64,000 nucleotides of DNA from Spirosoma endbachense (lineage in GTDB: Bacteria; Bacteroidota; Bacteroidia; Cytophagales; Spirosomataceae), in assembly GCF_010233585.1 (NCBI RefSeq), contig NZ_CP045997.1, forward strand, positions 6,987,783-7,051,782. Reading direction: 5' to 3'. The notes below the pieces were generated by a model. It searched no databases and was not told the origin of the DNA. It worked only from the letters and a program-made list of their open reading frames with translations. The stretch's first letter is position 1, and each line of letters begins with the position of its first letter. Of the stretch, positions 1-64,000 are shown one piece after another. Made by a program: the position numbers and the translations under genes.

Positions 1-117
1 ATAGAGGATGTACTCATCACTTGTCTGTTGATAAAATGTGCTCGACCCCGATATCAAATCCTTTCCGGTATGGTAGCTCGCTTAATAACATGGCATTCCA
101 ATCAGCACCAAAGCAGA

Positions 118-1209
118 TTAATGCTTAAGCTGAGTAAGTTTTTTGATGTCAAGCAACGTAATCTGGCTGGCGTTAATGCCAATCAGCCCCTCGGTCCGGA
201 AATCACGTAGAATACGGATTACCGTTTCGGTTGAGGCCCCCACTAAATGCGACCAATTTTCACGCGAAAGAGCCATTGCTGGGGATATATTAGCTGTAAG
301 ATTGTCAGTTGGCTGGGCAGACTGCATGGGATAAAATTTACGCTGAAACATCAGTAACGCTTCGGCTACCCGTTTGCGCACGGATTGATAAGCCAGACTT
401 AGAAGCCGTTCCTGGTGTTCAACCACATCACCCGTCAGCAACTGGATGAATCGATTAGCCACATCCTGATGGTGATAGATCAACGTCAGGAAGTCCGCTT
501 TAGGAATCGTACACACCTCGGCATCATCCAGGATCTCGGCCGTTTCGGAGTAAGCCACGTCTTCCAGCAGCGACAGGTAGCCTACAAAATCTCCCTCCCC
601 ATGGAGCTCAGTGATAAACTCATTACCCGCTGTATCTGTATTGAAAACTTTAATCTTGCCTCGACTAATAAAGTATAACGCTATTGGCGAACTACCCACA
701 CTAAAAAGCGTGTGCTTTTTTTTATAGTGAGTTGTCTGGTAACGTTCTTTTAGGTACTGTCGGGCGTCCTCGGCATTCAGAAGAGCCCGCGTCAGTTTTT
801 CTAGCCCAGCAGAGGTTGCTATGGGCTCAATTTGCCCACGTTCCCCCTTTTTGAGTCGTAACTCCACCGCATTCAGCAGGGTAAGATCATCGAAAGGTTT
901 CGTTAAATAGTCATCGGCCCCTAAGTTCATACCAAACCGAAAATCAGCCATTTCAGCTTTCGCCGTCAGGAAAAGAAAGGGAGTAGCCAGTAGAGTTGGG
1001 TCTTTGCTAAGAATGTGTAGTACCCCATAACCATCGAGTTCAGGCATCATTATGTCACATAAAATCAAGTCGGGGCGGATTTGCCGGGCTAGCTCAATAC
1101 CCTGTTTGCCGTTGGTTGCCTGCACGACATGATAGGGAGCCAACTCAAGAATCTCGGCAATATTTTCCCGCATTTCGGGCGTATCTTCAATGACCAGAAT
1201 GGTTTTCAT
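118..1209 (-). CDS. Response regulator: receiver fused to CRP/FNR-type DNA-binding module
   Basis: A 363-residue fusion. The N-terminal CheY-like receiver has the acidic pocket at E8/D9, a phospho-acceptor D52 (CDIMMPELDG), T82 and K104 (LTKPFDD). A cyclic-nucleotide-binding beta-roll follows (about 145-260), then a CRP-type helix-turn-helix near the C-terminus (LSRENWSHLVGASTETVIR). It should act as a transcription factor controlled by phosphorylation, possibly with ligand input. The start overlaps the stop of the upstream histidine kinase by 4 bases (ATGA), implying translational coupling and a cognate pair. CRP-type output on a receiver is less usual than OmpR or NarL output. Ligand binding and targets are unknown; whether the roll binds cAMP cannot be told from sequence. 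Confidence 0.93.
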   Translation of the reverse strand: MKTILVIEDTPEMRENIAEILELAPYHVVQATNGKQGIELARQIRPDLILCDIMMPELDGYGVLHILSKDPTLLATPFLFLTAKAEMADFRFGMNLGADDYLTKPFDDLTLLNAVELRLKKGERGQIEPIATSAGLEKLTRALLNAEDARQYLKERYQTTHYKKKHTLFSVGSSPIALYFISRGKIKVFNTDTAGNEFITELHGEGDFVGYLSLLEDVAYSETAEILDDAEVCTIPKADFLTLIYHHQDVANRFIQLLTGDVVEHQERLLSLAYQSVRKRVAEALLMFQRKFYPMQSAQPTDNLTANISPAMALSRENWSHLVGASTETVIRILRDFRTEGLIGINASQITLLDIKKLTQLKH

Positions 1210-2117
1210 TCAGACGGGAGGGGTAAAGGTAGCTGAACGGTAAAGATTGTGCCGGAATCCAGTTGGCTGGTAAAGGTAACGGTACCACCCAGTAAATCGA
1301 CATACCGTTTAACAATGTAAAGGCCCAACCCCGTGCCTTGCACATGAATGACATTACGGGCCCGGAAGAAATTGATAAACAGCTTATCTTTATCGGCATC
1401 CGGAATCCCGATTCCCTCATCTTTGACTGTAATCAGAAGTTGGTCGTCCTGAACGGTTGTAGTGAGCTCGATTTCTTTTCCCTCTGCCGAATACTTGCTG
1501 GCGTTGACCAGCAGATTTATCAGAATATTTTTGACCATTTGCCCATCGATAACAATAGCTGACCGGCCCGACAAATGCCGATAGACAACGTGCTGACCAG
1601 GTTTAATGACTACCTGCATGTCGTCGATCACTTCTTCGCAAAAGGCCACTATATCCAATGGATGCGGGCGACCATACAGGGTTTGCTGCTCCATCTGGCC
1701 TAAAGACAGAAAGTCATTCAGGAGGCCGGTCAAACTATGGACCGCTGACTTAATCCGTTGTACATGTCGCTCACGCTTTTCTCCGTCATCGACGCTGTTG
1801 TAACGCCCGATCAGTGAAGCTGAGGAAAGAATCGTGCCCATGGGGGTACGAAACTCATGGGAGGCCAGCGTCACGAAATTCGATTTCAGTTCGTGTAGCT
1901 CACGTTCCCGAGCCAGTAGCTGGCTACGCTCTGCCTCGTTCTGTTGGTTCTGGTCTTTTAGTTGTTGGCAGGCTTTTAAGGCGATTTGAGCCTGATTAAG
2001 TTCTCTCGTGCGGTCAATTAGCTGTTGGGCCAATTCGCCATACGCCTGCTGGAGCAGGCTCAGGGAACGAACAGGGTCATTGTTATCGCCTGTCAACTCA
2101 GAGGGTATCTCATTCAT
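1206..2117 (-). CDS. Soluble sensor histidine kinase
   Basis: 303 residues. An N-terminal coiled-coil-like stretch rich in Gln and Glu (about 20-75) leads directly into a HisKA domain with the H-box SHEFRTPMG (phospho-acceptor H87), followed by a HATPase_c domain with N-box (NLLVNASKYS), DEGIGIP and GTGLGLYIV glycine boxes. No membrane segment or PAS/GAF sensor is visible, so it is probably cytoplasmic and receives its signal from a partner protein. It lies 27 bases downstream of a lone receiver gene and overlaps the receiver-CRP gene, so the three probably form one phosphorelay operon. Confidence 0.94.
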   Translation of the reverse strand: MNEIPSELTGDNNDPVRSLSLLQQAYGELAQQLIDRTRELNQAQIALKACQQLKDQNQQNEAERSQLLARERELHELKSNFVTLASHEFRTPMGTILSSASLIGRYNSVDDGEKRERHVQRIKSAVHSLTGLLNDFLSLGQMEQQTLYGRPHPLDIVAFCEEVIDDMQVVIKPGQHVVYRHLSGRSAIVIDGQMVKNILINLLVNASKYSAEGKEIELTTTVQDDQLLITVKDEGIGIPDADKDKLFINFFRARNVIHVQGTGLGLYIVKRYVDLLGGTVTFTSQLDSGTIFTVQLPLPLPSE

Positions 2118-2144
2118 GGATAAAGTAGGAAAGAAATACGCTGG

Positions 2145-2570
2145 CTATCCTACGGCAGCATCTAAAAAACACACCTTGATCGCCTGCACAATCAAATCTA
2201 AGTTAAACGAGGATGATGGCTTTTGTATATAACTATTAATACCGTTTTCGTAGGCCTGGGCCACCTGGGCCGGTTCAGCCGAAGTCGAGATCATTACCGT
2301 CGGTATGTGGCGAAGTATAGGATTCGCTTTGATCGCTGTCAGGGCTTCTAATCCATTGACTTTAGGCATATTCATGTCCAGTAAAATCAGATGGACTGGT
2401 GGGGGTGTTACCCCCTGGCTCCAGGTATCCAGCATGGCTAGCAAATGGCCACCATCCTCCGCTTCAACAATGGTTACTGACGGATCAGACTCCTGAAACG
2501 ATTTACGCAAAAAATAACGATCGTCTGCGTCATCGTCTACGACATAAATTACTGTTTTCGCCAGGTTCAT
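2145..2570 (-). CDS. Single-domain response regulator (CheY-like)
   Basis: 141 residues made only of a receiver domain: acidic triad VVDDD near residues 10-14, phospho-acceptor D65 in LLDMNMP, S95 in the Thr/Ser position and K117 in IQKPSS. There is no output domain. It is the first gene of the minus-strand operon with the soluble kinase and the receiver-CRP regulator, so it may feed phosphate or a protein-protein signal to that kinase, or act as a phosphate sink. Receivers of this shape (the Rcp1-like group with a loop after helix 2) are common in Cytophagales. The pairing is inferred from position only. Confidence 0.92.
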   Translation of the reverse strand: MNLAKTVIYVVDDDADDRYFLRKSFQESDPSVTIVEAEDGGHLLAMLDTWSQGVTPPPVHLILLDMNMPKVNGLEALTAIKANPILRHIPTVMISTSAEPAQVAQAYENGINSYIQKPSSSFNLDLIVQAIKVCFLDAAVG

Positions 2571-3315
2571 GACTTAAAGGAGTTACGTTAGCAGTGGAAA
2601 ACAGCAAAGGTGGACAATAAGGAGAGGGTTACCAATGATGAGCATCAACATTGGTTATGATGGTTTACGCAATAAAGCCCATTAATTGGGCTGTTCACAA
2701 AGCCGTTCGTCTGGCCCGAACAAGGACCACATCCTATTGATAGTAGATTCAGTATTTTCAACCAAGAAGCCTCTGCCGTTATTGGTTGCCTGCTCAGGGG
2801 AGGCTACTAGTGGGTATTTACAAGCAAAATTATGTGTATAGTCCCACCCCCTATCAAGAGTGTCGCCGGTTTGGCCATGCTGTGGTAAAAGCCAGTAAGG
2901 ATCATACTGCCTTGTGACCAATGTCATAGTTGGCTCGAACCAACACTCATACCTTTAATTGGGTATTCACTAAGCAGTGCTAGTCCGTGCGTGCATACGG
3001 CAACACCACTTAAAAGGGGAGCTGCCCGTCAATCGTTAGCAAATCCTCTGAGAATAACCTAGCTTGCTATTCGCTTTCAGACAATGTCGCAAATGAACCA
3101 GCTGTTGCTTCCTGATTGCTACGAAACCACCTTAAAGCGAGAATGGCGGACCACTTCAGGACTTTTACCGTGAAAACGCTATTGTTGCCTCGCTGAAGCT
3201 ATGTATATATCCAATTGCCAGGCGACAATTCCGGTAATCGTTTTGGCTTGTCACTTTATAGTAGCTCCTGCGTGAAGGATAGCTTACATGAATAAATCAC
3301 AATCATAAAAGTCAA
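2571..3315. other. Intergenic region, no convincing gene
   Basis: About 745 bases with only short reading frames in all phases. A minus-strand frame at 2682-2927 has no recognisable domain and an odd composition rich in Trp, Tyr, Asn and Gln; I do not accept it as a gene. The region should carry the promoter of the minus-strand kinase operon near 2571-2640 and that of the plus-strand stress-protein-like gene near 3250-3310. I cannot identify clear promoter boxes. Confidence 0.5.
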
Positions 3316-3651
3316 ATGGCACCGCCACAGACAGTAATTGGCTTTTTTGATCAGGTAGATGAAGCACAGCAGGCGGTTCAGTTACTGTTGCGTAATGGCT
3401 TTACCCACGAAAACATTGGCTTATCGGCTCAAGCCGGTCTCAAGCCCAATGCGAACCATACCAATGAGGCACCCACCGAGGAGGAAAGCCGCACCGGCCG
3501 ATTTCTGTTTTCGCTTTTTGGGGCTAGCGTCGCAGCTCATGACCACGACAAAACTAGCCTTAGGAGCGGTACTCGGGTAACGGTATCTGTGTGGTCAACC
3601 GCCGAAGCCAGTCAGGCTACTGAATTGCTGGGCGAAGCCACTGAATTATGA
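3316..3651 (+). CDS. Small YflT-like (general stress protein 17M type) domain protein
   Basis: 111 residues. The first 40 residues (TVIGFFDQVDEAQQAVQLLL, then GFTHENIGLSA) match the beta-alpha-beta pattern of the heat-induced stress protein YflT / GSP17M family, in which a ferredoxin-like domain opens with a TVxGxFxxxxxAxxAV motif. The end (GTRVTVSVWSTAEASQATELL) would be the second beta-alpha unit, with an FLFSLFG stretch between. There is no signal peptide. The gene is monocistronic, with long non-coding flanks on both sides. Family assignment is by pattern only, so the exact role is uncertain; a stress-related cytoplasmic protein is the best guess. Confidence 0.6.
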   Translation: MAPPQTVIGFFDQVDEAQQAVQLLLRNGFTHENIGLSAQAGLKPNANHTNEAPTEEESRTGRFLFSLFGASVAAHDHDKTSLRSGTRVTVSVWSTAEASQATELLGEATEL

Positions 3652-4111
3652 GTAACAGTAAATTAGTTAGATTCAGCACAGTAGTCGTATGTATAAAATG
3701 AATGAAATCGGATCACCAAAGTTACCCTTTTGGCTATCAATTTTGCCAATCAATCAGTGTACGTATGGGCGAAGATATGGGTATCAGGGTAAAGTGATCG
3801 GGGGTTATTCAATTTGTTTACGGTTGTTTGCCGTTAACTTACTATAACAATATCGTTAGCAGAAAGTAGACAGATAGAGCTGCTTTGCCACTGTGTAAAC
3901 ATCGATAATTGTGCCGTTTAACTCACAAAGTGGTCAAGCCAGAGAAGAGTAGTACAGCCCTTCAGATGCAACCGACTAATCGATTTGGTAAACCTGCCCC
4001 AACGAAGACAATACGTATAATCTGACCTCACCTCACCCAGTTCTACCTAACAATACTCGTATTGCTACCAATTAAATTCCGCCAGCATACGCCACGCATT
4101 CTGGGCTATTT
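3652..4111. other. Intergenic region, nothing recognised
   Basis: About 460 bases between convergent genes. The longest plus-strand frame (from ATG near 3689, about 50 codons) has no family resemblance and an unusual composition. No tRNA, clear terminator hairpin or repeat was found by eye. Confidence 0.45.
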
Positions 4112-4555
4112 CTAGAGTTCCCGTTTATAGAACCGGATCGGGGGAATGGTCGCGGCTAGAAACCAGTATTGGCGGAGAATACCCAAATACGTTTTCCAGT
4201 CAATAAAGCTAAAGGGTTTAACCGTGAATGAAGAAGCTCCCGTTGAATAAGCCGCCACGATACTACTCGGCAATTGGATCGCCGTCAGCATGACTACTGG
4301 CAAAAAGTGGCCTTCAGCGTGTGCCTGGAGAAAGGCTAAAAAGTCAAATCCATTAATGCTGGACCCTAAGTCGATATCCAGAAGAACCAGCTTGGGGCCA
4401 TAGCCATCAAGCTGGTTAATATAGGTGATTGCTTCCGAATTGCTATAGACTTGAATAAATGATGCTTCAGGAAACGTTTCTCGGGAAGCCCGGTGTAGAA
4501 TATCGACAAGCAGTGCATCGTCGTCTACCAGCAGAATTAGAAATGGAGGGCGCAT
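4112..4555 (-). CDS. Single-domain response regulator
   Basis: Receiver-only protein with the acidic LVDDDA motif, phospho-acceptor Asp in VLLDIDLG, Thr in VVMLTA and Lys in TVKPFSF. I choose the ATG at 4555 (about 147 residues, beginning MRPPFLIL) rather than the in-frame ATG at 4591. A receiver normally starts a few residues before its first strand. Choosing 4555 also places the element at 4599-4616 at 44 bases upstream, matching the 43-base distance for the same element before the gene at 6301. The partner kinase is not adjacent. The C-terminus (RQYWFLAATIPPIRFYKREL) extends slightly past the receiver. Confidence 0.88.
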   Translation of the reverse strand: MRPPFLILLVDDDALLVDILHRASRETFPEASFIQVYSNSEAITYINQLDGYGPKLVLLDIDLGSSINGFDFLAFLQAHAEGHFLPVVMLTAIQLPSSIVAAYSTGASSFTVKPFSFIDWKTYLGILRQYWFLAATIPPIRFYKREL

Positions 4556-4598
4556 CAAGCGATGGTTAAGGAGCAACTTAACCGACAACATTACAGTG

Positions 4599-4650
4599 GG
4601 GGCGGGGAAGAGACTCAGTGAAGACTGAATACTATAAAGGTAGTCTACTT
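4599..4650 (-). promoter_or_regulatory. Upstream element A, shared with 6344-6395
   Basis: Plus-strand text here (ggggcggggaagagactc at 4599-4616) matches 6344-6361 at 17 of 18 bases. A weaker shared block follows (GTGAA, then TATAA-GG-GTA). Both copies lie upstream of minus-strand genes at almost the same distance from the start (44 and 43 bases). On the coding strand the core reads GAGTCTCTTC-CCGCCCC. It may be a promoter plus leader or an operator. No protein is known to bind it; this is inference from the match. Confidence 0.5.
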
Positions 4651-4714
4651 GTAACCATACAAGTATAAAGTACTAAAAATAAGCTATTTAATTGCTACAC
4701 ATTGTCCAAATGAA

Positions 4715-4963
4715 ATGGCTTATACACGTAGTGGTGGACCCGCCGAGTATTCTACTATACATAACTTACCCGGTAGTGGTGATTATGATTGGGGTGACCA
4801 AATTGGTAGTGTCAGAACGGGCTCACAATGCTGGGTGGTAGTCTATACCGACGAAAACGTTGACGATACAACCATTGTGATTGGCCCTGACTCCCAGATC
4901 TCTGATCTTAGGGGTTTGGAATATGAAATAGATTCCATTCAGATTTTCGACCGCGCTCCGTAA
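4715..4963 (+). CDS. Small beta/gamma-crystallin-like protein
   Basis: 82 residues. The part from about residue 38 (CWVVVYTDENVDDTTIVIGP, then DLRGL, then IDSIQIFD) follows the Greek-key pattern of a beta/gamma-crystallin motif: aromatic-x-V-x-x-Y-x-D-x-N/F, a G, then S/D-D-L, then I-x-S-I-x-V. Microbial members usually bind Ca2+ through a D/N-x-x-S motif; here the candidate is DSQIS. No signal peptide is visible, although the family is often exported or found in spore or stress proteins. It is transcribed divergently from the response regulator at 4112-4555 and could share its upstream region. Assignment is by pattern; it is otherwise a small unknown protein. Confidence 0.6.
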   Translation: MAYTRSGGPAEYSTIHNLPGSGDYDWGDQIGSVRTGSQCWVVVYTDENVDDTTIVIGPDSQISDLRGLEYEIDSIQIFDRAP

Positions 4964-5313
4964 TTAACACAATAAGGTACTTCCCGGCAACCTCGGTTCT
5001 GTAGAGAGACAGGGCTTGTTGATCGCTATCGAAAGAAGGCCCCCCGTCAAACGAATGTATAGGTAAGCTAGTCCCATTTTCCCCTTTGTAGCCTCGACTG
5101 CTCAAGGCTATGATGATAACCATACACGCCTTTTTATATCAGATAGTCTAGATCATGAGACGAAGTTATTGACTGATTTATAAGCTTAGCTCACCTTTCG
5201 ATCAGCCATAATAGATACGCCCATAAATTAACGGTAATGAAAGGAAATTTTATTGGATTAGTCTGGCCCCCACTTGCTGTTCAGGACCTTCGTAGTATTA
5301 GAAACGTTTGCGC
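4964..5313. other. Intergenic region, nothing recognised
   Basis: About 350 bases between convergent genes. A minus-strand frame (4908-5123) overlaps the 3' end of the crystallin-like gene and looks like its shadow. No RNA gene or strong hairpin was seen. Confidence 0.4.
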
Positions 5314-5568
5314 CTACCAGGCCTCAATAATTACTTTTTTGTTACTAGGTTTATTGGGTTCGGAAACAAAAGCAAGACTTGCTGCTGCAAATGTACCATG
5401 AGTCAACGCCGACCCAGTAAACCATTCGCAGTTTACTTGTGATTCATCGTCACTCCTCATAGCCGATAGGGGGTTACCCGATTCGAGTTTTTGACCAAAC
5501 GATTTAACGGTCATAATTGGCCCACCTGATTTCAGTTGAACAAGACTAGTTACCTGGATCGATTCCAT
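5314..5568 (-). CDS. YodC/DUF2158-like small protein
   Basis: 84 residues. It carries the family pattern of the short YodC-like (DUF2158) proteins: VQLKSGGPIMTV near residues 10-21, then C-E-W-F-x-G near 48-53, and a short final strand. These proteins form a small beta-barrel-like domain of unknown role, often next to phage or stress genes. Here the middle (residues 22-46) is longer than in the shortest members. It is the last of three small minus-strand genes (6062-6301, 5604-5969, 5314-5568). The function is unknown. Confidence 0.75.
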   Translation of the reverse strand: MESIQVTSLVQLKSGGPIMTVKSFGQKLESGNPLSAMRSDDESQVNCEWFTGSALTHGTFAAASLAFVSEPNKPSNKKVIIEAW

Positions 5569-5603
5569 GAATTGGTTTGGTTAGTTATACGGCAATAGGC
5601 TGA

Positions 5604-5969
5604 CTATGAATCGTGGGCTGTAGATTTTTCTTCCGGAAGCGGTAATTGGGTTCGAGTAATCTCCTGGGCTTTACGCCAAAACTTGAACTGCTCATAACCG
5701 GCCTGAGTATACTTCGACAAGCGAAGCCGAAAGAGCTTAAGCGATCGCCCATCAGTAGGAAGTGAATCCTGATTATACACAATGGCAGCCTGTTCTGCCG
5801 GTTGTAATCGTTGCCAAAATTGCCAATTCCGGACCGATAAATGCTGTTTCAAATAAGAGCCGATGGAGCTGTTCTCGGCTGGATTTCGGTAATCGGCTGT
5901 TTGCCGGCAATAGGTTCTAATGACACAAATAATGTGCATTAGGGCACCAAAGGGGTTGGAAGATTTCAT
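5604..5969 (-). CDS. Hypothetical small protein
   Basis: 121 residues, not recognised. It is basic and rich in Gln, Arg and Leu, with several helices predicted by eye (about 38-65 and 78-110) and repeated aromatic pairs (NWQFWQRL, QFKFWRKA). It has no signal peptide or membrane span. A second start at the internal Met (residue 11) is possible. It sits between two other small minus-strand genes, with 35 bases to the downstream YodC-like gene and 92 from the upstream one. It is kept because of its length, orientation and lack of a better frame; it could still be spurious. Confidence 0.5.
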   Translation of the reverse strand: MKSSNPFGALMHIICVIRTYCRQTADYRNPAENSSIGSYLKQHLSVRNWQFWQRLQPAEQAAIVYNQDSLPTDGRSLKLFRLRLSKYTQAGYEQFKFWRKAQEITRTQLPLPEEKSTAHDS

Positions 5970-6061
5970 GGGATCTGCTGTTTATCACCTTGTCCACCCG
6001 CATTAAAGTAGGGCAGTGGACTGGAAATGGCTGTTAACACGAATCAGATTGGCCTGGTTAG

Positions 6062-6301
6062 CTATTGCTTTTTGAAATCATGAAAATGAATGTAGCGCAG
6101 GGTCTTGTCGACCAAACGGGCTTGTTGCCAGAGAGGACCTATTCCCGAATGGTCAGGATGTAGCCAAATCCGTTCACCCTGACCAATAAAGCCTTTCAGA
6201 TGATCGGTTGGGTTAGCGGGGTTATCAATCCATTCGGTATCCACTAATGCTTTGTAGGCAACAGTAAACTCTTCTATATTACTTGGGGGTTGCTGAGCCA
6301 T
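6062..6301 (-). CDS. Hypothetical small protein with a broken relative nearby
   Basis: 79 residues, no known family. It contains EFTVAYKALVDTEW in the middle and IWLHPDHSGIGPLWQQARL further on. That it is a real coding sequence is supported by the decayed copy on the opposite strand at 6633-6759, which keeps both segments at the protein level (FDVDYEALQETEW and WFHRDHLGIGPIWQPV). No signal peptide or membrane span. It is preceded 43 bases upstream by the element shared with the response regulator at 4112-4555, so the two may be co-regulated. Function unknown. Confidence 0.65.
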   Translation of the reverse strand: MAQQPPSNIEEFTVAYKALVDTEWIDNPANPTDHLKGFIGQGERIWLHPDHSGIGPLWQQARLVDKTLRYIHFHDFKKQ

Positions 6302-6343
6302 TGGGATGGATTAGCGAGTAGCCAGACCGACAGCGTACGAAGC

Positions 6344-6395
6344 GGGGCGGAGAAGAGACTCTGGTGAAACGACTGTATAAGGGGTAAGCTAGTTT
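6344..6395 (-). promoter_or_regulatory. Upstream element B, shared with 4599-4650
   Basis: Second copy of the element described at 4599: the core ggggcggagaagagactc (6344-6361) differs at one base, and GTGAA plus TATAAGGGGTA follow. It begins 43 bases upstream of the ATG of the hypothetical gene ending at 6301. The protein products downstream of the two copies are unrelated, so the match is more likely regulatory than a coding duplication. Confidence 0.5.
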
Positions 6396-6632
6396 CCCTC
6401 AATTAGGTTCGTATTTTATTGAAAATAAACAGATTATACCTTTTACGAAAGACTAAAAATCAGTTCAAAAAGCATGACTTGAATCGATTCAGTTTAGGAC
6501 TATACCAACTTAGTGAACCGAATTGGCAATCGATTCGACGTACTTGGAGTTATCTACTTACTCACCTTTAAAGATGTCATCAGGATAGCTCAGTTATCCC
6601 CATTTTATTGCCTTCAAGAGGTAGTCTATCAC

Positions 6633-6759
6633 ACGAATGACTTTGATGTGGATTATGAAGCCCTGCAGGAAACTGAGTGGAATACTGATCCGACAGGGTG
6701 AAACTAGTTGGTTTCATCGAGATCATTTGGGGATTGGCCCAATCTGGCAACCGGTCTGA
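6633..6759 (+). pseudogene. Decayed inverted relative of the gene at 6062-6301
   Basis: In one frame (6633-6701) the translation gives NDFDVDYEALQETEWNTDP and then a TGA. After a shift of frame, 6709-6759 gives WFHRDHLGIGPIWQPV and a TGA. These match, in order, two segments of the 79-residue protein encoded on the opposite strand at 6062-6301 (EFTVAYKALVDTEW and IWLHPDHSGIGPLW). The segment between them is missing, so the copy has lost sequence and frame. The upstream frame (from 6513) has no similarity to the start of the intact protein. This looks like a diverged paralogue in inverted orientation, not a recent duplication. Confidence 0.65.
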
Positions 6760-6889
6760 CTGGCTGAATGCAAACCAGTAATCTTAGGGCATGTCGTAAC
6801 TAGTCGGCTGGGGGATGAACAGAGCGTACGCAACTCATTCTGTGGTTGATGGAATGCGACCATTAGAAAGGATATGCACTGGGTTTCGC

Positions 6890-9484
6890 TTAGTCATCCA
6901 ACTCGCCTATCGAAGTAGCAGTCTGACGTTTAATTAGTTTATTGAGTTCTACTGCCCAGAATGTAAGACTTGAAACGGCTAGTGTTATTCCTAATTCAGA
7001 GGCCGATAAAGGCTGGGTGCTGAAGAGGTTATTGAAAAAAGGCATGTAGATGATAAGTAATTGAAGGACTATCGATACGCCAATGGCCCCAAGCATGGGT
7101 TTGTTAGAAAATAGCCCAAGGCTAAAAACCGACGCTTGACGCGAACGGATCGCCAGGGCGTTACCCAATTGACTGAAACAGAGCACGGTAAAGGTCATCG
7201 TTTGCCAATGCCCAATACCCGCGTGGATCGACCAGGCTTCGATGCCGATGGTAGTAGCCCCAATCAGTAAACCGACCCAGAGGATGAACCAGGCTAGTCC
7301 ATCGGCAAAAATAGTTTGCCTGGGATCGATGGGTGGTCGTTTCATACTATTCCTTTCAGAGGGTTCGTAGGCCAGGGCCAAACCGGGCAGACCGTCGGTT
7401 AACAGATTGATCCACAAAATATGAATGGCTAGTAGCGGGATGGGTAAACCGAAAAAAGGCGCTAAAAAGATCGCCCAGATTTCGCCCGCATTGCCGGACA
7501 TGATATACCTGATAAATTTCAGGATGTTATCAAAGATGCGTCGCCCGTGTTTCACCGCCTTGACGATGGTCGCGAAGTTGTCGTCCAACAGAATCATGTG
7601 CGCGGCTTCTTTGGCTACTTCCGTGCCCGTGATGCCCATCGCGATACCAATATCGGCGTTTTTAAGGGCAGGCGCGTCATTTACGCCGTCGCCGGTCATG
7701 GCCACAAACTGATGCCGGGCTTGTAACGCGCTAATGATTCGTAGCTTCTGTTCAGGATCGACCCGCGCATATACCCGCACCTTCTCCACAATGGCGTCGA
7801 ATGCTGACTCATCCAACTTAGACAGTTCCGGCCCGGTCAGCACCAAATCATCAATTGACGAGATAATACCCAGTGTTTGGGCGATGGACTTGGCCGTTAG
7901 TTTATGATCGCCGGTGATCATCACAGGAATAATGCCGGCAGCTTTGCATTCCGCCACAGCTTGCCGGGCTTCGTCGCGGGGCGGGTCAAGAAGTCCAGCA
8001 AACCCAATAAACAGCAACTCTGATTCTATCGTCGCGGGCGCTATCGTCTGGGGTAGTTCGGGCAGCCATTTGCCCGCATAGCCCAACATACGATAGCCTT
8101 GTTCAGCCATCGAGTCGACGCGCTGTCGTAAATCGGGAATACTGGATTGCTGGCTGGCATCGAGTTGATCAAACAATACCCCAACGGCTCCTTTGGTTAA
8201 ACAAAGGATACCGTTCGGCGTTTGATGTAACGTCGTCATGCACTTGCGTTGTGAGTCGAAAGGAAGTTCGGCGATGCGCGGAAATTGAGTTTCGAGCGTA
8301 ACTCGCTCGTATTCCTGACTGGCAGCATACTGAACTAGCGCTACTTCCGTAGAGTCACCAAGCCAGTTATCATCTTTATCGGTTACGACATCATTGTTGA
8401 GGGCCATTGCAGCTAGCAGTGCGTTGCTCGTTTCTAAAACGGGTAAGGCAAACATCGGCGATTCGTAGATTTCCTGCACCCTCATTTTGTTGAGCGTCAG
8501 TGTGCCCGTTTTGTCGGTGCAGACATAAGTGACCGATCCCAGCGTTTCCACCGCTGGTAGTTTACGAATCAGCGCATGGCTTTTTACCAACCGTTTTGCG
8601 CCCAGCGCCAGTGCGATGGTAACCACTGCCGGCAGTGCTTCAGGAATGGCGGCAACGGCCAGCGAAATGGAAACCAGCAATAAATTCAGGATTGGCTCGC
8701 CCCGCAACCAGCCAACACCAAAAAAAATACCACAGAGTACCAAAACCGCTACCGACAAGCCCTTGCCAAATACGGCCAGTCGTTTCTGAAGGGGCGTTAT
8801 GGTTTCTTCGGTTTGAATCAGGGTGGCAATCCGACCCAGTTCGGTGTTCATGCCGGTAGCAACGACATAGGCGGAGGCTCGCCCATTGGTCACGAATGTA
8901 CCTTTATAGCCCATGTTCAGACGGTCTCCGAGCGGATAATCACCCTCGGGAAGCGTGTCCGGTGTTTTCTCAACATTGGTTGACTCCCCCGTTAGTGACG
9001 ATTCATCCACTTTAAGTGCGTGGGTTTCGATAAACCGAACATCAGCAGGGATAATATTCCCCGCTTCCAGCAACGTAACATCGCCGGGCACCAGGTCGGA
9101 CGTTTCCACCTTGGTGGCCCGATTATTTCGTAGCACCTGTGCCTGATGGGCGGCCATTTTTTTGAGGGCATCCATGGCCTTGTCAGCCCGATACTCCTGA
9201 ATAAATCCGATAATGGCGTTGAGGATAATAATGGTAAGAATAACGTACGTGGATTTTAATTCGCCCACCAGTCCCGAAATTAGGGCAGCCGCGATGAGCA
9301 CCAGAATCATCACATCCGTCAATTGATGCAGCAGAATCTGCCAGACCGTTTTCTTTTTGGCGTCCACAATCTGATTTTTGCCGTATTCGGCCAGTCGCTG
9401 TCGGGCCGTTGCGGGATCAAGCCCAGCGGGTGAGGTCTTCAGCGAACGGGCTGCGTCGACAACCGGCATTACGTAATAATTCAT
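6890..9484 (-). CDS. P-type cation-transporting ATPase (type IIA/Ca2+-like)
   Basis: 864 residues, full length. Order: cytoplasmic N-terminus, transmembrane pairs near 50-95, actuator domain with LTGES (164-168), membrane helix with PEALP (281-285), phosphorylation site CTDKTGT with D324, nucleotide-binding domain with KGA (431-433), hinge TGDGVNDAP (597-605) and four to six C-terminal helices with the cation_ATPase_C domain. The PEALP motif (PEGLP in many SERCA and PMCA pumps) and overall layout place it with bacterial Ca2+/Mg2+-type P2A pumps such as YloB or PacL. Substrate is therefore probably Ca2+, but Mn2+ or Na+/K+ types cannot be excluded. It is followed 42 bases later by a small membrane protein gene on the opposite side of its start (upstream), all on the minus strand. 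Confidence 0.93.
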   Translation of the reverse strand: MNYYVMPVVDAARSLKTSPAGLDPATARQRLAEYGKNQIVDAKKKTVWQILLHQLTDVMILVLIAAALISGLVGELKSTYVILTIIILNAIIGFIQEYRADKAMDALKKMAAHQAQVLRNNRATKVETSDLVPGDVTLLEAGNIIPADVRFIETHALKVDESSLTGESTNVEKTPDTLPEGDYPLGDRLNMGYKGTFVTNGRASAYVVATGMNTELGRIATLIQTEETITPLQKRLAVFGKGLSVAVLVLCGIFFGVGWLRGEPILNLLLVSISLAVAAIPEALPAVVTIALALGAKRLVKSHALIRKLPAVETLGSVTYVCTDKTGTLTLNKMRVQEIYESPMFALPVLETSNALLAAMALNNDVVTDKDDNWLGDSTEVALVQYAASQEYERVTLETQFPRIAELPFDSQRKCMTTLHQTPNGILCLTKGAVGVLFDQLDASQQSSIPDLRQRVDSMAEQGYRMLGYAGKWLPELPQTIAPATIESELLFIGFAGLLDPPRDEARQAVAECKAAGIIPVMITGDHKLTAKSIAQTLGIISSIDDLVLTGPELSKLDESAFDAIVEKVRVYARVDPEQKLRIISALQARHQFVAMTGDGVNDAPALKNADIGIAMGITGTEVAKEAAHMILLDDNFATIVKAVKHGRRIFDNILKFIRYIMSGNAGEIWAIFLAPFFGLPIPLLAIHILWINLLTDGLPGLALAYEPSERNSMKRPPIDPRQTIFADGLAWFILWVGLLIGATTIGIEAWSIHAGIGHWQTMTFTVLCFSQLGNALAIRSRQASVFSLGLFSNKPMLGAIGVSIVLQLLIIYMPFFNNLFSTQPLSASELGITLAVSSLTFWAVELNKLIKRQTATSIGELDD

Positions 9485-9526
9485 GTGAAGAGCGATTGAG
9501 TAGGCATGAATTGAGATTGGCGGCAG

Positions 9527-9979
9527 CTACTTGATTTTGTATAAGTCTCTAACTTTTGGTAATAACGCGACAAAAAGAATCGCCATGGCCAAAAACATAT
9601 AGACTGTATGGAGCCAATGCACGGCCTGCAGAAAGACCATCTCTGCCTGTATCCAGATGATTAAAGAAAAGGCAACATAAATGCTGAACGTCCACGACCA
9701 GTGCATATCAGTAAAGAAATTCAGTCGTTTGGCAAATCGGCATTCCGGTTTTTTTAACAAAGCGACTACCAGTAGACAGGGAGCTACTCCAATGACGGCA
9801 AAAAGTAGGATGCCGGGGATCAAAAAGCTAGTAAAGGGTGACTTATTGAGTATCGATAAAGGCATTCCAATGAGGTTGCCAGAAGGAGAAACGAGTAATA
9901 CACCACCGCCCCCAATGGCACCCAGGCCAAGAAACCCCAGTAGAATCAGGAGGATATTGCGCGTCGTTTTTGTTTCCAT
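9527..9979 (-). CDS. Four-helix membrane protein of unknown function
   Basis: 150 residues with four hydrophobic segments (about 8-30, 47-75, 92-112 and 117-140) and a short basic C-terminus. There is a glycine-rich turn (GAIGGGGVLL) in the first helix. No catalytic motif is visible. It lies between the DUF1003 gene (5 bases upstream) and the P-type ATPase gene (42 bases downstream), all minus strand, so the three may be co-transcribed. I do not recognise the family; a role in ion homeostasis is only guilt by association. Confidence 0.75.
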   Translation of the reverse strand: METKTTRNILLILLGFLGLGAIGGGGVLLVSPSGNLIGMPLSILNKSPFTSFLIPGILLFAVIGVAPCLLVVALLKKPECRFAKRLNFFTDMHWSWTFSIYVAFSLIIWIQAEMVFLQAVHWLHTVYMFLAMAILFVALLPKVRDLYKIK

Positions 9980-9984
9980 ACCCC

Positions 9985-10539
9985 TTATACTTTCAGTTGA
10001 TGATTTTCCAATTTTTCGTTTATCTGCTGAAGTAAAATAAATTGCTTTTCCTGCGTCTCAAAAAGAGTTTTTATTTGATCTTCCAGTAATATATCTATCT
10101 TTTTATTCAGGCTTCGGATTTGCATTTCCGCTTTTAAATTGATTAGATAGTCATTTTCACTTCGCATTCGGTCTTTTTCTTCCTGTCTATTTTGGCTCAT
10201 CATAATGATAGGAGCTTGCAAGGCGGCAATACAGGATAGAATCAGATTCATTAAAATGAATGGATAGGGATCAAATTTGTAGGTCCCGATAGCCAATACA
10301 TTGAAAATAATCCAGAGCGTGAGCAGGATACCGAACCAACTGATGAACTGCCAACTCCCGCCAAATCGCGCGACTTTATCCGAAAGCTTTTGGCCTTGTG
10401 TCAAGATTTCCAATGGCGGATTGACCAGATTATGAATGATGAGTTCTTCCGCCCTGATCGTTTCCTTAACAATCTTGTGTAATTTCTTAAGATAACCGTT
10501 TTCATCTGCTAGTAACTGGTCCATTTCGAAACTGTTCAT
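9985..10539 (-). CDS. DUF1003 domain membrane protein
   Basis: 184 residues. The centre has two transmembrane helices (about 63-88 and 92-115) followed by the DUF1003 hallmark: DPYPFILMNLILSCIAALQA, then IIMMSQNRQEEKDR. After that come a charged helix with NDYLINLKAE and a C-terminal coiled-coil-like tail. DUF1003 proteins are inner-membrane proteins of unknown function, often found near Mg2+ or Ca2+ transport genes. The gene is first in an apparent operon with the four-helix protein and the P-type ATPase. Confidence 0.92.
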   Translation of the reverse strand: MNSFEMDQLLADENGYLKKLHKIVKETIRAEELIIHNLVNPPLEILTQGQKLSDKVARFGGSWQFISWFGILLTLWIIFNVLAIGTYKFDPYPFILMNLILSCIAALQAPIIMMSQNRQEEKDRMRSENDYLINLKAEMQIRSLNKKIDILLEDQIKTLFETQEKQFILLQQINEKLENHQLKV

Positions 10540-10675
10540 CTGTGTATGTTTCTAATTCTATTGTCTTTACTTGAAGTCGACATAGCAATCGTCGAGAATA
10601 AATTGGATTAGCATTGTAGTCGGCTTTGCGTACCTTTTAGCTGATGGTTCCTAAAAGAGCCAGGCAAAAAGTACG

Positions 10676-10921
10676 ATGGATGACAGAGCTAACTTAGTGT
10701 CCATAAAATTGATTCATACCGTCATCTGGATCACCTATGTTACCATCATCTTCTATGTCCTGTATTGCGGGCGGGCTGATGATATAACTGTCTATACAGG
10801 AATTGCCGTTGGGCTGGTCATCGGGGAAGGATTGATCTTACTCCTCTTTAGAGGAAGCTGCCCCTTAACGCTGATGGCCAGACAGTACTCCAAACGGCGG
10901 GCCATATATCAATCGTTTTGA
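10676..10921 (+). CDS. Small membrane protein, possibly frameshifted at the 3' end
   Basis: 81 residues with two hydrophobic segments (about 10-32 and 38-60), then CPLTLMARQYS and a stop. From memory it resembles a small Bacteroidota membrane family in which the CPLT-ARxYS motif is followed by a DxxLP-type tail and a third helix. Here, just past the stop, other frames give IWLLLATP near 10922 and ILYRFIFRN near 11010, so the C-terminus may have been lost by small deletions. It could equally be a shorter functional variant. It is divergent from the DUF1003 operon. Confidence 0.55.
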   Translation: MDDRANLVSIKLIHTVIWITYVTIIFYVLYCGRADDITVYTGIAVGLVIGEGLILLLFRGSCPLTLMARQYSKRRAIYQSF

Positions 10922-11602
10922 TATGGCTGCTTTTGGCTACCCCAATACCGGCACTCAAGTAATGATTCGCAAACATTTCCTTAAGAGAACACCAGGAGAA
11001 CAGGATTTTGTATCGGTTTATTTTCCGTAATTCTTGTTTGTAGCTGTGATAAACAGAAGAGGATATCAAATTTCCGTACATTACCAATGGATAGTAGTCT
11101 GGCAGCCATTATGGAAGCGACCGGCTTACTTACCCTAATGGCTGGCCTCGAGACTTTTTAACGAAAAAAAGTACTCCTCGCTATACTGGTTATGTTATGC
11201 AAAAAATCCCAAATCAACTAACGCGTGTGATGCGTCCTAGTGTTCGACTCGACTCAGATTCCTCTTTTTATCCACTTATTGACCATGCGTCCAAAGTTGG
11301 ATTACAAAAGATCGGAAAACAAGATGTGAGTCGTTTGTACACCTCACATGTAAATATGGAGTGGACAGAGAAGAGCCAATTCGATAATCGTACCGGCGAC
11401 CCGGTTGTTTCACTCGAATCACCTTATCTGTCCACTTTTGGTGGACGTCGTACATAACTGCAATAATCAAGTCAGAAGTGAACTTTGAATGTTCCTGTAC
11501 TGGAGGCCTACTCGACTTAAAAACCTGATTGACAATTCACTTGCATTTTCCAAGCAAAAATTTCTTCGTACTTACGACGACCGATTTGTTGTACCAAACG
11601 AA
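10922..11602. other. Intergenic region, no convincing gene
   Basis: About 680 bases. A plus-strand frame at 11197-11457 (86 codons) has no recognisable domain and an atypical composition, so I do not call it. The first 120 bases may contain the lost tail of the gene at 10676-10921. The right end carries the terminator of the tRNA-Met gene. Confidence 0.45.
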
Positions 11603-11635
11603 AAAGCCGTTACGGTTTTGAATCGTAACGGCTTT
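11603..11635 (-). terminator. Terminator downstream of tRNA-fMet
   Basis: Perfect 12-base arms: AAAGCCGTTACG (11603-11614) and CGTAACGGCTTT (11624-11635) with a 9-base loop. On the minus strand the stem is followed by a run rich in T. It sits 11 bases beyond the tRNA 3' end, as expected for an intrinsic terminator. Confidence 0.85.
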
Positions 11636-11645
11636 ATTCTCAGAG

Positions 11646-11718
<73 letters not shown>

Positions 11719-11862
11719 ATGTTGGGACTGCAAAGGTACTACTCATTTCTAAAAAAACAACTACCTTTGTAAAAAAAGTTTATTCCTTCTCTGAAACGTT
11801 TTTTTTCGGGAGGGAGTTGTTTTCTAAAGCCGCTGGAAATCAGCCAGCGGGATCACCTACAA

Positions 11863-12783
11863 ATGACTACAGAATTAATTGAAACATTTCCGGCCGATCA
11901 TAAGGCCGGCTTCGTCAGTATCGTTGGCAAGCCCAACGTCGGTAAATCTACCCTGATGAACCAGCTCGTCGGTGAGCGGTTGTCGATCATCACCTCCAAA
12001 GCCCAGACCACTCGTCACCGCATTATGGGCATCCTGAACGGAACGCACAATGGTCAGGAATTCCAGCTCGTTTATTCAGATACACCAGGCATCATTAAGC
12101 CGCTCTATAAGCTCCATGAATCCATGATGAGCTTTGTGCGCGGTTCACTTGAAGACGCCGATGTGGTGTTGTTCGTAACGGATATTTTTGAGCAACACGA
12201 TGAAAACGATGTTATTGAACGATTGCAGAAATCAGAAGTCCCTATCTTGCTTCTGATCAATAAAATCGATCAGGCAACTCAGGCTCAGGTCGATGAGAAA
12301 ATAGCCTATTGGCAGGAGCACTTCAAAGCACAGGAAATTATTCCTATATCGGCCCTCAATAACTTTAATATTGATCGTGTCTTTGAGGGAATTATCAGCC
12401 GTCTGCCACAACATCCGCCTTACTTTCCTAAAGATGAGCTGACCGATAAACCCGAACGGTTCTTTGCATCGGAGATTATTCGCGAAAAGATTTTCCTGAA
12501 TTACAAGAAAGAAGTCCCTTACAGCAGTGAGGTGGTGATTATTGGCTTCAAGGAGAAAGAAGATATCATTGTTGTTCAGGCAGAAATTCTGGTTGAACGG
12601 GCCACGCAACGGGCGATTCTGCTTGGCGAAGGTGGTAAGATGATTAAGAAAACGGGCATTATGGCTCGCGAAGAGCTCGAGCGTTTTTTCGGCAAAAAAG
12701 TATTTCTGGAACAATTCGTAAAAGTAGAACCCGACTGGCGTCAAAAAGACCGGATGCTCAAACGCTTGGGATACGACGAATAA
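11863..12783 (+). CDS. era: GTPase Era
   Basis: 306 residues, normal for Era. It has a GTPase domain with G1 at 22-30 (GKPNVGKST), G3 DTPG and G4 NKID, and a C-terminal KH domain with GEGGKMIKKTG. It binds 16S rRNA near the 3' end and is needed for 30S maturation. It is followed by der 108 bases downstream; two GTPases for ribosome assembly in tandem. The ATG at 11863 gives the usual short N-terminal extension before strand 1. Confidence 0.98.
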   Translation: MTTELIETFPADHKAGFVSIVGKPNVGKSTLMNQLVGERLSIITSKAQTTRHRIMGILNGTHNGQEFQLVYSDTPGIIKPLYKLHESMMSFVRGSLEDADVVLFVTDIFEQHDENDVIERLQKSEVPILLLINKIDQATQAQVDEKIAYWQEHFKAQEIIPISALNNFNIDRVFEGIISRLPQHPPYFPKDELTDKPERFFASEIIREKIFLNYKKEVPYSSEVVIIGFKEKEDIIVVQAEILVERATQRAILLGEGGKMIKKTGIMAREELERFFGKKVFLEQFVKVEPDWRQKDRMLKRLGYDE

Positions 12784-12891
12784 GTACTATCAGGAGCGAA
12801 AAGAGAACAGTTGGGCGTTGCTGGCGCATCCATTATTGTGGCGTCTGCAACGCCTAACATCTCGTTTCTCGCTCCTCACTCCTTCAAAAAA

Positions 12892-14199
12892 ATGGCAAAT
12901 ATTGTTGCAATCGTTGGCCGCCCAAATGTGGGCAAGTCCACGCTGTTTAACCGCCTGACGGAACAACGGCAGGCCATCATGGATAATCAAAGTGGTGTTA
13001 CCCGCGACCGTCATTATGGTACGGCCGAGTGGAATAATAAATACTTTACAGTCATTGACACAGGTGGCTATGTTGTTGGATCAGAAGATATATTTGAAGA
13101 ATCGATCCGAGAACAGGTTGAAATAGCCATTCAGGAATCAACCGTACTGTTGTTTGTTGTTGATACACAAACCGGTATTACGGGGCTTGATGAAGATTTT
13201 GCCAATGTGCTGCGTCGTTCTAAAAAACCAGTTTACATCGTTGCCAACAAGGCAGAAACGGCCGATAGGGCGCATAGTGCAACAGAATTTTATGGTCTTG
13301 GTCTGGGCGAACCGTATCCGATTTCATCGATGACTGGTACCGGAACGGGCGATCTTCTGGATGAAGTAATCAAACATTTTCCGACAGAAGGGGTGGCCGA
13401 TCCGGATGCTGGCATTCCGCGTATTGCCATTCTGGGTCGCCCGAATGTTGGTAAATCATCGTTTCTAAACGTTCTCACGGGTCAGGATCGTAGTATAGTA
13501 ACCGACATTGCCGGTACAACCCGCGACGCTATCAATACTCGTTATAAAGCATACGGAAAAGATTTTATTCTGACCGATACGGCTGGTATTCGACGGAAAG
13601 CTCGTATTCAGGACAACATCGAGTTTTATTCGACACTTCGGGCGCTAAAGGCCATGGAAGATTCGGATGTATGTGTCATTATGCTCGACGCCACACGAGG
13701 CCTTGAAGCCCAGGATCTGAACATCATAGGGCAGGCTGTAAAGGCTAAAAAGGGTATTGTGATTATGGTGAATAAATGGGATGCCGTCGAGAAAGATCAC
13801 CGGACGGCCGATGTTCTGCGCAAGGAGATGATTCAGCGGATGATGCCAATCGATTATCTGCCTATCATTTTCGCGTCGGTCCATGAAAAACAGCGTATTT
13901 TCCAGGTTATGGAAAAAGCGATGGAGGTCTACGAAAATAAGAGCAAGAAGATCGCTACCTCAAAGTTGAATGATGCGCTGCAACCGGAGATCGAAGCCTA
14001 TCCGCCCCCATCATTGAAGGGTAAAATGATTAAGATCAAGTACATGCTGCAGGTTCCAACGCCTTCGCCAACGTTCGTGTTCTTCTGTAATTTACCTCAA
14101 TATGTTCAGGAATCGTATCAGCGCTTTCTGGAGAATAAAATTCGGGCCCACTTCGACTTTACAGGTGTGCCAATCACGCTGTTTTTCCGGCAAAAATAG
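12892..14199 (+). CDS. der: Double GTPase Der (EngA)
   Basis: 435 residues from the ATG at 12892. Two tandem GTPase domains, each opening with a GRPNVGKS G1 (residues 9-17 and about 180-188), DTGGY/DTAGI G3 motifs and NKxD-type G4 motifs (NKWD in the second; the first has NKAE, as in many Der proteins), then a C-terminal KH-like domain. It is required for 50S subunit assembly. A longer frame starts at 12811, but its 27 extra residues are unlike the family and would sit before strand 1, so I reject them. Confidence 0.98.
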   Translation: MANIVAIVGRPNVGKSTLFNRLTEQRQAIMDNQSGVTRDRHYGTAEWNNKYFTVIDTGGYVVGSEDIFEESIREQVEIAIQESTVLLFVVDTQTGITGLDEDFANVLRRSKKPVYIVANKAETADRAHSATEFYGLGLGEPYPISSMTGTGTGDLLDEVIKHFPTEGVADPDAGIPRIAILGRPNVGKSSFLNVLTGQDRSIVTDIAGTTRDAINTRYKAYGKDFILTDTAGIRRKARIQDNIEFYSTLRALKAMEDSDVCVIMLDATRGLEAQDLNIIGQAVKAKKGIVIMVNKWDAVEKDHRTADVLRKEMIQRMMPIDYLPIIFASVHEKQRIFQVMEKAMEVYENKSKKIATSKLNDALQPEIEAYPPPSLKGKMIKIKYMLQVPTPSPTFVFFCNLPQYVQESYQRFLENKIRAHFDFTGVPITLFFRQK

Positions 14200-14271
14200 C
14201 GCTAAGTAGTGAGCATGCGTGGGTAATAGTATTTAACCAGTGCATGCTCCCTACTCTTTCTCTGGCTTATA

Positions 14272-15195
14272 ATGACCCGCACTAGCTATTGGATTGGGGC
14301 TCTTCTTGTTTTTCTGGCAGCTTTTTGCTTTGCTATGAAAGGCGTACTCATTAAACTGGCCTACCAATATTCCATTGATTCTATTTCACTGCTTACACTA
14401 CGGATGCTCTTTGCGTTACCATTCTATGTGGGTATTGCGCTTAATCTGGCCAAAAAATCTCCGCCAGTTCAACTAACGATCCGTCAGTGGATAATCCTGG
14501 CAATGCTCGGGATTACAGGTTATTATTTTGCCAGTTTTTTTAACTTTCTGGGGCTGGTTTATATCACGGCAAGCCTGGAACGAATTCTTCTGTTCGTTTA
14601 TCCCACCTTCGTTTTACTGATGAATGCCCTGGGATTTGGTCGGCGGGTAACGCGATTGCAACTATTCGCCCTCTTGCTGACCTACGGTGGTATTCTGCTT
14701 GCGTTTGTGGGGAATATTGAAACTACTCAGCAAAAAAATGTGCTGCTTGGCGCTTTCTGGGTTATTCTTAGCGGAGTTGTCTATGCCATTTATTTAGTTG
14801 GAAGTGACCGGATGATAGCCCGTGTCGGCTCCCAGCGTTTTACCTGCTATGCAATGATAGCAGCTACTGTTCCAACGGTAATTCACTGCCTAATTGAAAA
14901 TGGGCTGCATTTGGGAGGCTACCCAATGCCTGTTTACGCGCTGGGGCTAAGCATGGGCATTTTCGTAACGGTGATTCCGACGTTTATGATTGCTGAAGGG
15001 ATTAAACGGGTTGGCTCCGGAAATGCGTCGATTATTGCCAGTATTGGACCAATCTTTACAATTATCCTGGCCACTACGATCCTGCATGAAACCATCAGCA
15101 TGGAACAAATCATTGGAACCCTTCTCGTGCTGACTGGCGTATTTTTGATTAGCTGGCGTGGTAACCGTCAGACAACAGCCGTTAGTGGCAGTTAG
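14272..15195 (+). CDS. EamA/DMT-family transporter
   Basis: 307 residues with ten hydrophobic segments in two five-helix EamA repeats. The second repeat begins near residue 160 and ends with the family-typical IIASIGPIFTIILA and a final helix containing GTLLVLTGVFLI. It is an inner-membrane drug/metabolite transporter family member; substrate cannot be inferred. It follows der at 72 bases on the same strand and may be read from it or from its own promoter. Confidence 0.92.
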   Translation: MTRTSYWIGALLVFLAAFCFAMKGVLIKLAYQYSIDSISLLTLRMLFALPFYVGIALNLAKKSPPVQLTIRQWIILAMLGITGYYFASFFNFLGLVYITASLERILLFVYPTFVLLMNALGFGRRVTRLQLFALLLTYGGILLAFVGNIETTQQKNVLLGAFWVILSGVVYAIYLVGSDRMIARVGSQRFTCYAMIAATVPTVIHCLIENGLHLGGYPMPVYALGLSMGIFVTVIPTFMIAEGIKRVGSGNASIIASIGPIFTIILATTILHETISMEQIIGTLLVLTGVFLISWRGNRQTTAVSGS

Positions 15196-15405
15196 CCAAA
15201 AAATACCTGCAAGTAAGTACCATAAAATTGATAGAATAACCGGATAAATATCACGATACAACCTATAAATATATTCTCATGGTAAAATAGGATACAGAAA
15301 TTTACCTTTAGATAAATTCTATCTCACTTTCAGGAACTTACTAATTCTTAGTGCAGGAATTAATCTAACTTTCATAAAACGCACACCTAATAAATATAAA
15401 CTTGT

Positions 15406-15714
15406 ATGGCTACCGAAACTAATATGGACGAGGAAAAAAGAATTGACAAAGCAGCTTATGTGCTTAAGGCCGTGGCTCATCCTTTACGCATAAAAATAAT
15501 TCAGATGTTGAATGAAAATAAGGAGTTGAATGTGTCAACGATCTATAAGAATCTGAACGCAGAACAATCTCTTATTTCTCATCACCTCATCAATATGCGC
15601 GATAAAGGTATACTGGATATTCGACGTAGCGGTAAAAACATTTACTATTTTCTGGTAGATACGGCTGTAGCTGAGATCATTGAATGTATCTACAGAAGTA
15701 AAATTCTGAACTAG
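15406..15714 (+). CDS. ArsR-family transcriptional regulator
   Basis: 102 residues forming a winged helix-turn-helix: KAVAHPLRIKIIQML (helix 1-2), the recognition region EQSLISHHLINMRDKG, and the wing DIRRSGKNIYYFL. There is no obvious Cys-based metal site (no CxCxxC near the recognition helix), so it may be a metal-independent member. The ATG at 15424 (second Met) is an alternative start. It is followed by an inverted repeat that separates it from the convergent ruvB. Target unknown. Confidence 0.9.
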   Translation: MATETNMDEEKRIDKAAYVLKAVAHPLRIKIIQMLNENKELNVSTIYKNLNAEQSLISHHLINMRDKGILDIRRSGKNIYYFLVDTAVAEIIECIYRSKILN

Positions 15715-15729
15715 GAATTCAACAATAAA

Positions 15730-15792
15730 GGCAATGAGTAATTGAAGGCGCCTTGTTTGCTCAGAAACAAATTACCTTAATTACTCATTGCC
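15730..15792. terminator. Bidirectional hairpin between ArsR gene and ruvB
   Basis: Perfect 14-base arms (GGCAATGAGTAATT at 15730-15743; AATTACTCATTGCC at 15779-15792), extended by a bulged AAGG/CCTT pairing. It sits between two convergent genes, 16 bases after one stop and 10 from the other, so it can end transcription from both sides. The 35-base interior makes it less compact than a standard intrinsic terminator. Confidence 0.65.
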
Positions 15793-15801
15793 CCGAGGCC
15801 G

Positions 15802-16830
15802 CTATCCAAACAGCTCGCCCGTCTTATAATGCGGCATGATGCCCAGGTGTATGTAGGCCTTCTCGGTCGCTTCACGCCCACGGGATGTACGCATCAGGAA
15901 ACCTTCCTGAATCAGAAACGGCTCATATACTTCCTCGATCGTTTCAGCTTCTTCTCCACAGGCCGTTGCAATCGTTGTAATACCAACCGGGCCGCCCTTA
16001 AATTTCTCAATGATTGTCGTCAAAATCCGGTTGTCCATATCGTCCAGCCCGTTCTGATCGACCTCAAGCGCACTCAGCGCAATTTCAGCAATCTCCACAT
16101 TGATATAACCATTACCCCTTACCTGCGCAAAATCGCGGGTTCGGCGCAGCAGGTTATTGGCAATACGGGGTGTTCCCCGGCTTCGGCGCGCAATCTCATA
16201 CGCACCCTGCTCATCGATTGGCGTACTCAGAATGGCCGATGAACGTTGAACGATACTCGTTAAGAGTTTGGCATCGTAATACTCCAGCCGACAGCTGATA
16301 CCAAATCGCGCCCGCAGGGGTGATGTCAGCATACCGGCACGGGTTGTGGCACCAATGAGCGTAAATGGATTCAGTTTGATCTGTACCGTTCGGGCATTTG
16401 GGCCCGAATCGAGCATGATGTCGATCTTATAGTCTTCCATTGCCGAGTACAGGTATTCTTCTACAATCGGATTGAGCCGGTGGATCTCGTCAATGAACAA
16501 TACGTCGTTTGGTTGCAGATTTGTCAGCAAACCTGCCAGATCGCTGGGCTTATCCAGGACTGGCCCGGAGGTCATCTTGATATTGGCAGTGAGTTCGTTG
16601 GCAATGATGTGCGACAGTGTTGTTTTGCCCAGACCCGGAGGTCCATGAAGCAACACATGGTCGAGTGCATCACCCCGCTGCATTGCCGCCCGGACAAAGA
16701 CTTCGAGGTTTGCCAACACTTTAGCCTGCCCCGTAAAGTCGTCGAACGAAAGCGGCCGAAGTGCCCGTTCAATTTCCTTATCGGTGGCTGACATACCCTC
16801 GCCTGTTCCTTTCAGAAAGTCGTTTCGCAT
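15802..16830 (-). CDS. ruvB: Holliday junction branch-migration ATPase RuvB
   Basis: 342 residues, normal length. Walker A GPPGLGKT at 63-70, Walker B LFIDEIHR, sensor 1 ([12 protein letters not shown]), arginine finger region (LRARFGI) and a C-terminal winged helix with [16 protein letters not shown] residues (FLMRTSRGR). It drives branch migration with RuvA and RuvC, which are not adjacent here. Start: ATG at 16830; the second Met (residue 13) is also possible because conserved sequence starts around residue 20. Confidence 0.97.
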
Positions 16831-16930
16831 GATTTTGATTAGTACAAACCCAGCCGAAAAAACCGCTTTTTTCAGGCCAATTTAAGCGGGTCGTTTACCT
16901 CAAATATACGAAAAAAAGCCCGGAAAAACA

Positions 16931-19900
16931 CTATCTGATCAGCAGTACGGAACCTCGTTTTACGAGTTTTCCACGCTCCGGAAACGACTCACTTTTATAG
17001 ACAATAACGTAGGGATATAACATGGGCGGATAGAGATATCCTTTGTATGTTCCATCCCATTTCTGCTCAGGATTATTGGCAACAAAGATCACTTCGCCCC
17101 ATCGGTTATACACCCGGAGTTCATAGTCCGTTACGTAAGAGGAGAACACTTGCAGCAAATCATTGACTCCGTCGTTATTGGGCGTGAATGCTTCCGGAAC
17201 GTTCATCCTTGGCTCACACTTGTTGAGCGCCAGCGATGTACCAAGGGCTGTACAACCCTGTGGATCAGTCACTACTACCTGATACTGGCCCGCCCTGGTA
17301 ACGGTAATCGCTCGGGTAGTATCATTGCGGTTTAGCCATAAATAGCGTAATCCGGTAGACCCATTCGCAATAATCTGTGCCTTACCCTGATCGCCCTCAC
17401 AAAGTACAACCTCGCTAGGCAGTGAGAAAGCAGGTGCCGGCCGATCGGATACCTGGGTGCTACTACGGCCAACGCAGCCGGTTTGCGTATTGCGAACAAT
17501 CAGGCTGTATGAGCCGGGCTGGTTGACGATGATCGATGGCGACGACGCCCCGGTACTCCACTGGTATACATTACCCGGCTGTTGCGCATCTTCTGGTTGC
17601 AGCGTAACCGTTTGCCCAACGCATTTCAACTGGTTCGGACTTAATCGGGCAAATCCTGCGCTGTCAAGACCAACCTTGATGCTGTCTTCAATGGCTTTAC
17701 AACCATTGGCATCCGTCACCTGCACGTTGTATAAACCCTGCCCTGCCTTATCGAACACGGGCGTGTTTGCCACTTGATTGTTGTTCTGATCCAACCAGAT
17801 ATAGCTCACTCCTGTACCACCGGATATGTTCAAACTGATTGTACCGCTATTCGGTATGCTACACAGCGCGTCTTTAACAACGGGCGAAAGCGCTAACTGA
17901 TTGGCCGATGATTTTAGTGTAAACGCCGTATCCAGCTTACATTCATGGAGGGTGTCTGTTACGCTGATCTTATAACCACCCTCGGGTAGCCCGGTTTGCT
18001 GATTGGTTGTACCCGCCAGAACGGCACCATTTGAGCTCGTCCAGTCATACTGGTAGTCTCCGGCCGGGCTAGGTGTAAGTATGATCGATCCGTCAGCGGA
18101 TGTACAGGCTCTAGGCCCTGTTAGTGCTGCTGCTACTCTTAATTTCGGAAGTTCACTGACGCGAATCGTATCAGAGTTCTCACAAACGGCTCCGTCAATT
18201 GGGTCCGACTGTGCTGTTACCGTGTATGTACCTGCCTTTGATACTGAAATCGTTCGTGTATCGCCACCATTGCTCCACTGAAAACGTTTCCAGGTCTGTT
18301 GTGGAACGGTCAGGTTGACGGCCGTTCGGTAGCAGAATAATGTATCGGGTCCAAGATCGAGCGATGGTACTGGCCTTATCTGCACATCAATGGTATCGCT
18401 TTTGAAACACTCGCCGTTGGCCGCTAAACCGATTACATGATAAAAACCAGGCAAATCTAACTTCAGTGTTTTTTGTCGACTGACAACAGCCCCATTCACC
18501 ACCCAGACATATACCTTGGCCTGTACTTTCAGGTCCAGCGTCAGTCCTTTTTTGTTACATATTGCCGTATCGGCCCCAAATTTTATGTCAGGCGGTGTTT
18601 CAAGAATAGTGAGCGTATCGTAAATGATCGTATCCTTACAAATACCACCGGAACTCGTTCTTGTGACGATATGAAAACTTACCGGATAGTCGCCGGGTTG
18701 CTGGTAGGTATGCGTTTGGGGTTGCAGTGCGGTTGTGGAAACCGGAGCGCTGCCATCACCAAAAGTCCAGGTGTATGTTTCCTTTAACTTAGGACAGTTC
18801 GGGCTTCCCTGAAATACTGTTGGCTGCCGGGCGCAGGTGTCGGAATACGTGAAACCAGGTCCGCTCGACTGATCGTTGAAGTTGGCGACCAGGTTCGGTA
18901 ACCCTAATTGGCTCGTTTGCCCGCCCAACGTTTGCCCTACGGGATTAAATATGAGGCTATCGAGTAATCCTCCATTCGGATTTTCGATCGTTCCCAGCGA
19001 ACTACTGCCCTTGATTGCCACGTATATTCGCCCATCCGGCCCAATCTGAATGGACCCATACTGGCGGGTCGTACTGCTATCCACCACTGTTTTGGAGCCC
19101 GTTAAGAGCGAATCTTTCTGAGTCAGGTCATACTTTAAAATATATGATGCCCCTTTCAGGCTCCCATCCGAGTTCGTATCGGCCAGCATCGTTACATATA
19201 GGCTCTTTCCATCGGGCGAAAACTCGACACCGTATGCTTTGGGTGGGGCAGCCCCCAGATCAAGCGTTCGGTTAAAGGTCATTTTCCCCGTTGAATCGTT
19301 GAAGGTGTATAGATCGACCGAGTTTTTCGGCGGGCCGGGAATAACTACCGCCATAGGACGATCACCCTTATTGCCACCCGTCGTATCAGCCGGGCCAATC
19401 TTGATATACCCCTCAGCATTTGCCAGTGAATCTATGACCTGCCCACCTGTATAGGTTGTTACAATGGGATTTTCGCTGGTTGTCAGGTGCCGGATCTGGA
19501 ACGTATTGGTGCCATATTGCCGGGTAATGACCCAGTAGGTAGAGTCCCGATCGTTCCGAACCGATGCCGACTGTTCCGTACCTTTATTCGATAATGGTAT
19601 GTTCTTCTCGACAATAGCGCCTTTACCAGCATTCTGACGCATATCAACAACGCTGTAGGTCAGTGTTTTCTGCCCACGTATCTCAGAGGTTGTGTATACG
19701 TAGTAGAGGTACTCACACCCACGGCAGGTAGGTTTAGGCACAATCAGGGCCGATTGCGTAGAGTTTTTATTACCATCCAGCGGAATCTGCACGGCCGTTG
19801 TATCACCCGGCACGAGCGACTTCATCGGTTTGCCGTCTTTGTCATAGATTGTTATCCCATCGGTATAGAATAACAGAATACCTTTTGAATTGGCAATAGA

Positions 19901-20605
19901 CGATGAACCTTCAATCGTATTCAATTTACCGTCCGTAATCGGCTTAGGAGACCCGCCCCCGCTAAAGTCAAGTCCGGCATTTCCACCAAAATACCATTTA
20001 ACCCCCTGCGACTCTTTTTTCTCTCCGCAGACATCGACATTAATACGATCCTGATAGGTACACTGCGTTCTTGGATCAATTACTTCTATTGAGTAACATC
20101 CTGAACTATCAACCTGAATACTTTGAGTTGTGTCTCCTTTCGGGTACCACAGGTAATTGTAGTTAGGTTGCGTACTACCCGCATACGGGTCAAGTGTAAT
20201 CGTTTCGCCTTTACAGATGGTTGTATCAGTCCGCCAGTTCTGAAAAGCCTGAGGCCGGTTATATACCTGAAGACTTTTTGATACTGTCTGTGTAACACCA
20301 TTGACTGTTCGGGTCAGCGTAACGGTATATCTCCCCGCTGTCTGATAGACATGTTGCTCAACTGAATCTTTTTGTGTCGTAGCTGTACCGCCATCACCAA
20401 AATTCCACACGCGGGTCGTTACACCCGTTAATACACTATCTGTAAATACGACAGAATCGGCTTTACATTCTACATCAGGCACGCAGGTTTTACCACTGAT
20501 TTTAAAACCGGTAGTTGTCTGCGCCCAGGCTGTAGTACGCCCTGCCAGCAAGAGTAGCATGGCCCCAAACCAAATGAAACTGAGACGGCCAATATAAGTT
20601 ACCAT
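16931..20605 (-). CDS. Large secreted PKD-domain protein with T9SS type B sorting domain
   Basis: 1,224 residues. A signal peptide (about 1-28) is followed by a PKD domain (about 45-115; WNFGDGGTATT), a region resembling WD-like or beta-propeller repeats (about 195-580), a second PKD domain (about 605-690; WTFGDGSAPV), and several Ig/SprB-like repeats ending in aromatic-rich strands. The last 90 residues are the gliding motility-associated C-terminal domain (NVPEAFTPNNDGVND; YNRWGEVIF; WDGTYKG; YPYVIVYK), a type B signal for type IX secretion. It is therefore probably secreted or attached to the cell surface, perhaps in adhesion or gliding. It is divergent from a PorP/SprF gene, its likely outer-membrane partner. 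Confidence 0.94.
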   Translation of the reverse strand: MVTYIGRLSFIWFGAMLLLLAGRTTAWAQTTTGFKISGKTCVPDVECKADSVVFTDSVLTGVTTRVWNFGDGGTATTQKDSVEQHVYQTAGRYTVTLTRTVNGVTQTVSKSLQVYNRPQAFQNWRTDTTICKGETITLDPYAGSTQPNYNYLWYPKGDTTQSIQVDSSGCYSIEVIDPRTQCTYQDRINVDVCGEKKESQGVKWYFGGNAGLDFSGGGSPKPITDGKLNTIEGSSSIANSKGILLFYTDGITIYDKDGKPMKSLVPGDTTAVQIPLDGNKNSTQSALIVPKPTCRGCEYLYYVYTTSEIRGQKTLTYSVVDMRQNAGKGAIVEKNIPLSNKGTEQSASVRNDRDSTYWVITRQYGTNTFQIRHLTTSENPIVTTYTGGQVIDSLANAEGYIKIGPADTTGGNKGDRPMAVVIPGPPKNSVDLYTFNDSTGKMTFNRTLDLGAAPPKAYGVEFSPDGKSLYVTMLADTNSDGSLKGASYILKYDLTQKDSLLTGSKTVVDSSTTRQYGSIQIGPDGRIYVAIKGSSSLGTIENPNGGLLDSLIFNPVGQTLGGQTSQLGLPNLVANFNDQSSGPGFTYSDTCARQPTVFQGSPNCPKLKETYTWTFGDGSAPVSTTALQPQTHTYQQPGDYPVSFHIVTRTSSGGICKDTIIYDTLTILETPPDIKFGADTAICNKKGLTLDLKVQAKVYVWVVNGAVVSRQKTLKLDLPGFYHVIGLAANGECFKSDTIDVQIRPVPSLDLGPDTLFCYRTAVNLTVPQQTWKRFQWSNGGDTRTISVSKAGTYTVTAQSDPIDGAVCENSDTIRVSELPKLRVAAALTGPRACTSADGSIILTPSPAGDYQYDWTSSNGAVLAGTTNQQTGLPEGGYKISVTDTLHECKLDTAFTLKSSANQLALSPVVKDALCSIPNSGTISLNISGGTGVSYIWLDQNNNQVANTPVFDKAGQGLYNVQVTDANGCKAIEDSIKVGLDSAGFARLSPNQLKCVGQTVTLQPEDAQQPGNVYQWSTGASSPSIIVNQPGSYSLIVRNTQTGCVGRSSTQVSDRPAPAFSLPSEVVLCEGDQGKAQIIANGSTGLRYLWLNRNDTTRAITVTRAGQYQVVVTDPQGCTALGTSLALNKCEPRMNVPEAFTPNNDGVNDLLQVFSSYVTDYELRVYNRWGEVIFVANNPEQKWDGTYKGYLYPPMLYPYVIVYKSESFPERGKLVKRGSVLLIR

Positions 20606-20840
20606 GAAAAAACGCTGAATAAGCCCACCTGCACAAATTCATCCCCTGGCATAACAGACAACGGGGGCATTACGTTAGTATAAACGAAGTCGCTTCGTTA
20701 AAATTTTATCGTCTTATAACCGTTAAAATCGGCAGGAACTAAGCTAATTTTATCGGTTATTTATGTTCTCTAATACTCTTTTTTCATTTGGAATGTTGCA
20801 ACCGCGAAGTTGGCCCAGTCTTTGCCCTTATATCGCAGCT

Positions 20841-21872
20841 ATGAGTAAGAAATACGTATTGGCGGTTTTGGCGTTGGCTTTCAGCCAACTGGCCTTCGCG
20901 CAGGATCCGCAGTTCACCCAGTTTTATGCCGCTCCTCTTTATCTGAACCCCGCTTTTGCCGGTTCAGCCTTGGCACCACGCATTACGGCTAATTACCGAA
21001 ATCAATGGCCCGCCATTACCAACTATGTGACCACAATGGTTGGTCTGGACCATTATTTCGACCGATTTAATAGCGGTGTAGGCCTTTTAATTCAGAATGA
21101 TAATCAGGGTCAAGGTAGGATTCAATCTACCGAAATAGGGTTGCAATACTCATACCAGCTTCAGGTCAGTGAATCGTCTTTTGTTCGATTTGGCCTACAG
21201 GGGTCGTATGTTAATCGGAATGTTAACTATTTTGGCTTAACGACTGGCGATCAGTTTACTGACCAGGGTTTTATCAGCGGTAGCGTTTCGCAGGACCCTA
21301 CTTTACTGGCAGGATCACCTAAAAATAAATATCTTGATTTTTCGACCGGCGCGTTATTCTACTCAGACTGGTTCTGGGTCGGTGCAGCGGCTCACCATAT
21401 CAACCGGCCTGACCAGGGATTTTTTGTCAGTGGACAGAATCGCCTGCCTATAAAAGGGAGCTTTCAGGCTGGATTACGCATTCCTCTGGGTGGTTTTACC
21501 GGGCTAGCCGATGAACAGGATCGCGAAATCAGTTTCTCGCCCGTTATCCTCTACAAATTTCAGGGTAAATACGACCAGCTGGATATTGGTGCCTACCTAA
21601 CCTACTCGCCTTTAACGATAGGGGCCTATTATCGGGGTATTCCGTTCAAGCGATACGAACAAACCATCAATAACCACGATGCGGTGGCACTGCTGGCTGG
21701 CTGGCGCATGGAAAAGTTTTCGATTGGTTATAGCTACGATTTCACCGTTTCGACGCTTGGCAATAGCGGTGGCTCACACGAATTATCGCTGTCCTACATC
21801 TTCGAAAAGCCAGAAGGTCGCCGGTCGGGTGTCAGAAAACGGGATAAAAAGCTTCCCTGTCCGAAATTTTAA
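20841..21872 (+). CDS. PorP/SprF-family type IX secretion membrane protein
   Basis: About 343 residues from the ATG at 20841. Signal peptide (MSKKYVLAVLALAFSQLAFA), then the family opening AQDPQFTQFYAAPLYLNPAFAGS and an outer-membrane beta-barrel with alternating aromatic strands. PorP/SprF-like proteins pair with T9SS type B cargo proteins and help to anchor or export them. Its divergent neighbour at 16931-20605 is such a cargo. A longer frame from 20763 adds 26 residues before the signal peptide and is not preferred. Confidence 0.93.
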   Translation: MSKKYVLAVLALAFSQLAFAQDPQFTQFYAAPLYLNPAFAGSALAPRITANYRNQWPAITNYVTTMVGLDHYFDRFNSGVGLLIQNDNQGQGRIQSTEIGLQYSYQLQVSESSFVRFGLQGSYVNRNVNYFGLTTGDQFTDQGFISGSVSQDPTLLAGSPKNKYLDFSTGALFYSDWFWVGAAAHHINRPDQGFFVSGQNRLPIKGSFQAGLRIPLGGFTGLADEQDREISFSPVILYKFQGKYDQLDIGAYLTYSPLTIGAYYRGIPFKRYEQTINNHDAVALLAGWRMEKFSIGYSYDFTVSTLGNSGGSHELSLSYIFEKPEGRRSGVRKRDKKLPCPKF

Positions 21873-21981
21873 TAGGTGGGCAATTGAGTTACCAGGTCAA
21901 TTCGCGTAACGGGCTAATTCGTTCCTGAATAATCAGTTGATCGTCCCTGCTTATTAATTTCTTAGTTACTCATTTACCAAC

Positions 21982-23223
21982 CTACCCCAAATCTTTCACA
22001 ACTAGCTGCACAGTGTAGCGGCTTTTTTGTTCCAGCAGCAGCTTTTTGTTGACCAGTACCCGGTCAATGGTACTCTGGTCATAGTAGCGAATGGTGATCA
22101 GTTCTAAACCATCGTTGTAGCTGACCCGGAAATCCTGTCTTAACTGACCCAGCAGTTCAGGAATACGGTCCTGATTATTATCAACGACGACCGAAAAGCT
22201 GATTGCCGTATTCTGCATAAGGTTGATTTTAATGCCTGCCTGAGCAAACCGCCCAAAAATTCGACTCAGATTATCTTCTGCGATGAACGAAAAATCATTG
22301 GGATGTAATGAAATCAGAACCTGATTGATCTTAAAAATAAATGATGGAATCAACAGGTGGCGCTCGTAATGACCAATAACCGTTCCGGGTGCATCGGGCT
22401 TTACGAACGACCGTACGTATAATGGGATGCCTTTGTTCTGTAAAGGCTTGATGGTTTTAGGGTGAATAACCGTAGCACCGTAGTAAGCCAGTTCAATAGC
22501 ATCCTGATAGGTTATCTTTTCTAATAAAACAGTCTGATCAAACCATTTAGGATCGGCATTCAGAACGCCGGGCACATCCTTCCAGATCGTAACGCTTTCG
22601 GCGTTGAGGCAATAGGCAAAAATGGCGGCCGTATAATCCGAACCTTCACGCCCAAGCGTAGTTGTCCGACCATCGGGTGACTGGCCGATGAACCCTTGTG
22701 TTACCGTTACAGCAGCTGTGGTTACGGTATTATTTATACGTCGATTTGTTTCCTCCCAGTCTACCCGCCCCTCCCGAAATGTTACATCAGTAGCAATCAG
22801 CTGGCGGGCATCCGTCCAGCGGGTTGCTATGCCTGTATTGGCTAAATAAGCCGCCACAATCTGGGTCGACATGATTTCACCCAACGAAACAATCTGGTCA
22901 TAAACTTCGTCATACAGACCAGTGAAAGGCTGTTTTAGGTAAGCTTCCAGGGTTTCAAGGGTTTGATAGACGCTGGTGAAATTACCCGTTAGCCCATGTA
23001 TAATGCTCTCGTGGTAGGAGCGAATCGTTTGCAGTCGAGCCTGAATTTGGCCGGGCCTGGGGTTTATATAAGCACGCACCAGGTCTTCAAGTGCATTTGT
23101 CGTTTTTCCCATAGCCGACACGACTACTACAGCGTTTTTTCCCTGTGTCCGAACGATTTCGGCCAGATTCTGCACACCTGCTGCGTCTTTTACCGATGCT
23201 CCACCAAACTTGAATACTTTCAT
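21982..23223 (-). CDS. lysC: Aspartate kinase
   Basis: 413 residues, monofunctional. The N-terminal amino-acid kinase domain has KFGGASV (5-11), GREGSDYTAA in the substrate-binding region and a WKDVPGVLNADPK motif. Two ACT domains at the C-terminus (from about 285) are the usual site of feedback inhibition. It makes aspartyl phosphate, the first step to lysine, threonine and methionine. No homoserine dehydrogenase is fused. It is preceded (on the minus strand) by dxs and a hairpin at 23239-23289. The symbol is by function; the isoform cannot be told from sequence. Confidence 0.93.
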   Translation of the reverse strand: MKVFKFGGASVKDAAGVQNLAEIVRTQGKNAVVVVSAMGKTTNALEDLVRAYINPRPGQIQARLQTIRSYHESIIHGLTGNFTSVYQTLETLEAYLKQPFTGLYDEVYDQIVSLGEIMSTQIVAAYLANTGIATRWTDARQLIATDVTFREGRVDWEETNRRINNTVTTAAVTVTQGFIGQSPDGRTTTLGREGSDYTAAIFAYCLNAESVTIWKDVPGVLNADPKWFDQTVLLEKITYQDAIELAYYGATVIHPKTIKPLQNKGIPLYVRSFVKPDAPGTVIGHYERHLLIPSFIFKINQVLISLHPNDFSFIAEDNLSRIFGRFAQAGIKINLMQNTAISFSVVVDNNQDRIPELLGQLRQDFRVSYNDGLELITIRYYDQSTIDRVLVNKKLLLEQKSRYTVQLVVKDLG

Positions 23224-23238
23224 ATTGAAATAAAAAAA

Positions 23239-23289
23239 CAGGATTACAGAGTCAACAAGATTTGTGATCCTGTTAATTCTGTAATCCTG
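23239..23289. repeat. Imperfect hairpin between dxs and lysC
   Basis: Outer arms CAGGATTACAGA (23239-23250) and TCTGTAATCCTG (23278-23289) are perfect. An inner ATCCTGTT resembles the outer arm, making a nested repeat. The form recalls dispersed palindromes found in Cytophagales intergenic regions, but I cannot confirm multiple copies. It may end or attenuate transcription between two minus-strand genes. Confidence 0.6.
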
Positions 23290-23303
23290 CTAAAAAATTA
23301 GTT

Positions 23304-25238
23304 TTAAACCGTTACTGAACGCCCAGTGAAGAGCAATTCGCGGACGGCATCAGCAATACCCTGTGGATCGAACCCACATTCATGGTGAAGCTCTCTCTGT
23401 TCGCCATGCTCAATTACTGCGTCAGGAATACCTAATCGCTTAACACGGGCCATATAGCCATGATTAGCCATAAATTCGAGGACAGCGCTACCAAACCCTC
23501 CCATAATACAGCCATCTTCAACGGTAAGTACCCGATCGAAACGGCCGAAAATCTGATGAAGAAGCTCTTCATCGAGCGGTTTCACGTAGCGCATATCAAA
23601 ATGAGCAGGCCGAATTCCTTCTTTAGCCAGCATTGTGGCGGCTTCAACGGCATAATTGCCGATGTGGCCAATTGTTAGAATAGCAACATCTTCACCATCG
23701 GAAACCATTCTGCCTTTACCGACCACTTGTTTTTCAAGCGGTGTGCGCCAGTTCGACATAACACCTTCACCCCGTGGATACCGGATTGTGAAGGCCCGCT
23801 TGCCTTGCTGTATTTCGTCGGACTGTGCGGTGTACATCATATTGCGAAGCTCCTGCTCATTCATCGGCGACGCAACAATCATATTAGGTATGCAGCGCAT
23901 AAAAGCCAGGTCATAGGCTCCGTGGTGTGTTGGCCCATCGGCTCCCGCAAAACCGGCCCGGTCGAGGCAGAAAACTACGGGCAGTTCCTGAATACACACA
24001 TCATGGATGACCTGATCATAAGCCCGCTGCATGAACGTCGAGTAGATGTTGCAGAACACCACTTCACCCTGCGTAGCCATTCCGGCCGAGAACGTAACGG
24101 CATGCTGCTCGGCAATCCCGACGTCGAAGGCTCGCTTAGGCATGGCCTTCATCATAATGTTCATCGATGAACCAGAAGGCATGGCGGGTGTTACGCCCAC
24201 AATACGCGGGTTTTGCTCGGCCAGTTCAACTAGCGTATTCCCGAAAACGTCCTGATATTTTGGCGGTTGGGGCGTATCATAGATTTTTTTCTGAATGACC
24301 CCAGTCACTTTATCGAACAGGCCCGGTGCGTGCCATTTGGTCTGGTCTTTCTCAGCCGGTGCGTAGCCCTTACCTTTCACCGTAAGAACGTGCAGTAATT
24401 TAGGGCCAGGAATATTTTTGAGGTCGTCCAGTACGCTCACCAGATGATCGATATCATGGCCGTCGATTGGACCAAAATAGCGTAGGTTCAGCGATTCGAA
24501 CAGATTGCTCTGATCCAGCAGCGACGATTTAATACCAGACTCGACTTTAGATACGATTTCCTGCGCGCTCTTGCCAAACTTGCTCATTTTACCGAGCAGG
24601 TTCCAGACTTCGTCTTTCACCTTGTTGTAGGTCTGCGACGTCGTAATATCGGTCAGGTACTCCCGCAGAGCCCCAACGTTGGGGTCGATGCTCATGCAGT
24701 TATCGTTCAGCACGATGAGCAGGTTACTGTCTGTTGCTCCGGCATGGTTCATGCCTTCGAATGCTTCGCCAGCGGTCATAGCGCCATCGCCGATAACGGC
24801 AATGTGGTTACGCTGTGGTTTTCCCTGAAGCTGCGACGCAACAGCCATACCCAAAGCGGCCGAAATCGAGGTAGACGAATGACCTACACCAAATGAATCA
24901 TATTGGCTTTCTTTTCGCTTCGGAAAGCCTGAAAGACCTTTATAGAATCGATTGGTATGAAAACGGTCGCGCCGACCGGTAAGAATTTTATGACCGTAGG
25001 CCTGATGCCCTACATCCCAGACCAATTGGTCGTCGGGGGTGTTAAAGACGTAGTGTAACGCTACTGTCAGTTCCACAACACCGAGGCTGGCGCCAAAGTG
25101 GCCGCCATATACCGAAACATCATCGATAATAAATTGGCGGAGTTCGTCGGCAAGCTGGGGCAGGCGGGATTTATCGAGTTTACGAAGATCGTCAGGCGTA
25201 TTGATGGTGGCCAGAAGACTGCCAGGGGTAATCAGCAT
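23304..25238 (-). CDS. dxs: 1-deoxy-D-xylulose-5-phosphate synthase
   Basis: 644 residues, normal length. Thiamine-diphosphate motif GDGAMTAGEAFEGMNHAG, VLNDNCMSIDPNVG, transketolase pyrimidine domain with DVGIAEQHAVTF, and a C-terminal domain with GFGSAVLEF. It condenses pyruvate and glyceraldehyde-3-phosphate, the first step of the MEP route to isoprenoids. A polyprenyl synthase gene lies about 11 kb away (35848-36819). Transcribed on the minus strand ahead of lysC. Confidence 0.98.
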   Translation of the reverse strand: MLITPGSLLATINTPDDLRKLDKSRLPQLADELRQFIIDDVSVYGGHFGASLGVVELTVALHYVFNTPDDQLVWDVGHQAYGHKILTGRRDRFHTNRFYKGLSGFPKRKESQYDSFGVGHSSTSISAALGMAVASQLQGKPQRNHIAVIGDGAMTAGEAFEGMNHAGATDSNLLIVLNDNCMSIDPNVGALREYLTDITTSQTYNKVKDEVWNLLGKMSKFGKSAQEIVSKVESGIKSSLLDQSNLFESLNLRYFGPIDGHDIDHLVSVLDDLKNIPGPKLLHVLTVKGKGYAPAEKDQTKWHAPGLFDKVTGVIQKKIYDTPQPPKYQDVFGNTLVELAEQNPRIVGVTPAMPSGSSMNIMMKAMPKRAFDVGIAEQHAVTFSAGMATQGEVVFCNIYSTFMQRAYDQVIHDVCIQELPVVFCLDRAGFAGADGPTHHGAYDLAFMRCIPNMIVASPMNEQELRNMMYTAQSDEIQQGKRAFTIRYPRGEGVMSNWRTPLEKQVVGKGRMVSDGEDVAILTIGHIGNYAVEAATMLAKEGIRPAHFDMRYVKPLDEELLHQIFGRFDRVLTVEDGCIMGGFGSAVLEFMANHGYMARVKRLGIPDAVIEHGEQRELHHECGFDPQGIADAVRELLFTGRSVTV

Positions 25239-25552
25239 GGTAGGTAGCAGAAAAGCGTCTGTATCACAATAACAAACGTATAGAATGCAATGTTTCCTTC
25301 GGCGGTTGACCCGGTAATTCAGGGAGCGAAGGTAATTTATTTTTATTAGATTTATAAATAATCTAAGCCCCCGGTCGCCTGAACATATACGCAGACGGTG
25401 GGAGCTTAGATTTTGAAAAGATTCAGGTTTGCTGATAGCTATCTTTCGACCTAAACTATATTCGTTAAATCATAAACTGAATCTCAATTTACAGTTTTTG
25501 ATTCAGGCTTACTTTGCTACTGGAACAGGCTAAAATTTAGTAACCGGTGAAA
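25239..25552. other. Intergenic region with an imperfect hairpin
   Basis: About 314 bases between dxs and the end of a rhomboid gene, both minus strand. It holds AATCTAAGC (25360-25368) and GCTTAGATT (25404-25412) as outer arms, with partly pairing CCCC-GGT/ACGGTGGG inside. This is a plausible terminator for the upstream mutL-rhomboid group. The rest should carry the dxs promoter; no clear boxes were seen. Confidence 0.5.
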
Positions 25553-26476
25553 TTAATTCCGCTGGCTGGCTCTGAATAGCTTTTGTTTCTCTTCGCGGGT
25601 TAGGCTTTCATAACCCGATCGAGAAATTTTATCCAGGATCATATCTACTTCATCCTGGTCGGGTGTTGAAATAGCTGTTGCCGATGTGCTGGTCGATGCA
25701 TAAACACTACCCTGTGCACTGGCGCTGCTACGCTGCCGATAGGACACCTTCACGGCCGGTTTTGGTTTAAACAAATTGCTCCATCCATCGACTAACCAGT
25801 AAATAGGACGACCCAGATCAGTACCATTCTGAAGCAGTTTCACGTAGAAAAAGCCCATTAAGGCTCCGCCCAGGTGAGCAATATTACCACCCGCATTTGG
25901 TCCTACCGATTGCGCAAACGATAAAACGACGAAGAAGAAAACGATATATTTAATCCGGACAGGTCCGAAGAAAAGCAGGTGAAATGTGTAGTTAGGCAGC
26001 AGGGTGGCGGCACCAACCGCTACAGACAAAGCCGCAGCCGACGCACCCAGCATTTGTGATCCAGCCAGTTGGTTCTGAAAATAAGGCACCAGATTATACA
26101 TAGCCAGATAAAACAGCCCACCAGCAATGCCCCCCATAATGTACAGCCCTACTAACCGACGGCTACCTAAATATTCGTCGATTAACCGGCCAAACCAGTA
26201 TAGAAACAGCATATTGAAAAGAATATGGAAAATCTCTTCATGTGCGAAAATATGGGTCATCAACGTCCAGGGCCTATGGAGGAACCCAGTGATCGAGGCC
26301 GGAATAGCCAGATTATCAATGACAAGACCATAAATAGTTGTCGCACTCAGCAAATGCGACGCTACATATAAGGTGACCACGGCCAGATACACGACTGTAT
26401 TGACCAGTATCAATTGCACCAACGTGTTGTTGGGCTTGCTGAATTCGCTCCGAAAGTCATCGAACAACCCGCTCAT
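25553..26476 (-). CDS. Rhomboid-family intramembrane serine protease
   Basis: About 307 residues from the ATG at 26476 (a GTG at 26479 overlaps the previous stop and is an alternative). Six transmembrane segments; catalytic Ser in LGASAAA (GASA instead of the usual GxSG), catalytic His in IAHLGGALMGF. The C-terminal 80 residues are cytoplasmic and serine-rich. It follows another rhomboid gene in the same operon: the previous TAG stop (26479-26481) lies 2 bases before this ATG. Substrates unknown. Confidence 0.9.
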   Translation of the reverse strand: MSGLFDDFRSEFSKPNNTLVQLILVNTVVYLAVVTLYVASHLLSATTIYGLVIDNLAIPASITGFLHRPWTLMTHIFAHEEIFHILFNMLFLYWFGRLIDEYLGSRRLVGLYIMGGIAGGLFYLAMYNLVPYFQNQLAGSQMLGASAAALSVAVGAATLLPNYTFHLLFFGPVRIKYIVFFFVVLSFAQSVGPNAGGNIAHLGGALMGFFYVKLLQNGTDLGRPIYWLVDGWSNLFKPKPAVKVSYRQRSSASAQGSVYASTSTSATAISTPDQDEVDMILDKISRSGYESLTREEKQKLFRASQRN

Positions 26477-26478
26477 CA

Positions 26479-27258
26479 CTAATAAAAAGTTTTCCGCTGT
26501 GAATTCCAGTATTTCACTAATATAAATGCAAACAACATGCCGCCAATATGAGCAAAATGGGCTACGTTGTCAGCTTGCGCCCGATAGACGCCGGAGTAGA
26601 TTTCGTAGGCCCCGTAAAATATAACGAGGTACTTTGCTTTAATCGGTATAGGTGGAAACAATAAAAATAACTGAGTGTTCGGAAACAATAAACCAAATGC
26701 CATAATCACGCCAAAAATCGCGCCCGATGCACCTACCATCGGCTCGTTGACCTGATTCGTAAAAATCTGGTTCACAATAGCCAGGCTGTCCTGAATATTT
26801 TTAGAATCGTGTGGATAACTCTTGAATTTCTCAATAAACGGCACTAACCGATCATAATAGGAACTGGCATGTTGATCTACAAACGCCGAAAACGCGTCGA
26901 AACCAGGACTATGCTGGTAATTCTGAACGGTTTCATATACGCTTTGCATCTCAAAATAGTTTACTCCTGAAAACAAAAATGCGGCTCCCAGCCCCGTAAA
27001 AAAGTAAAAGAACGTAAACCGACGCGGTCCCCAGAATTGTTCAAGCATTGGGCCAAATACAATTAACCCAATCATATTACTAAACAAATGGCCAAAACCA
27101 CCATGTAAAAACATGTGGGTAAGCAACTGAATCGGATTAAACTGCTCAGACAGAAACGAATGCAACCCAAATTGCTCAATTACACTGTCATTTGTAACAA
27201 AAAAAACCAATACGTTGAGAATCAGTATAACTCGAACAACTGGGGTAAAAGAAAACAT
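26479..27258 (-). CDS. Rhomboid-family intramembrane serine protease
   Basis: 259 residues with six hydrophobic segments. Catalytic Ser in VGASGAIFGV (standard GxSG), catalytic His in FAHIGGMLFAF, and HMFLHGGFGHLFSNM near the N-terminus as in active rhomboids. There is an insert between helices 2 and 4 (about 105-165) rich in charged and aromatic residues, longer than in E. coli GlpG. It lies between mutL (38 bases upstream) and the second rhomboid gene (start 2 bases after this stop). Substrates unknown. Confidence 0.94.
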   Translation of the reverse strand: MFSFTPVVRVILILNVLVFFVTNDSVIEQFGLHSFLSEQFNPIQLLTHMFLHGGFGHLFSNMIGLIVFGPMLEQFWGPRRFTFFYFFTGLGAAFLFSGVNYFEMQSVYETVQNYQHSPGFDAFSAFVDQHASSYYDRLVPFIEKFKSYPHDSKNIQDSLAIVNQIFTNQVNEPMVGASGAIFGVIMAFGLLFPNTQLFLLFPPIPIKAKYLVIFYGAYEIYSGVYRAQADNVAHFAHIGGMLFAFILVKYWNSQRKTFY

Positions 27259-27296
27259 CGCTTCAGATTTTACAATTTACTTCTTTAACTGATTTC

Positions 27297-29276
27297 TTAT
27301 CGAAAAAGTCCCGCAATTTTATCTAACGATAATATCGTCGTAACCGGTTCGCCAGTTGGTGTATAACTAGGGTTCGATGAAGCAAACAATTGACCGACAA
27401 GTGCCTTCCGTTCGGTCAGGCTCAATCGGGTAATATGACGCTGAGACGACCGCCGGGCCAGCGACCTCGCCATCGACTCCGCCCGGTCTAATTTTAACCG
27501 TCCGGTATCGGCACGAAGCTGAGCCAGAAGATTCGCAAACAGTTCCTCTTCGTTTTCTCCGGTTGTCAGTGTCGGCACGCCCCGAATCACAAAGGTATTC
27601 TGCCCCAATTCGTCGAACTGAAAACCAAGATTAATCAGATCATCACGCAAATCTAGCGCCAGTTGGAAGTCTACCGGTGTAAGTGTAACTGTTTTTGGAA
27701 AAAGTAATTGCTGTGATACACCATTTCGTTTAGTCAGCGCAGCATGAAACTGATCATACAATACTCGCTCATAGGCTCTACGCTGGTCAATTAGCATCAC
27801 TCCAGACTTGATCGTAGCTAAAAGGTAACGGTTCTGAATCTGAACAATATTTTCGTCCTCAACAACGGCCGATACATCCTGAAGCTGATTGGCCCGGCTA
27901 CCCAGCGTCAAAGCTTCACTTTCGACAGGCTCACCGGCAGAAGCTGGCTCAACCGGCTTTGCGGGTCCCAGCCAATCGCCAACTGGTTCTGTTTGTTTCG
28001 ATTCATCTGATTCCTTCATCCCTTTAAACAAAGCCTGCCAGTTGTTGCTACTAGGCTTTTGGGGCATATCGAAGCTACTACCAGCTGCTTTATCGAGTGA
28101 ATCCGTACGAAACGTTACCCGTTCGGGTTTCGGCTTCTGGTCGGCCGATTGCCCGCCCGATGACCAGGAAGGCGTAATAGGACGGGGAATATCCGCTTTA
28201 ATGTCGGAAGGTGCTGGTCGGCTTCCGCCAGACCGGCCACCCGACAGAAAATTAACATCCGAGTCGAAATCGAGCGATGGAGACAGATTATAGACACCAA
28301 CAGCTTTCCGGACAGCCGCCATCATAATGGCATAGACCGATCGCTCATCATCGAATTTAATTTCCGTTTTTGTGGGGTGAATATTGATGTCGATATGGGA
28401 TGGATCGATATCGACAAATAACACGTAGAATGGATGGCTACCTTCCGGCAAGGTGCCCTCATATGCACCTACCACCGCATGGTGCAGGTAATTATGTTTG
28501 ATAAAACGGTTGTTGACGAAGAAAAACTGTTCGTTACGTGCTTTTTTGGCCGACTCGGGTTTGCCGATGTAGCCACGAACGGTTACATAAGGCGTTTGTT
28601 CTTCGCAGTAATTTAACTGCTCGCGGTAACTCTTACCGAACATGTCGATGATCCGGCGGCTAAGTTTTCCGGCAGGCAGATTATAAATCTCCTGATCGTT
28701 ATGAAATAATGAAAAGCCAACTTCTGGATTAGCCAGAGCTACCCGTTGAAACTCATCGATGATGTGCCGCATCTCGACCGAGTTTGATTTCAGAAAATTA
28801 CGGCGGGCCGGAACATTGAAGAAGAGGTTCTTGATAAGCAGATTGGTTCCCGGCAGGCACGAAATAGCCTCCTGTGCTTTTATATCAGAGCCTTCAATCC
28901 GAATCAGCGTACCCAGTTCGTCTTCTGCCCGACGGGTACGCATTTCTACCTGCGCTACGGCCGCAATCGACGCCAGTGCCTCACCCCGAAATCCCATCGT
29001 ACGAATGCGAAACAGGTCATCTGACGAGCGGATTTTAGAGGTTGCGTGCCGTTCGAAACTCATACGGGCATCCGTTTCGGTCATGCCTACGCCATCGTCC
29101 ACGATCTGAATCAGGTTCCTGCCCGCTTCACGGATAATTACCTGCACGGATTTGGCCTTTGCATCTACTGAATTTTCGAGCAACTCTTTTACAACTGACG
29201 CTGGTCGTTGTACGACCTCACCAGCCGCAATTTGGTTAGCAATCGAATCGGGCAGTAGCTGAATAACATTTAACAT
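27297..29276 (-). CDS. mutL: DNA mismatch repair protein MutL
   Basis: About 659 residues from the ATG at 29276, where the conserved N-terminus begins (MLNVIQLLPDSIANQIAAG). The N-terminal GHKL ATPase has ENSVDA, DDGVGM, GFRGEAL and related motifs. A low-complexity linker follows (about 340-480; rich in Pro, Ser, Lys), then the C-terminal dimerisation domain with QRRAYERVLYDQF. I do not see the DQHA(x)2E(x)4E endonuclease motif in canonical form; DQRRAYER is at that position, so nicking activity is doubtful. An in-frame start at 29309 adds 11 residues. It is followed by two rhomboid genes. Confidence 0.96.
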   Translation of the reverse strand: MLNVIQLLPDSIANQIAAGEVVQRPASVVKELLENSVDAKAKSVQVIIREAGRNLIQIVDDGVGMTETDARMSFERHATSKIRSSDDLFRIRTMGFRGEALASIAAVAQVEMRTRRAEDELGTLIRIEGSDIKAQEAISCLPGTNLLIKNLFFNVPARRNFLKSNSVEMRHIIDEFQRVALANPEVGFSLFHNDQEIYNLPAGKLSRRIIDMFGKSYREQLNYCEEQTPYVTVRGYIGKPESAKKARNEQFFFVNNRFIKHNYLHHAVVGAYEGTLPEGSHPFYVLFVDIDPSHIDINIHPTKTEIKFDDERSVYAIMMAAVRKAVGVYNLSPSLDFDSDVNFLSGGRSGGSRPAPSDIKADIPRPITPSWSSGGQSADQKPKPERVTFRTDSLDKAAGSSFDMPQKPSSNNWQALFKGMKESDESKQTEPVGDWLGPAKPVEPASAGEPVESEALTLGSRANQLQDVSAVVEDENIVQIQNRYLLATIKSGVMLIDQRRAYERVLYDQFHAALTKRNGVSQQLLFPKTVTLTPVDFQLALDLRDDLINLGFQFDELGQNTFVIRGVPTLTTGENEEELFANLLAQLRADTGRLKLDRAESMARSLARRSSQRHITRLSLTERKALVGQLFASSNPSYTPTGEPVTTILSLDKIAGLFR

Positions 29277-29451
29277 GACTGACTGATAAGGACCCTCCGG
29301 TGCGGTCATTTGCCGCTCTATACAAGATACAACAAAATTAACCTTAAAAAAAGCCCCTGTCCAACGCTTTTTTACGAGGGACAGGGGAAAATTCCGGGCA
29401 CAGGAAGCACAGAGCGACGTATTGTCTCTACGCTATGCTCGCTGCACCTTG

Positions 29452-30852
29452 CTACAAATGGATCGCTTCGCCGTAAGCAGCTTCGGTGGCATCTTTAATG
29501 GATTCCGACATGGTTGGGTGTGGGTGAACCGACTTCAGAATTTCTTCGGCGGTTGTTTCCAGCTTGCGGGCAGCCACTACTTCGGCAATCATTTCAGTTA
29601 CGTTGTTACCGATAAAGTGCGCTCCCAGAAACTCACCATACTTGGCGTCGAAAATTACTTTTACAAAGCCCTCTGGCGTACCGGCGGCTTTGGCCTTGCC
29701 CGATGCGGTGAAGGGAAACTTCCCGACTTTCAGTTCATAACCAGCTTCACGAGCGGCTTTTTCGGTATAACCTACCGATGCAATTTCGGGTGTGCAATAC
29801 GTGCAGCCAGGAATATTGTTGTAGTTCAATGGCTCAACGTGCGGCAATCCGGCAATTTTTTCTACACAGATAATGCCCTCTGCGGATGCTACGTGCGCCA
29901 GTGCCTGGCCTTTCGTAACGTCACCGATCGCATAGTAGCCTTCAACATTAGTCCGGTAATAATCGTCGGTTACGATCTTGCCCCGATCAACCGTAATACC
30001 GACTTCTTCGAGGCCAATGTTTTCGATATTGGCCACAACACCAGCCGCCGACAGTACAACGTCTGCTTCGAAAGTTTTTTCGCCGTCGGGCGTTTTTACA
30101 ACTATCTTACAGCCTTTACCGCTGGTATCGACCTTCGTTACTTCGGACTTCGTGTAAATATCGATGCCCATCTTCTTGTACTGCTTGGCGAGTTCTTTTG
30201 AAATATCCTCGTCTTCGACCGGTACTACGCTGGGCAGGAATTCAACAATCGTCACTTTGGTGCCCATGCTGGCGTAGACATAAGCAAACTCAACGCCAAT
30301 AGCTCCTGAACCGATAACCAGCATCGAGTCCGGGCGTTTTTCGAGCGACATTGCTTTCCGATACTCGATAATCTTAACGCCATCGAATGGTGCGGCAGGC
30401 AATTGACGGGCGCGGCCACCGGTAGCGATGATGATATGCTTGGCTTCGTATTCGGTAACTTTGCCATCGGCAGCAGTCACGTCAATTTTCTTCCCTGGTT
30501 TCACTTTACCGACGCCATTGATTACGTCGATTTTATTTTTCTTCATCAGGAACTGGACGCCCTTGCTCATGCTGTCGGCAACGCCCCGGCTCCGCTTGAT
30601 AACAGCCCCAAAATCGGCCTGCGACTCGCCCGAAATGGTAATTCCATAATCGGCAGAGTGCTTAATGTATTCAAAAACCTGCGCTGATTTAAGCAGCGCT
30701 TTGGTAGGGATACAGCCCCAGTTCAGACAGATGCCGCCGAGGCTTTCGCGCTCAATGACGGCCGTTTTCATACCCAACTGCGACGCCCGGATGGCGGCTA
30801 CATAACCGCCCGGCCCGCTACCCACAACGATTACATCGTACTGTGAAGCCAT
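29452..30852 (-). CDS. lpdA: Dihydrolipoyl dehydrogenase (E3)
   Basis: 466 residues. FAD-binding GSGPGGYVAA (11-20), redox disulphide C42/C47 in GGICLNWGCIPTK, NAD-binding GSGAIGVEFA, second FAD motif (AIGDVTKG), and the dimer-interface HPHPTMSE with the catalytic His. It reoxidises lipoamide in pyruvate, 2-oxoglutarate and other 2-oxoacid dehydrogenases. It stands alone here. A long antisense frame (29422-30201) is its shadow. Confidence 0.97.
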   Translation of the reverse strand: MASQYDVIVVGSGPGGYVAAIRASQLGMKTAVIERESLGGICLNWGCIPTKALLKSAQVFEYIKHSADYGITISGESQADFGAVIKRSRGVADSMSKGVQFLMKKNKIDVINGVGKVKPGKKIDVTAADGKVTEYEAKHIIIATGGRARQLPAAPFDGVKIIEYRKAMSLEKRPDSMLVIGSGAIGVEFAYVYASMGTKVTIVEFLPSVVPVEDEDISKELAKQYKKMGIDIYTKSEVTKVDTSGKGCKIVVKTPDGEKTFEADVVLSAAGVVANIENIGLEEVGITVDRGKIVTDDYYRTNVEGYYAIGDVTKGQALAHVASAEGIICVEKIAGLPHVEPLNYNNIPGCTYCTPEIASVGYTEKAAREAGYELKVGKFPFTASGKAKAAGTPEGFVKVIFDAKYGEFLGAHFIGNNVTEMIAEVVAARKLETTAEEILKSVHPHPTMSESIKDATEAAYGEAIHL

Positions 30853-31443
30853 TTTTTGTGTATTGGAGTTATGTCAGGATTCGTTAGGTGTAGTCAGGAG
30901 TAGCCAGCAAAGAAACCGTTGACAAATCCCGAATACACCTGCCCCTTTTGTTTTGAGAACGCAAAGGTAGGTCGAAAAGTTGACACAGGAATACCTCGAA
31001 TGAGGCTATACTATTAGTTAGTTACTAGTGAGTTGAAGATCCCCTCCTGCTGCATACGGCAATGTTCCGGATAAGTTCAGATCCCAGGCCTGTACCTCCT
31101 ACTATTGTTCTCGCCAAACTACAGGCTAAAGGGCTTATCTGCTATGATTCGAAGTCATAATGGCTTATTTGAGTGTCACGCCTGAGACTGGTATCGTAAT
31201 GGTGGCAGTTGCGCTGCCATCAGAACTATTCAGCACGGCTTCCCCAAAAAGCCAGCGAATTCCCAGGCAAATCCTCGAAACCACATACCCACTTTCTTTT
31301 GTTCTATCTTTGCAAAAAACAACAGATGCTGGATGTCGATGAATAGCTGCTGGACGCTGGCTATTATCTTCATCTAAAATCCAATGCCTGGCGTTCAATA
31401 GCCAATCGTTAAGTTTACTATCAATTAACAATAAGACAAGTTC
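30853..31443. other. Intergenic region upstream of prfB, no gene recognised
   Basis: About 590 bases between divergent lpdA and prfB. Short frames occur on both strands (plus 31160-31342, minus 31165-31431) that overlap each other. The minus frame ends in SDGSATATITIPVSGVTL, which looks like a secreted-protein beta-strand but has no recognisable start. It may be a fragment of an old gene. Promoters of lpdA and prfB should lie at the two ends. Confidence 0.45.
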
Positions 31444-32521
31444 ATGACAACTGACCAGTTGAACGACTTGAGGGCCAGAGTAGAGGCCTTGAGGGGGTAT
31501 CTTTGACTACGACACCAAACGCGACCAATTAGCCGAACTCGAACAGCAGACTTTCCAGCCTGAATTCTGGACCGATGCGGCTCGGGCAGAGGGTGTAATG
31601 AAGCAGGTTCGCGGACTGAAAGGCTGGATTTCCGGCTATGATAAACTAGATAGTCAGTTCGGCGATCTCGAAACGTTATTTGAATTTTACGAAGCAGGCG
31701 ACGTACCCGAAGAAGAGGTCGATGCCGAAGGCCGTAAAGTAACGGATACGCTCGAAGATCTCGAACTCAAAAAAATGCTCGGCAACGAAGAGGATCAACT
31801 CAGTGCCGTGCTTGAAATCAATGCGGGTGCGGGCGGTACCGAAAGCCAGGACTGGGCCGATATGCTGTATCGAATGTACATGCGCTGGGCCGAAAAACAC
31901 GGCTATGGCCTGAAACAAGTGGATTATCAGGAGGGAGATACCGCTGGTATTAAATCGGCAACGATCGAAGTTGATGGTGCGCTGGCCTATGGTTTTCTGA
32001 AGTCCGAAAACGGTGTACACCGGCTGGTTCGGATTTCTCCGTTCGACTCCAATGCCCGCCGACATACGTCGTTTGCCTCCGTATTTGCCTATCCGCTGGT
32101 TGATGACACGATTCAAATTGAGGTGAATCTGGCCGATATCGACTGGGATACGTTTCGGTCGGGTGGTGCTGGTGGTCAGAACGTTAACAAAGTCGAAACC
32201 GCCGTTCGGCTGCGCCACCGTCCTTCGGGCCTGATCATTGAGTGTCAGCAGGAACGGAGCCAGTTGCAGAACAAAGAGGTAGCCATGCGCCTGCTTAAAT
32301 CGAAGCTGTATGAGATTGAAGTTCAGAAACGCAATGCTGCCCGTGCTGAGGTAGAAGCCGGAAAACAGAAGATCGAATGGGGATCGCAGATTCGCTCCTA
32401 CGTACTCGACGACCGGCGCGTGAAAGACCACCGCACAGGCTACCAGACATCGAATACGGAAGCCGTGCTTGACGGCGAAATCGATCCGTTTATAAAAGCG
32501 TTCCTGCTGGAGCAGGAGTAG
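31444..32521 (+). CDS. prfB: Peptide chain release factor 2, with programmed +1 frameshift
   Basis: Joined frame 31444-31503 plus 31505-32521 gives 358 residues. The first 20 codons end CTT, then an in-frame TGA (31504-31506). Skipping one T continues GAC TAC GAC in the frame of the rest ([14 protein letters not shown]). The protein has the GGQ motif ([13 protein letters not shown], peptide release) and the RF2 region for UGA/UAA recognition. The shift autoregulates the protein because RF2 terminates at this TGA. An annotation starting at 31598 would miss about 50 residues. Confidence 0.97.
31492..31507 (+). promoter_or_regulatory. prfB +1 programmed frameshift site
   Basis: The sequence AGGGGGTATCTTTGAC has the standard parts: a Shine-Dalgarno-like AGGGGG three bases before the CTT slippery codon, then the TGA stop and a C that weakens it. 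It is the same sequence as the E. coli prfB site. Here the ribosome slips from CTT to TTT. Confidence 0.96.
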
Positions 32522-32643
32522 CGTGAACCGAATTGCCGGGTAGCCCCGCAGGATTCTGTGATGAAAACGGCCTGATCACTAACAAATCCAGTTGTCCAAT
32601 AATACCGTTTATTCGGTAAAAACACTCAACTGGTAGTGAACTC

Positions 32644-33366
32644 ATGGCAGTCCATTTAATCATTCAGCTCTTTCGGGGCCTCCCGGCTATTTTTCTGCTC
32701 ATGGCCTGTGTGCAGCCATCTGACAATTCTGTTATGACCATGACCACTGCCGCAACTCAATCAAAATATACCTTCCTGTCGCTCGGTGATTCATACACCA
32801 TTGGCGAAAGCGTATCTGACAATGAGCGCTGGAGTGTTCAGTTGGCCGGGTTGCTGCGAAAAAATGGCGTAGACATCGCTGATCCCGATATTATTGCCCG
32901 GACGGGCTGGACAACGGCGGAATTGCAGGATGCCATTAAAGCCAGTGGTAACCAAAAAACATATGGCCTGGTTTCCTTGCTGATCGGGGTTAACAACCAA
33001 TATCGGGGGCAAAGCCAGAATCGCTATCAGACTGAGTTTCGGGAATTACTACAAACCGCAATCAAATTTGCGGGAGGCAAAGCCGGGCATGTTGTCGTAC
33101 TTTCGATTCCTGACTGGGGCCAAAGCCCCTTCGCCAGAGGCCGGAATCAAAAACAGATTGCCGACGAGATTGATGCCTTCAATGCGATTGCTCAACAGGA
33201 ATGCAAAGCAGCAGGCATCTCGTATGTAGACATTACTCCGCTCACGCATAAGGCGGCTGGCGATACTAACCAATTCGCAGTCGACGGCCTCCATTACTCG
33301 GGAAAACAAATGCGCCAGTGGGCCGAAGCCACTCTGCCCATCGTTAAAGATATCCTGAAACAATAG
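32644..33366 (+). CDS. SGNH/GDSL hydrolase, probable lipoprotein
   Basis: 240 residues. A hydrophobic N-terminus ends in LLMAC, a lipobox-like site (C at about 22), so it is probably a lipoprotein. The SGNH motifs are present: block I LSLGDSYTIGE (nucleophile Ser), block III GVNNQYRG (Asn), block V DGLHYSG (catalytic Asp/His). It hydrolyses an ester or acetyl group; substrate unknown. It lies 122 bases downstream of prfB on the same strand. Confidence 0.9.
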   Translation: MAVHLIIQLFRGLPAIFLLMACVQPSDNSVMTMTTAATQSKYTFLSLGDSYTIGESVSDNERWSVQLAGLLRKNGVDIADPDIIARTGWTTAELQDAIKASGNQKTYGLVSLLIGVNNQYRGQSQNRYQTEFRELLQTAIKFAGGKAGHVVVLSIPDWGQSPFARGRNQKQIADEIDAFNAIAQQECKAAGISYVDITPLTHKAAGDTNQFAVDGLHYSGKQMRQWAEATLPIVKDILKQ

Positions 33367-33372
33367 ACTTCG

Positions 33373-34071
33373 TTATGCTGCGACAGATTCGGTCTCGGCA
33401 AATTTTGCCTTATAATACCGCACCGTCCGGCCGATCAGCATACCACCAAGCAAACTAGGTGCGATCCAGCCAGCGGTTGCGATCCAGTCAGGTGCCTCTG
33501 CCGGTACTATCCGACCAATATTCGTAACCAGTGCTGCGGTAAACGTAGCAATGTAAGAACCGCCCATCCGCGTAAAATGCTGAAAAAACCAGTGCATTTT
33601 TTCGGTAGACTCGACCCCAAACCGTCGAACGTCCTGCATCGCAAAAACACCCGTTAAACCGCCAAAGAAGGTAAACAGAATCGGGAAGAAAGACGTACCA
33701 TTCTGTATGGTCAGATACATCCCAAAACCAACCATCAGTACACTAACAGCCAGCGTAACATAAGTAAGTACCCGATCACCGTTGGTTGGGCCTGTCTTTT
33801 TCTGTTTGGTAGCCCGCCAACCGGTCATACTCAGGTAAAAACTAAAAATAGCGATGCCCGTTAGAAACAGCCGCATCATCCTGAAAGGCTGAAGGCCACA
33901 TAGTAGCAAAGCTGTTATAGCTACCGTAATCATGCAATAGACATAGACAAGCCCGGCACGATTGTGCAGGAGACTTCCTTTTTTAGAAAACATCGGAATC
34001 AGGCCAACCAGCAAAGCCGTAAAACCAGTGGCAATGTGGATGATAAGCAACGAAATAATCAGCGTTTTCAT
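33373..34071 (-). CDS. DUF2306-like membrane protein
   Basis: 232 residues with about seven hydrophobic segments. The opening (HIATGFTALLVGLIPMFSKKG, then LHNRAGLVYVYCM) has the His, Gly and Arg pattern of DUF2306 proteins, and a later FQHFTRMGGSYIA is also typical of that group. Function unknown. It is convergent with the SGNH hydrolase gene (6-base gap), so they share a termination region. Confidence 0.75.
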   Translation of the reverse strand: MKTLIISLLIIHIATGFTALLVGLIPMFSKKGSLLHNRAGLVYVYCMITVAITALLLCGLQPFRMMRLFLTGIAIFSFYLSMTGWRATKQKKTGPTNGDRVLTYVTLAVSVLMVGFGMYLTIQNGTSFFPILFTFFGGLTGVFAMQDVRRFGVESTEKMHWFFQHFTRMGGSYIATFTAALVTNIGRIVPAEAPDWIATAGWIAPSLLGGMLIGRTVRYYKAKFAETESVAA

Positions 34072-34206
34072 AGCCGTAAAGCGTTTGTGTTCGACAGCGG
34101 CAAACCTACGGCAATGAGCTCAACCACTGCGATTTAAAGGGATTATTGGCAGAGCCTGGGATGTTTGGCAAGCAAAAACGACATTTGGGATAAACGGTGG
34201 GACGTT

Positions 34207-35115
34207 TTACAAAGCCTTTAACTCGGCTACCAGCGTCTCGTTGTATTTCCGCGCAACGGGTACCTGAAACTGCCCCCCCAATAGGTGCAGTTTGTAGCCC
34301 TGTGCATTACCCGTTACGCGCTCAATGCGATCGAGATTGACGATGTAGGAGCGATGGCATCGAACAATGTGCGGTGATGTGATCTGGCCCTCCAATCGGC
34401 TCAGGCTGCTTCGAAGAAGGGGCTTAACGGGCTGAAGCTGTCCAGTCGGGTTATGCTTCAGATAAACGACGGTGGAGTAATTGTCGCTCGATTCAATAAA
34501 AAGCAAATCAGCTGGAGATAGGGTAAGGCTATCTTTCTCATTGTCGGCAACGAGTGTCAAGACAGGAACGGCTGTTTCGCCCGGCTGACCAGTTGCTTTC
34601 TTTTCGTAGTTCTGACTATTCGATTCAGGCGAGTGAACCGGCAATTCCGCAGCCGCATGACTATATTTTTTGAGCTGGCGAATATAATTGAACAAAACGG
34701 TTCCTGTCACCGGAAATAAGCCAATCACGAACGTGACCACGATCATACCCCACCAACCGACACCGCTTTTTTCTTCATCGACCAGCGATTCCAGATAAAA
34801 TCGATTCGCAATGGCAATTAGAAGAATATTGGCCATCACCAGCAGGATTTCGCGCCCTACCGTCCAGTATGTATCCGAAAATTGATTGGGGAATAGCCGT
34901 GGCCAGATAATGAAGTTAAAGGTTGTGACAATAAACGTGATACCGCCAAACCCCAATAATTTGAACAATTTATTAGGCGTTTGCCAGTCGCTCAGTCCAA
35001 ACGGTTGAAAGACCAGTAGAAACAAGCCAATAAATAATCCGATAAGAGCGGCTCTCAGGGTCTGCTGCCCCAGGGAGTCTTCAACAGGATAAGGTTGGCT
35101 GAATAGTTTAAACAT
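34207..35115 (-). CDS. Membrane-anchored LytTR DNA-binding protein
   Basis: 302 residues. Four hydrophobic segments (about 22-45, 53-72, 85-108 and 118-145) are followed by a linker and a C-terminal LytTR domain (about 200-302; IVRCHRSYIVNLDRIERV, and GGQFQVPVARKY). No receiver is present. This one-component layout (membrane sensor with LytTR output) is found in Bacteroidota. The signal and targets are not evident. It lies 18 bases downstream of a rhomboid gene (35134-35757) and is probably co-transcribed. Confidence 0.92.
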   Translation of the reverse strand: MFKLFSQPYPVEDSLGQQTLRAALIGLFIGLFLLVFQPFGLSDWQTPNKLFKLLGFGGITFIVTTFNFIIWPRLFPNQFSDTYWTVGREILLVMANILLIAIANRFYLESLVDEEKSGVGWWGMIVVTFVIGLFPVTGTVLFNYIRQLKKYSHAAAELPVHSPESNSQNYEKKATGQPGETAVPVLTLVADNEKDSLTLSPADLLFIESSDNYSTVVYLKHNPTGQLQPVKPLLRSSLSRLEGQITSPHIVRCHRSYIVNLDRIERVTGNAQGYKLHLLGGQFQVPVARKYNETLVAELKAL

Positions 35116-35133
35116 ACCGGTTCACGGCTATCG

Positions 35134-35757
35134 TTAAAACAACCGCCACCCGGCAATCTGATCGATAAACTGCGGCAGAACGGGCGGGTAAACTAAACAC
35201 ATAAAGAGAACTCCGAATAAGGCCCCGTATAAGTGAGCATCATGATTGACGGTGCCTGCTCCCCGCTGGGATTCGTAGTAGGAATAGATCAGGTATAGCG
35301 GGCCAAAGATGAAGCCAGAAATACCGATGGGGATAAAAAACAGGTAAAGTTTGGTAAGGGGGCTAATAAGAATACCGGCAAAAATGATAGCCGATACACC
35401 ACCAGATGCGCCCAGCGAGTTGTATCTGGAATCTTTGCGGTGTTTCAAAAAGGTTGGGATACTGGAAATGACGATAGCAATCAAATAGAAACCGACGTAA
35501 TAGATTGTTCCACTAGCCCCAAAAAGACTAGCGAACACCTGTTCCATAAGCCCGCCAAACGCATAGAAGCTAATCATGTTAAAAATCAAATGCATCCAGT
35601 CGGCGTGTAAGAATCCCGCGGTCAGCAGGCGGTAATATTGACCCTTCTGAGCCACCTGATATGGATTCAGTATCCAGCGATTCATCACACTATAGTCGTT
35701 CCAGGCCCATAGGCTGATACCAGCGGTGACAATAATAATAATAAGAGTAATGCTCAT
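35134..35757 (-). CDS. Rhomboid-family intramembrane serine protease
   Basis: 207 residues, compact, with six hydrophobic segments. HADWMHLIFNMISFYAFG in the loop/helix 2 region, catalytic Ser in LGASGGVSAI, and His in NHDAHLYGALFG. This is the third rhomboid of the window and closest to the bare six-helix form. It is followed 18 bases later by a membrane LytTR regulator gene, an arrangement that invites the idea of proteolytic control of the regulator, but that is only inference. Confidence 0.92.
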   Translation of the reverse strand: MSITLIIIIVTAGISLWAWNDYSVMNRWILNPYQVAQKGQYYRLLTAGFLHADWMHLIFNMISFYAFGGLMEQVFASLFGASGTIYYVGFYLIAIVISSIPTFLKHRKDSRYNSLGASGGVSAIIFAGILISPLTKLYLFFIPIGISGFIFGPLYLIYSYYESQRGAGTVNHDAHLYGALFGVLFMCLVYPPVLPQFIDQIAGWRLF

Positions 35758-35847
35758 GGTATTGGTTTATAGCTTCCGGCTTACGCTTTGTCGTTTTTAG
35801 TCACTCTGACTAGAATTGTAAATCACAAACAGTAACCCATCTGCCGA

Positions 35848-36819
35848 TTAGCTTTCCCGTTCGACTAATTGCCGGGTAAATTGAAGTAAGAATGCCTTAC
35901 GCGCAGAATCAGCGTTGATTTGTTCGAAGTTAGCAAATCCCTGCGCAAAGTAATCGTTAATACGTGCTTCGGTAATCTGTCGGATACCTAACTGATCGTA
36001 AATGGTTGTAATAGCCCGTACTTTTTCGGCTTTGTCGAAGTCGGGGCGGGTTAGCCAGCCGATCAATTCGTCTTTGACGGAGCCGGTAGCTTGTTCGAGC
36101 GCTTCGATGAGCAGGAATGTTTTCTTATTCGCAATGATATCTCCGCCCACCTGCTTTCCGAATTTAGCCGGATCGCCATATACATCCAATAAATCATCTT
36201 TCAGCTGAAAACCGATCCCAATATTTACCCCACCTGCGTAAAGATGAGCATTAGTTTCGTCATCGGCTCCGCCAATTAAACCCCCTAGCTCAAGTGCGTA
36301 TCCGAGCAGAACCGATGTTTTTAGCCGGATCATGTCAATGTATTCCGCTTCAGTGACGTCCCAGCGTTTTTCAAAATTCATGTCCATTTGCTGGCCTTCA
36401 CAAACTTCGGCGGCTGTGCGCGTAAACCGGGTCATGGCAGGCTTCAGTTTATCGGCATCAACATCCAGCAGTAATTCATGCGCCTTAACCAGCATCACAT
36501 CTCCCGATAAAATGGCGATGTTGTAATTCCATTTTTTATGCACGGTCGGTTGGCCACGGCGCAAAGGAGCCTGGTCCATAATGTCGTCGTGCATGAGCGT
36601 GAAGTTGTGAAAAACCTCAACGGCAAGCGCGGGCCGGATCGCCTTTTTCCAGTCGTCGGTGAAGAGGTAGGCAGCCATCAACGTCAGTAGTGGACGCATC
36701 CGTTTGCCACCGAGGCTCATAATATACCGGATCGGGTCGTAAAGTTCGGGGGGATACTGTCCGTATGGTGTACGTTGAAGTTCGTTTTGAAGAGCATCAA
36801 TAAAAATAGCTGGACTCAT
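35848..36819 (-). CDS. Polyprenyl (geranylgeranyl-type) diphosphate synthase
   Basis: About 323 residues from the ATG at 36819; a longer frame uses a TTG at 36867 with a poor N-terminus, so I prefer the ATG. The first Asp-rich motif is DDIMD (HDDIMDQAPLRRG) and the second KDDLLD (QLKDDLLDVYG), both binding Mg2+-diphosphate. GGKRMRP near the start binds IPP. It makes a short or medium isoprenoid diphosphate from IPP and an allylic primer; chain length cannot be told with certainty. Confidence 0.94.
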   Translation of the reverse strand: MSPAIFIDALQNELQRTPYGQYPPELYDPIRYIMSLGGKRMRPLLTLMAAYLFTDDWKKAIRPALAVEVFHNFTLMHDDIMDQAPLRRGQPTVHKKWNYNIAILSGDVMLVKAHELLLDVDADKLKPAMTRFTRTAAEVCEGQQMDMNFEKRWDVTEAEYIDMIRLKTSVLLGYALELGGLIGGADDETNAHLYAGGVNIGIGFQLKDDLLDVYGDPAKFGKQVGGDIIANKKTFLLIEALEQATGSVKDELIGWLTRPDFDKAEKVRAITTIYDQLGIRQITEARINDYFAQGFANFEQINADSARKAFLLQFTRQLVERES

Positions 36820-36881
36820 TCGACTAGGGGCAGCATTTCGCTGAGTTTTGCGCCAAAAATAAGGCAAATACCCCCAAAACC

Positions 36882-37709
36882 CTAACCGCGTCGGCTTCGG
36901 CGGTAATGTTGCTGCCTGGCCGTAATAACTACCCAGATCAACCGGGCCGATAAAATAAAATAGCCATCCCGCCTTGTATTGTTACCCCGTTTGGCACCAG
37001 CCAGATTTGGAGTCTGACCCAGTTCAAGCCGCCGGTCGGATAAAGCCGCTGCCAGGGGCTCCATATGGCTTCGATCCGGATAAACGGTGCTCACATCATC
37101 GACATAATCGCTCAATACATGCGTATAAACGCCTTCGAGGTGCCATTTGAATCGTTCACCAGCCACGATTGGTACGCCTAGTCCATACCGAAGAATTACG
37201 GGCAAACGATTATAGTCTACGCCCTCAGTATGCAATGGAGCCAGGCTATAGGTCTGGCCTTTATAGGTTGTTTTGGGCGTTATGTAGGTGAATCCGCCAC
37301 CAGCTATGACGTACGGAATGATAATATGGTTTCGATCGTCGGGGTGCCATAAATCCATTTGTGCACCTACCCAAATTTCAGGGTTCAGGCTCCTGAACGA
37401 CAGATTGTTGTCGGAAAGGTGCGTATCCTGCTGGCTCCCATGAATGTAATAGAGTTGTGCCTCGGCCCGGAAGGTAAATCGATCGGAAAACCGATAAGCG
37501 GCTGCAATACCCATTGCCACGCCCAACCGTAAATGAGCCAGATCATCCCGCTCGTTCATGTCGCCCAGATAACGTGTTGTGCCCAAACCAGCGTTTAACA
37601 ACCAGGCTCCCGGCTTTTCCTGCCAATAGATAGAGCGTTGTGCATAAATATGGGTAGGCAATGCAATTGCCAACAGTACAAGAAGTGCACTAATTTTTAT
37701 ACTTTTCAT
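36882..37709 (-). CDS. Outer-membrane beta-barrel protein (DUF6089-like)
   Basis: 275 residues. Signal peptide (about 1-23, ending HIYAQ), then an eight-stranded-like barrel with GLGTTRYLGDMNER, YRFSDRFTFRAEAQL and alternating aromatic strands. The layout (GAxxGxxxYxGDL near the start) resembles the DUF6089 barrel group of Bacteroidota, whose function is unknown. The Arg-rich C-terminus (about 255-275) is unusual for a barrel. It lies 62 bases upstream of the prenyl synthase gene. Confidence 0.8.
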   Translation of the reverse strand: MKSIKISALLVLLAIALPTHIYAQRSIYWQEKPGAWLLNAGLGTTRYLGDMNERDDLAHLRLGVAMGIAAAYRFSDRFTFRAEAQLYYIHGSQQDTHLSDNNLSFRSLNPEIWVGAQMDLWHPDDRNHIIIPYVIAGGGFTYITPKTTYKGQTYSLAPLHTEGVDYNRLPVILRYGLGVPIVAGERFKWHLEGVYTHVLSDYVDDVSTVYPDRSHMEPLAAALSDRRLELGQTPNLAGAKRGNNTRRDGYFILSARLIWVVITARQQHYRRSRRG

Positions 37710-37845
37710 TGGGTAGGATTGTTACGGTGTCGTTTTAATGGACAAAGTAGCAATACTACCCAATAAATGAAAAGTATCTGTTTTAAAATCTATAATTTAC
37801 TTAAAAATAGTCAATAAATAAATTTTAGATATTTACTGAGTTCAC

Positions 37846-38280
37846 TTACAACTCACCAATATCTTCATTCCAAAGGGTTGGTTTCTCCGCAATAAACTGA
37901 TTCATCATATCGACGCATTCGGGCAGATCGAGGTCTACGACTTCTACACCGTGCTGCTCCATAAACTCCCGTGCGCCAGCGAACGTCCGCGATTCACCGA
38001 CAATGACCTTAGGAATTTTGAACTGAACGATGGTTCCGGCGCACATATAACAAGGCATGAGCGTCGAATAAATGACTGTATTTTTGAACGAACCAACCCG
38101 TCCGGCATTATTAAGGCAATCCATTTCGCCGTGTAGAATTGGATTGTTCTCCTGAACCCGCTTGTTATGGCCCGACGCGACTAATTCGCCATTCTTGATC
38201 AGCGCCGAACCGATAGGAATACCGCCTTCGCTTAAACTTTTACGGGCCTGACGGATAGCCTCCTGCATAAATTCGTCCAT
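37846..38280 (-). CDS. Nucleoside/cytosine deaminase, yeast FCY1-like
   Basis: About 144 residues from the ATG at 38280; a longer frame from 38349 adds 23 residues without family match. Zinc and catalytic motifs: HGE in ILHGEMDCLNNAGR (His ligand and Glu proton shuttle) and PCYMC in TLMPCYMCAG (Cys ligands). The C-terminus (MNQFIAEKPTLWNEDIGEL) is strikingly like the end of yeast cytosine deaminase. It probably deaminates cytosine to uracil, or a related base, not tRNA adenosine. Monocistronic. Confidence 0.88.
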   Translation of the reverse strand: MDEFMQEAIRQARKSLSEGGIPIGSALIKNGELVASGHNKRVQENNPILHGEMDCLNNAGRVGSFKNTVIYSTLMPCYMCAGTIVQFKIPKVIVGESRTFAGAREFMEQHGVEVVDLDLPECVDMMNQFIAEKPTLWNEDIGEL

Positions 38281-38562
38281 AATTGAAAGGTGTATAAATT
38301 GCTGATTAATGATTGACATGCCCTGATTCCTTTCCGATATAGTTTGCAACTCAGGCTACTCATACAAACCTATAAGGGTTAATTTATTCAGTACTAATCT
38401 ACTCTCCTACTAACGAGACATATCGAAAGCAGTAACTCCATCAACTAGTACTATTCTTACAAAAAACATGTAATAAATGTCAATATTCAGTCATTTATAG
38501 GCGTTTGTTAACTGAATAATCCCAAAAAAGCTTTGTTTTGGGATTTATTTGCTCAGCGTGCC

Positions 38563-39123
38563 ATGAATGAATTATTCTCGACTAATTTTTCTTCTGATGA
38601 ATTGCTCTGGGAGCGATTCAAAAATGGTGATCGTCTGGCATTTGAGCAAATCATTTCGCTTCATTATGCCTCTCTCTTCCGGTTCGGAACCCGCTATAGC
38701 AAAGATACTGGCCTGATTCAGGACTGCCTGCACGACATGTTCGTGTACCTCTGGGAACGCCGATTACACATCAGTGGAACCGATAGTATCAAAAAATACC
38801 TGCTCAAATCGTTCCGTCATAAAATTCTTTTAGAACTACAGCGAACCCAGCGCCGGGGCTGGGTCGATGAAGACGAAGCGATAGATATGTCTCCCGATCA
38901 GAACTTTGAAGACTTTTTTGTCTTTATCGAAACGGAACAGCTGTCGGCAAAAAAAATTAAGACACTAATTGACCTCCTTCCTCAGCGTCAACAGGAAGCC
39001 CTTCACCTACGCTACTACGAAGAACTCGATATTGAACACATTGCGCAGGTAATGAGTATCAATCGGCAGTCGGTCTCCAATCACCTGCACAAAGCACTGA
39101 ATTTTCTGCGGGAGCATTGGTAG
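38563..39123 (+). CDS. FecI-like ECF RNA polymerase sigma factor
   Basis: About 186 residues from the ATG at 38563; a TTG at 38533 would add 10. Sigma-70 region 2 (EQIISLHYASLFRFGTRYSK, then DCLHDMFVYLWERR) and region 4 (LPQRQQEALHLRYYEELD, then INRQSVSNHLHKALNFL). It directs transcription of the SusCD locus when released by the FecR protein encoded next. A perfect hairpin separates it from fecR. No promoter motif for its own regulon was recognised. Confidence 0.94.
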   Translation: MNELFSTNFSSDELLWERFKNGDRLAFEQIISLHYASLFRFGTRYSKDTGLIQDCLHDMFVYLWERRLHISGTDSIKKYLLKSFRHKILLELQRTQRRGWVDEDEAIDMSPDQNFEDFFVFIETEQLSAKKIKTLIDLLPQRQQEALHLRYYEELDIEHIAQVMSINRQSVSNHLHKALNFLREHW

Positions 39124-39141
39124 CATAAAATGCAGGATTGC

Positions 39142-39192
39142 AAAATGCAGAAGCGTGCCACGGTTCAAAACCGTGGCACGCTTCTGCATTTT
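39142..39192 (+). terminator. Perfect 23-bp hairpin between sigma and anti-sigma genes
   Basis: Arms 39142-39164 and 39170-39192 are perfectly complementary with a 5-base loop (TCAAA); the arms start with AAAATGCAG and contain GTGCCACGG. It begins 18 bases after the sigma-factor stop. It can act as a strong terminator or attenuator, or as an mRNA-end stabiliser, and so uncouple sigma from anti-sigma expression. Its core palindrome (GTGCCACGG/CCGTGGCAC) may be a dispersed element; I cannot confirm copies elsewhere. Confidence 0.8.
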
Positions 39193-39308
39193 AGAAAACA
39201 TGAGTAAAAAAATTTCAGATCGTTCCCTAAAAAAATCAGAAATGCAGGGTATGAAGTGATGGCTAGCTAATTATATCAGTAAAGCAATCAAAAAAATAGA
39301 CATTTTCT

Positions 39309-40409
39309 ATGAAATCATTTGATCATTTTGAGCTATATGATTTCCTGGAAGACGAATCATTCCGATCGTGGGTGTTTGAGAGAGCACCATCGTCGGTAGT
39401 TGAGTGGTGGGAGCGGTTTCCGGCGGTGTATCCAGAAAAAGCCTTTCTAATGATTCAGGCCCGGGAAACATTACTGGCAATGCAGGAAGACACATTTGTA
39501 CCGGCACAAGACCAAATGCGCCAGAATATCCGGCAGATTATGCAGGATACTGAACCGGTCGTAGCAGTACACTCGGAGCCTTTCTGGTCATACCAGCGGA
39601 TGGCCTGGGTTGCGGCAGCATCGGTGGTTATGTTTGTGTTAGCCTGGTTTGCCTGGACTAACAATCAGGACAAACCCGTAACCGTGTATAAAAAACTGGT
39701 TGCCGCTGCAACACTGCCTATGAAGGAAGTCGTAAATACAGGTTCTAAGACTCATCTGGTACTTCTGGCCGATGGGAGTTCAGTATTACTACAACCGAAT
39801 AGCCGTATTAGCTATCCCAAAGAGTTTAATCAGCAGAGCCGTCGCGAGATTTACCTGGTGGGAGAAGCTTTTTTTGAAGTAGCGAAAAATCCAGACAAGC
39901 CGTTTTTTGTTTATGCTGACAATTTGATTACCAAGGTATTAGGCACCAGTTTCACGGTTCGCGCTTTTGATAAAAAAGCCATTGATGTGATTGTTAAGAC
40001 GGGTAAAGTTTCTGTTTTTACCCGTACGGATAAGGAACGGGTCGAAAAGCAGGAGTCTCGCCAGTTGATTGGTCTGGTGCTGACACCGAACCAGCGGGTT
40101 CTATTCAATCGGGACGAAGGACGGCTACTGCGTTCACTGGTAGAGTCGCCAACGCTGGTCGATATGCCTATTCAGCAGTCCATGTTTGAGTTCAGCGGAA
40201 CGCCGATCAATCAGGTTTTTGCCTCGCTGGAAAAAGCCTATGGCGTTGAAATAATTTTCGATGCCGAGGTCATGAAAAACTGTTATCTGACAGCCTCGCT
40301 GGATGATGAGCCTCTATTTGAGAAACTAAATATGATTTGCCGGACACTGGATGCGCAGTATGAAGAAATGGACGGCAAGATTCTAATTAACACGAAAGGA
40401 TGCCAATAA
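39309..40409 (+). CDS. FecR-family anti-sigma factor
   Basis: 366 residues. A cytoplasmic N-terminal part (about 1-90), one transmembrane segment (about 97-115; AAASVVMFVLAWFAW), then a periplasmic FecR domain with LADGSSVLLQPNSRISYP and GEAFFEVAKNPDKPF, and a C-terminal DUF4974-like domain. It binds the sigma factor and is contacted by the STN domain of the SusC protein downstream. Gene order sigma, fecR, susC, susD is the standard one. Confidence 0.95.
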   Translation: MKSFDHFELYDFLEDESFRSWVFERAPSSVVEWWERFPAVYPEKAFLMIQARETLLAMQEDTFVPAQDQMRQNIRQIMQDTEPVVAVHSEPFWSYQRMAWVAAASVVMFVLAWFAWTNNQDKPVTVYKKLVAAATLPMKEVVNTGSKTHLVLLADGSSVLLQPNSRISYPKEFNQQSRREIYLVGEAFFEVAKNPDKPFFVYADNLITKVLGTSFTVRAFDKKAIDVIVKTGKVSVFTRTDKERVEKQESRQLIGLVLTPNQRVLFNRDEGRLLRSLVESPTLVDMPIQQSMFEFSGTPINQVFASLEKAYGVEIIFDAEVMKNCYLTASLDDEPLFEKLNMICRTLDAQYEEMDGKILINTKGCQ

Positions 40410-40597
40410 AAATACTTAACTCTATGTCTTAGCCTATGCCCAAAAAACACCTCCATTAACGCCACAAAAAAGAGTCAGCAATGCGCCAACATCACTGACT
40501 CAAGAGTCATTCCCCACTTGCTCTCTTCGAAAAAAGCACCCCCTGTTGGGGTAAGGGAATTTTATTGCCGATTTAAACCGACAACCAATTCAAAAGT

Positions 40598-43500
40598 ATG
40601 ACAATTTGGATACAAATGCAGCACAGGCTGCTCAAAATTATGCGAGTCAGTTTTTACCTGTTTTTCGTAGTGACAGCGTTCGCTACGATAGCACGGGCGC
40701 ATGACACGTATGGTCAGGAATTACTTAATCGGCGTGTGAGCCTTCAGCTCTCCAACCTGACCGTTGAACAGGCAATCAACCGCATTGGTAAAGAAGCGGA
40801 TGTGAAGTTCATGTATAACCCGCGAATCTTCAATCAGCAACGGATCAGTATACTCTCGTTTTCCAACGAAAAGCTATCGGCTGTACTCGATGCCGTTCTA
40901 GGGCCCGCTGCCATTGCCTATGAAGTAGGAGGAGCGACAATTATTCTGAAACGGGTAACCAATTCCCCTCAGGCGTCATCAGATGGACGCGCGCTTTCCA
41001 GCCCAAACGTCGAAAAACTCGTTCCGCCCATTACCGTCACGGGCCGGGTTCTCGATGAAAAGGGCGCAGGTTTGCCGGGTGCAACGGTGCTGCTGAAAGG
41101 AACAAGCAACATCGGCACAGCAACCGACGCCGAAGGACGGTTCTCCCTGAACGTACCCGACGGTAGCGGAACGCTGGTCATTTCATCGATCAGCTACACA
41201 ACCCAGGAAGTTGCGATCAATAATCGGTCAACTTTGCCCGACATTCAACTGGCGTCGGATGTAAAGTCACTGAGTGAAGTGGTCGTTGTAGGGTATGGCA
41301 CCCAGCGTAAGAAAGACCTGACGGGCGCCGTTGCGGTTGTGAACGTGTCTGAGCTCCAGCAACAACCTACCTCTCAGATTACCAATCAGTTGCAGGGCCG
41401 GGCTTCTGGGGTTACCGTATTGGGTTCTGGTCAGCCGGGCGAAGCGCCACAGGTTCGCATCCGGGGCCTGAACACGTTCGGAAATAACCAGCCGCTTTAT
41501 GTTGTCGATGGCGTACCGACGCAAAACATCAACGACATCAACCCCAACGACGTTGCCTCGATGCAGGTACTGAAAGATGCCGGTTCGGCGTCAATTTACG
41601 GGTCGCGGGCAGCCAACGGGGTTATTATCATCACGACCCGGCGCGGAACGGGTAAGGTAAAAGTGCAATATGATGCCTATTATGGGGTACAGGTTCCTAA
41701 AAGTGGCAACGTATGGGATCTTTTGAATCCGCAGGAAACGGCCCAGCTAAAGTTTAATGCCTTACGAAATGCCAACCCAAATACGCCGATCAATGATCCG
41801 CTGTATGGCAGTGGAACCACGCCTGTATTGCCCGATTACATTGCCCCGCAGGGAGTTAAAGAAGGAGATCCTTCCGTTGACCCGTCGCTCTACAATGTAA
41901 ACCCAACCTATAACGACGCAGCTCAGTATAATGCCTTCAACCGGATTACACGAGCGAATAAAGCCGGGACGGACTGGTTCCACGAGATTTTCAAGTCAGC
42001 CCCGATTATGAGTCACAATCTGGCCGTTAGCGGTGGTGGTCCACAGGGGAACTACCTGTTTTCCTTCAACTACTTCAATCAACAGGGAACGCTGATCAAC
42101 ACCTATCTGAAGCGATACACGATCCGTTCAAACAGCCAGTATAACATCCGGGAGAACATTCGTGTGGGCGAAAACCTGGCTTTTTCGGTCTCCGATAACC
42201 CTCGTATCAATGCGCTTACAGAAGGAAGTGCCATTGGGATGGCTTTTCGTGAGCAGCCTATTATCCCAGTCTACGATATCATGGGAAATTATGCGGGTGG
42301 TTATGGTCAGGGATTGGGCAATGCCAACAACCCGGTTGCGGTTCAACAGCGAACCGCCAACAACCGGGGCTTAAGCAACCGGCTTTTCGGTAATATGTAT
42401 GCGGAGATTGACTTCCTGAAAGATTTCACCGCCCGCACCAGCTTTGGTGGCGAGTTGTTCATGGGGAATTACCACTCCTTCACCTACCCTACCTACGAGA
42501 ACCAGGAGAATACAACGACCAATTCGTATACAGAAAATACGTTTAACGGGTCGAACTGGACCTGGACCAATACGGTGCAATACCAGCATAACTTCAACAA
42601 CACACACGATCTGAAAGTACTGGTCGGTACGGAAGCGTACCAGAATCAGGGGCGCAACGTAGGCGGAACAACGCAGAGTTATTTTTCCTTCGACCCGAAC
42701 TTTACCAATCTCTCAACAGGTTCGGGTACACCAACGAACTACAGCAACCGCTATGCTGATGCCTTGTTCTCGTTGATTGGCCGGGTCGATTATTCCTTAA
42801 AGGACAAATACCTGTTTGGAGCTACCATTCGTCGCGATGGATCTTCCCGCTTTCTGAACAATCAATATGGCTGGTTTCCGGCGGTGAGCGCGGGCTGGCG
42901 GATTTCACAGGAAAGTTTCATGGGTGGACTGACCTGGCTGAATGATTTGAAAATTCGGGGGGGCTACGGCGTAATGGGTAACCAGTTGAACGTCGACCCG
43001 GCCAATGCGTACACAACATATGGTGGCGATCGTACATCTTCTTACTATTCCATCAACGGCTCCAATTCGGCCAACACACTGGGTTTCCAGCGGACACGCA
43101 TTGGCAATCCTGACGCGAAGTGGGAAAAGAACATCAATGCCAATATTGGTTTTGACGCCAGCCTGTGGAAAGGCAAGCTCGACCTGACCGTCGACTACTA
43201 CCACAAAGAAGTTCGCGACCTGTTGTATACGCTCGAACTGGCCGGTACGGCTGGCTTAGGAACCGCGCCTGCCGTTAACGTCGCTAAAATGCGAAATCAG
43301 GGCCTCGATATTGCCGCATCCAGCAACTTTAACATCACAAACGATCTGAAACTGAACGCGACACTGACGTTTACCACCTACAATAACAAGATCGTTTCGC
43401 TGGCCGAAGGGATCGACTATTTCGATCAGGAAGGTCGTCGGTTCAATGGTAGCTACATTGTTCGGAATGCGGTTGGCCATTCAATTGGTCAGTTCTTCGG

Positions 43501-44242
43501 GTATAAGACCGCAGGATTCTGGAATTCACAGGAAGAAATCAATACAGCCAACGCTCAGGCTCAGCAAAAGACCGGAAACCCCGGAGCTGTTTACCAAAGT
43601 GATGTGGCGGTTGGTCGTTTCCGTTATGCCGACATTAACGGTGACGGGCAGATTACCGATGCCGACCGGACCTATCTGGGGAATCCGAATCCGAAGTTCA
43701 GCTACGGCCTGAACCTGGGAGCCACCTACAAGAAGTTTGACTTTAGCATCTTCTTCTACGGAACGCAGGGCAACGATATCTGGAACAACGTACGCTGGTG
43801 GACCGACTTCAACGCAAACTTCCAGGGCGCGAAGAGCAGAACCGCGTTGTATGATTCCTGGACTCCAGAAAATCATAACGCTAAAGCACCTATTCAGGAA
43901 ACGGTTGGCTCATTTAGCTCCGCGAACATCCCCAACTCCTATTTCGTCGAGAACGGGTCTTATCTCCGCGCTAAGAACGCACAGCTTGGCTATACGTTGC
44001 CAGCCAATACACTCAAGAAACTGGGTATCGAGCGTCTGCGGGTCTATGTGCAGTCGGCGAACCTGTTCACGATCACGAAATACTCAGGTCTGGACCCGGA
44101 AATTGGTACGACAGCCAATACCAACAACAGTTCAGGTGGTAGCTTAAATCAGTCTTTCTCGAACACCACGTCATTTGGTATCGACGAAGGGGTTTACCCC
44201 AACCAGCGGCAGTTCCTGTTTGGCCTGAATGTGACGTTCTAA
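40598..44242 (+). CDS. SusC/RagA-family TonB-dependent transporter with STN domain
   Basis: 1,214 residues. Signal peptide (about 15-35), then a secretin/TonB short N-terminal (STN) domain (about 45-120; LTVEQAINRIGKEADVKFMY), a carboxypeptidase-regulatory-like domain (TVTGRVLDEKGAGLPGATVL), TonB box and plug (EVVVVGYGTQRKKDLTGAV) and a 22-strand barrel to the C-terminus. The STN domain marks it as a transducer that signals through FecR to the ECF sigma factor. It takes up a polymer or oligomer delivered by SusD. The SusD gene starts 22 bases later. Substrate cannot be read off. Confidence 0.97.
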   Translation: MTIWIQMQHRLLKIMRVSFYLFFVVTAFATIARAHDTYGQELLNRRVSLQLSNLTVEQAINRIGKEADVKFMYNPRIFNQQRISILSFSNEKLSAVLDAVLGPAAIAYEVGGATIILKRVTNSPQASSDGRALSSPNVEKLVPPITVTGRVLDEKGAGLPGATVLLKGTSNIGTATDAEGRFSLNVPDGSGTLVISSISYTTQEVAINNRSTLPDIQLASDVKSLSEVVVVGYGTQRKKDLTGAVAVVNVSELQQQPTSQITNQLQGRASGVTVLGSGQPGEAPQVRIRGLNTFGNNQPLYVVDGVPTQNINDINPNDVASMQVLKDAGSASIYGSRAANGVIIITTRRGTGKVKVQYDAYYGVQVPKSGNVWDLLNPQETAQLKFNALRNANPNTPINDPLYGSGTTPVLPDYIAPQGVKEGDPSVDPSLYNVNPTYNDAAQYNAFNRITRANKAGTDWFHEIFKSAPIMSHNLAVSGGGPQGNYLFSFNYFNQQGTLINTYLKRYTIRSNSQYNIRENIRVGENLAFSVSDNPRINALTEGSAIGMAFREQPIIPVYDIMGNYAGGYGQGLGNANNPVAVQQRTANNRGLSNRLFGNMYAEIDFLKDFTARTSFGGELFMGNYHSFTYPTYENQENTTTNSYTENTFNGSNWTWTNTVQYQHNFNNTHDLKVLVGTEAYQNQGRNVGGTTQSYFSFDPNFTNLSTGSGTPTNYSNRYADALFSLIGRVDYSLKDKYLFGATIRRDGSSRFLNNQYGWFPAVSAGWRISQESFMGGLTWLNDLKIRGGYGVMGNQLNVDPANAYTTYGGDRTSSYYSINGSNSANTLGFQRTRIGNPDAKWEKNINANIGFDASLWKGKLDLTVDYYHKEVRDLLYTLELAGTAGLGTAPAVNVAKMRNQGLDIAASSNFNITNDLKLNATLTFTTYNNKIVSLAEGIDYFDQEGRRFNGSYIVRNAVGHSIGQFFGYKTAGFWNSQEEINTANAQAQQKTGNPGAVYQSDVAVGRFRYADINGDGQITDADRTYLGNPNPKFSYGLNLGATYKKFDFSIFFYGTQGNDIWNNVRWWTDFNANFQGAKSRTALYDSWTPENHNAKAPIQETVGSFSSANIPNSYFVENGSYLRAKNAQLGYTLPANTLKKLGIERLRVYVQSANLFTITKYSGLDPEIGTTANTNNSSGGSLNQSFSNTTSFGIDEGVYPNQRQFLFGLNVTF

Positions 44243-44263
44243 TTCTTATTAACCTGATACACG

Positions 44264-46072
44264 ATGAAAATACCACAATATATAGCAATCCTGGCAGTCA
44301 CGGCCGTCGGATTGACATTTGACTCCTGCCAGAAAAGTCTCGAAATACCGGCTCAGGGCGCCTTGAGTGACCAGACGTTAGCTACCCGCAGTGGCGTTGA
44401 TGCCCTACTGACCGGTGCCTACGCAGCATTGGATGGTCAGCAATATGTCAACTCTTCCGCTCAAAACCTGAGCGGCTCCGATGCCTGGCAAGCCTCACCC
44501 AGCAACTGGACCTACGGCAGCATTGCCGGTGGCGAAGCACATAAAGGGAGTGATGGTAGTGACCAGCCAGCCGTTGATGCCATTGCCAAGTTCACCGCTG
44601 ACGCCAGCAATGGGTTCTTTAATGGAAAATGGCGTACTGTTTACGAGGGCGTTAACCGCACGAACTCGACCTTGCGTTTGCTTGCTCAGGCAAAGGATGT
44701 TACCGATGCCGACCGAGCCAGTTTTTCGGCCCAGGCCCGTTTCCTGCGGGGCCACTATTACTTCGAATTGAAGAAGATGTGGAATAACGTGCCCTGGATT
44801 GATGAAACAGTCGAAACAGCCGCAGCCAACGCTCAGGCGAATACAGAGGACATATGGCCGAAAATTGAGGCTGATTTTAAGTATGCGATGGACAATCTGC
44901 CCGCTACGCAGTCGGATGTAGGTCGGGTCAACAAATGGGCCGCGGCAACCTATCTCGCAAAAGCTTATCTGTACGAGCATAAATTCGCAGAAGCCAAGGC
45001 GCTATTCGATCAGGTCATTAGCTCAGGCGTTACCAGCAATGGTCTGAAATATGCGCTGGTGACTAAGTATCACGATAATTTCGATGCGGCTACGGAAAAT
45101 AATTCAGAATCGGTATTCGCCATTCAAATGGTAGCCAACGACGGAACGGGCACAATCGCCAATGCCAATCAGGGCGATATGCTAAACTTCCCATACGGAA
45201 ACAGCCCGTTCCGCTGCTGCGGTTTCTTCCAGCCATCGCAGGATTTAGCCAACTCATACCGGACCGATGCGACCGGGCTACCGTATGTGGATGAGTACAA
45301 CAGTCATCCCGTAAAGAACGATCAGGGCGTTGCTTCGAATCAGCCATTTACGCCAGATGCCGGTACATTAGACCCCCGGATCGACTGGACCATTGGCCGT
45401 CGGGGCATTCCGTATCTGGATTGGGGTAACCATCCAGGTGCCGACTGGATTCGGAGCCCAGGCCAGACTTACGCGGGCCCTTATTCCCCAAAGAAAAATA
45501 TTTACATGCAGGCAACACAGGATCAGTATGCGGATAACCATTCGTGGGCGCCCGGAACGGCCATTAACCTGAATGTAATCCGTTTCGCCGATGTACTGCT
45601 CATGGCGGCTGAAACGGAAGCGCAGTTAGGCAATTTCGAGCAGGCTCAAACCTATGTCAATCTGGTGCGCGCTCGGGCGGCTAATCCGGTCAACTTCGTG
45701 TATAAGTATGCCAACGATGCGGCCCCGCTTTCGGGCTATTCAACGACTCCTGCGGCCAATTACAAGATTGCGGTTTATCCGGCGGGTAAATTCGCGGGGT
45801 TGGGCAAAGACGGTGCTTTGAAAGCCATTTACTTTGAGCGCAAACTGGAGCTAGCCACAGAAGGGCATCGGTTCTTCGATCTTGTTCGCTGGGGAACCGC
45901 CGAAACAACCCTGAATGCTTTCTTTACCTACGAGAGCACCGTAACAACGGATATTCGCGGTGGTCATTTTACGGCCGGAAAGAATGATTACTATCCAATT
46001 CCACAGCGGCAAATCGATCTGAGCACATCCAGCGGCAAGTCATCCCTAACGCAGAATCCGGGTTATAATTAA
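44264..46072 (+). CDS. SusD/RagB-family outer-membrane lipoprotein
   Basis: 602 residues. N-terminal signal with a lipobox (DSCQKS; Cys at about 22), followed by the TPR-like helical fold of SusD proteins: GVDALLTGAYAALDG, RFLRGHYYFELKKMWNNVPW, and the C-terminal motif ERKLELATEGHRFFDLVRWG. It captures substrate at the cell surface and caps the SusC channel. It is the usual partner of the upstream SusC. Confidence 0.97.
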   Translation: MKIPQYIAILAVTAVGLTFDSCQKSLEIPAQGALSDQTLATRSGVDALLTGAYAALDGQQYVNSSAQNLSGSDAWQASPSNWTYGSIAGGEAHKGSDGSDQPAVDAIAKFTADASNGFFNGKWRTVYEGVNRTNSTLRLLAQAKDVTDADRASFSAQARFLRGHYYFELKKMWNNVPWIDETVETAAANAQANTEDIWPKIEADFKYAMDNLPATQSDVGRVNKWAAATYLAKAYLYEHKFAEAKALFDQVISSGVTSNGLKYALVTKYHDNFDAATENNSESVFAIQMVANDGTGTIANANQGDMLNFPYGNSPFRCCGFFQPSQDLANSYRTDATGLPYVDEYNSHPVKNDQGVASNQPFTPDAGTLDPRIDWTIGRRGIPYLDWGNHPGADWIRSPGQTYAGPYSPKKNIYMQATQDQYADNHSWAPGTAINLNVIRFADVLLMAAETEAQLGNFEQAQTYVNLVRARAANPVNFVYKYANDAAPLSGYSTTPAANYKIAVYPAGKFAGLGKDGALKAIYFERKLELATEGHRFFDLVRWGTAETTLNAFFTYESTVTTDIRGGHFTAGKNDYYPIPQRQIDLSTSSGKSSLTQNPGYN

Positions 46073-46079
46073 TGGCAAA

Positions 46080-46175
46080 TTTCACGCAGATATTCACCGA
46101 TAGAATGTCGATTCTGGCCGTAGTATTTCCTTTTCTGCGTCAATCGACATCTCATTCGCGTACATCTGCGTGAAA
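46080..46175. repeat. Imperfect palindrome downstream of susD
   Basis: Outer arms TTTCACGCAGAT (46080-46091) and ATCTGCGTGAAA (46164-46175) and inner arms ATGTCGATT (46115-46123) and AATCGACAT (46142-46150) make a nested cruciform-like structure of about 96 bases. It starts 7 bases after the susD stop. It may end transcription or protect the mRNA. Repeats of the CACGCAGAT type occur in other Bacteroidota; whether this one is dispersed cannot be checked here. Confidence 0.6.
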
Positions 46176-46246
46176 CCTGTTATCACCAGAAAGAGGGCAG
46201 TCATCGTGCTGCCCCTTTTTGTTTATACCCGGTTAAACTCACTCAA

Positions 46247-47791
46247 ATGCAAAGGCTATCTTTTCTCGTTTATTATGGTTGGTTACTTGTTCTGGCAGGG
46301 ACTGGTCTTGTCGCTGTCAGTTGCCAATCCGGCAACGATTCGTCAACTACTACCCAAAAAACACCGGTTACTAACGGCGAAAAGCTAGTCCAGCAGTATT
46401 GCAGCACCTGTCATTTACCCGTTTTACCGGATGCCCTTGACAAAGAAACCTGGATCAAGCGAGTGTTGCCAGCGATGGCTCCCAAATTAGGGCTGGAGGT
46501 CTGGCAAAAGACCCATTATTATCAGGCACCGAATGCCACAATTTCGCTCGACGACTGGACAAGCCTTGTCACTTATTACGAAAAGTTTGCCCCCGAAAAG
46601 CCCAAAAAAGCGACACCACCGGTTCCGTTAGTCAATGACTGGTCTATTTTCAAGCTGGTCAAACCAGCCGAAATCAAAACGGAAATTGCCACGACAACGA
46701 TGGTTGCTATTGATTCGGCCAGCCAACAGATTTTCTCCAGCAATGAAACCAGCACCGGGCTTTATCAATGGAATTCGTCATTAAAAGCAACCCTTGTCCG
46801 AACATTGCCTTCTCCTGCTGTTCAGGCCAGCTTTAATACTGATAAAACGGGTTATCATCACGCGGTACTTACCTGCCTGGGAACGATGCGGGCGGTTGAT
46901 CGGCCCATGGGAGAAATCCTGGACGTTCCGATCGGCAAAGCCGCAACTGCATCAGCGACTCCACTGGCCAGTCAGCTCCCCCGCCCTATTCAGTCAATAC
47001 CGGGCGACTTCGACCACGATGGTCTGACGGACTGGCTTGTTTGTGGCTTCGGGCATAATTCGGGCGGCTTGTACCAACTCAAACAACACCCCAACCACCA
47101 GTTCGAAAAGGTTATCATCAAGGAAGTCGCCGGTGCTACGCAGGTCATTACGGGTGATTTTAATCAGGATGGCTGGCTGGATTTTATGGCGTTGTTCGCT
47201 CATGCCGACGAAGGTATCTGGTTATTTACGAACGACCGGAAAGGCGGATTTTCGGAACAAAACCTACTTAAGTTTCCGCCTGTCTACGGGTCAACCAGCT
47301 TTCAGTTAGTCGATTTTAATCGGGATGGTCAATTGGACATCCTGTATACCTGTGGCGACAATAGCGACTATTCCCGAATTTTAAAGCCTTTTCACGGGGT
47401 TTACCTCTTCACCAATCAAGGCCACAATCAGTACAAACAAACCTATTTTTATCCCATCAACGGCTGCACAAAAGCCATTGCTGCCGACTACGACAACGAT
47501 GGTGATCTGGACATTGCTACGATTGCCTTCTTCGCTGATTTAAAAAACAATCCTGCCGAAACATTCATCTATTTTGAGCAGCAAAAACCAGTTCAGTTTC
47601 TTCCCCATGCAGTTCCGGTGAGTAAGTATGGCCGCTGGATCTGCATGGACGTAAACGACTGGGATCACGACGGTGACCTCGACATTGTGTTAGGGAATTA
47701 TTCGCAGGGATTTCTGAACGAAGTTGGCTTTAAACCTACCTGGAACGGCTATCTGCCGTTGGTTGTGCTGGAGAATAAACATACTCCATAA
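46247..47791 (+). CDS. Lipoprotein with haem c motif and FG-GAP/VCBS repeats
   Basis: 514 residues. Signal peptide with lipobox-like AVSC (Cys at about 25), then a cytochrome c-like segment with CSTCH (haem attachment, about 55) and a TWIKRVLPAMAPKLG helix where a distal Met ligand could lie. From about 150 on there are FG-GAP/VCBS-type repeats with Ca2+-binding loops: DFDHDGLTDW, DFNQDGWLDF, DFNRDGQLDI, DYDNDGDLDI, DWDHDGDLDI, forming part of a beta-propeller. It is probably at the cell surface. Placed after susCD, it may bind or oxidise the substrate or an organic ligand. No hydrolase is nearby. Confidence 0.9.
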   Translation: MQRLSFLVYYGWLLVLAGTGLVAVSCQSGNDSSTTTQKTPVTNGEKLVQQYCSTCHLPVLPDALDKETWIKRVLPAMAPKLGLEVWQKTHYYQAPNATISLDDWTSLVTYYEKFAPEKPKKATPPVPLVNDWSIFKLVKPAEIKTEIATTTMVAIDSASQQIFSSNETSTGLYQWNSSLKATLVRTLPSPAVQASFNTDKTGYHHAVLTCLGTMRAVDRPMGEILDVPIGKAATASATPLASQLPRPIQSIPGDFDHDGLTDWLVCGFGHNSGGLYQLKQHPNHQFEKVIIKEVAGATQVITGDFNQDGWLDFMALFAHADEGIWLFTNDRKGGFSEQNLLKFPPVYGSTSFQLVDFNRDGQLDILYTCGDNSDYSRILKPFHGVYLFTNQGHNQYKQTYFYPINGCTKAIAADYDNDGDLDIATIAFFADLKNNPAETFIYFEQQKPVQFLPHAVPVSKYGRWICMDVNDWDHDGDLDIVLGNYSQGFLNEVGFKPTWNGYLPLVVLENKHTP

Positions 47792-47927
47792 CCTGTCAGC
47801 AACCATGATTATCTGATCAGTAAAAACGGGTAACAGGAATAGATACTTTCTTTTCTCTCCACAACCTTCCCCCCTATTTCTGTGTTTATTGGTTGATTAG
47901 GAATCAACATCCCACCCTCAACATAAC

Positions 47928-48836
47928 ATGGACTTTATCGATTATTACAGCGTCCTGGGCATTCCCAAAACGGCGTCGGAGGACGATATCAAGAAAGCGT
48001 ACCGGAAACTAGCCAGAAAGCATCATCCGGATTTGAACCCGAACGATGCAGAAGCCAATAAAAAGTTTCAGCAAATTAACGAAGCGAATGAGGTTCTGGG
48101 TAATCCGGAAAATCGTAAAAAATACGACCAGTACGGTAAAGACTGGCAACACGCCGAACAGTTTGAGGAGGCCCGACGCCAACAGCAAGCGCGTCAGCAA
48201 TACACGCAAGGTGGAGCCGGAGAAGACTATGATTTCTCGGGCGGTTTCGGTGGAGCCGATTTTTCCGATTTTTTATCGTCACTGTTTGGGCAGGAAGGCG
48301 GGCCCGGAACGGGTAGGCGGCAGGCAAATTTTCGTGGGCAGGACTACCAGGCCGACCTGCATCTTACCCTGCACGATGCCTATACAACGCATAAACAGAC
48401 GCTGACAGTTAACGAAAAAAACATTCGCATTACCGTTCCTGCGGGTATCGAAAATGGCCAGAAAATAAAACTGGCTGGCTACGGGGCACCGGGCGTTAAC
48501 GGTGGCCCTAACGGCGACCTTTATATTACGTTTGTCATTACGGAGGATAGCCGATACAAACGCAAGGGCAATGACCTGTACGTCAACGAAGAAATTGATC
48601 TGTATACAGCCCTGCTAGGTGGCGAGAAAATTATTGAAACGCTGGACGGGAAAGTAAAGGTGACCGTGCCGCCCGAAACGCAGAATGGTGCCAAGGTCAG
48701 GTTGAAGGGTAAAGGATTTCCCGTTTACAAGCAAGATGGGACATTTGGCGACCTATATGTTCAATGGCAGATAAAACTGCCCACAAACCTGACGGATGAA
48801 CAAAAAGAACTATTCCGAAAATTAGCCAGCCTGTAA
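47928..48836 (+). CDS. cbpA: DnaJ-class co-chaperone CbpA
   Basis: 302 residues. J domain at 1-70 with the HPD motif (KHHPDLNPND), then a Gly/Phe-rich region (GGFGGADFSDFLSSLFG) and two C-terminal peptide-binding domains. The Cys-rich zinc finger of DnaJ is absent, as in CbpA. It activates DnaK-type Hsp70. The cbpM gene follows 78 bases later, which supports the CbpA call. Confidence 0.95.
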   Translation: MDFIDYYSVLGIPKTASEDDIKKAYRKLARKHHPDLNPNDAEANKKFQQINEANEVLGNPENRKKYDQYGKDWQHAEQFEEARRQQQARQQYTQGGAGEDYDFSGGFGGADFSDFLSSLFGQEGGPGTGRRQANFRGQDYQADLHLTLHDAYTTHKQTLTVNEKNIRITVPAGIENGQKIKLAGYGAPGVNGGPNGDLYITFVITEDSRYKRKGNDLYVNEEIDLYTALLGGEKIIETLDGKVKVTVPPETQNGAKVRLKGKGFPVYKQDGTFGDLYVQWQIKLPTNLTDEQKELFRKLASL

Positions 48837-48914
48837 AATAAGTTTTCGGAATAGGGTTGTCGATTGTATGAAAATCCCGCAGTCCTATACCGAAAGCTGA
48901 AAAACCGTTGTCCT

Positions 48915-49217
48915 ATGCAACCCAACAACCTAATTTCTGTCACGGAATTCTGCGTGCATCACCATATTGAAGTCGCCTTTGTTCACTTGCTGGAACAGCA
49001 GGGACTCGTCGAAATCATTACGATTGAACAGACAATCTATCTGGAGCCAACTCAACTGGGCAGGCTGGAAAAACTAGTCCGGCTACATCAGGATCTCGAT
49101 ATTCACCCGGATGACCTGGATATTGTGAGCGATCTGCTGGAACGGGTGGAAAGTTTACAGAACCAATTGACGCAATTGCAGAATAGATTGGTATTCTATG
49201 AACAATTAGATCATTAA
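48915..49217 (+). CDS. cbpM: Chaperone modulator CbpM
   Basis: 100 residues from the ATG at 48915; an upstream in-frame start at 48864 adds 17 residues of no family match. The family pattern is present: SVTEFCVHHHIEVAFVHLLEQQGL, then LEPTQLGRLEKLVRLHQDLDI, then a C-terminal coiled-coil-like helix with LQNQLTQLQNRL. CbpM binds the J domain of CbpA and blocks its action. Same strand, directly after cbpA. Confidence 0.93.
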   Translation: MQPNNLISVTEFCVHHHIEVAFVHLLEQQGLVEIITIEQTIYLEPTQLGRLEKLVRLHQDLDIHPDDLDIVSDLLERVESLQNQLTQLQNRLVFYEQLDH

Positions 49218-49313
49218 CAGGTATTTATGTCGTGTTTCTGCAATCAACCGTGCGTTGATATTGCTTATACATGCCAAACGAATTACCTTGTAAAACCATA
49301 AACGATCTCAATC

Positions 49314-49928
49314 ATGGCTTCATTCTTCAACAAAGGCTTCGGGCGAAGACGCGAGTCGGTGTCCAGTGAACGAATTCCGCCGGGGCAGTACGAAACCCGC
49401 GACTTCCCGGTGCTAACCGCCGGGCCAACACCGCGTATTCCGCTCACTACCTGGTCGTTTGCGCTGGAGGGTCTGGTCGAAACGCCGATTCAATGGTCGT
49501 GGGAGCAATTCAATGCGCTTCCCCAGCAATCATTTACCAACGATATTCACTGCGTGACGAAATGGTCGAAGCTGGATACGCATTGGGAGGGTGTTAGCAT
49601 CGATACGCTGCTCGAACATGTTAATCTGAAGCCGGAAGCCAGCCACGTCATGGCGTACTCCTACGGCGATTACACCACCAATATTCCGCTCGATGATCTT
49701 CGTCATGGAAAGGCATTTGTTGGCTTACGCTTTGAAGGACAACCGCTGGCTCCCGAACATGGCGGCCCTGCCCGATTGGTCGTTCCGCATCTGTATTTCT
49801 GGAAAAGTGCCAAATGGATTAAAGGATTACGTTTCATGGAAGGTGACAAGCCCGGCTTCTGGGAGCGCGGTGGTTACAGCATGTATGGCGACCCCTGGAA
49901 AGAGCAACGGTATCGCAGCGATGATTGA
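49314..49928 (+). CDS. Sulfite oxidase-like molybdopterin oxidoreductase (YuiH type)
   Basis: 204 residues. SUOX/MoCo-binding fold with the Cys that ligates Mo in IHCVTKWS, the opening PPGQYETRDFPVLTAG, and DEHGGP-like APEHGGPARLVVPHLYFWKSAKW. There is no Tat signal or cytochrome domain, so it is a cytoplasmic YuiH-like protein. The next gene (18 bases on) is a flavin reductase-type protein, its probable electron donor. Substrate unknown. Confidence 0.93.
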   Translation: MASFFNKGFGRRRESVSSERIPPGQYETRDFPVLTAGPTPRIPLTTWSFALEGLVETPIQWSWEQFNALPQQSFTNDIHCVTKWSKLDTHWEGVSIDTLLEHVNLKPEASHVMAYSYGDYTTNIPLDDLRHGKAFVGLRFEGQPLAPEHGGPARLVVPHLYFWKSAKWIKGLRFMEGDKPGFWERGGYSMYGDPWKEQRYRSDD

Positions 49929-49946
49929 GCTCTTTCACTAAATCGT

Positions 49947-50687
49947 ATGGAAAAAATTCAGTGGCAGATTGCACGGGTAAAGGCCATTGTGCAGGAAACG
50001 CCCAATGTAAAAACCTTTACCCTGCACTTACCTCAATGGATACCGCATCTGCCAGGTCAGCACTATGACCTTCGGCTGACGGCCGAGGATGGCTACCAGG
50101 CCGAACGGAGCTATTCGATCGCATCGCCCCCCGAGAAAACCGGCGAAATCGACCTTACAGTTGAATTGATCGAGGATGGAGAAGTATCGTCCTATCTGCA
50201 CGAAGGAATCGAGCCGGGCGACCCGCTGGAAGTTCGAGGCCCTATTGGCGGCTATTTTGTCTGGAAAGACAACATGGCCAATGAACCGCTTCTGTTGATT
50301 GCTGGGGGCTCCGGAGTGGTGCCCCTGATGGCCATGCTTCGTCATCGGGCTACAATCGGCGCTGCCAATCCGACCACATTGCTATTTAGCGTTCGGACGG
50401 CCGACGATGCCATTTATCGGGACGAGCTGGAACGGTTGGCTAAACAGGATTCCCAGTTTGAGCTGATTTTTACGTTTACCCGGAAGGCCCCACCCGGCTG
50501 GACAGGTTATCAGCGTCGGGTTGATCAGGCGATGCTGGCCGATGTACTGAAGCGGTTCGAGTTTCAACCCAACGGTTTCGTTTGTGGACCAACCTTATTG
50601 GTCGAGCAGGTTGCTAACACGTTATCCGATTTGGGGTTACCATCCACAAAAATCCGGACCGAGCGGTTTGGGCCTACCGGAACGTAG
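49947..50687 (+). CDS. FAD/NAD(P)H-binding ferredoxin-reductase-like protein
   Basis: 246 residues. FAD-binding RSYSIASPPE (with the RxYS motif), the NAD(P)-binding GGSGVVPLMAML and a C-terminal CGPTLLVEQV. No [2Fe-2S] domain is fused. It likely passes electrons from NAD(P)H to the molybdopterin protein encoded just upstream. The DUF6510 gene follows at 38 bases. The group of three is seen together in several soil bacteria (from memory). Confidence 0.93.
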   Translation: MEKIQWQIARVKAIVQETPNVKTFTLHLPQWIPHLPGQHYDLRLTAEDGYQAERSYSIASPPEKTGEIDLTVELIEDGEVSSYLHEGIEPGDPLEVRGPIGGYFVWKDNMANEPLLLIAGGSGVVPLMAMLRHRATIGAANPTTLLFSVRTADDAIYRDELERLAKQDSQFELIFTFTRKAPPGWTGYQRRVDQAMLADVLKRFEFQPNGFVCGPTLLVEQVANTLSDLGLPSTKIRTERFGPTGT

Positions 50688-50725
50688 TATTTGATCGTCT
50701 TTCTTCATTTCACGCAGAATGTATT

Positions 50726-51019
50726 ATGATCACAGATACGGATACCATAGATCGAGCACTGCGGTTAGATGGCAATGCCGTGGCCGGCGAATTGCAAATG
50801 CTGCTAAATCTGGATGTTACCGTACTTCAGATGACGTGCAGCCATTGCCATAAAGAAGGCATCTTTGCGAACCTGCTGGCTTATGTCCGTGGGCCAGGTC
50901 TGGTGCTACGCTGTCCCACCTGCGAAGGCCTCATCCTGCAATTAGTAAAGGCTCCTTCGGGAGCGATCCTCACCGTGGAAGGAATAACGGCAGACATAAA
51001 GAGCACCATCATTCCGTAA
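50726..51019 (+). CDS. DUF6510-like zinc-ribbon protein
   Basis: 97 residues. LDGNAVAGELQMLL near the start, then a zinc-ribbon-like pair of CxxC knuckles: CSHCHKEG (about 34-41) and CPTCEGL (about 62-68). This matches the DUF6510 group, often encoded beside YuiH-type oxidoreductase and FAD reductase genes as here. The role is unknown; it could be a metal-binding accessory subunit. Start ATG at 50726. Confidence 0.85.
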   Translation: MITDTDTIDRALRLDGNAVAGELQMLLNLDVTVLQMTCSHCHKEGIFANLLAYVRGPGLVLRCPTCEGLILQLVKAPSGAILTVEGITADIKSTIIP

Positions 51020-51089
51020 AGAGCATGTGCGATCATATGCGGCAATGCCGTAAATTAGCCAGAAAAAGGCTCTTTAACTGCTCAACGGA

Positions 51090-52217
51090 ATGTCAATCGT
51101 TTACCGCTTATTCATACTAACCACGCTATTTTTCAGTATTGCTCAGTCCATAATGGCCCAGACATCCAAACGCCCCCGCGACTATGGCATTAAATTGGGC
51201 GTACTTCCCACTGGCCCGTTCAATGCGATAACAGACGTACCAGGTGTTCGGGTTGGGCAGGTTACACTCAAAGAGGGGCAGACCATTCGAACGGGTGTTA
51301 CGGCTATTCTCCCACACGATGGCAATCAGTTTCAGCAGAAAAGTCCAGCCGCTATTTATATCGGTAACGGTTTCGGCAAACTGACTGGCTACAGTCAGGT
51401 CGAAGAGCTAGGTACACTCGAAACGCCCATTGTTTTGACGAATACGCTGAGCGTACCAACCGCTGCCGATGCGCTGATCGATTATACACTGGCCCAAAAA
51501 GGCAATGAGCAGGTTCGTTCGGTGAATTCCGTGGTCGGTGAAACGAACGATGGCTTTCTGAACGACATTCGTGGTCGGCACGTGACGAAGCAGCACGTTC
51601 TGGATGCAATTCGGCAAGCCAAAACCGGCCCCGTCGAAGAGGGTAACGTTGGAGCGGGAACAGGAACGGTTTGTTTTGGCTTTAAGGGCGGTATTGGAAC
51701 TGCATCCCGAAAACTACCCGCGTCCTTGGGCGGCTACACGGTTGGCGCACTTGTTCAGACGAACTTTGGCGGAGTTCTACAACTTGCAGGTGTACCGGTT
51801 GGTGTAGCCTTGGGGCGCTATGATTTCAAAAAAAATCTGGACGGCTCCTGCATGATGATCGTACTCACCGACGCGCCCTTAGATGCCCGTAACCTCAAGC
51901 GCCTGGCGAAACGGGCGTTTATGGGACTGGCTCAAACGGGTGGTATTGCCTCGAACGGGAGTGGCGATTATGTCATTGCGGTCTCAACTGCCTATCAGAT
52001 TTCGCATGAGGCTACCACTTCGTTCGATGAACTGAAGGTGCTGCGCAATGACAACGTTTCTCCTTTGTTTCTGGCAGCCATTGAAGCTACCGAAGAAGCC
52101 ATCATCAATTCATTATTTGCCGCCCAAACGCTCACCGGCGATCAAGGGCATCAGGTTGAACAATTACCCATCGAGAAGGTAGTGGATTTACTAAAGAAGG
52201 CAGATCAGGCCCGGTAA
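51090..52217 (+). CDS. P1-family peptidase (DmpA/L-aminopeptidase type), exported
   Basis: 375 residues. Signal peptide (about 1-23, ending SIMAQ), then the conserved opening KLGVLPTGPFNAITDVPGVRVG, the NVGAGTGTVCFGFKGG segment and the nucleophile region ASNGSGDYVIA. In DmpA-like enzymes a Gly-Ser (here G-S in NGS) bond is cut to make two chains. It probably removes N-terminal residues from D- or L-peptides outside or in the periplasm. It is convergent with the OPT transporter gene at 52230. Confidence 0.92.
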   Translation: MSIVYRLFILTTLFFSIAQSIMAQTSKRPRDYGIKLGVLPTGPFNAITDVPGVRVGQVTLKEGQTIRTGVTAILPHDGNQFQQKSPAAIYIGNGFGKLTGYSQVEELGTLETPIVLTNTLSVPTAADALIDYTLAQKGNEQVRSVNSVVGETNDGFLNDIRGRHVTKQHVLDAIRQAKTGPVEEGNVGAGTGTVCFGFKGGIGTASRKLPASLGGYTVGALVQTNFGGVLQLAGVPVGVALGRYDFKKNLDGSCMMIVLTDAPLDARNLKRLAKRAFMGLAQTGGIASNGSGDYVIAVSTAYQISHEATTSFDELKVLRNDNVSPLFLAAIEATEEAIINSLFAAQTLTGDQGHQVEQLPIEKVVDLLKKADQAR

Positions 52218-52229
52218 CAAGTCGAATCG

Positions 52230-54293
52230 TCACCGTTTACTTTCTGCCACGCGCCAGAGAATACCCGCTAATCCGGCAAAAGCCAGTGCGCCCAGTAGCA
52301 TATACCCCCCTTCGCCTAATGCGCCCTCCAGAGCAGGCTCAAGCGTTAACGATGTCAGTCCATTATAGATTGACTCATTAACGGACAGCAAGGCGATTGC
52401 TACACCGGCCAGCGCTCCCCCGGCCACCAGTCCCGTTGCGAAGAGATTTCCTTTGCCCAGGTCGGCATCTTCTTCTACGGTTCCTTTCCGCTTGGCATTC
52501 CAGTCGACAATGGCTTTAACGAGACCACCACTGAAGATCGGAAGAGTTGTCGAGAGCGGCAGGTAAAGACCTACGGCAAACGCTAGTGCACTAACGCCAC
52601 ATAACTCAAAGACAAAAGCCGTGAAGGCGCCAACCAATACGAACTGCCAATCCAGATTAAATGATAACAGCCCTTTGATGAGCGTAGCCATGAGCGTTCC
52701 CTGCGGTGCGGGAAATTTATCAGAGCCAATGGCATGTGTAATCCCCTGGGCCAGCAGATCGGGCGTTGGCGTATCCAGGATTTTCACGGTGGCACCAACG
52801 ACTAACGACGATACGATAACACCGATAAACAAAGCCATTTGCTGGTATTTAGGTGTAGCACCGACTAAATAGCCCGTTTTTAGATCCTGCGACGTTCCAC
52901 CAGCATTGGCAGCCGCCACACAGATCATACTACCCACAACCAGAACGGCTGGTTCATAGACCTTTCCGGTTAAACCTAAAGCGATAAAAACGAGGGATGT
53001 TCCCATAATCGTAGCAATGGTCATTCCCGAAACAGGTGAAGAACTCGACCCGATCAGCCCAACAATACGACTGGCAACGGTCACAAAAAAGAAACCAAAG
53101 ACGATCACGAGTACCGCAATCAGCAACTTGGTTAGTAGCGAATCACCGGGAATCTGTGGTAACACAACCATTAATGCGGCCAGTACGATACTACCGATTA
53201 TCACGACTCTAACGCTCAGATCCCGTTCAGTTCGTGGAGTACGGTTACTTTCGCTCAGTGCATCTTCCGTTTCAATAGCGTTGATCGACGATTTACTAAA
53301 GCTTTGCCGAAATGAAGAAACAATGGTTGGAATGGTTTTAATCAGCGTCATAAAGCCCCCAGCCGTAACAGCCCCTGCCCCAATTTGCCGGATATAGGCC
53401 CGGTAAATAGCCGCTGCCGTATCGGCGAAGGTATGGGTTGCGGGGTTCCAGCCACCCGGTCCACCCGCGGTTTGTAGATTGTCCAGATAGCCAAGTTTCT
53501 GGAGTTGTAGAGCAATAGTATCGCCCGGAACAACCGACGCCAGCAGCGGAATCAGTGCGAGCCACGCCAAAATACCCCCTCCGACCAACACGGCTGAAAT
53601 CCGGAAGCCAATAATATAACCAACACCCAGATACTCCGGGGTGATTTCGCCCGCAACCTGCGCAGACGGGAAATAGCGATTCGCCTGTTTCGTTGCCCAG
53701 ACCGGTACCTCAGCCACGACGTGTAATACTTTCTGTAAGAGGGCATAAAGCAAGGCGATACCCAATCCCTGATAAGCCGTTTTAGCGAAATCGCCCCCTT
53801 TTTCACCCGCGATCAATACCGACGCACAGGCCGTCCCTTCGGGATAGGGCAGTTTGCCATGCTCCTGCACGATAAGCGATCGACGTAGCGGAATCATCAT
53901 TAGTGTACCGATCAGTCCACCCAGAATAGCCAGTGTCAGAATAGTCCAGTAGTTAAAAAAGTCGGCCCCGCTCCCGGCGGTCAGAAACAGAAATCCTGGC
54001 ATTGTAAAGACTACACCCGAGGCAATACTTTCTCCTGCCGAACCGGTTGTCTGAATAATGTTATTTTCGAGGATAGTGGTATTGAGAAACCGACGTCCGA
54101 GCGAAATGGCCAGTACGGCAATTGGAATAGAAGCCGATACGGATAGTCCGGCTTTGAGTGATAAATAGACGGTAGCCGCTCCAAAAAGAACGCCGAAAAC
54201 CGCCCCCGTAATAATCGCTTTGAGGGTAAACTCAGCGGGCGATTCCTTATCAGAGATGAATGGCTTGTGGGCAGGGGTTGGGTTGGGAGTCAT
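52230..54293 (-). CDS. OPT-family oligopeptide transporter
   Basis: About 687 residues from the ATG at 54293; a frame from 54353 adds 20 residues that overlap the tRNA leader and is not preferred. It has about 14-16 hydrophobic segments, with family motifs PYPEGTACASVLIAGE, ANAGGTSQDLKTGYLVGATP (about 445-465) and a GLYLPLSTTLPIF region near the C-terminus. It moves oligopeptides or metal chelates across the inner membrane. A peptidase gene lies convergently 12 bases away, which fits a peptide-uptake role. Substrate is not proven. Confidence 0.93.
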   Translation of the reverse strand: MTPNPTPAHKPFISDKESPAEFTLKAIITGAVFGVLFGAATVYLSLKAGLSVSASIPIAVLAISLGRRFLNTTILENNIIQTTGSAGESIASGVVFTMPGFLFLTAGSGADFFNYWTILTLAILGGLIGTLMMIPLRRSLIVQEHGKLPYPEGTACASVLIAGEKGGDFAKTAYQGLGIALLYALLQKVLHVVAEVPVWATKQANRYFPSAQVAGEITPEYLGVGYIIGFRISAVLVGGGILAWLALIPLLASVVPGDTIALQLQKLGYLDNLQTAGGPGGWNPATHTFADTAAAIYRAYIRQIGAGAVTAGGFMTLIKTIPTIVSSFRQSFSKSSINAIETEDALSESNRTPRTERDLSVRVVIIGSIVLAALMVVLPQIPGDSLLTKLLIAVLVIVFGFFFVTVASRIVGLIGSSSSPVSGMTIATIMGTSLVFIALGLTGKVYEPAVLVVGSMICVAAANAGGTSQDLKTGYLVGATPKYQQMALFIGVIVSSLVVGATVKILDTPTPDLLAQGITHAIGSDKFPAPQGTLMATLIKGLLSFNLDWQFVLVGAFTAFVFELCGVSALAFAVGLYLPLSTTLPIFSGGLVKAIVDWNAKRKGTVEEDADLGKGNLFATGLVAGGALAGVAIALLSVNESIYNGLTSLTLEPALEGALGEGGYMLLGALAFAGLAGILWRVAESKR

Positions 54294-54392
54294 AGAAAAG
54301 CTATTTTGCCCAAAAGAAAGGAAAAAATACCATCTATTGAAAAGACTTGACAAAGTCCGTCATTTTATGGATGTTTGTCTTACCAAAAATAA

Positions 54393-54465
54393 GCGGGAGT
54401 AGCTCAGTTGGTAGAGCGGCAGCTTCCCAAGCTGCAGGCCGTGGGTTCGAGACCCATTTCCCGCT
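54393..54465 (+). tRNA. tRNA-Gly(CCC)
   Basis: 73-base cloverleaf: acceptor GCGGGAG/TTCCCGC, D-arm GCTCAGTTGGTAGAGC, anticodon arm GCAGC-TTCCCAA-GCTGC with CCC anticodon, T-arm GTGGGTTCGAGACCCAT, discriminator U. CCA is not encoded. It borders the eroded accessory region to its right and could have been an integration target; no second copy of its 3' end was seen in the window. Confidence 0.95.
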
Positions 54466-54485
54466 CACTCGTAACCCGCTGTAAT

Positions 54486-54517
54486 AAAGCCGTTTATCCT
54501 CCAAGATAAACGGCTTT
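54486..54517 (+). terminator. Terminator downstream of tRNA-Gly
   Basis: Arms AAAGCCGTTTATC (54486-54498) and GATAAACGGCTTT (54505-54517), 6-base loop, followed by TTAC. It is 20 bases after the tRNA end and matches an intrinsic terminator. Confidence 0.85.
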
Positions 54518-54612
54518 TACTTTGATATACCCATTACAGGTACAACACTAGGTACAACAAAACAAATTTAGCTTTATCTCTACTACGAATAGAGTTGCGA
54601 CCGGACTCGGTA

Positions 54613-54950
54613 ATGCACAAACTAATCCTTCGGCTATTGGCCTGTTGTTTGCTTACCTTCTCACTTTACGAGTGTAAGTCGCCGTCCGTACCTGTTCCAT
54701 AGAACACAACACCGACTCGTGACGACAACATGGCGATGGGTAATCCTGATGGAGCCAGGCCAAGCGAGAGCAGCCTCAACGCTTATCTGATTACCCGGCC
54801 AACCTACAGTTATCGTATAATCAGTCGACTGGTATCGCCAATTGGTGCAGCTGGCATATTAGTTCCGCCTGGAAAGGATCGGCAACCCGCTACTCAGGTA
54901 ATTTCATTCCAGATCAGTCCTTGCCTGCTAATTGGTATCATGTCAATTGT
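54613..54950 (+). pseudogene. Broken DNA/RNA non-specific endonuclease (NUC1) gene
   Basis: The 5' part encodes a signal peptide-like MHKLILRLLACCLLTFSLYE, then meets an in-frame TAG at 54700. Reading through in the same frame gives the NUC1 opening [20 protein letters not shown] and LITRPTY; a frame change near 54805 continues with [20 protein letters not shown] and [13 protein letters not shown]. These are the first strands of the secreted DNA/RNA endonuclease (NUC1) fold of Bacteroidota. The copy ends near 54950, where it runs into the 3' end of the opposing gene, and the catalytic DRGH segment is missing. So it has one nonsense codon, one frameshift and a 3' loss; it cannot make an active nuclease. 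Confidence 0.8.
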
Positions 54951-55654
54951 AGATCATCAAAGTCAATCGAGACAATGGCGGGTTTATCCAGCTGAGGCTG
55001 GTTGTCTTCACCCCGCAAATACACCACTCGCCTGGTCGCCATCTTCATACCAGAAACGTCTTGGTAATCGGATAGATAATGCACCACCGGCACGTTGCCC
55101 GCTACTTCCACGCTGTAATCCAGCCTTCTGATCAGACCCTCTTTGTCGATGTAGAACACCTGTTCCTGGCTGTGGGTATGAATATCGTTGGGCCATTTCA
55201 CCAGTAAGCGTCTCCAAGTCTCATTGTTTTCTTCCCAGGTCTCGATTTCCCGTACTTCAAATCCGGGTCGGGTAAACTGAAAAGGCGTATTGACATAATT
55301 CCACGTAGCATATCCCGTAAAATAGGCCAATTGCAGGTTGCTCCATTTGGTTTCCCAGGTATGCCCGTTAAAAGACGATCGGGGGTTGTACAATTCTTCC
55401 ACGATAACATCGCTACCCGTTTCGATAGCCACCCGATCCGGTGTATACAAGGTATGCCAGGCCGTACTCGGAATATGGGAGGTTTTTTGTTCCAGGAGGT
55501 TGACGTAAACGTCAACCTCCTGGATTGCATCGCCGTGACCTTTCATGGCCCAGAGTACGCCACCCACGAGCAAGTGAGCCGTAACGGTTTGAAATTTCCG
55601 CCACCGATCCAGGCCTCCCTGGGCATCTATTGTAAGGTTTACTAATTCACTCAT
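54938..55654 (-). CDS. Hypothetical protein, LolA-like fold possible
   Basis: 238 residues. A pattern of alternating beta-strands with many aromatic residues from about 25 to 235 ([68 protein letters not shown]) recalls the half-barrel of LolA/LolB or outer-membrane lipoprotein-sorting proteins. No signal peptide is visible at the chosen start, so it may be cytoplasmic. I do not recognise the family securely. Its 3' end borders the nuclease remnant, and codon use looks like the core genome. Confidence 0.7.
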
Positions 55655-55733
55655 TGGTAAAGTATTGTTTAGTAAGCACTTTAGATGCAGGGGCTGAAAA
55701 AAGTAACCAAACTGTAAAAATGTTTTCTACTCA

Positions 55734-55871
55734 ATGACGCATGTAGTCACTAAGAAACGTGGCTTGACCGTATTACATGGTCACGAATACAATACGGATC
55801 ACCCACATCAGTCTTTGACGTTCATGACCGCACTGAAGGACTGGGTCGGTTATGTAGCGACAGACGGTTAA
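55734..55871 (+). pseudogene. Possible IS3/IS481-type transposase C-terminal remnant
   Basis: A short frame of 45 codons whose middle reads HEYNTDHPHQSLTFMTAL. This resembles the YNxxRPHQSLGYxTP motif at the end of IS3- and IS481-type integrase-core transposases. The rest of the transposase is absent and no inverted repeat was seen. Weak evidence. Confidence 0.3.
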
Positions 55872-55927
55872 AAGTTCAGTCTAAACGGGCTCACCGAATG
55901 GGGTTAGGATATTGTACCTGAAGCGAA

Positions 55928-58225
55928 TTATTGGTAGCTGTAATCGGCAGGAGTACTAAAGGAAGTGAGCTGATGATCCGAAAAGGTTAACTGAATGGTT
56001 AGACCTCCCTGACTGATGAGCGATAGTTCCCCCCCAAGTTGCTGGCTAAAGCCTTCAATGAGGCTCATACCCAAAGAGCGGCTATGAGCAGGATCATAGT
56101 CTGCGGGTAACCCTACTCCATCATCCGTAATCCTAAGCTCAAAAATAGCGGGACTAAGCCGACGAAAGACCAGGCTGATCGTTCCGGGACGATCATGAGG
56201 AAATGCGTACTTGAGGGCATTGGTGATGGCCTCATTGATGATCAACCCCAAAGGCACCGCCTGGATGACATCCAGCTCGATAGGCTCCACCTGGACGGCA
56301 AAGCCAATCGGTTGGGGCAGCTCATACGACTCCTGCAGGTAAGCTACCACCTCCTGAATATAGTCAGCGATGCGAATACGGGCGATACCTTCACCCTGAT
56401 AGAGCTTCTGGTGGATCAGGGCCATGGCCTGTACCCGATGCTGACTCTGCTGGATGGCCGACAGGGCCGCATTATCGGAGAGATAGCTGGCCTGGGAGTT
56501 CAACAGGCTCATCACCACCTGGAGGTTGTTTTTGACCCGGTGGTGGATCTCCTTCATCAGCCGTTCTTGTTCGTCCAGTAATCGCTGCAAGTCCTGGTTT
56601 TTGTGGTGGATCTGGTTTTGTTGGGCGTGCAGCACCTGCTGGTGGGCCTGCAGTTCCTGGTGTTGGGCCTGGAGTTGGTGTTGTTGAGCCTGAAGTAGTT
56701 CATGTTGTTGCTGCAACTGCTGGTTGCTGCGCTTTTTCAGGCGGAATCGGTTGTAGGTTAGCCCCAGCAGCAACAGGAGCATGAAGGCACCCAGGCCAAT
56801 CGAGTTACGCACTAGCCGGTCTTGCTGGGATTGTTGGGTCTGGAGTTGTTGTTGTTGGGAGAGGACCTGAATGCGTTGGTTTTGCAGGTGGAGGTCTTTG
56901 TCTTTCTGTTCGGTCTCGTACTGGGTTCTGAGTTCTTCGAACAGACGGTTCTTGGTCTGGTTGAAGAGGGAGTCGTTGATAGCGGTCGCCAGCTGGAAGT
57001 GTTGGAGGGCTGAGCGGAGGTTTCCCTGGGCGGAGTCAATCTGAAAGAGGGCCCGATGAATGCTGACCGTTTCATTCGGGAATCGGCCTTGCTGGCTGGC
57101 AGTCAGGGCTATTTGATAGAAGTATCGGGCCTGCTCAAAGCGTCTGGTAAGCCAGTAAAACTCACCAAGTTGCTTGTTGAAATTGGTCAAAGCGGTGAAG
57201 TTATCAGATTTTTTAAAGAGCGGCATCATGTGCCTGTACAGGCGCTCTGCCCGCTCATACTGGCCTAAAAACACGTAGCTTTGGACCAGGGAGTTCGTTA
57301 GGTTAATACTTTCATGATTGGGATCGTGGCGGGCCAGCTCAATAATGGCTAAAGCCTGTTGGCGGGCCTGAGGGACCTGATGATTCTTTTGGTATAGAGT
57401 CATCAGTGTTTTATATTGTCCAGCTAGTAAATTATTGGACTCAATATCTCGATGAGAACGGATTACGCGAAGTCGTTTAAGTGAAAAGTTTATAGCCCTT
57501 TGGTAGTCGCTTAATAGTTCATACAAATCAGCTAAGCGTCCATTGATAGTTATTTGATAATTTAAATTTTTGCTATGTTCAGCCAGTCGTAAGCTTTGTA
57601 AAGAGGCCTGTAAGGCTAGCTGGTAATTACCAATCGATTGATGAAGTGACCCAATTCGCTCTAAGGTCAAGTAGATGGTTGTATCGCCATACGATTTCTG
57701 AATGGCTAACTTCTCTATCAATAAGGGGAGGGCTTTCTTAGCCCCAACTCGTAGGCGAACAACGTCTGCATACTCTTCCAGAACTTCGACCGTCCTGGGT
57801 TTATCCTCAAGTTGCTTATAGGCCTTTAGCGCTTGCTGGTAGTAACTGATCGTTCGGGTCGAGTCATAGCGTTCCCCGAAACTAAAACACTCTGCTAACA
57901 GATAGAGGGCCTGTGCTTTCTGACGGAGTTGATTAGCTGCTACCGGTAGGCTCGTTACTCGGCTGGCATAGCCAATAGCGCTATCCAAAAGAGCATGTTT
58001 TTTACGTACATCGGAGTACTCTATAGCTTGTCGATCTATTTTAAATTGATCATAGTATTGCTGACTGATTTGAAGCAATAACCTGGTTCGGTTGATGTCC
58101 GTTGACGCATGCACCAGCTGTCTTTTCAGGCTATCAATCCGATCCTGAGCTTGAGACCAGACCCGGTAGGGGTTTAAAGCAGTGGCTACCATTACGGCAA
58201 TCAGGACGATACGGCAACGGCTCAT
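55928..58225 (-). CDS. TPR-sensor histidine kinase of the HisKA_2 type
   Basis: 765 residues. Signal peptide (about 1-25), then 8-10 TPR-like helical repeats (about 60-440), one transmembrane segment (about 478-497; [17 protein letters not shown]), a Gln-rich coiled coil of about 75 residues with heptad-like LQAQQ/LQAHQQ units, and a HisKA_2 domain with [20 protein letters not shown] (phospho-acceptor His) followed by a HATPase_c with [14 protein letters not shown] and DDGVGLP. The layout suggests a periplasmic TPR sensor and a cytoplasmic kinase. No response regulator is adjacent. Its GC content is like the core genome. Confidence 0.93.
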
Positions 58226-58819
58226 AGCACATCAGCAGGTCGAAACGGTGGATTCCGCCAAAAGGTATCGTTAATTTGTTGATTTTCAGTTATAAACGTT
58301 TTATATTAACAACTTTCATTCTGCTTACGCCGGTCTCTGACAAAGGCTTCCTATAGATAAGGCAATAAGGTAGAGTATCCTGATCTATGCCAGCCAATTG
58401 ATTACCGGTACCGGCGTAGTATGTGCTAAAAAGGCTTATATTCCAACGCCAGGACTCCTAATGATGAGGCCCTCCAGCTATGAGGTTTTGTTACTTAAAT
58501 CTGCGCATAAAGGCGGTTTTTACCCTGAAAACAGACCCCTATACACCCTTTTTCAGGGTTATCCACATCTATTCCCGTCGCCCTTTTGGATAAAATTTGC
58601 AAAAAGGATGATTCACTTAGCATACACCTCCCAAAACTCGGTACAAAGGATCGTTGATGAGGGCTTTCTGATGGTGTCAGCTGTCAAACCCCTTATATAG
58701 ACTTTGACAGCTGACACCATTGATTCGAGAGCAATAGGGCAAAAAAATAAATATGTTTTCAAGCCTCACTTTCGTCACTTTTGACGATAACTTAGAGGAA
58801 ATAACACAAGCTTATACTA
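58226..58819. other. Intergenic region with one strong hairpin
   Basis: About 590 bases. A plus-strand frame at 58398-58700 has no recognised domain and ends inside the hairpin, so I do not accept it. The hairpin at 58671-58720 is the only clear structure. Confidence 0.45.
58671..58720. terminator. Perfect 18-bp hairpin
   Basis: Arms ATGGTGTCAGCTGTCAAA (58671-58688) and TTTGACAGCTGACACCAT (58703-58720) with a 14-base loop. No long T run follows on either strand. The arms contain the palindrome CAGCTG. It could be a terminator for a now lost gene or a dispersed palindrome. About 100 bases before the start of the interrupted gene at 58820. Confidence 0.6.
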
Positions 58820-59362
58820 ATGAAACGCAAGGAGGATTCAGAGGAAATGTTTGAGATGATCGGTAATGACCCACAGGCATGGCTTGAACAGGCTCGACTA
58901 CTGAAAACATCGGCGCAGGTTCAATATGATGTATTGTGAGAGTTTCAAGCGACTGGTGGTAGCCCCTCGGAGCGTAGTACTGCGCTTCTAGCCCACTTGC
59001 AGACTTATATGATGTTAATAGGGTTCTCTTTTGAAAATCTCATCAAGGCAATTCCAGTAAGCAGAACCCCCAGTAAAACAACCAGGCGAGAACTGGCAAA
59101 AGACCTGTGGGATAAACGAAAAGGGCATTTTCTACTTCATCTTATTCCTAACGATATTAACCTTAGTGACCAGGAGCGAGACCTGCTGAACCGATTGCAA
59201 ACCTTCACGGTTTGGGCTGGTCGATACCCATTGCCGATGCAATCTCAACACTATCATTCAGAGGAGAAGTTAATTAGCCTGAAAGGGAATGATGACACAA
59301 CAGTTCAGAATTTATTTTTCAGGCTCATGAGCTACGTGCAAGATATAGATATCGCCGATTAA
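58820..59362 (+). pseudogene. Hypothetical helical protein split by an in-frame TGA
   Basis: From the ATG at 58820 the frame is open to a TGA at 58937-58939, and continues in the same frame from there to 59362 without another stop; about 180 codons in total. The first 39 residues (MKRKEDSEEMFEMIGNDPQA, then WLEQARLLKTSAQ) and the downstream part (FENLIKAIPVS, then TVWAGRYPLP) join naturally. The most likely lost codon is TGG (Trp). The downstream part might be expressed from an internal start (about 58997). By eye it is mostly helical, with a pattern reminiscent of HEPN-like domains; the function is unknown. Confidence 0.6.
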
Positions 59363-59557
59363 ACTTACTCTACAGAAAAGTAAAGGGGATTGCAAGCGAT
59401 CAGCTGAATAGGGAAATAACGGCTCCACATCAGTTTTAACAGATGGTATTAATTATAATTAAATATGTGTTGTTTTTTTTTAAGATAATTTATTTAATTA
59501 GAATGGAATACAATAATACTTTAACGGTTTTAACCATCGATTAATCGTCTATTATTT

Positions 59558-60826
59558 ATGAAAGCATTATATATATATTCTTTACTAATATTTTGTTTCA
59601 ATTGTACACTAGCGCAGAAGACTGTGCCAGTCTTTAATAAGCTATCAAAAGGATCATATGATAAATTAAATATAAGCGATAGTCTACTTGTTGATAGTCT
59701 GGCTCGCCTAGAACGTAGAAATGAAATTCATGAGATTTATATAGGGAGACATAACACAGACTTATGGAATAAGGTAAACAGCGACAAAGATAAGCTAATA
59801 AATGGACCACAAAGAGCTTGGCAGTCAGAACGGTTTAATAAACTGTTTCATACAGTTAATTTAAACTTTGTAACAGATCGAAATTATAAAAAAGTCGAAA
59901 GTAATTTAAAGATAAAATTTGGATCTGAAAGATCGACAGTAAGTTATGGGCTCTGTTCAGTCTACATACCTGGCGATCATAAAATTGGAGAGACCGTTTC
60001 GTCAAATTTCTATAATTGGATTAATTATAACATAGATGATTACATGCACTTAGTAGAGAATACAATTTTAGACAAAAATAATTTTTATAGTCAATTATCT
60101 AAACGCATTAATGATTCTAGTAATAAAAATGCATTACTATTTATACATGGTTATAATGTTTCTTTCGACCAAGCGGCAATAAGGACTGCACAAATTGTCT
60201 TTGATTTAGAGTTTAAAGGACCAGCTATTTTTTACAGCTGGCCATCTCAGGATAATCCGTTTCAGTACTCTACAGACGAAACCAACATTGAATGGACGCA
60301 AAAGCACCTGGAAGATTTTTTATTAGATTTTTTCAAAAATACAACTTCCCGTAATGTTTACATTATAGCGCATAGTATGGGAAATAGGGCTATGACTAAA
60401 GCGATAGCGAATATTTCTAAGCTAGACCCTAAAATTAAAGAAAGAGTTAAAGAGGTTATTTTAGCGGCACCGGATATTGATGAAGATACATTTCGGGAGG
60501 GTATTGCTCCTTCATTAATAAAGTCATGCAAAAGGATTACTATTTACGGTTCAGCAACAGATATAGCTATACGGCTATCCCACTTCTTCCATTCCTATAA
60601 ACGGTTAGGTGCCACTTTTAACGGGGCCAAATTGTTACCAGGAATTGACTATATCGATGCGACAGGTGTTGACACGAGCTTTTTAGGACATTCATATATA
60701 GGGACGAATCGAACCGTTATAGCAGATATATCAGAGATCATAAACAATAGTTCAGTTATTACTAAACGATTTGGGCTCAATAAAGTAGCAAAAAAACCAA
60801 TTGCTTATTGGAAATTTAGAGAATAA
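59558..60826 (+). CDS. DUF900-type alpha/beta hydrolase, exported
   Basis: 422 residues, AT-rich compared with the core genome. N-terminal signal peptide (about 1-19, ending TLAQ). The alpha/beta hydrolase part has HGYN (197-200), SWPS (227-230), the nucleophile elbow AHSMGN with S273 (271-276), an acid in APDIDED and a likely catalytic His in LGHSYIG near the C-terminus. This matches the DUF900 hydrolase group of unknown substrate. A 100-residue N-terminal extension precedes the fold. The gene is monocistronic with about 195 bases of AT-rich upstream sequence, and is followed by an insertion-sequence remnant. Probably acquired. Confidence 0.9.
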   Translation: MKALYIYSLLIFCFNCTLAQKTVPVFNKLSKGSYDKLNISDSLLVDSLARLERRNEIHEIYIGRHNTDLWNKVNSDKDKLINGPQRAWQSERFNKLFHTVNLNFVTDRNYKKVESNLKIKFGSERSTVSYGLCSVYIPGDHKIGETVSSNFYNWINYNIDDYMHLVENTILDKNNFYSQLSKRINDSSNKNALLFIHGYNVSFDQAAIRTAQIVFDLEFKGPAIFYSWPSQDNPFQYSTDETNIEWTQKHLEDFLLDFFKNTTSRNVYIIAHSMGNRAMTKAIANISKLDPKIKERVKEVILAAPDIDEDTFREGIAPSLIKSCKRITIYGSATDIAIRLSHFFHSYKRLGATFNGAKLLPGIDYIDATGVDTSFLGHSYIGTNRTVIADISEIINNSSVITKRFGLNKVAKKPIAYWKFRE

Positions 60827-60879
60827 ATGTGCATACACTATACGTTTTTATAACCACATGAATAAGTTTATAATTGTAC

Positions 60880-61490
60880 TGAGCCCCTAATTCCTGGACA
60901 GAATTTCCTAGTTGTTAGTTGGAACATTTTCTGCTATTCAGCTCGTGCATATCCACTCCCCGTTCCAACAGAAATTGATAGGGACTTCGGTAATGGAGCC
61001 CCGAATGAATGCGCTCTAAGTTATAAAAATCCCGGAAACGATTCATCGTCTCATGGCTTGGCCCAGGCTTTCGAACTCGTATCGCTTACAAACAGCTCGT
61101 TCCAGAATGCTGTGATAGCTCTCAATATGAGCATGCTGTTTGGGGGGTGCTGGTTTGGTAAACTCCTGAATCACATGCCGGTCGCGAAAATAAGTTCGCA
61201 CCAGATCGGCCACAAACTGACTCCCATTATCGTTGCGAACATAAAGCTGAGTGGGTAAGCCATAACGCTCAAAGAGCGTTTCAAATAAGGCTACTACATC
61301 CTCTTGGCGCATAGTCCATTTGATCAATTGGCCCATAGTCCACCGACTGAAAACGTCTAGAACGGTTAACACCTGAGCGTGCGCACGGCGGGCATGAACG
61401 TAAATGGCCTTAATGTCGAGCCGCAGCCGCGGACCGCTCAAAATAAGTAAATTCAGTCGTAGGGCTTGGCACCAACTTTAAGGTGACAAT
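60880..61490 (-). mobile_element. Decayed IS3-type insertion sequence
   Basis: The left edge begins TGAGCCCCTAATTCCTGGAC (60880-60899), which looks like an IS3-type terminal repeat; I found no matching right copy. The transposase (integrase core) is in several frames: EFTYFERS near 61430-61460, then the main frame 61043-61441, then RFRDFYNLERIHSGLHYRS after a frame change near 61035 down to about 60914. The upstream orfA and the N-terminal helix-turn-helix are gone. It lies between two AT-rich genes. Confidence 0.75.
61043..61441 (-). pseudogene. IS3-family transposase fragment (rve core)
   Basis: 132 codons, opening with a TTG. It has the integrase-core residues: first Asp in LDIKAIYV, second Asp in RNDNGSQF and the Glu in HIESYHSILERAV, so the DDE set is present, but the frame ends at a TGA after LGQAMRR and the natural C-terminus continues in another frame (RFRDFYNLERIHSG). 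The N-terminus is also lost to a frame change near 61435. Not active. Confidence 0.85.
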
Positions 61491-61652
61491 TCCTGTAGAT
61501 TAGCATAAAAGCTATACCTTACTTGGTACCTATTATATCATAACCAACTGCCTTTTAATCTTATTGTTCAACTATCTTGTTCAACTATCAAAAAGTCCAT
61601 TCGCTTTGCAATATTATTACCCAAAATCCTATCAATACCAGAAAATATTCAA

Positions 61653-62828
61653 CTAATATTCAAAATCTAAATCGTCAAACCCAGGCAATAAAGGTGTAGT
61701 AGAAATAGGCGACTTTTTTGCATTGACTAAATCAGTCAAAAAATTAATCTCAGCTAAAGCCCATTGGTAAAATAGTCTTTTAGGGAGTAAACCTTCAAAA
61801 GCAGCCAAAAGTGGATATACTAAGTCTAAATCAGTATCCACCCGCTCCTGAATTTTATTTCTAATATTAGCTTCATTTTCAGTCACAGACATTTTTTCAA
61901 TAAGGCTACCAATCATAACATAACCTTTATCTCCTATGTATTCAGCATAACGATTTTGGATATTAAATACTCTATTCCAAGTTTCTATCTTTTCAGCAAA
62001 AATGGTATCACCAGCGTTTGTAGGAGCAATATTTAACTGCCATTTTCCACCACTTCTTAGTGTAGGGTATTCAAGACATGTTAGCTGAAAATTACAAGAT
62101 AAATATGGGTCAGGAGCATTAGTGTAAGGATAAAAAGCAATAGTCCGAAGTAATCTATCGTCATCGCTATATAATAAATGTTTTGTATCTTTTAAACCAT
62201 TGCATATCAAACCAATCGGAGAAAGGTTTCTAAGATTAACAGCTGAAAATACAAATAATGAGTCTCCTTTAGGTAATAGATGATCATAATCTGGCCGTCC
62301 TTCTGATTCAACCATCTTGAGACCTTCGATGCCGCAGTATGGGCAAATAGTAAACATACCTCTATCTTCAATTGCAAAATTTCTAAGAGTATGGTAATGA
62401 TTATAGAAGTTTTGATTGTGAATTTTTTTAGTAAAAGTAGTATCCTTAGAAGATAGTTGCCCCGAATATAAAGGAACAAATAAATCATTTAAAAATATTT
62501 GTAAAGTAGGAAAATCCAAAGCTGTTGGTATCTCCAGTTGGTTTAAATGAATATCCATTTTATTAGAAAATAGATATTCTATATCATTTGCGGCAAAAAA
62601 TGATTGAATAATATTAAGTTGGCTTGCTCTATCAAACGTCTCTATAAATATCCTGAGTTTGTCTTCTAAGCCCAGTAACCTATTGGCAGTATCTGAATAC
62701 CAGTCAGGAAATAAAATAGTCCGATTAAATGTATTGGGGTTATCGTCCCTAACTTTTTCAAAAAAGAACACAAGTAGTTCATGTAATTTCTCTACATCAT
62801 GATTTATATATGGTAAATAGAATAGCAT
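61653..62828 (-). CDS. HNH endonuclease, PtuB-like (Septu-type defence)
   Basis: 391 residues, AT-rich. The HNH nuclease part is in the middle: CPYC (162-165), DHLLPK with the His (182-187), NLSPIG with the Asn (201-206) and CN with K213 (209-213), as in zinc-finger HNH nucleases of the PtuB kind. Flanking domains (1-155 and 240-391) are helical and not recognised. The start is 5 bases after the stop of the ATPase gene at 62834, so the two are one operon. With the ATPase it resembles a Septu system, which cuts phage-infected cell DNA or restricts phage. Because the ATPase is truncated, activity is doubtful. Confidence 0.75.
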   Translation of the reverse strand: MLFYLPYINHDVEKLHELLVFFFEKVRDDNPNTFNRTILFPDWYSDTANRLLGLEDKLRIFIETFDRASQLNIIQSFFAANDIEYLFSNKMDIHLNQLEIPTALDFPTLQIFLNDLFVPLYSGQLSSKDTTFTKKIHNQNFYNHYHTLRNFAIEDRGMFTICPYCGIEGLKMVESEGRPDYDHLLPKGDSLFVFSAVNLRNLSPIGLICNGLKDTKHLLYSDDDRLLRTIAFYPYTNAPDPYLSCNFQLTCLEYPTLRSGGKWQLNIAPTNAGDTIFAEKIETWNRVFNIQNRYAEYIGDKGYVMIGSLIEKMSVTENEANIRNKIQERVDTDLDLVYPLLAAFEGLLPKRLFYQWALAEINFLTDLVNAKKSPISTTPLLPGFDDLDFEY

Positions 62829-62833
62829 TATCT

Positions 62834-63868
62834 CTACACGTTTTGCAAGCGTAATTTCTGTTCTTTATCAGTATATATTTTTATCAAATATGTTTTATCT
62901 GTAGAATCTCCAAGCATTTTAATTCTTTTCTGGAAATCTTCAGACAACGATAACCAATCTTTAAGAGAATTAACTGATTCAATATCATTATATACAGCCT
63001 CAATGTCCAGAAATGACATTTTCGCTATCTGGCTTTTAAAGTGGTCATTATCTTTATTATCTGCTTGGAATATGTCATCAAGAATATTTTTAAAGGTAGT
63101 TCCATACGTTTCCTTTTTCACACGCTCAAATGTAACGTGTGAATCTTTTTTGGCAAATTTAAATACATTGTAGCCATGACAATCAGAGAGAATAAACGGA
63201 GAGTGAGTGGTAAGAATAAATTCAATATCTCGATTTTCCAATATACTCTGAAGTTGATAAAAAAAAGTACTTCTCCAAAAAGGGTTAAAGTGTGTATCAG
63301 GTTCGTCTAATAAATAAATCAAATCTCTCATAGGTTCTTTTTCATCAAATAGCATTATCCCCCCTAATATATGCATAAATTGATGCTCGCCATCGCTAAT
63401 TTTTTCATATTCTGTTCTGACTTTAGGTTCTGTCAAAACAAGTTCAATTTGCTCTATACTAAATATTTTATCTAATGATGCAATTTGTGGAAACTTGAGT
63501 AATTGGCCCTTGGCTCTTTTTTTCCTCAAAATATTTCTATAGGTTTTCTGAATACAAAGAGTATTCAATAGATTTAATTTATTTAATGCTTCAAATAAAT
63601 TCTGGGGGCTAGAATCAAATTTTTTACTGAATAAAGATTTAGTTGCTTCATTAATAATAAAATCTAATATGTATTCATTTCCTCTTTTAGAATCCATTTT
63701 TATTGAAGATAAAGCTGAACAATCTATTAAATCTTGGATATAGCCTTCTAACTCTTTTGTTACTTTTACATTTTTATTGCCATATAATTTATTTAGTCTT
63801 ATAATAATTCTGAAGCTATTCATTCTGTCGATTCTAAGAGTCTCTTTGAATATAGCTCGTTTACCCTC
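62834..63868 (-). pseudogene. AAA/ABC-type ATPase, PtuA-like, truncated at its 5' end
   Basis: 329 residues from the first ATG (63823), but the frame is open upstream with no start through KRAIFKETLRIDR until it meets the insertion-sequence-like sequence at about 63860. Present: SDGEHQ signature (143-148), Walker B LLDEPDTHFNP (171-181) and H-loop TTHSPF (205-210). Missing: the whole N-terminal Walker A (GxxGxGKS), which should come first in such ATPases. So the 5' part has been removed. It is followed at once by the HNH gene. AT-rich like it. Coordinates of the upper limit are approximate. Confidence 0.7.
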
Positions 63869-64000
63869 ACTAGCAGGGCTTTCTTATAAAACTGGCTGGG
63901 AGCCAGTAGTCTTACCTTTGTGGTTAACTAGACGACAAATTCATGACCCCTGTTCCCAGCACGGCTAAAACTACGGCTTTCTTTCAACTTCTCAACCAAA
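63869..64000 (+). mobile_element. Probable left end of an insertion sequence (window edge)
   Basis: The composition changes from AT-rich to mixed near 63860. A short palindrome ACTGGCT-GGG-AGCCAGT (63890-63906) lies near the edge, and an ATG at 63943 begins a frame (MTPVPSTAKTTAFFQLLNQ) that runs off the window; this is like the start of a transposase, but only 19 residues are visible, so the family cannot be named. It sits where the ATPase frame is cut. Confidence 0.5.

Follow-up and report, generated by a model that had tools for sequence, protein, structure and literature searches.

The two genes near the right end of the window, the 64,000-nucleotide stretch of Spirosoma endbachense DNA analysed here, are, judged by sequence, the 3′ end of an AT-rich type I methyltransferase operon with the order hsdM-hsdS-ATPase-HNH, which is broken at three places: in the ATPase gene by an ISAs1 element, in hsdS by an IS630-type element, and in hsdM by a stop. 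The full reading, which joins this operon and its ISAs1 break with a role of the ATPase-HNH pair as effector of the HsdM-HsdS methyltransferase, is probable. The features within the window are listed in Table 1. The two AT-rich minus-strand genes described in an earlier note on this DNA are both present, 5 bases apart, with a GC content of 0.308 compared with 0.468 for the whole window. From its first ATG the ATPase reading frame spans 62834–63823 (329 amino acids) and contains the motifs SDGEHQ, LLDEPD, and TTHSPF, in agreement with the described ATPase with Walker B, signature, and H-loop; no Walker A was found in the part of the ATPase within the window. Upstream of the ATG the frame is free of stops to 63883, and the part that reaches the insertion comprises the last 345 codons of the gene; the start of the mobile element, previously placed at about 63860, lies close by at 63874. 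This C-terminal part matches the family TIGR04435 with an E value of 2.7e-59 (201 bits, model positions 245–565 of 568), indicating that it is not a chance reading frame, and is 59.6% identical to residues 213–553 of an intact Flavobacterium relative.

Table 1. Features at the right end of the window (positions of the window)
Feature	Position	Strand	Remarks
Integrase-core (rve) remnant from a different transposase, downstream of the HNH gene; island flank	61043..61441	-	Pfam PF00665, E 2.4e-11
HNH-type nuclease gene (391 aa), intact; encodes the partner of the ATPase	61653..62828	-	CPYC...DHLLPK...NLSPIG...CN
ATPase gene, C-terminal part (Walker B, ABC signature SDGEHQ, H-loop)	62834..63873	-	Open up to the insertion; TIGR04435
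10-bp target duplication, gene sense CTAGTGAGGG	63864..63873	.	Other copy C1:2888937-2888946, beside the N-terminal half
ISAs1-family element, first 127 bp; inverted repeat CAGGGCTTTCTTATAAAA at 63874-63891	63874..64000	+	Identical to the end of the complete copy
ISAs1 transposase gene (MTPVPSTAKTTAFFQLLNQ), start only; truncated by the window end	63943..64000	+

The downstream protein had been assigned to the PtuB-type HNH nucleases. The motif itself is well founded, with residues C162, C165, D182, H183, N198, N201, C209, and N210 invariant in an alignment of 24 sequences (the window protein and 23 other homologues), but the family assignment is not borne out, with no PtuB model matched at E 0.1 in the PADLOC profile search. 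The protein matches PADLOC PDC-M62B (E 7.4e-8) and PDC-M01B (E 7.2e-7), has no Pfam or NCBIfam match, and reaches a best E value of only 0.27 against solved structures; a phage search gave no match (0 of 46 viral stretches). The HNH protein of the Flavobacterium relative matches PtuB in PADLOC with E 1.5e-5, the PtuB matches of the relatives being weak, and profile comparison links the family distantly to one HNH protein of a stand-alone Septu-like pair (E 3.1e-9).

The insertion within the ATPase gene is, as far as sequence can tell, real. ISAs1 inverted repeats begin CAGGG. All 127 bases from 63874 to the window end agree exactly with one end of a complete 1237-bp copy (C1:10249665-10250901), whose two ends share 22 of their first 25 bases and whose transposase matches NF033564 with E 2.5e-43 (148 bits, cut-off 70). 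The inserted copy is variant A (1237 bp), with its transposase oriented opposite to the operon, and 10-bp duplications are present at all 12 insertions of the element. The Walker-A half of the ATPase was found in the same genome, adjoining the opposite end of an element of the same variant and carrying the same 10-bp target duplication, so that the proposed separation of the 5′ part by an insertion holds. The two halves tile one protein, covering residues 1–217 and 213–553 of the intact relative, and Walker A is confined to the N-terminal part in the alignment of the halves with intact relatives; a family in which an ATPase of this length normally lacks Walker A is not indicated, as the motif is present in 5 of 5 aligned intact relatives. 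The N-terminal half matches TIGR04435 positions 1–226 with 97 bits. The halves score apart against this model (201 and 97 bits, whole-protein cut-off 300) because the gene is broken; the intact relative L099 scores 311 bits.

The missing 5′ part with Walker A thus exists, but the pseudo-contig places it 4.16 Mb away, on another stretch, and not beyond the element on the right, as had been suggested. The window ends 127 bases into the element, at a 33-N assembly gap, and to the right of this gap lies an unrelated, repeat-rich surface-protein gene; a location of the missing half directly right of the window was rejected. A real chromosomal rearrangement, in which recombination between ISAs1 copies moved the halves 4.16 Mb apart as the record places them, is scarcely credible. 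Genome-wide, the free ends of the element pair by variant and duplication into 12 insertions (24 of 24 ends), 11 of which appear equally separated, by 0.46–7.6 Mb, indicating that the distance between the halves reflects contig order. The stubs follow the complete element for only 121–129 bases each, 15 of the 24 then running straight into N, and for each variant there is a single complete copy, flanked by 33-N spacers, whereas recombination would leave complete elements at every breakpoint; on the pairing of the free ends the rearrangement was rejected. From the stubs and spacers we infer that the operon is split over three contigs, which were placed far apart because both elements are present in several identical copies.

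The Walker-A half is preceded by hsdS, which the IS630-type element interrupts, and further upstream by hsdM with an in-frame stop. The C-terminal part of hsdS overlaps the ATPase start by 20 bases, the same overlap as in the intact Flavobacterium operon, and hsdM and the N-terminal part of hsdS are located on a third stretch. The duplication at the IS630 insertion is too short to prove the hsdS join alone. The three operon pieces have GC contents of 0.308, 0.304, and 0.318, compared with 0.468 for the window. HsdM matches PF02384, the N6-methyltransferase domain (E 1e-43), and PF12161 (E 3.4e-12); PF01420 is found in both HsdS pieces (E 6.5e-9 and 1.3e-4), and the HsdS of the intact relative shows two target-recognition stretches. 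For HsdR, the Pfam models HSDR_N and SWI2_SNF2 gave 0 matches each in this genome, two models which may miss divergent HsdR proteins (positives in 9 and 10 of 14 control genomes), and no HsdR was found by profile in the window or in the stretches L130, L041, and L009 of this genome. The Septu-like character of the ATPase-HNH pair, as first described, stands, whereas by position the pair is not free-standing; likewise, the single lesion described is correct but incomplete, with two further breaks in hsdS and hsdM.

The module is almost certainly dead in this genome, with the HNH gene alone whole, and the earlier inference that the defense pair is probably inactive is shared. The ATPase C-terminal part and the HNH gene are free of further stops and frameshifts, and a locus in another genome (L160) retains, next to a whole HNH gene, just the final 196 amino acids of the ATPase frame, as would be expected if the shortened ATPase and the HNH protein were a working unit by themselves. 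This is highly unlikely, given the absence of Walker A, the length of intact homologues of the close group (536–573 amino acids), and the loss of defense in Walker A and B mutants of Septu PtuA (PMC13096335, excerpt).

To place the pair among its relatives, homologous loci were compared by gene order. A first HNH search matched 12 other genomes, 9 of which were included at region scale (G123, G266, and G424 were left out); a second matched 25, of which 18 were newly included, 2 were already in the set, and G663, G506, G495, G556, and G614 were left out (each E 7.7e-5 or weaker), with one of two places included for G468. A scan of the genome contigs gave 2 loci from 80 candidate stretches. In the ATPase tree, which leaves out pieces of 300 amino acids or less (the N-terminal half from this genome, L160, and the L174 fragment) and the Sphingobium locus, the clade is a branch separate from stand-alone pairs. 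The HNH gene is directly downstream of the ATPase gene in 24/24 clade members and hsdS directly upstream in 23/24, compared with hsdS upstream on the same strand in 0/13 ATPases of Septu-like pairs outside the clade; these counts leave out L160 as well as L119 and L120, which have hsdS upstream but lack an HNH gene. Outside the clade, hsd genes adjoin the pairs of L167 and L175 on the opposite strand, and the HsdR profile labels a gene of 1626 aa at L128. P0141 is a natural HsdS-ATPase fusion, the one case of its kind and one that touches on recruitment through HsdS. Of the 23 hsd-linked loci, 18 are readable for hsdR (in L100, L118, L125, L159, and L163 the sequence end is too close to hsdM/hsdS); hsdR is absent from 8 and present in 10, counting L158 (hsdS in two frames) and L126 (another ORF between hsdR and hsdM) as hsdR operons. 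The hsdR-less loci include operons on Priestia and Hymenobacter plasmids, where no hsdR was found by profile (in the Hymenobacter plasmid, over all but 395 bases) or in the annotation, a gene table that declares itself incomplete. Judged by sequence, both plasmid operons are complete, the one from Hymenobacter swuensis lying at 30004-35941 of the pHsw2 record.

How the intact system would work can be outlined conditionally. HsdM and HsdS would form a sequence-specific type I methyltransferase marking the host's own sites, with the ATPase-HNH pair as its effector: HsdS may tether or inform the ATPase, which may form a Septu-like assembly under ATP control, and the HNH subunit would cut nucleic acid on meeting unmodified or tampered sites, acting in place of the translocating HsdR nuclease. 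As the operon is without the usual cutting enzyme, the pair may be its own weapon. More specifically, it is possible, though short of probable, that the clade performs type I-like restriction without HsdR, the pair being a Septu-like restriction arm recruited via HsdS, a second arm in operons with hsdR and a replacement for it in others. A replacement of hsdR is not general, since hsdR is present in the 10 readable operons and also in the Sphingobium plasmid operon, and HsdR could act in trans at four loci, where the locus lacks hsdR but HsdR-like proteins are encoded elsewhere in the genome (G014, G017, G219, and G247). These four genomes, and the clade member L115, whose pair has no adjoining hsd genes, would fit a pair that functions independently and only happens to have taken its place behind hsdS, the loss of hsdR being type I decay. 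We consider this quite improbable, because order, strand, and a start that overlaps or nearly touches hsdS (gap −20 to +43 bases) are kept in 23/24 members across Bacteroidota relatives, one Bacillota, and one cyanobacterial plasmid, because a natural fusion exists, and because the hsdR-less loci are clustered in the tree (4 changes versus 8.2 in shuffles, with L159 counted as hsdR-less and, in the tree group table, L120 as hsdR-bearing).

The position within a type I locus also matches the logic of prrC, suggesting a pair that is a PrrC-like watchman, silent on the methyltransferase and released by a phage anti-restriction protein to stop the cell, perhaps by cutting tRNA. Inhibition of EcoPrrI by T4 Stp activates PrrC, which acts on tRNA-Lys and is encoded within the type I operon (PMC12707154, excerpt), the order HsdR, HsdS, PrrC, HsdM is given for one PrrC cluster (PMC11555353, excerpt), and among Septu-like nucleases retron-Eco7 PtuAB depletes and Septu EcB88 cleaves tRNA-Tyr (excerpts of PMC11555353 and PMC13096335). 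The hsdR-containing operons of the clade fit such a guard well, but the hsdR-less operons have no restriction to guard, and PrrC acts as one tRNase protein from an operon in which hsdR is retained, as it is with other type I-embedded systems, whereas here two proteins, one an HNH nuclease, follow hsdS. No PrrC was found among the PADLOC, Pfam, and NCBIfam matches of the window proteins (for the ATPase, the best 25 of 75 in PADLOC). A guard of this kind is rather unlikely. DarTG2, and also a pair of a putative RNA-binding protein and an AAA-like ATPase, are reported between hsdS and hsdR (PMC12255303, excerpt).

Comparison with known systems places the pair near Septu but apart from it. An ABC-type ATPase gene followed by an HNH gene 5 bases away recalls Septu, PADLOC PtuA1 matches the C-terminal half (E 2.5e-22) and the intact relative (E 3.2e-40), and PtuA chains are among the PDB matches of the relative (retron Ec83 ATPase, E 1.7e-7; PtuA 8ee4, E 0.0059); in one Bacillus survey 203 Septu calls were also called PDC-M62 by PADLOC (PMC11811056, excerpt). 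Septu is a two-gene system, whereas here all clade members but L115 stand behind hsdS, the window HNH protein lacks a PtuB model match, and the ATPases branch apart from stand-alone pairs. The C-terminal part scores 201 bits with TIGR04435 compared with 53 bits with retron PtuA. TIGR04435, named "restriction system-associated AAA family ATPase," is the best NCBIfam match of both halves, and the restriction-operon association of its name is also seen here, with hsdS overlapping the N-terminal half and hsdM upstream; the model covers the ATPase alone, and the HNH partner and the hsdR-less arrangement are outside its name. The methylation-associated defense system (MADS) likewise unites a methyltransferase, an S subunit, and an AAA ATPase. 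The relatives match MAD3 and MAD5 weakly (25–29 bits in NCBIfam, far below the 400–420-bit cut-offs), and four genes here compare with five or more subunits in MADS (PMC12904381, excerpt). Of classical type I restriction-modification, HsdM is present and HsdR was not found in this genome by the two Pfam models.

That the ATPase family is restriction system-associated is already known from its NCBI name. In the open-licence PMC literature, which excludes bioRxiv, no description of the HNH partner or the hsdR-less arrangement was found (the preprint of Payne et al. on embedded defenses may cover the family), nor a mention of TIGR04435 or "restriction system-associated AAA," nor a report of activity of a clade member; the HNH partner is annotated as "hypothetical protein" in 4/4 plasmid records viewed. 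PtuA and HsdS are mentioned together there in works on retrons and PrrC, a Staphylococcus survey, and PADLOC, and PtuA with hsdM in one. Reported targets of Septu-like pairs differ, being DNA or tRNA (excerpts of PMC11555353 and PMC13096335). In the Spirosoma endbachense genome the locus is a relic, and it cautions against taking distances along the pseudo-contig as real. What triggers Septu-like ATPase-nuclease pairs to fire is not settled, a question on which the type I-linked clade bears: if the proposal is true, wiring to HsdS would equip the pair with an inbuilt signal for telling self from non-self, and HsdR would no longer be an invariable requirement of type I restriction. The hsdR-less operons on the small plasmids of Hymenobacter and Priestia make this testable in laboratory hosts.

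At the right end of the window, which spans 6987783–7051782 of C1, the 10.33-Mb pseudo-contig of this genome (G000), a truncated ATPase frame lies next to an intact HNH gene, with an integrase-core remnant 3' of the latter. The frame carries the signature SDGEHQ, Walker B (LLDEPD) and an H-loop (TTHSPF), and Walker A is absent from it. It matches TIGR04435, which NCBIfam names "restriction system-associated AAA family ATPase", over profile positions 245–565 of 568 (E 2.7e-59), with about 240 N-terminal positions missing. The earlier note's description of an ATPase and HNH pair broken by an insertion at the window edge is sound; its Septu-like label is approximate. The name that NCBI gave to the ATPase indicates that the restriction context was known to the curators. 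The base directly after the window starts a run of 33 N, beyond which lies a repeat-rich surface-protein gene unrelated to the pair, and not the rest of the ATPase, for which the earlier note allowed beyond the element. A TIGR04435 search of the genome returned two places, the window and a distant N-half, which has Walker A (GLNGSGKS) and is cut off by the other end of the ISAs1 element. The N-half corresponds to residues 1–217 of the intact Flavobacterium ATPase (54% identity) and the C-part to residues 213–553 (60% identity). Both pieces carry the 10-base duplication CTAGTGAGGG, for which about 1.5e-5 chance matches are expected (16 possible pairings of variant A, one of the element variants in this genome). 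The missing Walker A segment and the target duplication were recovered, and the insertion model holds, with the 5' part on another stretch of C1. The 385-aa transposase of the complete element matches NF033564 at E 2.5e-43.

Features of the broken operon and of the ISAs1 element (C1, pseudo-contig; other positions are those of the window)
Feature	Position	Strand	Remarks
HNH gene, intact, 391 aa	61653–62828	minus	right end of window
ATPase frame, C-part	62834–63823 from first ATG, open to 63883	minus	5 bases from HNH gene
ISAs1 element stub, 127 bases	63874–64000		identical to end of complete 1237-bp element
Complete element copy, 1237 bp	C1:10249665–10250901		encodes 385-aa ISAs1 transposase
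ATPase N-half	C1:2888288–2889037		TIGR04435 profile 1–259
hsdS C-part	N-half stretch, C1:2887606 onward		overlaps ATPase start by 20 bases
hsdS N-part, hsdM before	C1:2755551–2757884		third stretch, ends in opposite end of same IS630-type element

The genome has 28 occurrences of the 18-base inverted repeat of this element. Two complete copies, each between 33-N spacers, account for four of them; the other 24 belong to stubs that are identical to a complete copy over 121–129 bases, and 15 of these stubs continue directly into N. The 24 stubs resolve into 12 insertions with none left over, and in every case the two ends share the element variant and a perfect 10-base duplication; the ends lie 0.46 to 7.6 Mb apart in 11 pairs and 269 bases apart in one. 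All stub and spacer data are explained if the assembly broke at collapsed repeats and its contigs were afterwards concatenated, with an inferred assembly k-mer of 127; the insertion in the ATPase is therefore real, whereas the 4-Mb distance is not. The "single contig" looks concatenated throughout the stretches inspected (L009, L041–L045, L130), with 33-N spacers and stubs of about 127 bases at repeats, and some joins are without N, e.g. at about 10073 of L041; synteny across repeats in this record is not to be trusted. Further along L041 (10274–12000; C1:2889273 onward), a replication-initiator-like ORF, recognized by eye, with repeated iteron-like motifs accgactaaacctcactt may mark a plasmid contig that was joined into the record of the chromosome.

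The hsdS C-part upstream of the ATPase N-half starts at the end of an IS630-type element (transposase NF033545), and among the own-genome loci tested the Flavobacterium HsdS matched only this place and the third stretch. The hsdM frame is interrupted by an in-frame stop once 327 codons have been read and is open beyond it; the genome search likewise reports one TAA. The next long ORF 5' of hsdM, which we take from its first residues to be a dihydroorotase-like gene, is on the same strand and ends 444 bases away. The GC content of the three operon pieces is 0.308, 0.304 and 0.318, compared with 0.468 for the window. With the hsdS C-part at the ATPase start and the N-part and hsdM on the third stretch, the locus is, as judged from its sequence, a former hsdM-hsdS-ATPase-HNH operon now broken three times; of this anatomy (content, order and breaks) we are nearly certain.

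Loci of relatives were gathered for their similarity to the HNH protein or to TIGR04435, and the presence of hsd genes was never a criterion. TIGR04435 gave any match in 41 of 59 genomes of relatives, five over the cut-off; the HNH profile was positive in 13 of 395 genomes at phylum level and 26 of 390 at order level (all three sets include this genome). Two loci from other genome contigs and three plasmids were added, and the relatives compared are a subset of the positive genomes. Iterated profiles served to label the gene families, and for two operons the genes were also checked against Pfam. In an ATPase tree of 39 rows (quick method, midpoint root), a branch with SH-aLRT 98 separates 24 from the rest. 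An HNH gene is directly downstream in all 24 (gap −62 to +14), and hsdS is directly upstream on the same strand in 23 (gap −20 to +43 bases; our locus read from the N-half stretch), the exception being L115. Outside the clade, 0 of 13 ATPases from Septu-like pairs have hsdS upstream on the same strand; L167 and L175 have hsd genes next door on the other strand, and in L128 the HsdR profile labels a gene of 1626 aa. That the pair is a passenger behind hsdS we consider improbable. Two deeper ATPase rows, L119 (G026) and L120 (G045), have hsdS directly upstream and no HNH gene, and may have other effectors in its place. The window's nearest kin, L099, L156, L159 and L100, form one group (SH-aLRT 100).

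Other arrangements were also seen. L160 (G693:C47, 7761–9448) is a second natural wreck, in which an intact HNH gene has beside it only the final 196 aa of a TIGR04435 ATPase frame; hsd genes were not found in this 19-kb locus. P0084 and P0006, a 325-aa protein comprising only the N-terminal half of the ATPase and an HNH homologue, each with a longest contig of 6511 bases, are possibly another interrupted copy. In Sphingobium yanoikuyae pKN1 (L211, locus 888–11690), the operon that contains the pair also encodes a GIY-YIG nuclease, in the order hsdR-hsdM-hypothetical-GIY-YIG nuclease-hsdS-ATPase-HNH.

HsdM with HsdS methylates bipartite sites. In the proposed mechanism, HsdS-HsdM would read the methylation state, the readout would be passed to the ATPase, and the ATPase would license the HNH nuclease. 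The best single pointer to HsdS-ATPase contact is P0141, one predicted protein of 829 aa on a metagenome contig of 12,681 bases, which joins an HsdS part (50–270) and a TIGR04435 ATPase (319–826, 301 bits) in one frame; we take it as a hint. In one Septu system, the Walker motifs of PtuA and the HNH residues of PtuB are both required (PMC13096335), and PtuAB targets differ, being nicked DNA for one Septu and tRNA-Tyr for retron-Eco7 and Septu EcB88 (PMC11555353, PMC13096335).

Of 23 hsd-linked operons, 18 have 3.6 kb or more of readable sequence upstream of hsdM. hsdR is present in 10 of these (L114, L123, L124, L126, L127, L158, L161, L162, L164, L165) and absent from the other eight (our locus, L099, L116, L117, L121, L122, L156, L157). 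In the nearest-kin group, hsdM is in view in three loci and hsdR is seen in none of them, L159 being readable for 0.9 kb only. With an HsdR profile that recognizes the divergent Sphingobium HsdR (E 1.5e-74), there was no match in the Priestia plasmid, the Hymenobacter plasmid (all but 395 bases searched) or the remaining hsdR-less loci. This genome is the only one of 12 without an HSDR_N match and the only one of four without a SWI2_SNF2 match. Four genomes with hsdR-less loci (G014, G017, G219, G247) encode HsdR-like proteins elsewhere, in G247 about 15 kb from the locus. Tentatively, the ATPase-HNH pair could stand in for HsdR, a reading that we hold at somewhat less than even odds; a PrrC-like guard seems to us a little less likely still.

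Near models in PADLOC are PtuA1 and the candidate systems PDC-M62 and PDC-M01; in one survey, 203 PDC-M62 calls coincided with Septu calls (PMC11811056). Described cases of embedding are Septu within Hma, a type I operon that contains DarTG2, and, between hsdS and hsdR, an AAA-like ATPase paired with a putative RNA-binding protein (PMC12255303). In the open-licence literature searched, mostly at the level of listings, we found no report of an ATPase-HNH pair that follows hsdS, whether hsdR is present or not. The preferred explanation, which combines anatomy and mechanism, is probable as a whole; the object of interest is the intact family, not the relic in this genome.
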